This document shows positions 1-32,724 of a DNA stretch of 32,724 nucleotides, in pieces; position 1 is the stretch's first letter, and each line of letters opens with the position of its first letter. The position numbers and the translations under genes are program-made. The notes under the pieces were generated by a model. That model saw only the letters and a program-made list of their open reading frames with translations. It searched no databases and was not told the DNA's origin. This DNA comes from Candidatus Brocadiaceae bacterium (GTDB taxonomy: Bacteria > Planctomycetota > Brocadiia > Brocadiales > Brocadiaceae), in the NCBI GenBank assembly GCA_015661205.1, contig JACVXV010000009.1:1-32724 (forward strand), read 5' to 3'.

Positions 1-1
1 C

Positions 2-283
2 CCGGGAAGCGGGAAAATCAGGCGGCATCATTTAAGTGATAAGGCGATTCAGAATATGGTAAAAGGGGCAGTTAAAAAAGCAGGGATTGTCAAAAATGCG
101 TCTGTTCATACCTTACGGCACAGTTTTGCGACCCATCTTTTAATGAACGGGGTTAATATCCGGGAGGTTCAGGACTTACTTGGGCATAAGAATCTCGGGA
201 CTACAATGATTTATACGCATGTAATGAGGGATATGTCGAATGCGCCGAAAAGCCCGCTGGATAATCTCTATGGGAAAAAATAG
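2..283 (+). CDS. intI: Integron-type tyrosine recombinase, C-terminal part (5' end outside window)
   Basis: The frame is open from the window edge to a TAG at 281-283 and encodes the catalytic C-terminus of a site-specific tyrosine recombinase. Visible catalytic parts are the HTLRH box (with the second conserved Arg and its His), the LGHK histidine box and the IYTH tyrosine nucleophile. The stretch [10 protein letters not shown] before the box and the SPLDNL tail after the tyrosine match integron integrases (compare EVRRHHMHDQ and SPLDAL, as I recall them from IntI1) better than XerC/D. The first ATG in view (56) is internal to the domain, so the gene really starts upstream of the window. No attI or attC site is recognisable in the 124 bp downstream; integron cassettes normally lie on the other side of intI. 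The alternative is another phage-type integrase. Confidence 0.85.
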
Positions 284-294
284 CTATAACAAAA

Positions 295-323
295 TTGATA
301 AACGGGTGCGACCTCTGTATTAT
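295..323 (+). promoter_or_regulatory. Putative sigma70 promoter for the radical SAM-ArsM gene
   Basis: TTGATA at 295-300, exactly 17 nt, then TATTAT at 318-323. Each box matches the consensus at five of six positions. It begins 12 bp after the integrase stop codon and would give a leader of roughly 80 nt before the proposed start at 408. No terminator was seen between the integrase and this site. The call is based on sequence only. Confidence 0.5.
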
Positions 324-393
324 GTAAACCGACTATACTGCAACAGGAAATCCAAATCTAAATCCAAATTCCGGGGACACCATACTTAATTTC

Positions 394-410
394 AGGAGGT
401 TAGAACCATT
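394..410 (+). promoter_or_regulatory. Perfect Shine-Dalgarno followed by an ATT start
   Basis: AGGAGGT at 394-400 is followed by a 7-nt spacer and ATT at 408-410, in frame with the downstream radical SAM gene. The frame is closed by a TAA at 387-389, so there is no ATG further upstream. The next conventional start, TTG at 447, has no Shine-Dalgarno at the right distance. This makes ATT the best-supported initiation codon, a very rare choice (infC is the classical example), or else an ATG that has mutated. Confidence 0.55.
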
Positions 411-2222
411 AATACGCCAAAGGTTTATTTAAAACAGCTCGAAACGTTGTGGTTTCAGGTAACAGGCACTCATTGTAACTTACAGTGTGCCCATTGCTTT
501 ATCTCCTGCGGCCCCAAAAACACAACACATGAGATGATAAACGTAGAAACTATACAGTGGTATTTGAAAGAGGCTGAAACGCTGGGAGTAAAGGCATTTT
601 ACTTTACCGGAGGCGAGCCTTTTTTACATCCTCACTTGGTAGATATTTTACAAGAGTCCCTAAAATACGGTCAGACCACCGTTCTTTCAAATGGCACTTT
701 AATAACAGATGGTCTTTCACAAACGCTAGCCCGGATATCTCGCCTATCCAAACACAAATTAGCATTCAGGGTAAGCCTGGAAAGTTTTATCGAGGAAGAA
801 AATGACCAGATTCGTGGGATGGGGGCATTTAAAAGGGCAATCAGGGGTATCCAGTCCCTGACGCATGCCGGTTTTAATCCGATTATTACCGTAGCCGATT
901 GGTCGAAATATGGAAGGTTTACGAAAGAAACGGGAGAAGAACTTCAGTTATTTGAACGTTCTTTGAATATCCCACAGATAAGACTCAAAAAACTGCCTTT
1001 AGTTCTCCTGGGACGATGCGCCGAATTCGTCAGACCTTACGATGAAGGCGAACGGGTTACCGCGAAGTGTTTTGATAACTACCCGATGGACAATCTCCAA
1101 TGTGCCACCAGCCGTATCGTGACCAGTAAAGGGGTCTTTGTTTGCCCCTTACTTATTGCCGCTCCAAAGGCCTGGATGGGCTGGACTTTGCAAGAATCCC
1201 TTGGGCCGTACACGATGGAATCGCCTGCTTGTTATACGTGCAGAACAACGGGATTAACCTGTAAAAATGAAGACACGGAGGTTAAAGACGTCGTCAGGAA
1301 ATCCGTTAATGAATTTTACGCCACTGCCGCCATTCATCCTCAAAAGGAACTCTGTTGTCCAACCAGTTATAATCCGGCAGACCTATCGCATATTCCCCCT
1401 GAAGTTCTGAATATTTCGTATGGGTGCGGCAGTCCCATGACACAAGCCGGCATCGAACCCGGCGAAAGCGTGCTGGATTTGGGCGCCGGCGGTGGGATAG
1501 ACTGTTTTATCGCTGCAAAGCTGGTAGGCAAATATGGACGGGTTATCGGGGTTGACATGACTGATGAAATGCTGCAAAATGCCATTATGTCAAAAGGCGT
1601 TGTTGCAGGAAAACTGGGTTTTGATAATGTACATTTTGTGAAAGGGTTCCTGGAAGAGATACCTCTGGCAGATGGATGCGTTGATCTGGTAACGTCCAAT
1701 TGCGTCATCAATTTATCAGACCAAAAGGAGAAGGTTTTTCAAGAGATATTCAGGGTGCTGAAGAGGGGTGGTCGATTCGCGATATCCGACGTTGTCTCCA
1801 ACAGGGAAGTCCCTGTGTCTATGAAACAGGATAAAAAATTATGGGGTGAGTGTATTTCCGGGGCAATTACAGAACGGGAATTTTTCACGATAGCGAAGGC
1901 TTCAGGTTTCTATGGACTGGAAGTGGTGAATCGCTATCTCTATAAGGAGGTGGACGGTTTTACGTTTTACTCCGTGACTGCAAGGGGGTACAAATACGAG
2001 AAGTCGAAGGAATGTAAATACACCGGACAATATGCAACCTACAGAGGACCTTTTGGTAGTGTTTCGGACGATGACGGTCATACCTATTTAGTAGGAATGC
2101 CATTGGAAGTATGCACTGATACGGCATGGAAACTTACAAATCCGCCCTATAAAGGGATGTTTATCATATCAGATACGCAAGACAAAGAGGTAAAAACATC
2201 CTGCGGACCAAAATGTTGCTAA
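408..2222 (+). CDS. Radical SAM/SPASM protein fused to an ArsM-type arsenite methyltransferase
   Basis: Numbering is from the ATT at 408 (604 aa); TTG 447 would remove 13 residues. The N-terminal half is a radical SAM domain with the CNLQCAHC cluster motif (C23, C27, C30) and the FTGGEP SAM-binding motif, then a SPASM-like cysteine set (CATSR, FVCP, ACYTC, LTC). From about residue 315 it is ArsM-like: the CC pair at 316-317, a GCG loop with C340, the SAM motif DLGAGGG at 357-363, SNCVINLS with C432 and GECISGA with C482. These cysteines sit where ArsM binds As(III). The protein ends CGPKCC, a possible soft-metal tail. ArsM methylates arsenite with SAM; ArsS-type radical SAM enzymes transfer the 5'-deoxyadenosyl group of SAM to methylarsenic in arsenosugar synthesis. 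A fused enzyme could do both steps, but that is inference, and the radical SAM half may have another substrate. The next gene is a fused glycosyltransferase that fits the same idea. Confidence 0.85.
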   Translation: MNTPKVYLKQLETLWFQVTGTHCNLQCAHCFISCGPKNTTHEMINVETIQWYLKEAETLGVKAFYFTGGEPFLHPHLVDILQESLKYGQTTVLSNGTLITDGLSQTLARISRLSKHKLAFRVSLESFIEEENDQIRGMGAFKRAIRGIQSLTHAGFNPIITVADWSKYGRFTKETGEELQLFERSLNIPQIRLKKLPLVLLGRCAEFVRPYDEGERVTAKCFDNYPMDNLQCATSRIVTSKGVFVCPLLIAAPKAWMGWTLQESLGPYTMESPACYTCRTTGLTCKNEDTEVKDVVRKSVNEFYATAAIHPQKELCCPTSYNPADLSHIPPEVLNISYGCGSPMTQAGIEPGESVLDLGAGGGIDCFIAAKLVGKYGRVIGVDMTDEMLQNAIMSKGVVAGKLGFDNVHFVKGFLEEIPLADGCVDLVTSNCVINLSDQKEKVFQEIFRVLKRGGRFAISDVVSNREVPVSMKQDKKLWGECISGAITEREFFTIAKASGFYGLEVVNRYLYKEVDGFTFYSVTARGYKYEKSKECKYTGQYATYRGPFGSVSDDDGHTYLVGMPLEVCTDTAWKLTNPPYKGMFIISDTQDKEVKTSCGPKCC

Positions 2223-2406
2223 GGCGGTATCAATAAATAAAGGGGGCGTCTTGGGGCGGGCGTTCGTGCGAACAGTAATCAATTCCGCATTTTAACCACG
2301 GAACACGCGGAACACACGGAAAATGTGTGGAAGGATGAAAGGGTATTGAGGGTTGTTCCCTTCGTATGATTGTGGGGGTACCATGCATAACGGCGGCTTT
2401 TTTCGA

Positions 2407-2458
2407 TGTAGGGCGAAGTGCCACTTCGCCCGTAACGAAGCAATCGCTTCGTGCTACA
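2407..2458. repeat. Two-hairpin palindromic element
   Basis: An outer stem TGTAG/CTACA (2407-2411, 2454-2458) encloses two hairpins. The first is GGGCGAAGT/ACTTCGCCC (2411-2431) and the second ACGAAGC/GCTTCGT (2435-2452, loop AATC). It has a REP-doublet architecture and no coding potential. It lies in the 575-bp gap between the radical SAM gene and the glycosyltransferase. Apart from this and the three repeats that follow, I see nothing in that gap. Confidence 0.7.
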
Positions 2459-2522
2459 ACTTTGAAATTCCTATACGTTAAGTTAGCCATTCGGCGACTT
2501 CACACGTGGGAACGAGTCGGAA

Positions 2523-2580
2523 GGTAGGTCAGACGTCCTCGCCTGACATTATAATGACAAGCGGGGACGCTTGTCCTACC
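2523..2580. repeat. Two-hairpin palindromic element with outer GGTAGG/CCTACC stem
   Basis: Outer arms GGTAGG (2523-2528) and CCTACC (2575-2580) enclose a hairpin GTCAG/CTGAC (2528-2547) and a hairpin GACAAGC/GCTTGTC (2556-2575). The layout is the same as in the element 65 bp upstream but the sequence differs, so it is a second family with the same architecture. It could fold as a cruciform or as a branched RNA. Confidence 0.65.
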
Positions 2581-2620
2581 TGCTGCTTTGAGTCGGAAAA
2601 CGAGATATACCGAAATAAAA

Positions 2621-2672
2621 TGAAGCTGGAGCTTCCGGTACAGGCGCATTCCCAAGCTGGAGCTTGGGAATG
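2621..2672 (+). repeat. 52-bp two-hairpin repeat, copy 1
   Basis: Hairpin GAAGCT-GG-AGCTTC (2622-2635), a 12-nt linker, then hairpin ATTCCCAAGCT-GG-AGCTTGGGAAT (2648-2671). A second copy lies inverted at 17821-17872 and matches at 46 of 52 positions by eye. The conserved length and the two orientations argue for a dispersed REP-like family rather than a local terminator. Confidence 0.8.
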
Positions 2673-2734
2673 AGAGAACGAGTGAATTATTTGAGTCGCC
2701 CCTACGAGGCTTCAAAATATGCTAACAATGATTT

Positions 2735-2783
2735 CCCACCGCTTGCGCAGTGGGCTACGATTGTGTTGCCCCTGACGGGGCAT
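2735..2783 (+). repeat. 49-bp dispersed palindromic repeat, copy 1
   Basis: It starts CCCACCGCTTGCGCAGTGGG and ends GCCCCTGACGGGGC; both ends can form hairpins. A copy at 6862-6910 matches at 45 of 49 positions, and a diverged inverted relative lies inside 7028-7099. This copy ends 14 bp before the GTG start of the glycosyltransferase gene, so it must lie in that gene's leader or promoter region. Confidence 0.8.
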
Positions 2784-2797
2784 TATGGATATGAAGC

Positions 2798-4159
2798 GTG
2801 AATGATTTGAAAACTACCGTATTAATCCTGGAATTTGCAAAGTACCCGCAACCTGGACACGTCAAGACGCGGCTGGCAGCAAGTCTGGGTACCGAAGAGG
2901 CGTGCCGGATTTACGACGCTATGGCGCAAAAAACGCATCATGAACTTCTGAAGCTGCAAGGACAGGGGGAAGCCAGGGTGATTGTGTATGCAGACGGAGC
3001 GGAACGACAGAAAATATCCGGCTGGCTGAGAGGGGGTTACGATACTTGGCTCCAGCCTGACGGGAATCTTGGAGCGCGATTGGAGTACGCCTTCTGCAAG
3101 GCATTCGAAATGGGCTTTCGAACTGTCATCGCCGTAGGTACTGACTGCCCCGGCTTGACTGCGGAGAAGATACAGAAAGCGGTCGGACAGCTAAAGCAAT
3201 TCGACGTGGTTATCGTTCCGGCTACCGATGGAGGTTACGTACTGATCGGCACAAATGCCTTTCAGCCGGCGCTGTTTAGACACATCACCTGGAGTTCGGA
3301 CCGGGTGCTTGAGCAGACATTACAACGCGCAAAGGCGAAAAACATGTTGGTCGCGCTGCTTGGTCCGGAGACCGATGTAGATACCGTAGAAGATCTAAAA
3401 ATAGTTGTAGATACGTTGAATCCCCAATTATCCGTCATTATTCCCGTCCTCAACGACCGCTACATCCTCAAGGAAACCCTTCACGCGTTCTCATGCGTTC
3501 ATCATCTGGGAGAAATTGAAGTAATCGTTGTTGATGGCGGGTCTACCGATGGTTCTGGTGATGTTGCGGCCGGCTTTAATGCCAAAGTGCTGAAAAGCGC
3601 CCCGGGGCGCTCGCGGCAAATGAGCCTTGGTGTGCGCCATGCAAAAGGCCGATGGTTTTGGTTCCTTCATGCGGATTGTGTGCCGGAACTTGAAACGATC
3701 AGGTACTTGCCGGGGTATTTGCGCACGGTTGATCTCCGGTGGGGATTTTTTAAGCAGCGGATATCAGACCCGTCCCCCTCGTTCCGCCTGATAGAATTGG
3801 GGAACGAACTGCGCGGAAGAATTTTCAATCTTCCGTATGGCGATCAGGGTATCATGGTTCGCCGTGATCTGTACTTTCAATGCGGCGGTTTTGCGCAAGT
3901 CCCTTTTCTGGAGGATGCAATTTTGTCACGTTGTTTGTCAAAAATATGCCGTCCAGCGGTAATCAATAAAACGATAAAGATCACTTCGCGCCATTGGAGG
4001 TCACTGGGACCATTTTTTACGACCATCAGGAATATAGGTATCGCCTTTCGTTTTCTGGTGATCAGACAATCTCCGTCTGATTTGTTGGAATATTATTTGA
4101 AATGGGAAAAGCTGCATGAGCCTAAATCCCAAGATACCGGAAGTATTAAAAGCCAATAG
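2798..4159 (+). CDS. Fused glycosyltransferase: DUF2064/CofC-like domain plus family 2 glycosyltransferase
   Basis: A 453-aa protein of two nucleotide-sugar-transferase folds. Residues about 8-205 match the DUF2064 or 'transferase 1, rSAM/selenodomain-associated' family (TIGR04282): FAKYPQPGHVKTRLA near the start, VGTDCPGL around 113 and PATDGGYVLIG. Residues about 211-440 match 'transferase 2, rSAM/selenodomain-associated' (TIGR04283), a GT-A family 2 enzyme: SVIIPVLND, VDGGSTDGS around 245-253, FLHADC, and GDQGIMVRR with FLEDAIL. In many genomes these are two adjacent genes near radical SAM genes, including arsenosugar-type ones; here they are one polypeptide next to the radical SAM-ArsM gene. 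It probably moves an activated sugar onto a small metabolite in the cytoplasm. The start is GTG at 2798, as no in-frame ATG fits; the Shine-Dalgarno is poor. The acceptor is not known from sequence. Confidence 0.85.
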   Translation: MNDLKTTVLILEFAKYPQPGHVKTRLAASLGTEEACRIYDAMAQKTHHELLKLQGQGEARVIVYADGAERQKISGWLRGGYDTWLQPDGNLGARLEYAFCKAFEMGFRTVIAVGTDCPGLTAEKIQKAVGQLKQFDVVIVPATDGGYVLIGTNAFQPALFRHITWSSDRVLEQTLQRAKAKNMLVALLGPETDVDTVEDLKIVVDTLNPQLSVIIPVLNDRYILKETLHAFSCVHHLGEIEVIVVDGGSTDGSGDVAAGFNAKVLKSAPGRSRQMSLGVRHAKGRWFWFLHADCVPELETIRYLPGYLRTVDLRWGFFKQRISDPSPSFRLIELGNELRGRIFNLPYGDQGIMVRRDLYFQCGGFAQVPFLEDAILSRCLSKICRPAVINKTIKITSRHWRSLGPFFTTIRNIGIAFRFLVIRQSPSDLLEYYLKWEKLHEPKSQDTGSIKSQ

Positions 4160-4160
4160 G

Positions 4161-4182
4161 CAGGCAATTCATTGCCTGTTTT
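4161..4182 (+). terminator. Hairpin with T-run after the glycosyltransferase gene
   Basis: CAGGCAA (4161-4167), loop TTCA, TTGCCTG (4172-4178), then TTTT. It starts 2 nt after the stop codon, in the convergent gap before the histidine kinase gene. The same stem occurs again at 17762-17779 after the PKS, so it may be a dispersed repeat that doubles as a weak intrinsic terminator. Confidence 0.5.
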
Positions 4183-4271
4183 CAAGTAAACGAACCATAT
4201 AGTCCCGTCGGAAAAACCTTGTTTATGTAACATATCTATCGTCCCGATGTGACCAACCAAAGGTATTGTTG

Positions 4272-6410
4272 TTATACAGGCGTCGGCAATTGTTCTATCG
4301 CCGGAAAATTGATGATAAACGTGGCGCCATTGCCGTTGTTTTCCGCGTGGATGGAGGCGTCCATGTCTTCCAGTTTCTTTTTTACGATGGAGAGACCCAG
4401 CCCCGTTCCCGTCTGCTTTGTGGTGTAAAAAGGTTCGAATATTTTCTGTAAGACGTCTTCCGGTATGCCGGGGCCGGTGTCGGCAATCGTCAACCGGATG
4501 GTGTGGTTATCCGGCAGACAGGAGGCGTCAATCGATATCTTTCCACCACCGGGCATTGCATGGACGGCATTATGGAGCAGGTTGAAAAAGACGTCTCTCA
4601 ATGCCCCGGCGTCGTGAGTGACCGCCGGGAGGTCGTCCGGTATCCGGCAATGGACGGCAATCTTATTTTGTTTTACCTCATGATTAAGCACCAGCAGCGC
4701 CGAGTTTATCACCTCTCCAAGCTTAACGGACGTTCTTATTTCACTGCGTGGTTTTGCGAATTGTAAAAGCTGGTTGACAACCTTAGCCAACCGGTCGATC
4801 TCATCTATAATAATCGCCAGGTCTTCCTGCAAGGGGTCGTCCTTTTTTAAATCCTCCCGCATAACCTGCACAATCGCCTTTATGGAGCTTAACGGATTTT
4901 TTACCTCGTGCGCCACGCTGGTGGAAAGCCGTCCGAGGCTCGACAGCTTTTCGTTTTCATATATCTTTCTTTCGAGAGAAAGCTTCTCCTCGATGATCTT
5001 TGACTTTTCTACGGCAGAGCCGATTTCATTGGCAATGATCATGATCCGGTCAAGATGGTCGGATACAATGGGCAGGCCGCGCCTGGCGCGTCCCAGGCAC
5101 AATATCCCCTCCAGTTTTCGGTTAACAAAGATGGGGAATATGAAGATGGCGTCCAGCAGTTTCATTTCGTTGATAATGGAGGCCTCTTTTACCTCGTACC
5201 GGTTGAGGACGACAAATTCGCTGTTTGCGAAAAACCGCACGATGTGATGGATGTTAGACCGGGTAATCGGCTCGCGGCTTTTGTCGCCGATGATGGAAAT
5301 CCGTTCGCCGCCCTTTTCAGTAAAAGGGACTGATTTTAAGAGTAAAAGGTTCGTTGATTTAATGCCCGTGGCCTTTTTAATGGTTGCAACCACGTGACCC
5401 AGCAGCTTTACCAGGTTTATCAGGGGGTCGGTGCTGATAACGTGGCTTAGTTCATTCAGCAGATAGTCGCTGTCGGAAATACGATAAAAGATGAGTTTTC
5501 TGAAGACATGCTGCATACGTTCCTTCAGCGTCGGAAACCAGAAAACCAGGTTGATGATAAATACGGCCTCCAGCATTTTGGAGTTTATGGAAAAGTGTTT
5601 TCCCAGCGACCTCGTTAATTTGTTAATGCCAAAATAGTAGAGACAAACGAGGATAAAGGTTAGAAAGGAGTAAAAGACGCTGCGGCGCAGCACGAACTCC
5701 ATGTAGTTGTACCGATAGACGTAATAGGAGAAAATGATGCTGGGGAAGATCGACGACAACATGGAGGCAAGCACCAGGTAGTCCCCGAAGTAAGCGATCT
5801 TGTTTCCCTCAAGAAGCACCGTGAAGCCGATAAGGAGCGCAATAACGATTACGACCCAGAAGATGGCCTTGTAGAATTTCCGCTCTTCCTTTTCTTCCAC
5901 CGTCTTTGCAAGCAGCCGGGAAATACTCGCTGCAATACCGAGCGATACGACGAGCCAGGCGACAAACGGTTTGACGTAAAAGGCGGTGGTCGCCAGGGCA
6001 TATACGTTTTCCGACAGGATAAGGTGCTTTATGACGATGGAAAAGGGGATAACGGGTAGGTAAAGGGCGGCAATGATGAGCCGCTGATACGGTTTTTTGA
6101 TGTGCGGCTTGTTATCAAAAAGGAATAAAAGCGCTGTATGAAGCAAGAGGCTCGGCATGAAGCCGATCCCCACGTAAGAAATGGCGTCGGCAATAATCGC
6201 CACGCCGACTATCTCTTTTTGGAAAAGGATGAAACTGAAGAGGGAAACGGTGTTTCCGAGGTGCCACATGGCCACACTGATTACGAGAAAAAGGAATACG
6301 AATTCGCTCCGTGTCTTGTGCTGCCGCTGCACAATCAGTATGGAAAGGACGATGTGCAATATACTGCCCAGGATGAAACCGATGAGGGATATAATTTCAA
6401 AGATTGGCAT
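4272..6410 (-). CDS. Membrane-bound sensor histidine kinase with GAF-like domain (orphan)
   Basis: A 712-aa kinase read on the minus strand, counted from ATG 6410. The first 290 residues or so hold about seven hydrophobic membrane segments, starting with PIFEIISLIGFILGSILHI. A GAF-like region follows (about 310-470), a short coiled coil, then HisKA with the phospho-acceptor box VAHEVKNPLSS (His501). HATPase_c has N-box NLLHNAVHAM, G1 DTGPGIPE and G2 GTGLGLSIVKKK. All catalytic motifs look intact. The layout resembles PrsK/AtoS-like kinases, though the ligand is unknown. No response regulator lies nearby. The ORF can be extended to ATG 6467, but that stretch runs through a palindrome (6449-6461) and a CCCC/GGGG repeat, so the MPIFEI start is preferred; neither start has a good Shine-Dalgarno. 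Confidence 0.88.
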   Translation of the reverse strand: MPIFEIISLIGFILGSILHIVLSILIVQRQHKTRSEFVFLFLVISVAMWHLGNTVSLFSFILFQKEIVGVAIIADAISYVGIGFMPSLLLHTALLFLFDNKPHIKKPYQRLIIAALYLPVIPFSIVIKHLILSENVYALATTAFYVKPFVAWLVVSLGIAASISRLLAKTVEEKEERKFYKAIFWVVIVIALLIGFTVLLEGNKIAYFGDYLVLASMLSSIFPSIIFSYYVYRYNYMEFVLRRSVFYSFLTFILVCLYYFGINKLTRSLGKHFSINSKMLEAVFIINLVFWFPTLKERMQHVFRKLIFYRISDSDYLLNELSHVISTDPLINLVKLLGHVVATIKKATGIKSTNLLLLKSVPFTEKGGERISIIGDKSREPITRSNIHHIVRFFANSEFVVLNRYEVKEASIINEMKLLDAIFIFPIFVNRKLEGILCLGRARRGLPIVSDHLDRIMIIANEIGSAVEKSKIIEEKLSLERKIYENEKLSSLGRLSTSVAHEVKNPLSSIKAIVQVMREDLKKDDPLQEDLAIIIDEIDRLAKVVNQLLQFAKPRSEIRTSVKLGEVINSALLVLNHEVKQNKIAVHCRIPDDLPAVTHDAGALRDVFFNLLHNAVHAMPGGGKISIDASCLPDNHTIRLTIADTGPGIPEDVLQKIFEPFYTTKQTGTGLGLSIVKKKLEDMDASIHAENNGNGATFIINFPAIEQLPTPV

Positions 6411-6448
6411 AGTGATTTTTTGTTTGGTAAAAGGTGAAAATACCTGGC

Positions 6449-6485
6449 GCGGCAGAGCCGCAAACATTCCCCATTTCGCAAGGGG
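6449..6485. repeat. Palindromic repeat upstream of the histidine kinase
   Basis: GCGGC-AGA-GCCGC (6449-6461) followed by CCCC...GGGG arms (6469-6485). It overlaps the 19-residue N-terminal extension that the longest kinase ORF would have, which is the main reason for the shorter start. Confidence 0.45.
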
Positions 6486-6510
6486 GAGACAGAGAGTATA
6501 TGGGTTAAAT

Positions 6511-6672
6511 TTAACGCTGGTTTAGTACCTTCTGGATAAAATCTGTCAGTATCTGTGGCAACAACTTGCTAAATGCTACTAGGATCGCCGCTAAACTGCG
6601 AGCCCTTATCTCCACTCTAAATTGACAACTAAATTCTGTTATGGTACTACTATCCTGTGGGTTCACACCCAT
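6511..6672 (-). pseudogene. Short ORF with good ribosome site, possible transposase N-terminal relic
   Basis: On the minus strand a GGAGG (6678-6682) lies 5 nt before ATG 6672, opening a 53-codon frame that starts MGVNPQDSS and ends FIQKVLNQR before TAA. The segment RARSLAAILVAFSKLLPQIL is amphipathic and reads like real protein. I think it resembles the first residues of some transposase-like proteins, but I cannot name the family with confidence, and no downstream continuation was found in other frames. It could equally be a small independent gene. Confidence 0.35.
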
Positions 6673-6675
6673 ATT

Positions 6676-6742
6676 GCCCTCCTTCTCTTTATGGTATCGT
6701 TCTTTTCTCAAAAACTACTTTACCATAATTGGAGGGCTTTTT
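6676..6742 (+). repeat. Long interrupted inverted repeat ending in a T-run
   Basis: GCCCTCC (6676-6682) pairs with GGAGGGC (6731-6737), and inside it TATGGTA (6690-6696) pairs with TACCATA (6721-6727); TTTTT follows at 6738-6742. On the plus strand this looks like an intrinsic terminator with a long loop. On the minus strand it covers the leader of the 53-codon ORF at 6511-6672 and would sequester its Shine-Dalgarno. It could also be the end of a mobile element. Confidence 0.45.
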
Positions 6743-6861
6743 CTTTATACAGGTCTCTCTTTTTCTACTCTACCAAGATTTTTGGTATTGTACAAAAGAA
6801 TATTTGAATGTTTTGCTGTTTGTGTCGTCCCTCCGGGCTTGATAACGTCTTACAATAGCTT

Positions 6862-6910
6862 CCCACCGCTTACGCAGTGGACTACTATTGTGTTGCCCCT
6901 AACGGGGCAT
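6862..6910 (+). repeat. 49-bp dispersed palindromic repeat, copy 2
   Basis: This copy matches the one at 2735-2783 at 45 of 49 positions and has the same orientation. Both keep the central TTGTGTTGCCCCT. It lies in the gene-poor stretch 6468-7434, which holds only repeats and gene relics. Confidence 0.8.
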
Positions 6911-7027
6911 GACAAAGTCAGGCCAACCCCCGCCGGTTAACATCAGGTCAACCTTATTCGTAAGGAACTTTGTTATGGCAAACAGGAACGATTGCCATAC
7001 TTTCAGCATAGTGTTTACGCGGTAATA

Positions 7028-7099
7028 CAAAGACCCCCTTTTGGGGTGTAACAACCGTAGCCCACTGTGTGAACGGTGGGTAAAGAGAGGGGGTCTTTG
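7028..7099. repeat. 72-bp element with 12-bp perfect terminal inverted repeats
   Basis: CAAAGACCCCCT (7028-7039) and AGGGGGTCTTTG (7088-7099) are perfect inverted repeats. Inside, the minus strand carries a diverged relative of the 49-bp repeat (CCCACCGTTCACACAGTGGG and onward). The shape is that of a very small MITE or a REP doublet with its borders preserved. Confidence 0.7.
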
Positions 7100-7165
7100 G
7101 TTGCGGCTGTGCCGGGCTAGGATTTATCTGACAATAAAACACCCTTGTCGTCAAGGAGAAGGTAA

Positions 7166-7360
7166 GATACAATTTACAACAATGATTATGTGGTTATTGC
7201 GAATGATGAGGGGGAGGCAACGTTTAAGCAACTAAAAGAATATGACAAAACCCGGGTACTCCATCCCCTGAACCCAAAACATGACGACATGGAGCTTGGC
7301 AAGGATATTGAATACCGTATCGTTGGCGTGGTGATGGAGAAAAAGAAGAGATACCGATAA
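7166..7360 (+). pseudogene. C-terminal remnant of a LexA/S24-type repressor
   Basis: The frame ending in TAA 7358-7360 reads NDYVVIANDEGEATFKQL, then TRVLHPLNP and finally YRIVGVVMEKKKR. This is the usual C-terminal beta-barrel of S24 peptidase repressors (LexA/CI-like), including the lysine of ATFKQ that serves as catalytic base in the family. The frame is closed by TAA at 7163-7165, no start codon or DNA-binding domain precedes it, and the serine half is absent. It is a 5'-deleted relic, probably of a phage or mobile-element repressor, lying directly upstream of the PKS. Confidence 0.7.
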
Positions 7361-7434
7361 TTTTAGAGCTAAATAAAATTACGGGAAATAATTGTCAACG
7401 ATAAACATTCAAGTGAGAAAAGGAAAGATTCGAT

Positions 7435-10400
7435 ATGAACGATATAACCAGGCAGATTTCTCATTTATCCCCGCTCAAACTCGCTTACGCAATACAGCAA
7501 CTGAAACCGAAGCTGGCGCTTGCTGAGGCGGAACCGATTGCGGTTGTTGGCATTGGATGCCGTTTTCCGGGCGGGGTGAATACGCCGGAAGATTACTGGA
7601 ACCTGCTGTACGAGGGAAAAGACGCCGTTACGGAGGTACCCGCAGAACGATGGGATATGGAGGCCTTTTACGATCCAAATCCGGGAACCCCCGGAAAAAT
7701 GTATGCCCGCCATGGCGCGTTCCTGAAATCGGTAGATACCTTTGACTGCGAATTCTTCGGCATCACGCCCCGGGAAGCTGCCGGTATGGACCCACAGCAA
7801 CGGTTATTGCTGGAGGTCAGTTGGGAGGCCATTGAAAACGCCAACTTGTCGCCTGACCTTATGTACGGCAGTCAGACGGGGGTTTTTGTCGGTATCAGCA
7901 CCTTTGACTACGCGCTGATCCGTTCCGGATTGCAAAACCCAAAGGCCATTGACGCCTATTTTACCAGCGGAAATGTGTTGAGCGTGGCGGCAGGCCGTCT
8001 ATCATACTTTCTGGGTCTTGCGGGGCCGAGTGTCTCGGTGGACACGGCATGTTCCTCTTCCCTGGTATCCATTCACCTTGCCTGCCAGAGTTTGCGCCGG
8101 AGGGAGAGTAATCTTGCCCTTGCGGGCGGGGTCGGTTTAATTCTTGCGCCTGAACCCTTCATTAATTTTTGCCAGGCGCGTATGCTGGCGCCTGACGGCC
8201 ATTGCAAAACCTTTGATGCGGCGGCTGACGGCTACGTCCGCGGAGAAGGTTGCGGCATGATTGTTCTCAAACGGCTGCTGGATGCGGTGGCGGATGGCGA
8301 TAACGTCCTGGCCGTTATTCGTGGTTCTGCCGTCAATCAGGACGGGGCAAGCGGCGGTTTAACGGTGCCGAGCGGGCCGTCTCAGGAGGCCGTGATACGG
8401 CGGGCGCTGGAAAACGGCGGCGTAGCTCCGTCACAGGTAGGTTATATCGAGGCGCACGGCACGGGGACGTCCCTGGGCGACCCCATTGAGATGGGCGCGC
8501 TGGGAAGCGTGTTTCGTGATCACCCCCGTAATAATCCCCTTATGGTGGGATCGGTAAAAACCAACATGGGGCATTTGGAAGCAGCGGCAGGCGTTGCCGG
8601 TGTTATCAAGGTTATCCTTTCTCTTAGAAATGGCGAGATACCGCCTCACCTCCATTTTAAAAACCCCAATCCTCACATCGCATGGAACGAACTTCCCATT
8701 GAAATCCCAACCCGGCGGAAACAGTGGACGTCCGGCGAAAACCGGAGGATCGCGGGCGTGAGTTCCTTTGGCTTTGCCGGGACAAACGCACACGTGGTGT
8801 TAGAAGAATTCCGCTCTTCCGTGGAAAATGCGGGACAAGACCATCAACCATCCGTTGTCAATCGTCCTCTGCACATACTCGCTCTTTCTGCCAGAACGGA
8901 AGGCGCGCTCCATCAATTAGCCGAACGGTATGAAGCTCATCTTGCCAATCACGCTGATCTTTCACCGGAGGATTTTTGTTTTACTGCAAACACCTGCCGT
9001 TCTCATTTCCCCCATCGCATTTCAGTGGTTGCAGAAAACACAAAAGAACTGGGCGGAAAACTGTCCGCCTTGAGGGCGGGCAAGGTGGAGGCAGGCATTT
9101 TTAGGGGACAGGAAGCAGGCCGCCCTCCTATTGCCTTTCTTTTCACCGGCCAGGGGTCGCAATATTCGGGGATGGGGCGACTGCTTTACGACACCCAGCC
9201 AACGTTCCGCAAGGCGCTGTCCCACTGCGATGAAATCCTGAGGGCTTACCTGGAAAAACCGCTTATCGGGATACTGTATCCCTCGCAGAATGATCAGCAA
9301 GCGCAGTTGTTGAATGAAACGGCCTATACGCAACCCGCATTGTTTTCACTGGAATACGCCCTGGCCGAATTATGGCGTTCCTGGGGCATTACGCCTTCCG
9401 TCGTTATGGGACACAGTGTCGGGGAATACGTGGCCGCCTGTGTTGCCAGTGTTTTCAGCCTTGAAGAGGGCTTGAAGCTTATCGCCGCGCGCGGACGCCT
9501 TATGCAGTCGTTGCCGCAGAATGGCTCAATGGTAGCCGTTTTTGCTGATGCCACCTACGTGGAAAAGGCAATCTCTCTCTATGTAAAAACGGTGTCTATT
9601 GCCGCCGTCAATGGCCCAACGCTCGTTGTTATTTCGGGATTGCGCGAGGATATACGGGAAATATGCGAACAGTTTAAAAAAGAAAAGATAGGCATACAGC
9701 CTTTGAACGTATCCCATGCCTTTCACTCTCCGCTTATGGACCCCCTGCTCTCTGATTTTGGAAAAATCGCATCGGAAATCACCTACGCTTCTCCACACAT
9801 CGGATTCATCTCGAATGTTACGGGAGATTTTATCACCGACGAAATCGCAAACCCCGCCTATTGGGTGCGCCACGTGCGCGCACCCGTGAAGTTTTCAGCG
9901 AGCATGAACGCGCTTTCTGAAAAGGGATATGGAGTCTTTGTTGAAATTGGTCCAAAGCCGGTGCTGTCGGGGATGGGAAAGCAGTGTCTTAAAAAGCCTG
10001 AAATCCTCTGGTTACCCAGCTTGCAGAAGGAGGGGGGCGATTGGGAAACACTTCTGAAAAGCCTGGGCGCACTGTACGTGCGGGGCGCGCAGGTGGACTG
10101 GAACGGTTTTAACCGGAATTATTCACCACGCAGGATTGCGCTTCCCACCTATCCCTTTCAGCGGGAACGGCACTGGATAGACACGACTCCGGTTTACCGC
10201 CACCGCCATCCCGGAAAGCTACCGGGGCAAAGGCTGGTGTTGCCATTCTCAAAAGAAATCCGCTTCGCATCGCTATTCAGCGGCGCTTCGCCAGCCTATT
10301 TGAAAGACCACAAGTTGTTTGGGACGCTGGTTGTTGCCGGTGCGTCTCACGTTGCCATGGCGCTTCAGGCGGTAAAGGAGGCATTCGGGGTAGACGCCTG

Positions 10401-13400
10401 CGTCTTGGAAAACGTACACTTTCAGGAGACGCTGGTTATTCCTGACAAGGGTGAGCGCACCGTCCAAATGATTTTACATTCGAAAGGTAGTGAACAGGGA
10501 TACACCTTCGCGTTAGTAAGCGCCCAGCCTGGCGGGGATGAAAAAGACGCCGGATGGGTTCAGCACGTCCAGGGAAATATCAGGATTTCCCCGGCAGAAA
10601 AGGCACTGGAAAAAACATTGATCCTCACCGCGGAACAGCAAAAACAATACGAAGCGCAGGATGGCCGTGAATTATACGCTGAAATTATGGCGTCGGGACA
10701 CCACGTAGGCGCCTCTTTTCAGTGGGTAGATCGCCTCTGGTGGAAGGAAAATGAAGGGTTTTGCCGGTTGAAGAGGCCGGAGACTCTTGTGCCGATGGAC
10801 GAGTACCAGCTCTATCCGGGATTAATTGATTCCTGTATTCAATTTTTCTGCATTTACGGGCCGCAGTTGGTGTTTGGCGATGAAAAGGCGGGCGACCTGA
10901 AACGTGACCATATTTTTGTCCCCTTCGCCATTGATGAATTCCGGTTTTACAAACCCATCAGGCAGAGCCACTCTCTCTGGTGCCACACACGGATGAAGAA
11001 AGCTGACGGAACGGAGAATATCCTGACGGGTGATATCCAGTTGTTAAGCGATACCGGCGAGGTGCTGGCGGAAATCAAGGGTTTCACGGCCAGACGTCTC
11101 AGCCGTAAAACGCTCTCTTCCGGGACTCAAAAGGATATAGAGGTAGGGCTGTACCAGCTTTCATGGCAACCGGCTGAGCTTCGAACGCCCGCTGACGTAA
11201 AAAATACTCAGCCCGGCCACTGGCTTGTCCTGGCCGACAGAGGGGGCATTGGGCAGGAATTATCGAAGCTCCTGCAAGGGCGCGGTGAGACCTGCAAGCT
11301 GGTCTTTTCCGATGAAATTGATATTACCGAACAGGACAACTTCCGGCAAATGCTAAGCACCCCGGATAATCAACCGCACTACCGGGGCATTGTTTATCTC
11401 TGGGGGATGGACCCGCATATTGACAGCCTTCGCGGTTGCGGAAGTTTGCTCTATTTGATCCAGGCTATCATAAAAACCGGCTGGCCTGTATTTCCTCGCC
11501 TCTGGCTAATCACCCGAGGGGCGCAGCCTGCCGGGCAGGAACAAACACAGGTGAATCCTGACCAGTCAGCGCTGTGGGGTTTGGCCAGTGTGATTCCCCT
11601 TGAACACAAGGATATGAGCTGTACCTGCGTGGATATTGACCCATCCGGCGATGCAAAGGATGTTCCTGCCTTAGTGAATGAACTGTGGTTTCCTGACAGA
11701 GAAGACAAGGTTGCATGGCGACATGGGGTTCGGTATGCAGCCCGACTGGTTCCCTACAAAAATACCGAATCCAAGCTACCTGTTGAATTCAATAAAGATA
11801 AAACCTACCTTATTACGGGAGGCCTTGGCGCTTTGGGGCTTCTGGCCGCAAGCTGGATGGTAAGCCGTGGCGCGGCTCAGCTTGCGTTGGTGGGACGCCG
11901 TGACATTTCAGAATCAGTCAAGGAATCTGTCCGTGGCCTTGAGCGGGCAGGCGCCCGTGTCTTGGTCGAGAAGGTGGACGTATCAGACAAACAGGACGTA
12001 TCCCGGTTACTGGAAACGATTCAGGCGTCCATGCCGCCCCTTGGTGGGATTATCCACGCGGCGGGTACCGTCTCTGACTCCTTTTTGTTCCGGATGGATT
12101 TGGAGCGCCTTAAGCACGTCCTGTCTCCCAAAATACAAGGCGCGTGGAATTTGCATCGGTTGACCAAAGATATGCCGTTGGACTTCTTTGTCTGTTTTTC
12201 TTCCGTGGCCTCGCTGCTGGGTTCGCCGGGGCAAGGGAACTACGCTGCGGCCAATGCGTTTTTGGATGGGTTTGTTCACCATCGCCGCACGTTGGGGCTG
12301 CCGGGTTTGAGCGTTAATTGGGGTCCTTGGGCTGATATGGGAATGGCCGCCGATATGAGCCTTCGTGAACGGGAACGGTGGATTCAACGGGGCATGGGAA
12401 CAATTGCGCCGGAACGAGGGCTGGAAATATTGGGGCAACTCATGGCGCAGGACGCCGTTCAAGCCGGGGCGCTCCCCGTGAACTGGCGTAAGTTTATCCC
12501 TGAATTCTTTCAGGGTTCACCGCCACCGCTCCTTGAATCTTTTGTACGGACGTCTGACGTTGCACAGCCCGACACGGCAAAAAAGCCCCTTTTGATTAAA
12601 CAACTGGAGAAAACGCCCGTTGAAGCCCGCCGGTCTCAAATACAGGCGTTTGTCCTTTCACTGGTTGAAGAGGTGATTGGCGCAGGAAGTTCCGGCCATA
12701 TCGACCCGCGAAAGGGCTTGTTTGATTTAGGCATTGATTCCCTGATGGCCGTTGACCTGAAAAACCGCATTGAGACGGCAACCGGCCGGACGCTCCGTTC
12801 AACGCTGGTCTTTGATTATCCCACGGTTGACGCCATAGCGGACTACGTGGCAAAAGAATTGAAACCGGAAGACATGCAATATGCCGCTGCAGTCCCGGAC
12901 GTTAAAGAGAGAATTGCAGTGCGGGAATCTTCGTATGAGCCGATTGCCGTCATCGGCATGGGTTGCCGGTTTCCCGGTGGAGCGGACAACCCGGAATCCT
13001 TTTGGAGACTGCTCCACGACGGGGTTGACGCCGTAACGGAAATCCCTCAAGACCGATGGAACGTTGACGCCTTTTACGACCCGGATCCGACGGCGCCAGG
13101 AAAAACCTACGCCAGACACGGCGCATTTTTAAACCGTGTGGATACCTTTGACGCCCAGTTTTTCGGCATTACCCCCAGAGAGGCGGTAACCCTTGATCCC
13201 CAGCAACGGCTTCTGCTGGAGGTTACCTGGGAAGCCCTGGAACACGCCAACCTTGCGCCCCTGCAACTATCAGGAAGCCAAACCGGTGTATTTATAGGCA
13301 TCAGCACCTTTGACTATGCGGGCATGCAGATAGGCGCGCAAAACCCTGAAGGTATTAATGCCTACTTTGCCACGGGGAATACGTTGTGCATGGCGGCCGG

Positions 13401-16400
13401 GCGTCTCTCCTACGTTTTGGGATTGATGGGGCCGAGCATGTCCGTGGACACGGCGTGTTCCTCCTCGCTTGTGTCCATACACCTTGCGTCACAAAGCCTG
13501 CGCAGCCGCGAGTGCGACCTTGCACTGGCCGGAGGGGTAGGATTGCTCCTTGCGCCGGAACTATTCATTAATTTTTCCAAGGCGAAGATGTTATCGCCTG
13601 ACGGACGCTGCAAGACCTTCGACGCTTCGGCAAACGGATACGTACGCGGGGAGGGTTGCGGTGTGGTTGTCTTGAAACGGTTGTCGGACGCCATAGCCGA
13701 TGGCGACAATATTCTTGCCTTGATCCGCGGCTCAGCGGTGAACCAGGACGGCCCCGGCGCCGGTTTTACCGTGCCGAGCGGGACGGCCCAGGAGCGGGTC
13801 ATACGGCAGTCCCTGTTAAACGCGGGTGTTGCGACCGACGAGGTGGGCTACATAGAGGCGCATGGCACCGGCACCTCGTTAGGAGACCCCATTGAGGTCG
13901 TCGCGCTGGGCGGTGTGTTTGGCGGGCGTTCCCGGAACAATCCGTTGTTGATCGGTTCGGTAAAAACAAACGTAGGCCACCTGGAAGCGGCCGCCGGGGT
14001 TGCCGGTTTTATCAAAACCGTGCTGTCCCTTCAGCACCATGAAATCCCTCCCCACCTGCATTTCCGTAACCCGAATACGCAGATACCCTGGGATAAACTT
14101 TCTATAGAAGTGGTTACCAAACTGAAACACTGGGACTCGAAGAAAAGGATTGCAGGCATCAGCTCTTTCGGCGCCAGCGGCACGAATGCCCATCTGGTAC
14201 TGGAGGAAGCGCCGTCTGTGGAGAATACGAATATTAGCGCCCGAATTCCGAAAGCTGAGGGCGGCGCGTATTTGTTTGTGCTTTCGGCGAAAACGGAAGA
14301 AGCCCTCAGAAACGCGGTGGAACGGTATGAAAACTATCTCTCGCTTAATCCGGACGTCGCCGTGAAAGACCTCTGTTTTACGGCGGCCACGTGCCGTTCA
14401 CATTTCAATTGCCGTCTGAGCGTCATCGCCACAACCACACCCGAACTCCGCAACAAACTAACCGCCTTCCGCAACGGACAAAAAGCGGAAGACATGTACA
14501 GCGGGCGTTCCGCCATAGTCAGCGGTCGGGAGGAGAAAAAGGGATTTGAAAACGACCGGCCATCCCTTGCGGAATTGGGAAAATTATACGCTCAGGGTGT
14601 TTTCATTGACTGGGATGAATTTTACCGGAACGATAAAGGCCGAAGAATCGTTTTGCCCTGCTATCCATTTCAACGGCAACCATACTGGCTTGAACGTCCG
14701 AAAATACAGGCGCTTAACGTGCAATTAACGCATAAAGACACGTCCCGGTTTCCTTCGATCCATCCGCTCCTGGGCAGGAGACTCCTGTTAGCCGGTTCCC
14801 CGGAGACTCGTTATGAAGTCGATATGCGCCACGATTCGCCGAAATTCCTGGGTGACCATATCATTTACGGAAAAATCATCTTCCCGCTGGCGGCCTGCCT
14901 GGAGATGGCGTTGGCGGCGGGGGCATCCACCTTCAACTCAGACTGCTTCGTTCTGGAGGAGATTGCCGTCATGCAGGCGTTGATTATACCGAAGGACGGA
15001 GCAAAAACCCTGCAATTGGTTTTCGTTCCGGAGGGTACAAGCGCGCCAAAAAACCCGGTTCACAAAACAGCCTCCTTCAGACTTTTCAGTCTGGACGCCG
15101 AAAAGAAAACGCCCGTCTGGACGTTGCATATATCGGGAAAGATACGCGCGGAAGAGAACGCGCAGGCGCCCGACCGTGAGAACCTCCCGTTGTTACAAAC
15201 TACCTGCGCCAGGGAGAAATTGGCAAAGGATTGCTATCAGGGCTTTCAAGCGCGAGGCATCAATTTAGGGACAGAGTTCCAGTCCATTGAACGCTTGTGG
15301 TGTGGCAAAGCGCCACAGTCTTCAGGCTTGAACCTCCAGTCGGAAGAGATTGTAAGCCGGATATGCCTTCCCGGAAATGCGGCGGCAGAGTCAATAGATT
15401 ATTGGCTGCATCCTGTATTTCTGGACGGTTGCTTTCAAAGCACCGGTTGCGTGCTTCCGAACAACGATGAAACCTTTTTGCCCGTAAGCATTGAACGTAT
15501 TCGGGTAAATCTGTCTTCAACCCCGATGAAACGTCTCAAAGAGAATCACACATCCGGGGACGGATTCCATTTGTGGAATCACACCAGGATACATCCCGTC
15601 AAAGAGGGTCAGCAAAGCCTGACCGCCGACATAAACCTCTTCGACGAACAAGGGAACGTTGGGGTACAAATACTGGGATTGTCGATCAGGAAATCCCACC
15701 GCGACGTTATCTTGCGAGACCTGCCGAAGGAAGAGAAAGAGGGCATTCACGATTGGTTGTATGAAACTGCGTGGCAGCCCCTAACCCTGAGTGCGCCTGC
15801 GGAAGCCGATATCGCGCCGCCGGGGGATTGGTTGATCTTTGCCGACCGGCAAGGCGTCGGCCTCCGGTTATCCAAACTTGTGGAAGAGCGTGGCGGGCAT
15901 TGCATTTTGATACATCCCGGCCAGGCGTTTGCCCAGGAAAACGGCAAACAGTTTACGATTAACCCTGCCGAGCCTTCTGACGTCAAGCGCGTCCTGGCGG
16001 AAATCCGGGAAAATAAACCCTATCGCAGGATCGTTTATCTGTGGGGTCTGAACGTCGAAGACAATTCGCCGGGCAATGACCATAAAACGGATGTGACTGA
16101 TGTTATGCAACCTTCTCTCTTTGCACTTCAGTCCTTTGTGCATGTACTTCAGGCATTAGCCAAAACCGGCTGGCCGGAAATGCCACGGTTATCAGTTGTT
16201 ACCCGCGGCGCACAGCCGGTTGGGACGGAACCGGCCGGATTCAATGTCTGGCAGTCGCCTTTCTGGGGACTGGCGGGCGTGATTCCCCTGGAACATCCAA
16301 ACATTCCTTGCGCACGGTTTGACCTGGATCCGCTTCCGGGAGATGACGACGCCAAGCTCCTCTTCCATGAACTTTTGCTTTCGAACCTCGAAGAGCGGGT

Positions 16401-17712
16401 CGCCTGGCGTAAGGGCGTTTGTTATGTCCTCAGGCTTAAGAAAATGCAGCAACAAACCATGAGGCCCAACGCACCGTTGCCTTTTTCAAACTTTAATGGT
16501 ACCTGTTTGATCACCGGCGGACTCGGGGCGCTTGGCCTGCGTGTCGCGCAATGGATGGCCGAAAAGGGTGTTCGCTTTTTCGCATTAGCAGGGCGGAGCG
16601 ATCCAACCCATGAGGCATTGGAGGCCATCAAGTCCATAGAAATGAAGGGCGCCAAGGTGGCCGTTGCCAAGGCGGATATCTCGGAATATCAGGATGCGGC
16701 CAGGGTTATTGAGGAACTACACGCTACCATGCCCCCATTAACAGGCATTATCCATGCAGCGGGTGTTCTTGAAGACACGGTACTGCTGCGACTTGATTCG
16801 GAACAATTGCGCAACGTGATGTCGCCCAAAGCGGCCGGTGCCTGGAACCTTCATCTCCTGACACAAAACTTACCGCTGCAATTCTTTGTCTGCTTCTCGT
16901 CTGCTGCCTCGCTGTTAGGGTCGTCAGGCCAGGGAAACTATGCGGCGGCAAACGCCTTTATGGACTCCCTGGCGCACTATCGCCGTTCACTGAAATTGCC
17001 AGGATTGAGTGTTAATTGGGGACCCTGGGCCGAAACAGGGATGGCGGCCAATCTCAGCGCCCGTAATCAGGCGCGATTGTCTACCCTGGGATTTGACACC
17101 ATCCCGCCGGTGAAGGGTTTGGAAGTCTTGGAATATCTGCTTCGCACCGAAGCGGTTCAAGCCGGTGTCCTTCGCGTAAACTGGCCGAAATTCCTCAAAC
17201 AAGTTTATAAAGGCCCGATTACCCCGTTTTTTGAGGCGTTAGCCCAAGACCTGAAATTGCCGGCATTGCCGCAAGAGGGTCAAACACCATTTGTCAAACT
17301 GCTGGAGGAGTCGCCCGTGGACGAGCGCCGTGACTTGCTTACGGCACACGTGTGCACCCAGGTTGCCAAAGTCATGAACAGCTCAAATACGGAGAAACTT
17401 CAGTCCGAACAAATAGAATCCCGCCAAAGATTATTTGACATGGGCATCGACTCCCTCATGGCCGTAGAACTAAAAAACCTCCTCGAATCCAGCCTGGGAC
17501 ACACACTCAGCGCCACGCTCTTGTTTGACTATCCCACCGTGGAAGCCATTGTTGACTACCTGAAAGAAGGCGCGCTTTCTTCCGTCTTTCCTTCAAAAGA
17601 GGAGGCTGCCGTATCAACCCGCGACGAGCTAGAAGGCGTGTCCGACGATGAGATTGCCGATCTACTTGCCCGGGAGCTTATGTCTATCAAAGAGGAGAAG
17701 GAGAATAAATAA
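7435..17712 (+). CDS. Two-module type I polyketide synthase, second module lacking AT
   Basis: 3425 aa. A short N-terminal linker (1-32, no loading module) precedes module 1: KS (33-457, C206/H341/H380); AT (about 565-865, GQGSQ 572, Ser661 in GHSVGEY, HAFH 761-764, the malonyl-CoA signature); DH (H959 in HxxxGxxxxA, so the usual Pro is Ala; D1132 in DxxxQ); KR (TGGLGALG near 1462, Y1603, N1607); ACP (S1769). Module 2: KS (from 1835, C2008/H2143/H2182); no AT, with the pre-AT linker running straight into the post-AT linker at about 2350-2385; DH (H2475 with intact HxxxGxxxxP, D2664); KR (TGG near 3028, Y3169); ACP (S3340). A docking-like acidic tail follows. There is no ER and no thioesterase. 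Both KRs keep the Asp typical of B-type enzymes. Each module would add a malonyl unit and reduce it to an enoyl, giving a diene. AAAGGAAAG upstream is a fair Shine-Dalgarno. No PPTase or release enzyme lies nearby; the product is unknown. Confidence 0.95.
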
Positions 17713-17761
17713 TAGCATAATCAATCGTCCCTACGGGACTCACGATTTCATTTTTTCCTTA

Positions 17762-17779
17762 CAGGCAATAAATTGCCTG
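17762..17779. repeat. CAGGCAA/TTGCCTG palindrome, second copy
   Basis: CAGGCAA-TAAA-TTGCCTG, the same stem as at 4161-4178 after the glycosyltransferase gene. It lies in the 374-bp gap between the PKS and the helicase. That gap also has a small hairpin GTCCC-TAC-GGGAC (17727-17739) and the 52-bp repeat at 17821; from 17880 to 18086 I see only AT-rich sequence with a lone TATAAT (17955-17960) and no matching -35. Confidence 0.55.
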
Positions 17780-17820
17780 CCGATTAGCATAGACACCTAT
17801 CGCAAAGCCTTGTATTATCT

Positions 17821-17872
17821 CGTTCCCAAGCTCCAGCTTGGGAATGAGCCTGCACCAGAAGCGCCAGCTTCT
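17821..17872 (-). repeat. 52-bp two-hairpin repeat, copy 2 (inverted)
   Basis: The reverse complement matches the element at 2621-2672 at 46 of 52 positions, including both hairpins and the linker length. The hairpin next to the PKS side is TTCCCAAGCT-CC-AGCTTGGGAA (17823-17844). Confidence 0.8.
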
Positions 17873-17877
17873 TTTTT
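17857..17877 (+). terminator. Intrinsic terminator-like hairpin after the PKS
   Basis: AGAAGC (17857-17862), loop GCCA, GCTTCT (17867-17872), then TTTTT (17873-17877). This is the second hairpin of the 52-bp repeat, and in this copy it is followed by a T-run, so the repeat may serve as the PKS terminator. Copy 1 at 2621 has no such T-run. Confidence 0.5.
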
Positions 17878-18086
17878 CTATCCGTTCCGGTTATGCACAT
17901 TTTACAATATTCAACGCAACTGCCTTATGGTATAACTAACCCTAAAGGATTTATTATAATACATTCAACTTTTAATAATGTGACCAATATAGTTTTAAAA
18001 CAACAAACCTCTTGGCGCGCGCCCGGTTCGAACGTATTGGAGCTCGCCCCTTTTATATTTATACCTTTACCCGATTATGTTAACCG

Positions 18087-21000
18087 ATGAATAATACTTC
18101 CATCCGTGACAATCATAACAATGGAACAGTCGGCCAATTCCTTATTGACAACACAAAGCAAGGCGCCGGGTTGTCAATCGTCTCTGCATACTTCACCATT
18201 TACGCGTACAAACAATTAAAAAACCAACTTGACCAAATAGACCACTTGAAATTTCTCTTCGGCGAGCCGACCTTTATCAAATCCCTGGACCCGGCAAAAA
18301 CCAACAGGCGCGACTTCAAAATCGAGGACGACAAGCTGGTCATTCCCATGGAAAGCCGCTTAAAGCAAAAATCCATTTCCAAGGAATGCTCTGATTGGAT
18401 TAAAGAGAAGGTTTCCGTCAAATCAATGGTTAAGCCCAACTTCCTGCACGGCAAGCTTTATTTAGTGGAAAATCCAAACGGGGTTAAAGAAGCGGTCATG
18501 GGTAGTTCCAATTTCACGGTCCACGGACTCGGAATGGGCGGAAGCCCGAACATCGAATTGAATATGGTTATCCAGGATAGAAGGGATTTGGATGACCTGA
18601 CAAACTGGTTTAATACGTTGTGGAATGACACTACGGGACTCGTCGAAGACGTCAAAGCCGAGGTGCTTAAATACCTTGAACAGCTTTATATTGAAAATGA
18701 GCCGGAGTTTATCTACTTCAAGACACTGTTCCACATCTTTGGAAACTACCTTGATGAACAAAAACGCGGCGGCCTGCTGAACGAACGCACCGGGTTTTTG
18801 GAAAGCGAAATCTGGAATATGCTGTATGACTTTCAAAAAGACGGCGTAAAAGGGGCCATCAACAAAATCCTGAAACACAACGGCTGCATCATAGCGGACA
18901 GCGTCGGTTTGGGCAAAACCTTTGAGGCGTTAGCGGTAATCCGTTATTTCGAATTGTTGAATTATCGGGTACTCGTTCTTTGCCCCAAGAAACTCTCGGC
19001 CAATTGGACGATTTACCAGGCAAGCCAGAACAACTCGCTTAATCCGTTTACGAAAGACCGGTTTAATTACACCGTCATGTACCACACCGATCTCGGTAGA
19101 ATAACGGGTAAATCCGACGCAAACGGCATAGAACTTGAAAACTTCCATTGGGGCGCTTATGATTTGGTCGTTATTGACGAGTCTCACCATTTTCGCGGCA
19201 ATCCGGTGGAAAAAGCCAAAGATGATGGAACCATCAAAATGAACCGCGCCAAATGGCTGATGGAAAAAATCATCACGGATGGTGTGAAAACAAAGGTACT
19301 CATGCTTTCCGCCACGCCGGTTAACAACAACCTTCGTGACTTAAGAAATCAAATCGCATTCATTACCGGAGGCAAAAACGATGCGCTCTTTGAAAGCACG
19401 CACATAAAAGACATCACCCTTACCCTGAAGAACGCCCAAACACAATTCACCCTTTGGGCCGACCCAAAAAAGAACCCGGAGAGAACCGTTAAACAGTTAT
19501 TGGAACGCCTGGACTCATCCTTCTTTAAATTGATGGACGAGATCACGATTGCCCGGAGCCGGAAGCACATCAAGGGTTTTTACCATTTGGGCACGATAGG
19601 GCAATTCCCGGAACGATTAAAACCGCATTCTATTTACCCGAACATTGACGTCAAAGACCGCTTCTTTACGTATGATGCGCTGAACAAAAAAATCCTGCAA
19701 TACAAACTTTCGGTGTTTAACCCTTCGGCCTACGTGAAGGATGAAAAGAAACAGAAATATGAGGCATTAGCCGGAATTGAAATCCTTGCCTTTAAACAAA
19801 GCGACCGCGAGCATTTCCTTATCGGAATGATGAAGGTAAACTTCCTGAAGCGGTTGGAAAGCTCCATTGAATCATTTGAGATTTCAATGGACAGAACCAT
19901 TCAGAAAATAGAGAAGCTCGAAAACAAGATCAATGAATTCCTGAAATCAAAGGCCAAAACACAGGAAGAAGTGTTGGAAACACTGGAGCCGGATGAAGAC
20001 GAATGGGAAGAAAATGCTGATGACCTTGAACAATGGCAGGTAGGTAAAAAACTGAAATTCGATTTGGCGGATTTACGTCTGGAAGATTGGTTGAACCATT
20101 TAAAAAAGGATAAAGAAGCCCTCAATGAGTTGTATAATACGGCCGTAGCGGTAACCCCGGAACGTGACGCAAAACTGAAAGACCTTAAAAAGCTGATCGA
20201 AGACAAGGTTAATCAACCACTGAACGGCAACAACAAGAAGGTAATTGTCTTTACCGCCTTTGCCGATACTGCCCGATACCTGTACACGTGCCTGAAAGAC
20301 TGGGTGAAAAACGATTTGGGGCTAGACATTGCATTAGTGGCAGGAAGCGCCACCCAAACCACCTTTGGCAAAAATGAATTTTCAAACATCCTTACCAACT
20401 TCTCCCCCATTTCGAAGAGCAGGGAATTGATGAAATCCATGCCGAAGGAAGGTGCGATTGATATATTAATTGCCACCGACTGCATCAGCGAAGGGCAGAA
20501 CTTACAGGATTGTGATTTCCTGATTAACTACGACATTCACTGGAACCCCGTGCGCATCATTCAGCGTTTTGGCCGTATTGACCGGCTGGGCAGCAGGAAT
20601 GATAAAATCCAACTGGTAAATTTTTGGCCTACCAAAGACCTCGACAATTACATCAACCTGAAAGAACGCGTAGAGGCCCGGATGGCATTGGTAGACGTTA
20701 CCGCCACAGGGGACGATAACATCCTGAATACCGAGCAAATTGAAGAGCTTATTACCGATGATTTGAAATACCGCAACCGGCAGTTGAAAAAACTGCAAAA
20801 AGAAGTCATCGACCTCGAAGAAATGAGCGAGAGCATTTCGTTAACCGATTTTACCTTAGATGATTTCCGCATCGAATTGCTCACCTTTCTGGCAAATAAC
20901 CGCAGGAAACTGGAAGAGGCGCCCTTTGGCCTGTATGCCGTTGTGCCTTCACCCACGGGCGTCCACACGCATAACACGGATACAAGCCGCTTTACTCCCG

Positions 21001-21425
21001 CTGAAAAGAACATTATCAAACCGGGTGTGGTTTATTGCCTGAGGCAAAAAGGCGAGACCGGCGGTAACGAAGAGGTAAACCCATTGCAACCTTACTTCCT
21101 GGTCTATATCCGCGAAGACGGAACGGTTCGTTTCAATTACACCAACGCCAAACAGATACTGGAAATCTACCGCCTTATGTGTCAGGGACGCAAAGCGCCT
21201 TATGAAAAACTTTGTGAATTATTCAATACAGAAACCAGGAATGGCCAGGAAATGGGTAAATACACAGAGTTACTCAAAAAAGCCGTATATGAAATATGCC
21301 ATGTATTCAAAAAACGCAGTAATCAAAAACTCACCTCTGACCGGGGTGCATTATTGATCCCCCAGTCAAAACAGGTGAATGATTTGGATAATTTTGAATT
21401 AGTAACGTGGTTAGTCATAAATTAG
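18087..21425 (+). CDS. PLD-nuclease / SNF2-type helicase
   Basis: 1112 aa. Residues about 20-180 form a phospholipase D-like nuclease domain with H121-G-K123 (HGKLYL) and the GSSNFT motif with N142. From about 250 to 880 it is a superfamily 2, SNF2-like ATPase: Walker A GLGKT (274-278), DESH (364-367, a DEAH-box variant), LSATPVNNN (motif III) and QRFGRIDRLGS (from 826, motif VI). The central 590-720 region is rich in charged helices, probably a coiled coil (EKLENKINEFLKSKAKTQEE). One PLD half-site is visible, so it may act as a dimer. Such proteins are expected to translocate on DNA and cut it, the restriction arm of a defence system. The start is ATG 18087, followed after about 10 residues by the family-like TVGQFLIDNTKQG; no clear Shine-Dalgarno. 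It is first of a same-strand cassette. It differs from DISARM, where PLD and helicase are separate genes. Confidence 0.88.
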   Translation: MNNTSIRDNHNNGTVGQFLIDNTKQGAGLSIVSAYFTIYAYKQLKNQLDQIDHLKFLFGEPTFIKSLDPAKTNRRDFKIEDDKLVIPMESRLKQKSISKECSDWIKEKVSVKSMVKPNFLHGKLYLVENPNGVKEAVMGSSNFTVHGLGMGGSPNIELNMVIQDRRDLDDLTNWFNTLWNDTTGLVEDVKAEVLKYLEQLYIENEPEFIYFKTLFHIFGNYLDEQKRGGLLNERTGFLESEIWNMLYDFQKDGVKGAINKILKHNGCIIADSVGLGKTFEALAVIRYFELLNYRVLVLCPKKLSANWTIYQASQNNSLNPFTKDRFNYTVMYHTDLGRITGKSDANGIELENFHWGAYDLVVIDESHHFRGNPVEKAKDDGTIKMNRAKWLMEKIITDGVKTKVLMLSATPVNNNLRDLRNQIAFITGGKNDALFESTHIKDITLTLKNAQTQFTLWADPKKNPERTVKQLLERLDSSFFKLMDEITIARSRKHIKGFYHLGTIGQFPERLKPHSIYPNIDVKDRFFTYDALNKKILQYKLSVFNPSAYVKDEKKQKYEALAGIEILAFKQSDREHFLIGMMKVNFLKRLESSIESFEISMDRTIQKIEKLENKINEFLKSKAKTQEEVLETLEPDEDEWEENADDLEQWQVGKKLKFDLADLRLEDWLNHLKKDKEALNELYNTAVAVTPERDAKLKDLKKLIEDKVNQPLNGNNKKVIVFTAFADTARYLYTCLKDWVKNDLGLDIALVAGSATQTTFGKNEFSNILTNFSPISKSRELMKSMPKEGAIDILIATDCISEGQNLQDCDFLINYDIHWNPVRIIQRFGRIDRLGSRNDKIQLVNFWPTKDLDNYINLKERVEARMALVDVTATGDDNILNTEQIEELITDDLKYRNRQLKKLQKEVIDLEEMSESISLTDFTLDDFRIELLTFLANNRRKLEEAPFGLYAVVPSPTGVHTHNTDTSRFTPAEKNIIKPGVVYCLRQKGETGGNEEVNPLQPYFLVYIREDGTVRFNYTNAKQILEIYRLMCQGRKAPYEKLCELFNTETRNGQEMGKYTELLKKAVYEICHVFKKRSNQKLTSDRGALLIPQSKQVNDLDNFELVTWLVIN

Positions 21426-21430
21426 GCCGT

Positions 21431-21477
21431 CACCGTCTGCCCAATTACAACAAATTGGCTACCATTTGGACGCGGTG
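21431..21477 (+). promoter_or_regulatory. Nested inverted repeat between helicase and regulator gene
   Basis: CACCG (21431-21435) pairs with CGGTG (21473-21477), and inside it CCAATT (21441-21446) pairs with AATTGG (21453-21458) across 6 nt. It starts 6 bp after the helicase stop and ends 14 bp before the -35 box of the HigA-type gene. It could be a read-through-limiting hairpin in the helicase mRNA or an operator for the HigA-type protein. Confidence 0.4.
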
Positions 21478-21490
21478 GATTGGAACAAGA

Positions 21491-21519
21491 TTGACATACG
21501 ACGACGTGGGTAATAAAAT
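21491..21519 (+). promoter_or_regulatory. Consensus sigma70 promoter giving a leaderless higA-like mRNA
   Basis: A perfect TTGACA (21491-21496), 17 nt, and TAAAAT (21514-21519, five of six). A transcript would start about 7 nt downstream, which is the ATG of the next gene at 21526. No Shine-Dalgarno precedes that ATG, consistent with leaderless translation. It would drive the regulator, the DUF1016 nuclease and the methyltransferase separately from the helicase. Confidence 0.6.
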
Positions 21520-21525
21520 GGCACA

Positions 21526-21858
21526 ATGATAAAAAGCTTCAGGGACAAAGAAACCGAAAAAAAGAAACCAATTCACCCTGGTGAAATTCTCCTTGAGGAG
21601 TTTTTAGAGCCGATGGGGATAAGCCAAAACCTGCTGGCGCGGAAAACTGGAATGTCACCCCGGCGCATTAATGAGATTGTCTTAGGCAAAAGGTCAATAA
21701 CCGGCGACACCGCCATCCGCCTCGGCATGTTGTTCGGCATTGAGCCTGAATTTTGGATGAATTTGCAATCCCGTTATGATTTGGAGGAGGCCGAAGATCA
21801 ATTCCACTCAAAAGTTACCATAGTTGTTGGAAGGTATAAGAATTTAGTTAAGAAATAA
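21526..21858 (+). CDS. higA: HigA-family XRE transcriptional regulator / antitoxin without HigB
   Basis: 110 aa. The HigA signature is clear: HPGEILLEEFLEPMGIS, a helix-turn-helix (QNLLARKTGMSPRRINEIVLGKR), then SITGDTAIRLGMLFG and EFWMNLQSRYDLEEA. HigA proteins neutralise HigB RNases and repress their own promoter. Here no HigB gene precedes or follows it: upstream is the helicase with a 100-bp gap and downstream, after 21 bp, a DUF1016 nuclease gene. It therefore more likely works as the cassette's own regulator, in the manner of restriction-modification C proteins, with the promoter at 21491-21519 and perhaps the inverted repeat at 21431-21477 as targets. That role is inferred from position. 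An antitoxin role against a distant or non-HigB toxin is possible. Confidence 0.9.
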   Translation: MIKSFRDKETEKKKPIHPGEILLEEFLEPMGISQNLLARKTGMSPRRINEIVLGKRSITGDTAIRLGMLFGIEPEFWMNLQSRYDLEEAEDQFHSKVTIVVGRYKNLVKK

Positions 21859-21879
21859 ATTAAAAATATAAGTGTTACT

Positions 21880-22974
21880 ATGTCAAGTACAGAACCAAAT
21901 ACGGCTTTAAGCTCTGTCTATTCTACCATCAATCAGAATAACATGATTAAACTTTATGATGGTCCTCTGTCCATTGAACAAAACGGCGAAGACAGGGCTC
22001 AATATGGGGAAATGTTATTAGAACGATTAGCAGAAGATTTGAATCAGCCCAGCTTATCATTCAGAAACCTTAAACTTTATAGACAGTTTTATCTTACCTA
22101 TCCTCAAATATGGCAGTCGGTGGCCGCCATTTTTAAGTCGGGTCTAATTGGGCAATCACCGATTGCCCAATTAAAAACGCCTTATTTTCAAATAGTTAGA
22201 AAAGGGCAATCATTGATTGCACAATCTTTACCATCAGATTTGATGGTACCACCTGATAAACTTATCAACAAACTTTCCTACACCCATCTGGTTCAATTGC
22301 TTTCAATTGACGACCCCCTCAAACGTACCTTTTACGAAGTAGAAGCCATGAAAGGTAACTGGAGTGTGCGAGAATTGAAACGACAGATAAACTCCCTGTA
22401 TTTTGAAAGAATGGGGCTTTCGCAGGACAAGAAAAAGCTTACCCGCCTGGTACAGGAAACGGTTGAATCACCGGCACAGCCAGCCGATTTTATCAAAAAT
22501 ATGTACACCTTTGAGTTTTTAGGCTTGCCGCAGAAAGCATTGGTTGAGGAAACAGATTTGGAACAAGGACTGCTAGACCATTTACAGGAATTTATTTTGG
22601 AAATGGGCAATGGCTTTTGTTTAGAGGGCAGGCAAAAAAGAGTATTAATAGGTGATGAATACTTTTTTATAGACCTTGTTTTTTATCATCGCATTTTGAA
22701 GTGCCACGTGTTGGTAGAACTGAAAATTGAAGAATTTAAGCATGCCAACATAAGCCAATTGGTAACCTATCTCAATTATTACAAGGCCGAGATAATACGG
22801 TCTGACGATAACCCTCCCGTAGGAATTTTATTGGTTACAAACAAGAATGATGCCCTGGTTCAATATGCCACAGCAGGAATGGACAACAACTTGTTCGTCT
22901 CAAAATATTTGGTCGAACTACCAAGCAAACAACAATTAGAAAATTTTGTAAAACAGGAATTAAGAATATTATAA
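21880..22974 (+). CDS. DUF1016/YhcG-type PD-(D/E)XK nuclease
   Basis: 364 aa. The N-terminal DUF1016_N part includes FRNLKLYRQFYLTYPQIW and, after a variable linker, LSYTHLVQLLSIDDPLKRTFYEVEA then NWSVRELKRQINSLYFERMGL. The C-terminal PD-(D/E)XK fold has D265 in FFIDLVFYH and E280-L-K282 in VLVELKIEEF, followed by QLVTYLNYY. The family (YhcG in E. coli) is often found beside type I or IIG restriction genes and in defence islands; it is thought to cleave nucleic acid, but its exact role is unsettled. The linker (residues about 88-125) is encoded by three palindromes (22147-22248) and looks inserted. The gene starts 21 bp after the HigA-type gene and its stop overlaps the next start by one base (TAATG), so the nuclease and the methyltransferase are probably translationally coupled. 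Confidence 0.9.
   Translation: MSSTEPNTALSSVYSTINQNNMIKLYDGPLSIEQNGEDRAQYGEMLLERLAEDLNQPSLSFRNLKLYRQFYLTYPQIWQSVAAIFKSGLIGQSPIAQLKTPYFQIVRKGQSLIAQSLPSDLMVPPDKLINKLSYTHLVQLLSIDDPLKRTFYEVEAMKGNWSVRELKRQINSLYFERMGLSQDKKKLTRLVQETVESPAQPADFIKNMYTFEFLGLPQKALVEETDLEQGLLDHLQEFILEMGNGFCLEGRQKRVLIGDEYFFIDLVFYHRILKCHVLVELKIEEFKHANISQLVTYLNYYKAEIIRSDDNPPVGILLVTNKNDALVQYATAGMDNNLFVSKYLVELPSKQQLENFVKQELRIL
22147..22248. repeat. Cluster of three in-frame palindromes inside the DUF1016 gene
   Basis: ATTGGGCAATC-ACC-GATTGCCCAAT (22147-22171) is a perfect 11-bp stem with a 3-nt loop. GGGCAATC-ATT-GATTGC (from 22204) is an imperfect second copy, and TACCATCA-GATT-TGATGGTA (22229-22248) is an 8-bp stem. They encode GQSPIAQ and GQSLIAQ, a repeated peptide, in the linker between the two DUF1016 parts. 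Confidence 0.7.
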
Positions 22975-25900
22975 TGAGTACAACAAATAGTAAACAAAAA
23001 ATACAATCCGCCCTGCAATCGTTTTCAGAAGGCAACTTAACTGAAAATGCGCTAAACCTCTTCCAAACCCTGGGCTACAATACGGAAAGACGGTCGCCTT
23101 TAGATAAACCCACCTTTACCACATTCAAAGAATCCTTCATTGGCAATCAATCAAAATTCAATAAAGAAAAGGCCATGGTGAGTGACTGGAAATATGTTGA
23201 CCTGCTCTTTCAGCTTTCAAAAGAAGAGATTTTGAAGCAAGTGTCCCGGTTTGATACCAAGCCGGTTGACCGCACGATTATTGAAACATATTTGTTTTTC
23301 ACCATTGAATTGGCAAAGGAACACTACAGCAGAACCGCGCTTTCACACATCACCCGCGAAGTCAATCGCCTGTTTCCCATGCCGGTAATGGTACTGTTCA
23401 AATACGGTTCATTGCTTACCCTTTCGGTTATCAACCGCAGGCTGCACAAAGGGGACGCCGGTAAAGACGTGCTGGAAAAAGTCACCCTCATCAAAGATAT
23501 CCGCATATCCCCCGCCGGCGGGGGTGATGTAGAAATCCCCCTTAAAAAAGGGGGCGAGGGGGTTGTTTCGGGCGATGTGCCGGTCACCCACCGTGCGCAC
23601 ATCGAAATCCTCTTCGACCTTTCATTTGATGAGCTAAAAAACAAACACGGCTTCACCAATTTTGTGGAACTGAACAATGCCTGGCAAAAGACGTTAGACA
23701 CCTCAGAACTCAACAAACGATTCTTCAGGGAACTCGCCAACTGGTATTTCTGGGCAATGGGCAACGTGGAGTTCCCCGACGATTTGGAAAAGAAAACCGA
23801 CGTCCGCAACGCCACCAACCTCATACGCTTAATTACCCGGCTGGTATTCATCTGGTTTATAAAGGAAAAAGACCTTCTTCCGGATTCACTGTTCAACAAA
23901 AACCACCTGAACACAATACTGAACGGATTCAATAAAGACAGCGCTTCAAATGTGTATTATCACGCCATTTTGCAAAACCTGTTCTTCGGCACACTCAATC
24001 AGAAAATGGGTGAACGCGGCTTTGCCAAAGAAGGCTCATTTCCAGAGAACAAAAACGAGTATGGCGTAAAAAACCTGTTCCGCTATGCAGATAAGTTTTC
24101 GATAAAAGAGAAAGAGGTTATCGAACTGTTCAAAGACGTCCCCTTCTTAAACGGAGGCCTCTTCGACTGCCTCGACAAGCAGAATGATGAAGGGAAGGTT
24201 GTATATGGAGATGGATTTTCAAGAAATCCCAAAAAACAGGCCAATGTCCCCGATTTTCTGTTTTTCAGTGACGAATTGGAAGTTGATTTGAATGAGATAT
24301 TTGGCACTAAAAACAAGAAGTATACCGCAAAAGGGATCATTAACCTTTTAGACAGCTACAAATTCACCGTTGCTGAAAACACGCCAATTGAAGAAGAAAT
24401 TGCCCTCGACCCTGAACTTCTCGGCAAGGTATTCGAAAACCTGCTGGCCAGCTACAACCCGGAAACGCAGACAACGGCTCGCAAGCAAACAGGTTCTTTC
24501 TACACCCCTCGTGAAATTGTAAACTACATGGTAGATGAGTCGCTCCTGGCTTATCTGAAACAAAAATTAGAAGGAGTGGCGTCCGGCGATTCCGAAGCAA
24601 GGTTACGGGGTTTGCTCAGTTATTCAGAAAACCCAAACCCATTCAACGAAAAAGAAACTCAGGCCTTAATTGCGGCCATTGATACCGGCAAAATACTTGA
24701 CCCCGCCTGCGGCTCCGGCGCATTCCCTATGGGCGTTTTACACAAGCTGGTGCACATACTGCATAAGCTTGACCCTCGAAACGAGCTGTGGAAACAAAAA
24801 CAGATAGAAAAGGCGTTGCAGCTTGACGACCCGAACATCAGAGACCATGCAACACAGGATATCGAAGAAGCCTTTGAGAACAACGAGCTTGACTATGGCC
24901 GCAAACTCTACCTGATTGAAAATTGCATTTACGGCGTGGACGTGCAGCCCATAGCCGTGCAGATCGCCAAATTGCGCTTTTTTATCTCACTCATCATTGA
25001 CGAGAAAAAACAACCGGACAGAGAAAACCTCGGCGTCCGGTCATTACCCAATTTAGAAACCAAATTTGTGGCTGCCAACACCCTTATCGGAATAGAAAAG
25101 CCTCAACAGCGCTCATTCAAAACACCTGAGCTAGGCAAACTTGAAAAAGACCTGAAGCAACTACGCCATCAGTATTTTAACGCCAAAACCAGAAAAGAAA
25201 AACTGCACTGCCAGAAGCAGGACAAAGAATTACGGCAAAGCATTGCAAAGCTTTTAATGACTGCTGGCTGGGATGTAAGCACTGCAAGGCAAATTGTACA
25301 ATTTGACCCTTATGACCAGAATGCAAGCAGCCCATTCTTTGACCTGGAATGGATGTTTGGGATTAAAAGGGGTTTTGATGTGGTGATTGGGAATCCGCCG
25401 TATGTGCAGATACAGAGCTTTTCCGGAATGCCGCAGCAGAAGGATTGGGAAAGACAGAAGTATGAGACGTATACAAAAACCGGAGATGTGTATTGCTTGT
25501 TTTATGAACGGGGATACCGGTTGCTGAAGGATGGCGGCGTGCTGACGTTTATTACGAGTAATAAATGGATGCGGGCTAATTATGGGAAGGTGATGAGAAA
25601 GTTCTTCACGGGTAATGGTACTATTTCGCAGTTGATTGACTTTGGTGATTCTCCGATTTTCGAGAATGCAACCACCTATACAAATATTCTGGTTTGGATG
25701 AAGGACAAACAGAAAGCAAAAACCAAAGCATGGGATTTAAGTAAGGTGTATGCAAGCGATGTGTCTCTTGATGATTTGCTGGTGCAACAAGGGGAATACG
25801 AGCCTTTGTTCAATGAGAATTCGTTTGTGGTTGTCAAGAGTGCGCAAACTGCAATCAAGAAGCGAATTGAAGAAATCGGCGTGCCGCTGAAGGATTGGAA

Positions 25901-26843
25901 TATCTCGATTTATCGAGGAATATTGACCGGATTAAACGAAGCGTTCATTATTGACGGGAAGAAGAAAGATGAGTTGATTGCAAAAGACCCGAAGAGTGCG
26001 GAAATTATTAAGCCGATATTGCGAGGCAGGGATATTAAGCGATATAAGGCGGAGTTTGCGGATTTGTGGTTGATAAATACGCATAATGGTTATACCGATA
26101 AGAATGGGCGTCATACACCGCGGGTTGATGTGAAGAAGGATTATCCCGCTATTTGGGAGTATTTTAATCGGATCAACAAAGATTTTGATGGAAAGGTTGA
26201 AAAAAGAGTAGATCAAGGATCACATTGGACAAATCTAAGAAATTGTGCTTACATCCAAGATTTTGCAAAGCCAAAGGTTATTTTTGGACGTTTCATGGAT
26301 AAACCAACCTATACTTTTGACAAGGATGGTTTGCTTATCAACGATGCTTTGTATTTTGCAACTCCAGCTACACAATATTTAGCTGCAATACTTAATTCTA
26401 AAGTCAACTGGTTTTATCTGTCCCTGCTTTGCACAGACTTGGCTAATGGATTCTTGCAAGCATTACTTCAATACCAAGTGCAAATTCCGGTACCTCAAAT
26501 TCCTTCAAACAAACAACTCCTTTTCGAAATTCTGGTTGACTGCATCCTGTTCTGCAAAGAACGCAATTTAAAGCAGGAATCAGACCTTTTCGAATCAGTC
26601 ATAGACGGCATGGTGTACGAACTCTACTTCCTCGACGAAATCAAAGCCACCAACGGTGAGGTGCTGAAGCACATTGCCAAACTGCCGGAATTCAAAGACG
26701 ACTGGAACGATGAAAAGAAACTTGCGGTCATCGAGAAAATATACAAAGAACTCTCAGACCCCAAGCACCCGGTAACTATTGCCATGGAGAAAATGCAAGA
26801 AATCCCTGAGGTTAAGATCATCGAGGGAAAAGGTAAGAAATAA
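22974..26843 (+). CDS. Eco57I-type DNA methyltransferase (type IIG / PglX-like size)
   Basis: 1289 aa. The N-terminal 500 residues are mostly helical and not recognised in detail; I see no convincing PD-(D/E)XK motif there, so cleavage by this protein is not shown. FYTPREIVNYMVDE introduces the N6-adenine methyltransferase core: motif I DPACGSGAF (576-584) and motif IV NPPYVQ (807-812). The C-terminal part, from about 950, should hold the target-recognition domain, with LRGRDIKRYKAE and PKVIFGRFMDK typical of Eco57I-like enzymes. It probably marks host DNA, with the PLD-helicase and the DUF1016 protein as restriction partners. The ATG overlaps the preceding stop by one base. Two oddities: residues about 176-205 come from a C/G-rich palindromic insertion (23509-23554), and codon use changes sharply between 25350 and 26500. 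BREX PglX is similar in size, but no other BREX gene is present. Confidence 0.88.
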   Translation: MSTTNSKQKIQSALQSFSEGNLTENALNLFQTLGYNTERRSPLDKPTFTTFKESFIGNQSKFNKEKAMVSDWKYVDLLFQLSKEEILKQVSRFDTKPVDRTIIETYLFFTIELAKEHYSRTALSHITREVNRLFPMPVMVLFKYGSLLTLSVINRRLHKGDAGKDVLEKVTLIKDIRISPAGGGDVEIPLKKGGEGVVSGDVPVTHRAHIEILFDLSFDELKNKHGFTNFVELNNAWQKTLDTSELNKRFFRELANWYFWAMGNVEFPDDLEKKTDVRNATNLIRLITRLVFIWFIKEKDLLPDSLFNKNHLNTILNGFNKDSASNVYYHAILQNLFFGTLNQKMGERGFAKEGSFPENKNEYGVKNLFRYADKFSIKEKEVIELFKDVPFLNGGLFDCLDKQNDEGKVVYGDGFSRNPKKQANVPDFLFFSDELEVDLNEIFGTKNKKYTAKGIINLLDSYKFTVAENTPIEEEIALDPELLGKVFENLLASYNPETQTTARKQTGSFYTPREIVNYMVDESLLAYLKQKLEGVASGDSEARLRGLLSYSENPNPFNEKETQALIAAIDTGKILDPACGSGAFPMGVLHKLVHILHKLDPRNELWKQKQIEKALQLDDPNIRDHATQDIEEAFENNELDYGRKLYLIENCIYGVDVQPIAVQIAKLRFFISLIIDEKKQPDRENLGVRSLPNLETKFVAANTLIGIEKPQQRSFKTPELGKLEKDLKQLRHQYFNAKTRKEKLHCQKQDKELRQSIAKLLMTAGWDVSTARQIVQFDPYDQNASSPFFDLEWMFGIKRGFDVVIGNPPYVQIQSFSGMPQQKDWERQKYETYTKTGDVYCLFYERGYRLLKDGGVLTFITSNKWMRANYGKVMRKFFTGNGTISQLIDFGDSPIFENATTYTNILVWMKDKQKAKTKAWDLSKVYASDVSLDDLLVQQGEYEPLFNENSFVVVKSAQTAIKKRIEEIGVPLKDWNISIYRGILTGLNEAFIIDGKKKDELIAKDPKSAEIIKPILRGRDIKRYKAEFADLWLINTHNGYTDKNGRHTPRVDVKKDYPAIWEYFNRINKDFDGKVEKRVDQGSHWTNLRNCAYIQDFAKPKVIFGRFMDKPTYTFDKDGLLINDALYFATPATQYLAAILNSKVNWFYLSLLCTDLANGFLQALLQYQVQIPVPQIPSNKQLLFEILVDCILFCKERNLKQESDLFESVIDGMVYELYFLDEIKATNGEVLKHIAKLPEFKDDWNDEKKLAVIEKIYKELSDPKHPVTIAMEKMQEIPEVKIIEGKGKK
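23509..23554. repeat. In-frame palindromic insertion in the methyltransferase gene
   Basis: CCCCCGCCGGCGGGGG (23509-23524) is a perfect 16-bp palindrome. CCCCCTT-AAAA-AAGGGGG (23537-23554) follows. Together they encode a glycine-rich stretch (SPAGGGDVEIPLKKGGEGV) in an otherwise ordinary helical region. The second hairpin looks like an intergenic repeat unit that has entered a coding region without breaking the frame. Confidence 0.7.
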
Positions 26844-26904
26844 ACAGGGGCTTTTAATTTTATTGCAGATTCTGTAAACGAACTATTATCGAACATGAGG
26901 TTTT

Positions 26905-29900
26905 ATGACTGCGCAGGATAAGCAACAGAGCAATCCATTTTCCACAGGGGGAGGAGGCGGTTCCTTTGAGGTACGTGTCCAAGCGGCATTTGCGGTTCTC
27001 ATGCTAACCGGTGGAGTAGCTCCTTGTTTACCATCCTGGCCGATCATCAAAATCAAGCTTCAGGGAAAGTATGCTGGATTTGATACTGATGATTGTATCG
27101 TCTTTGCACAAGATACCCAGACCAGGAGAGAGTGCAAGCTGCTTGCTCAGATAAAGCATGCAGTAAGCATTACAGAAGGCGATCGGAGGTTTTCGGAAAC
27201 CATTCTATTGGCATGGAAGGATTTCAACAACCCTAACATATTTTTGGAAGGCACCGATGCGATCGCCCTAATAACTGGCCCATTAAATTCAACAGATATT
27301 AACCATGTTCGCCCCCTTCTTGAGTGGGCACGCCATTGCGCGGATGCGGACGAGTTCCTTTCGAAGGTAAATACGGCAAAATTCAGCAGTGAAAACAAAC
27401 AGAATAAACTTAGTGTATTCAGATATCATCTGAAATCAGCTAATAGCGGCGCCGATGTTGAAGATGACGTATTGTGGCGGTTTCTCAAGAGTTTCCATCT
27501 CATTGGTTATGATTTGGATGCAGTAACCGGCAGTACCCTTTCTCTGCTCCATACACTAATTTTGCAGAACACATCTAATCAGCAACCCGATGGTGTTTGG
27601 TCACAGATAGTTACTTTTATTCAAGATGCTGACAAGAACGCAGGCACAATCACGCTCAATACCATTCCAGAGAACATTCGCTCCTGCTTCAACACTTCTC
27701 TAAACCGGAATTGGGCTACAGATCTTCAAAAACTCTATGACCACAGCAGTTACATTCTCCGTGGAATTCGAACTAAGATTGCAGGTGTGCATATCAAGCG
27801 CCAAGATGTCTTTTGCCAGTTGTTGGACATTTCAGAAACCTCAAGTTTTGTCTTGTTATCAGGAGAGAGAGGATGCGGCAAATCAAGTATTGTCCGAGAA
27901 TTTGCACAGTTTATGGAAAATCGTCATCCTGTCTTTTGCCTTCGGACAGAGGATCTCAACGAATCACATTTGGACAGAGCCTTCTCGGCAATGGGATTAC
28001 AAAGCTCTCTCAGCGATCTTGCCGCCGGTTTTGCAATGATGCCAAAAAGGTTTTTGCTCGTGGAATCACTTGAAAAACTTCTTGAACTGAAAAGCACAGG
28101 TGCATTCACAGACTTGATTCACTTTTTGCAAATACATCCGGAATGGACGGTTATTGCCAGTGGGCGCGATTATGCCTATCAACAGATAACATTTCACTAC
28201 CTTGAGCCGCACGGGATTAGTTGGTCGTCTTTGACAATTCCGGAATTTAGTTCCAATGATATCGACTCCCTCTGCAGTCAAATTGAGGCACTGAAACCTC
28301 TTGGAAGGAACGACGCAATAAGAAAACTTCTGAGAATTCCATTTTTTGCCGACTTGGCGGCTCGGGTTGTCGCAACAGGAACACGTTTTTCTAAAAGTGA
28401 CGGTGAAGAAGCCTTTCGTAGTGCAGTTTGGCGTGATGTGATCTCCAAGGAACAAGAGCGTATGAATGGTTTGCCGTTGAAGCGAAAGAGGGCATTCATT
28501 GATATTGCCGTAAAACGCGCCAAACTCATGGTATATGGTGTTTCAGAAAACGAGTTCGATTCTGATGCTCTACTCAAGCTTGAAGAGGACAGCCTGATTC
28601 AACGTGATCCAAAAAAGGCGTTGGTCAGCCCTGCACACGATGTCCTCGAAGACTGGGCGCTGGAGGCCTTTATCGAGGAAACATTCCAACAGAACACAGG
28701 CAATCTATCCCATTTTCTGAATGCGGTTGGCTCGGAACCGGCTATGAACCGCGCCTTTCGGTTATGGCTTAATCAGATGTTGAAAAATGAGCCTGTAAAA
28801 GACCTTGTATTAGCTGTTCTGCGAGATACAACCCTGCAAACCTATTGGCAGGATGAGGCTATTTCGGCAGTGTTGATGGGTGATAATCCGATTGAATTTC
28901 TCCATAATTTGCGTAATCAGCTTTTCGAGAATAAGGGAGAACTCCTTAAGCGGGTTTGTTTTATATTGCGAATATCCTGCAAGGCCCCGGACTATGATCT
29001 GATTCGACAGATAGCTGGTGGAGATGACAAAATTAACAGGATTACGGAAGCCCGGTACTTAAGGCCTTATGGGAAAGGTTGGGAATCTATCATCAGTTTC
29101 CTGTATGAAAACAAGACCTGCATTACAGAAGAGTTTCTTCCTTACCTAGCCGCCGTACTCGATGAATGGACATCCCTGATCCATATAGAAAAGGATATTC
29201 CCCCACCGGCACGTGAAGCGGGCCTGCTTTCGTTACACTTGATCGAAATGGTGGGGAACAGCTACCGGGAAGAGGATAATACGAAGAAATTGCTTACCAC
29301 AATCATAAAGACGGTATCTGTTATCAAGCCTGAATTCCTTGCGCTTATTGAACGAGATATCTTTCGCAAAGATGAACATTCTAATAGACGACTTCCAGCC
29401 TATGTCCATCAACTTCTTCCTATGGCACTTACCGGCCTTGAAACAACCTTTTTGTGTAAGCATGTCCCTGATTCAATCATCAATTTGGCGTGGCAGCAAT
29501 GGCTAATAAAAGAAGTTGATAAAGATTCATCATGGATGAAAGACGAAGGTGTTGTAGAAAGTTTTGGGTTGCATGAATACAATGAGGGTGCAAACTTTTT
29601 TCCCGCCAGTGGGATAAAGGGACCGTTTGCTCACCTTTTACGATTTCATCCACGAAAAGGACTGGACTTCATCATCGAACTCTGCAATAGAACGGCTGAG
29701 AAATATGCGAACGCCACTTTGGATCGGAAGGAAAGACAATCTTTTTTCCCAGTGTGGTTTACTGAAGGTGTGTTCACGATTAAAATACCTCTGAACGACG
29801 GGACTTACGTGAAACAATATTGCTCTCACCGCCTCTGGTTGGGTTATCGAGGTACCGCAGTTCTCCCCTATCTGCTTCAGTCTGCGCTTATGGCTTTGGA

Positions 29901-32055
29901 GAACTGGCTGATTGCCCTGACGGAACACAATAAGACAAGTATCGTAGAATGGCTTATTGATCACATTTTACGAAACAGCAATTCCGTGATGCCTACTGCT
30001 GTGATTGCCTCGGTAGCAACTGGCTTTCCTGATAAACTTGGTAAGTCTGCGCTTCCGCTGCTGCGGACACCCGAACTTTACCACTGGGATTTTCATAGAT
30101 GTCTTCAAGAATCAACTGCTTTTGGAGCAGGCTTCACACCAGATCCATTGTGGAAATTGTATGACGAAGAACGTAAGATAGCAAATCATCGTTCCTGGCG
30201 AAAAGAACACTTGGAAAACCTTGCAATCAGGCTTCAATTCACAGATTTGCGTGGTGATATCTTCAAAATACTTGATGAGTTTCGGGCGAATATTCCCTCC
30301 AAGTCAGACATCAATGGAGAGGATGATGAACGATGGCGCTTCCGGCTCCACCGAATGGATATCAGAGGTTGGGAACCGAAGGAAGATAAGGAGAACAAGC
30401 GCATCCTATTCACAACCAAAGACCTTGAGCCGGATTTACGCGAAATCCAGGAAAAGACCCAGGAAGAGCAAACCCTCAACAATCGTTTCATGGCCTTATT
30501 CCTGTGGAGTGAACACACTTTTAAGGGCGAATCGCTTGAGCGTGAATATTATACGAACTGGCAAGAAGCGCTTCGGGAGGCCAAGTCCTTATTGGAATTA
30601 CTAAAAAGTGGCAATGTTAGTGAATTGGCGCGCATGCATTTTGGTGCAATCGTCAAAACTGCGGCGATTTTTCTCCGTGATTACAGCGCCGGGTTGGAGG
30701 AAGCAGATGTGGAGTGGTGTTCTCAGCTTGTAACGGGAACTGTTCTTGCAAATGCCAACACGGAAGACAGGGTTGCTGTTGCAGATGCCACCGGCCATGA
30801 CGGTTCGATTGCAGCCGCCCAGGTACTTCCCATTCTTTTTGATTTTACTAAAAATGAAGACGAAAAGAAACTGGTCAAACACGTCATTGCCACTGCACTG
30901 ACTCACGCGAACGCCACTGTATGCGAAGCTGCCGCACAAGGAATTCAAAAGCACTTGTGGCAAAGAGAGCCTGAATTTGCACAGGCCTGTATTGAAGGTA
31001 CGCTTGAGTATGCTCGATTACGCTTGGAAGAGATCGAAAATCGCCGAAAAGCTCAACGGTGGCAGCATCCCGTAGAGACCGAAGATTCAGTTGTGCCAAA
31101 AGCGCCAAAAGAGTGGTTGCCCCATTTCCGCGAACGCATTGTTGCTGGTAAAATATCTACCAATCCAACCCTCATTTCTTTCGATTCTCATAGCGCCTGG
31201 CATCTTCTTGCTCCTTGTTTAATGATTCCTGATGGCTCTACCAAACCTGAACACATTGTCCTACTATCAAGAATCCTTTTGCTATTGATGGCGGCTGAAG
31301 AATCCAAAAATCAGGATCGTCATGGAGTTGGGGCACGTAGGGAAATTCCACAAGAGCTTGTGATGGAATTTTCCAAACGATTTGCCGATTATCTCTTGAG
31401 TGTGTCAATATCAGAAATTGTTTTTCAAAGATTTGTTGATTTACTTATAGAGCGGGTTGAACGTTCCCCTGACTTTTTAGATTTCTTGATGGTCTGTTTG
31501 CTTCATTCATCTGAGAAACGCAAGGAAATTGGCTTATACTGGAACTTATGGGAAAAACTTAGCAAGAAGATTATTGAACTTGCTATCAATCTTAAGAAGA
31601 AAAGCCGACAAGAACTATCTTATGATAACCGGAGCAAATTAATCAGGAGAATGCTTTTTGCTGATGTTCCATGGCAGCAAGTAAGGACGGAACAAGATAT
31701 TCTAATACCTGGATTAGACCTGAGCCTTAATTTCGTTGAAAAAACTGGGGAGAATCCTATAGTTTTCGAGGCAATGAGTAGATTTCTGTTCTATTTCCCA
31801 AAATTATTCATGCCAAGAGGGTTAATTATTCTGGCTAAGCATCAAAAAGCCAATCAAGATGCGGATTTATTCTCTGGTGTAAACACCGTATTCTATTTGG
31901 AGAGAGTACTGCAAAACCTTTTAATACTCAGTCCTGTAGAAACCCTGCCCCCGCGAAAAGATTGCTTGGTATTGCTCAACGCTATGATAGAGACAGGGTC
32001 GTCCTGCGCATACTTCATCCGTGACCACATGCTTCATTCGGGACGCAATATTTGA
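26905..32055 (+). CDS. Large STAND-type NTPase with N-terminal nuclease-like domain (Avs-like)
   Basis: 1716 aa. After a glycine-rich lead (STGGGGGSFEVRVQ), residues about 20-130 resemble a Cap4/DUF4297-type PD-(D/E)XK nuclease: acidic FDTDDCIVF (D62, D63) and the Q82-I-K84 of AQIKHA, then WKDF and ALITGP. A STAND/AAA-type NTPase follows: Walker A GERGCGKS (320-327), Walker B-like RFLLVESLE (E387 in place of the usual Asp), sensor ASGRDY (R421), and the winged-helix-like HDVLEDWALEAF. The remaining 1000 or so residues are helical, probably HEAT/TPR-like repeats that could sense a phage product. No transmembrane segment is evident. By analogy with Avs proteins it would be activated by a ligand to degrade DNA; the activity is inferred. 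It starts 61 bp after the methyltransferase gene; GAGG at 26897-26900 lies 4 nt before ATG. It may be the cassette's abortive effector or an independent neighbour. Confidence 0.75.
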   Translation: MTAQDKQQSNPFSTGGGGGSFEVRVQAAFAVLMLTGGVAPCLPSWPIIKIKLQGKYAGFDTDDCIVFAQDTQTRRECKLLAQIKHAVSITEGDRRFSETILLAWKDFNNPNIFLEGTDAIALITGPLNSTDINHVRPLLEWARHCADADEFLSKVNTAKFSSENKQNKLSVFRYHLKSANSGADVEDDVLWRFLKSFHLIGYDLDAVTGSTLSLLHTLILQNTSNQQPDGVWSQIVTFIQDADKNAGTITLNTIPENIRSCFNTSLNRNWATDLQKLYDHSSYILRGIRTKIAGVHIKRQDVFCQLLDISETSSFVLLSGERGCGKSSIVREFAQFMENRHPVFCLRTEDLNESHLDRAFSAMGLQSSLSDLAAGFAMMPKRFLLVESLEKLLELKSTGAFTDLIHFLQIHPEWTVIASGRDYAYQQITFHYLEPHGISWSSLTIPEFSSNDIDSLCSQIEALKPLGRNDAIRKLLRIPFFADLAARVVATGTRFSKSDGEEAFRSAVWRDVISKEQERMNGLPLKRKRAFIDIAVKRAKLMVYGVSENEFDSDALLKLEEDSLIQRDPKKALVSPAHDVLEDWALEAFIEETFQQNTGNLSHFLNAVGSEPAMNRAFRLWLNQMLKNEPVKDLVLAVLRDTTLQTYWQDEAISAVLMGDNPIEFLHNLRNQLFENKGELLKRVCFILRISCKAPDYDLIRQIAGGDDKINRITEARYLRPYGKGWESIISFLYENKTCITEEFLPYLAAVLDEWTSLIHIEKDIPPPAREAGLLSLHLIEMVGNSYREEDNTKKLLTTIIKTVSVIKPEFLALIERDIFRKDEHSNRRLPAYVHQLLPMALTGLETTFLCKHVPDSIINLAWQQWLIKEVDKDSSWMKDEGVVESFGLHEYNEGANFFPASGIKGPFAHLLRFHPRKGLDFIIELCNRTAEKYANATLDRKERQSFFPVWFTEGVFTIKIPLNDGTYVKQYCSHRLWLGYRGTAVLPYLLQSALMALENWLIALTEHNKTSIVEWLIDHILRNSNSVMPTAVIASVATGFPDKLGKSALPLLRTPELYHWDFHRCLQESTAFGAGFTPDPLWKLYDEERKIANHRSWRKEHLENLAIRLQFTDLRGDIFKILDEFRANIPSKSDINGEDDERWRFRLHRMDIRGWEPKEDKENKRILFTTKDLEPDLREIQEKTQEEQTLNNRFMALFLWSEHTFKGESLEREYYTNWQEALREAKSLLELLKSGNVSELARMHFGAIVKTAAIFLRDYSAGLEEADVEWCSQLVTGTVLANANTEDRVAVADATGHDGSIAAAQVLPILFDFTKNEDEKKLVKHVIATALTHANATVCEAAAQGIQKHLWQREPEFAQACIEGTLEYARLRLEEIENRRKAQRWQHPVETEDSVVPKAPKEWLPHFRERIVAGKISTNPTLISFDSHSAWHLLAPCLMIPDGSTKPEHIVLLSRILLLLMAAEESKNQDRHGVGARREIPQELVMEFSKRFADYLLSVSISEIVFQRFVDLLIERVERSPDFLDFLMVCLLHSSEKRKEIGLYWNLWEKLSKKIIELAINLKKKSRQELSYDNRSKLIRRMLFADVPWQQVRTEQDILIPGLDLSLNFVEKTGENPIVFEAMSRFLFYFPKLFMPRGLIILAKHQKANQDADLFSGVNTVFYLERVLQNLLILSPVETLPPRKDCLVLLNAMIETGSSCAYFIRDHMLHSGRNI

Positions 32056-32194
32056 TAGGATGCAGATTTATTGAAAAAGGAAATAATGCAAGTATATAAA
32101 TTGTTTTGATATAATGTTTTGTTTAAAGTGAAAACTCCATGAGTTTGATTGTAATAGTTTGAAAACACTACGACCTATTCTATTGTAAAAAACC

Positions 32195-32209
32195 AGGAGG
32201 TAATTTATG
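32195..32209 (+). promoter_or_regulatory. Strong Shine-Dalgarno and ATG directly before the intron
   Basis: AGGAGGT (32195-32201), 5 nt, then ATG (32207-32209). The frame from this ATG gives only MRAPRKCISSYQ and a few more residues before TAG, because intron sequence begins at or next to the ATG. The site therefore looks like the preserved translation start of a gene that the intron has split, or a coincidence in the intron's 5' exon. The 140 bp before it (32056-32194) are AT-rich and hold a weak promoter-like pair, TTGAAA (32071-32076) and TATAAA (32095-32100), 18 nt apart. Confidence 0.45.
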
Positions 32210-32724
32210 AGAGCGCCGAGAAAGTGTATTAGTTCTTACCAGTGCAAGTCTGGTCTGGGCAAAGGTTAGCCACCAGTCCAGCACCGAATCACACGCACGA
32301 GGAGGTAACGAGTCGTGCGAAGCTGTGAGGAGGGAGGTATCAGGCTACAACGCAAGTGAAGGTATAGAGCCTCGAAATAATCAACGTGTCGGAGGTCGAT
32401 CCTGTTCATGTAGTGGGAAGACAGCATTCTCTGTATCGCTAAGGCAAGATGGAGAGAACCCGACGGGGTCTAAGGCCGTTGCATGATACTACAAGGAGCA
32501 AATATAAACTCGGGAGAGCCATGACACTCTTTTCTTTCTGCAGAGCGGGGAAGAAAAGTAAGCAGCGACAAGCTGTAAAAGGTAAGGAGTTGTGAATGTA
32601 TCATGGCAGTCGGACTACCTCATAATATTGAAGAAGCAGGGTAATGCCTGTGGAGAAAAGGGGGTAGCAGTAACGCAATGAGTGATAAGGAAACATCAAC
32701 CATATTCCAAGATGGAGAACGGGT
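32209..32724 (+). mobile_element. Group II intron, 5' part (continues beyond the window)
   Basis: From about 32209 the sequence has no long frame but is rich in purine loops and paired helices of the kind seen in domain I of bacterial group II introns. Examples are ACCAG-TGCAAGT-CTGGT, TGGTCTGGG with a later CCACCAGTCCA, and GCACGA...TCGTGC around 32293-32319. An ORF start follows at 32678, the usual layout of domain IV. I recall similar leader sequences upstream of intron-encoded reverse transcriptases. The exact 5' boundary (GAGCG at 32209-32213, near the GUGYG consensus) is a guess, and domains V-VI are out of view. Confidence 0.7.
32678..32724 (+). CDS. ltrA: Possible start of the intron-encoded reverse transcriptase/maturase (partial)
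   Basis: ATG 32678 opens a frame reading MSDKETSTIFQDGER to the window edge. Only 15 residues are visible, so identity rests on its place about 470 nt into the presumed group II intron and on a polar N-terminus like that of LtrA-type proteins. No strong Shine-Dalgarno precedes it; GGGGG at 32660-32664 is 13 nt upstream. Confidence 0.4.
   Translation, partial: MSDKETSTIFQDGER

Follow-up and report, generated by a model that had tools for sequence, protein, structure and literature searches.

Introduction

Can a single polypeptide replace the ArsM and ArsS enzymes that act together on arsenic? This question is raised by a locus in a 32,724-nt stretch of DNA from a Candidatus Brocadiaceae bacterium (GCA_015661205.1, contig JACVXV010000009.1; hereafter the window), in which one gene encodes a radical SAM (rSAM) domain joined to an ArsM domain, and the next encodes two glycosyltransferase domains, of the TIGR04282 and TIGR04283 types, in one chain. 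On its own, ArsM is known as an enzyme of detoxification. Bonds between carbon and arsenic are known to be made by the radical SAM enzymes ArsS, responsible for arsenic adenosylation in oxo-arsenosugar biosynthesis (PMC12159101), and ArsL (PMC8552651). A preliminary description of the window, made from the sequence alone, proposed that four steps of an arsenosugar-like pathway are condensed into two polypeptides, the domain fusions being the new part. Our analysis suggests that the 604-aa fusion is probably a single-chain stand-in for the ArsM and ArsS pair. We regard it as a variant of the arsenosugar-type C-As bond-forming pair, whereas transferase fusions of this kind are usual in Planctomycetota.

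Results

Organization of the locus

Both open reading frames were confirmed at the coordinates first assigned to them (Table 1). The ATT codon of the fusion gene, from which all its residues are numbered here, lies just downstream of AGGAGG, and no common start codon comes before the TTG at position 447. Residues ~1-290 form the radical SAM domain (PF04055), followed by a short linker and a complete ArsM domain. The fusion is not an assembly artefact, since numerous independent genomes likewise hold the two domains in one open frame. The full-length AlphaFold model reached a pLDDT of 50, and domain orientation was not read from it.

Table 1. Features of the rSAM-ArsM locus (positions within the window).
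Feature	Position	Strand	Remark
AGGAGG ribosome-binding-type motif upstream of the ATT start	394..400	+	Kept in relatives
rSAM-ArsM fusion protein, 604 aa	408..2222	+	ATT start
CX3CX2C radical SAM [4Fe-4S] motif, C23/C27/C30	474..497	+	From sequence; invariant in relatives
Region of five C-terminal cysteines in the rSAM half, C232/C246/C275/C278/C285	1101..1262	+	Pattern as in ArsS
ArsM domain with C316/C317, C340, C432, C482	1353..2222	+	
CGPKCC tail of the fusion	2202..2219	+	
Fused TIGR04282-TIGR04283 glycosyltransferase, 453 aa	2798..4159	+	GTG start

The glycosyltransferase gene, 575 bp from the fusion gene, was correctly recognized as a double-domain fusion, its product passing both curated cut-offs (TIGR04282, 195.9 bits against 134; TIGR04283, 191.4 bits against 182). 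Its supposed novelty had to be abandoned: the TIGR04282-TIGR04283 fusion is common in Planctomycetota (L199-L202, L204-L206 and L208, with reversed order in L185) and is also found in ordinary arsM-arsS operons. Three relatives (G012, G017 and G004) have the gene order arsS (329 aa), arsM (382-383 aa) and fused TIGR04282-TIGR04283, the arsM and glycosyltransferase genes overlapping and the glycosyltransferase being 68% identical to that of the window, where the rSAM-ArsM fusion precedes the equivalent gene. The fusion has TIGR04282 and/or TIGR04283 genes as direct neighbours in seven loci (the window, L029, L039, L040, L044, L045 and L046); in the last five these are separate genes, accompanied in three by a SurE phosphatase. 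Less favourable to the stand-in reading are the 575-bp gap in the window, the lack of an adjoining gene of either type at most other fusion loci, and the cases of G031 and G009, whose fused transferase is encoded at a different site from the rSAM-ArsM fusion. In Bacillota, an unfused rSAM homolog stands in one run with both transferases.

A link to the downstream PKS was not supported, other genes occupying the neighbourhoods of relatives. Bisenarsan-type chemistry, suggested by an EPSP synthase gene beside the fusion in five relatives, was likewise rejected; the gene is a standard aroA adjoining ribD. A plasmid search returned no match at E<=1e-30.

Distribution and mutual exclusion with ArsS

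The survey of fusion frequency proposed in the preliminary description found fused relatives of the rSAM half, counting both complete copies and those truncated at contig ends, in 17 of the 33 genomes of the window's family (window included) and, beyond it, in G044 from a different family, besides a second, apparently independent fusion type described below. Two genomes (G031 and G018) hold two copies each. Ca. Brocadiaceae, Ca. Loosdrechtia and Ca. Kuenenia are among the named carriers, which makes the anammox Brocadiaceae the most likely identity of the family. In alignments of 14 and of 17 fusion members, the cysteines of both the rSAM and the ArsM part are kept.

Fusion and ArsS are mutually exclusive in this family: 17 genomes have the fusion, 12 have ArsS, none has both and four have neither (Fisher p 5e-6, a statistic that, like the counts below, ignores shared ancestry and is computed mostly on MAGs with possible gaps). 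Genomes at least about 90% complete comprise 11 with the fusion and 12 with ArsS, again none with both, and genera g3 and g11 each contain both states. Among 294 Planctomycetota genomes, ArsS occurs in 91 and TIGR04282 in 140, with 83 in common. Fused types are present in 17 of the 294, with TIGR04282 in 16 of these 17 and ArsS in none; less favourably, 41 of the 140 TIGR04282-bearing genomes contain none of the three rSAM types. Among 14 well-known control genomes, only Synechococcus elongatus had TIGR04282 and ArsS above the cut-offs.

Outside the family, 29 genomes were reached through homologs of the rSAM half (one of them, L099, by a second-type fusion at 6195-8663), with TIGR04282 in 28, TIGR04283 in 23 and ArsS in none; ArsM was detected in only 18 of the 29 at E<=1e-30. 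Unfused rSAM homologs, ~28-54% identical, come from Nitrospinota, Nitrospirota, Fibrobacterota, Acidobacteriota, Rokubacteria, Methylomirabilota, Bacillota and Gammaproteobacteria. In Nitrospinota the rSAM and ArsM halves are separate genes, which on the simplest reading would represent the unfused state of the window's fusion type.

The radical SAM half and its relationship to ArsS

The CX3CX2C radical SAM site was borne out by C23/C27/C30 and by a PF04055 match (residues 25-165 of P0001, a translation with five extra N-terminal residues). The rSAM half scores below all curated cut-offs, with the Rv1681 family as the best match (100 bits; cut-off 380) and ArsS TIGR04167 matched at 72 bits, in the core region only (cut-off 300). 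The C-terminal cysteines had been called SPASM-like; Pfam models, however, gave no match to SPASM (PF13186) or to a PqqD/RRE domain in the window fusion, and the spacing of these cysteines is that of ArsS. Eight cysteines are invariant in the fusion and in unfused rSAM homologs (C23, C27, C30, C232, C246, C275, C278 and C285), matching C40, C44, C47, C259, C274, C311, C314 and C322 of ArsS, and the rSAM half follows the ArsS pattern of CX3CX2C and a C-terminal C-x13/14-C...C-x2-C-x6/7-C. Alignment with ArsS by hhalign (probability 99.7%, E 6e-27, 277 columns) paired all five C-terminal cysteines, which probably form a second cluster site.

Core-domain trees, quick ones of ~210 columns without bootstrap, split ArsS, the fusion family and the unfused homologs from SPASM enzymes with SH-aLRT values of 98 (side groups unlabelled) and 97 (trimmed tree). 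The rSAM half groups with ArsS and away from SPASM enzymes; given the nature of these trees and the long ArsS branch, we claim no sisterhood of ArsS to any one group. Profile comparison speaks against this placement, ranking the second fusion type above ArsS as a match to the rSAM core. A fold search gave general rSAM neighbours, SkfB and BlsE being the nearest solved folds; nothing ArsS-like turned up among the PDB structures searched.

It is highly improbable that activity is confined to ArsM, as methylation and detoxification, with the rSAM half reduced to a degenerate or regulatory vestige. Detoxification by ArsM alone is already known and would suit such an account, but from Bacillota to Planctomycetota there is no change in the SAM-cluster cysteines, a GGE motif or the five cysteines near the C-terminal end of this half, and the AlphaFold model of this half is confident (pLDDT 91, pTM 0.90).

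The ArsM half

The ArsM half scores 232.5 bits against PRK11873, under the curated cut-off of 263 bits, which no genome of the window's order reaches. Its closest PDB chains are the ArsM structures 5evj, 4kw7 and 4fr0, and C340, C432 and C482 of the fusion are the aligned counterparts of C72, C174 and C224 in chains 4kw7 and 4fr0. C316/C317 lie ahead of the aligned part and, from their position, would be the counterpart of the C44 site of CmArsM, whose four conserved cysteines are C44, C72, C174 and C224. Across 58 related ArsM domains, conservation is 100% at each of the four sites. The complete ArsM-like domain with its As-binding cysteines was thereby upheld, and loss of these cysteines in homologs, named beforehand as an argument against an arsenic function, was not observed.

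The CGPKCC tail also proved to be a conserved feature: its three cysteines are kept in 19 of 19 first-type fusions (as CEPACC in one member) and in many second-type fusions, and are incomplete in three unfused Nitrospinota ArsM proteins. This pattern fits a role in holding an intermediate, without proving it, as second-type fusions often keep the cysteines too. In the ArsM tree, both fused types and the unfused Nitrospinota ArsM form one clade (96/89), apart from the ArsM partners of ArsS, and the window's fusion type is monophyletic (100/99); an Acidobacteriota row labelled as second type (L084) is an ordinary ArsM. No ArsM besides the fused one was found in the family's fusion genomes at E<=1e-40.

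The arsinothricin ArsM model NF040538 matches the last 184 residues of the fusion (221 bits for the whole protein). ArsL and ArsM are the other known rSAM/ArsM pair (PMC8552651), and together with the unmet ArsS cut-off this match speaks for a different C-As bond, e.g., by 3-amino-3-carboxypropyl transfer as in ArsL, with an arsinothricin-like or other organoarsenical product. We consider such chemistry unlikely: the match is far under the NF040538 cut-off of 500 bits and about equal for the second fusion type, ArsL has three conserved cysteines (PMC8552651) against eight in the fusion rSAM family, ArsS-linked transferases adjoin the fusion in seven loci, and the fusion excludes ArsS.

A second type of rSAM-ArsM fusion

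Other Planctomycetota carry proteins, usually of 820-870 aa, composed of PqqD-like, rSAM, SPASM and ArsM domains, the last of the same ArsM subfamily. Their rSAM half groups with SPASM enzymes in the core-domain trees, so that the grouping with peptide-modifying families foreseen as counter-evidence in the preliminary description applies to this type and not to the window protein. A TIGR04282 gene directly follows the second-type fusion in L181, L182 and L209. This fusion never shares a genome with ArsS; in genus g120 two genomes have it and two have ArsS. On the simplest reading of these sequences, one ArsM lineage would have been fused separately with two different rSAM lineages.

The PqqD-like and SPASM domains of the second type, and the RiPP maturase SkfB as the nearest fold to the window's rSAM half, could be taken to favour a role in peptide or protein modification, the attached ArsM half serving detoxification independently. 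For the window fusion this is very unlikely: neither domain was matched in it, the trees place its rSAM half with ArsS, and RiPP-like maturation poorly explains why one ArsM subfamily entered two separate fusions or why ArsS is excluded. More speculatively, and with considerable doubt, the two fusions might form chemically different C-As bonds, in which case anammox and other Planctomycetota would hold at least one unknown organoarsenical class, possibly peptide-linked for the second type.

Discussion

An arsenosugar-type pathway, as first proposed, is supported because the fusion replaces ArsS and ArsM genome by genome and, in the window, adjoins the same fused glycosyltransferase. If the fusion stands in for the ArsM and ArsS pair, its ArsM half would methylate As(III) twice with SAM, and the trivalent dimethylarsenic would be held by the conserved cysteines. 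The rSAM half would cleave another SAM at its [4Fe-4S] cluster and place the 5'-deoxyadenosyl group on arsenic, yielding 5'-deoxyadenosyl-dimethylarsenic. From the known chemistry of ArsM and ArsS, this sequence of steps on one chain is likely (PMC12159101). The fusion and its cysteine-rich tail may keep the toxic trivalent intermediate from escaping. Adenine would then be removed by an enzyme outside both window proteins, after which the TIGR04282-TIGR04283 protein could complete an arsenosugar-like product. The idea of four steps in two polypeptides is a tentative one: neither protein covers adenine removal, and the substrates of the TIGR04282/TIGR04283 domains are named from co-occurrence only.

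If this is true, methylation and adenosylation in one chain would offer a compact system for studying the hand-over of a toxic trivalent intermediate. Arsenosugar-type biosynthesis would extend to anammox bacteria without ArsS and, via unfused homologs, to other phyla, and surveys based on ArsS only would overlook organoarsenical producers. The claim of novelty stands for the rSAM-ArsM fusion, a conserved family, and not for the double glycosyltransferase; searches of mainly open-access literature turned up no description of either type of rSAM-ArsM fusion.

Comparison with known systems

The rSAM half resembles ArsS (TIGR04167) in its whole-length profile alignment, CX3CX2C motif, five C-terminal cysteines and the partners ArsM, TIGR04282 and TIGR04283, but differs in its score (72 bits against a cut-off of 300), in being fused to ArsM and in never occurring with ArsS in the family tested. 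The other half shares the whole methyltransferase domain and four cysteine positions with ArsM (PRK11873/NF008823; PDB 4fr0, 5evj), whereas its score (232 against 263 bits), its clade apart from the ArsS-partner ArsM, its CGPKCC-tailed C-terminal extension and the fusion itself set it apart. ArsL and ArsM of arsinothricin biosynthesis (arsQML) likewise combine rSAM and ArsM activities on one arsenic atom and have a similar ArsM C-terminal part; unlike the fusion, each is encoded by a gene of its own, the conserved cysteines of ArsL number three, and the fusion remains below the arsinothricin ArsM cut-off. Finally, the window glycosyltransferase passes the cut-offs of both 'arsenosugar biosynthesis glycosyltransferases', TIGR04282 and TIGR04283, but carries them fused in one chain.

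Initiation codon and relatives of the rSAM-ArsM fusion

The ATT start codon of the rSAM-ArsM fusion and the AGGAGG preceding it are kept in genomes G000, G031 (two copies), G009, and G018, and G044 has ATG in this position. An in-frame stop lies just 5' of the fusion start in G009, leaving as starts ATT or a TTG 39 nt downstream, the latter of which would cost the protein conserved residues. Genome G044 is assigned to a different family and carries a copy of the locus (L029) with 94% identity, which would reflect either recent transfer or mis-binning.

Gene neighborhoods

A conserved cassette comprising a CelA-like GT2, a 454-473 aa protein, and an AglJ-like GT2 is located 5' of the fusion in loci L029, L030, L033, L034, and L035, and it may connect the fusion's product with a glycolipid. 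Among loci with the unfused rSAM, those of Acidobacteriota (L072, L084) have the unfused rSAM in a row of consecutive genes with a TIGR04282-like gene and an apparent set of ABC transporter genes, with ArsM also present in the row of L084. In Bacillota (L088, L091, L094), the unfused rSAM shares its gene runs with the transferases, with membrane proteins, and with a cysteine protein of the GSGCXCGALAG type.

A second fusion type and TGA-containing ArsM matches

The PqqD-like + rSAM/SPASM + ArsM protein is a second fusion, independent of the rSAM-ArsM type of the window; certain of its open frames are as long as 1100-1400 aa, with an additional N-terminal part. In genomes G033, G037, G040, G045, G049, and G051, ArsM matches contain an in-frame TGA and are possible selenoproteins.

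Features of the window and of loci encoding the second-type fusion
Feature	Location	Coordinates	Remarks
Tyrosine recombinase, C-terminal end	window	1-283	phage integrase family, 79.7 bits; contig start, just upstream of fusion
ATT start codon of fusion	window	408-410	AGGAGG upstream; same site in L030, L031, L032, L033
Type I polyketide synthase, 3425 aa	window	7435-17712	two KS, two KR, single acyltransferase domain
Defense-island-like run	window	18087-32055	PLD+Snf2 helicase, HTH, YhcG-type nuclease, type IIG restriction-methylase, Avs4-like protein
Second-type fusion	L027, L028		
Second-type fusion	L099	6195-8663	
Second-type fusion	L181	7820-10282	
Second-type fusion	L182	8500-11595	
TIGR04283-TIGR04282 fused, domain order reversed	L185	6618-7964	directly after second-type fusion
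Second-type fusion	L185	8011-10533	
Second-type fusion	L209	2905-5379	

Matches within the defense-island-like run

Within this run, the PLD+Snf2 helicase matches C3a139 (440 bits), the YhcG-type nuclease corresponds to PDC-S02, and the 1716 aa Avs4-like protein scores 636 bits.
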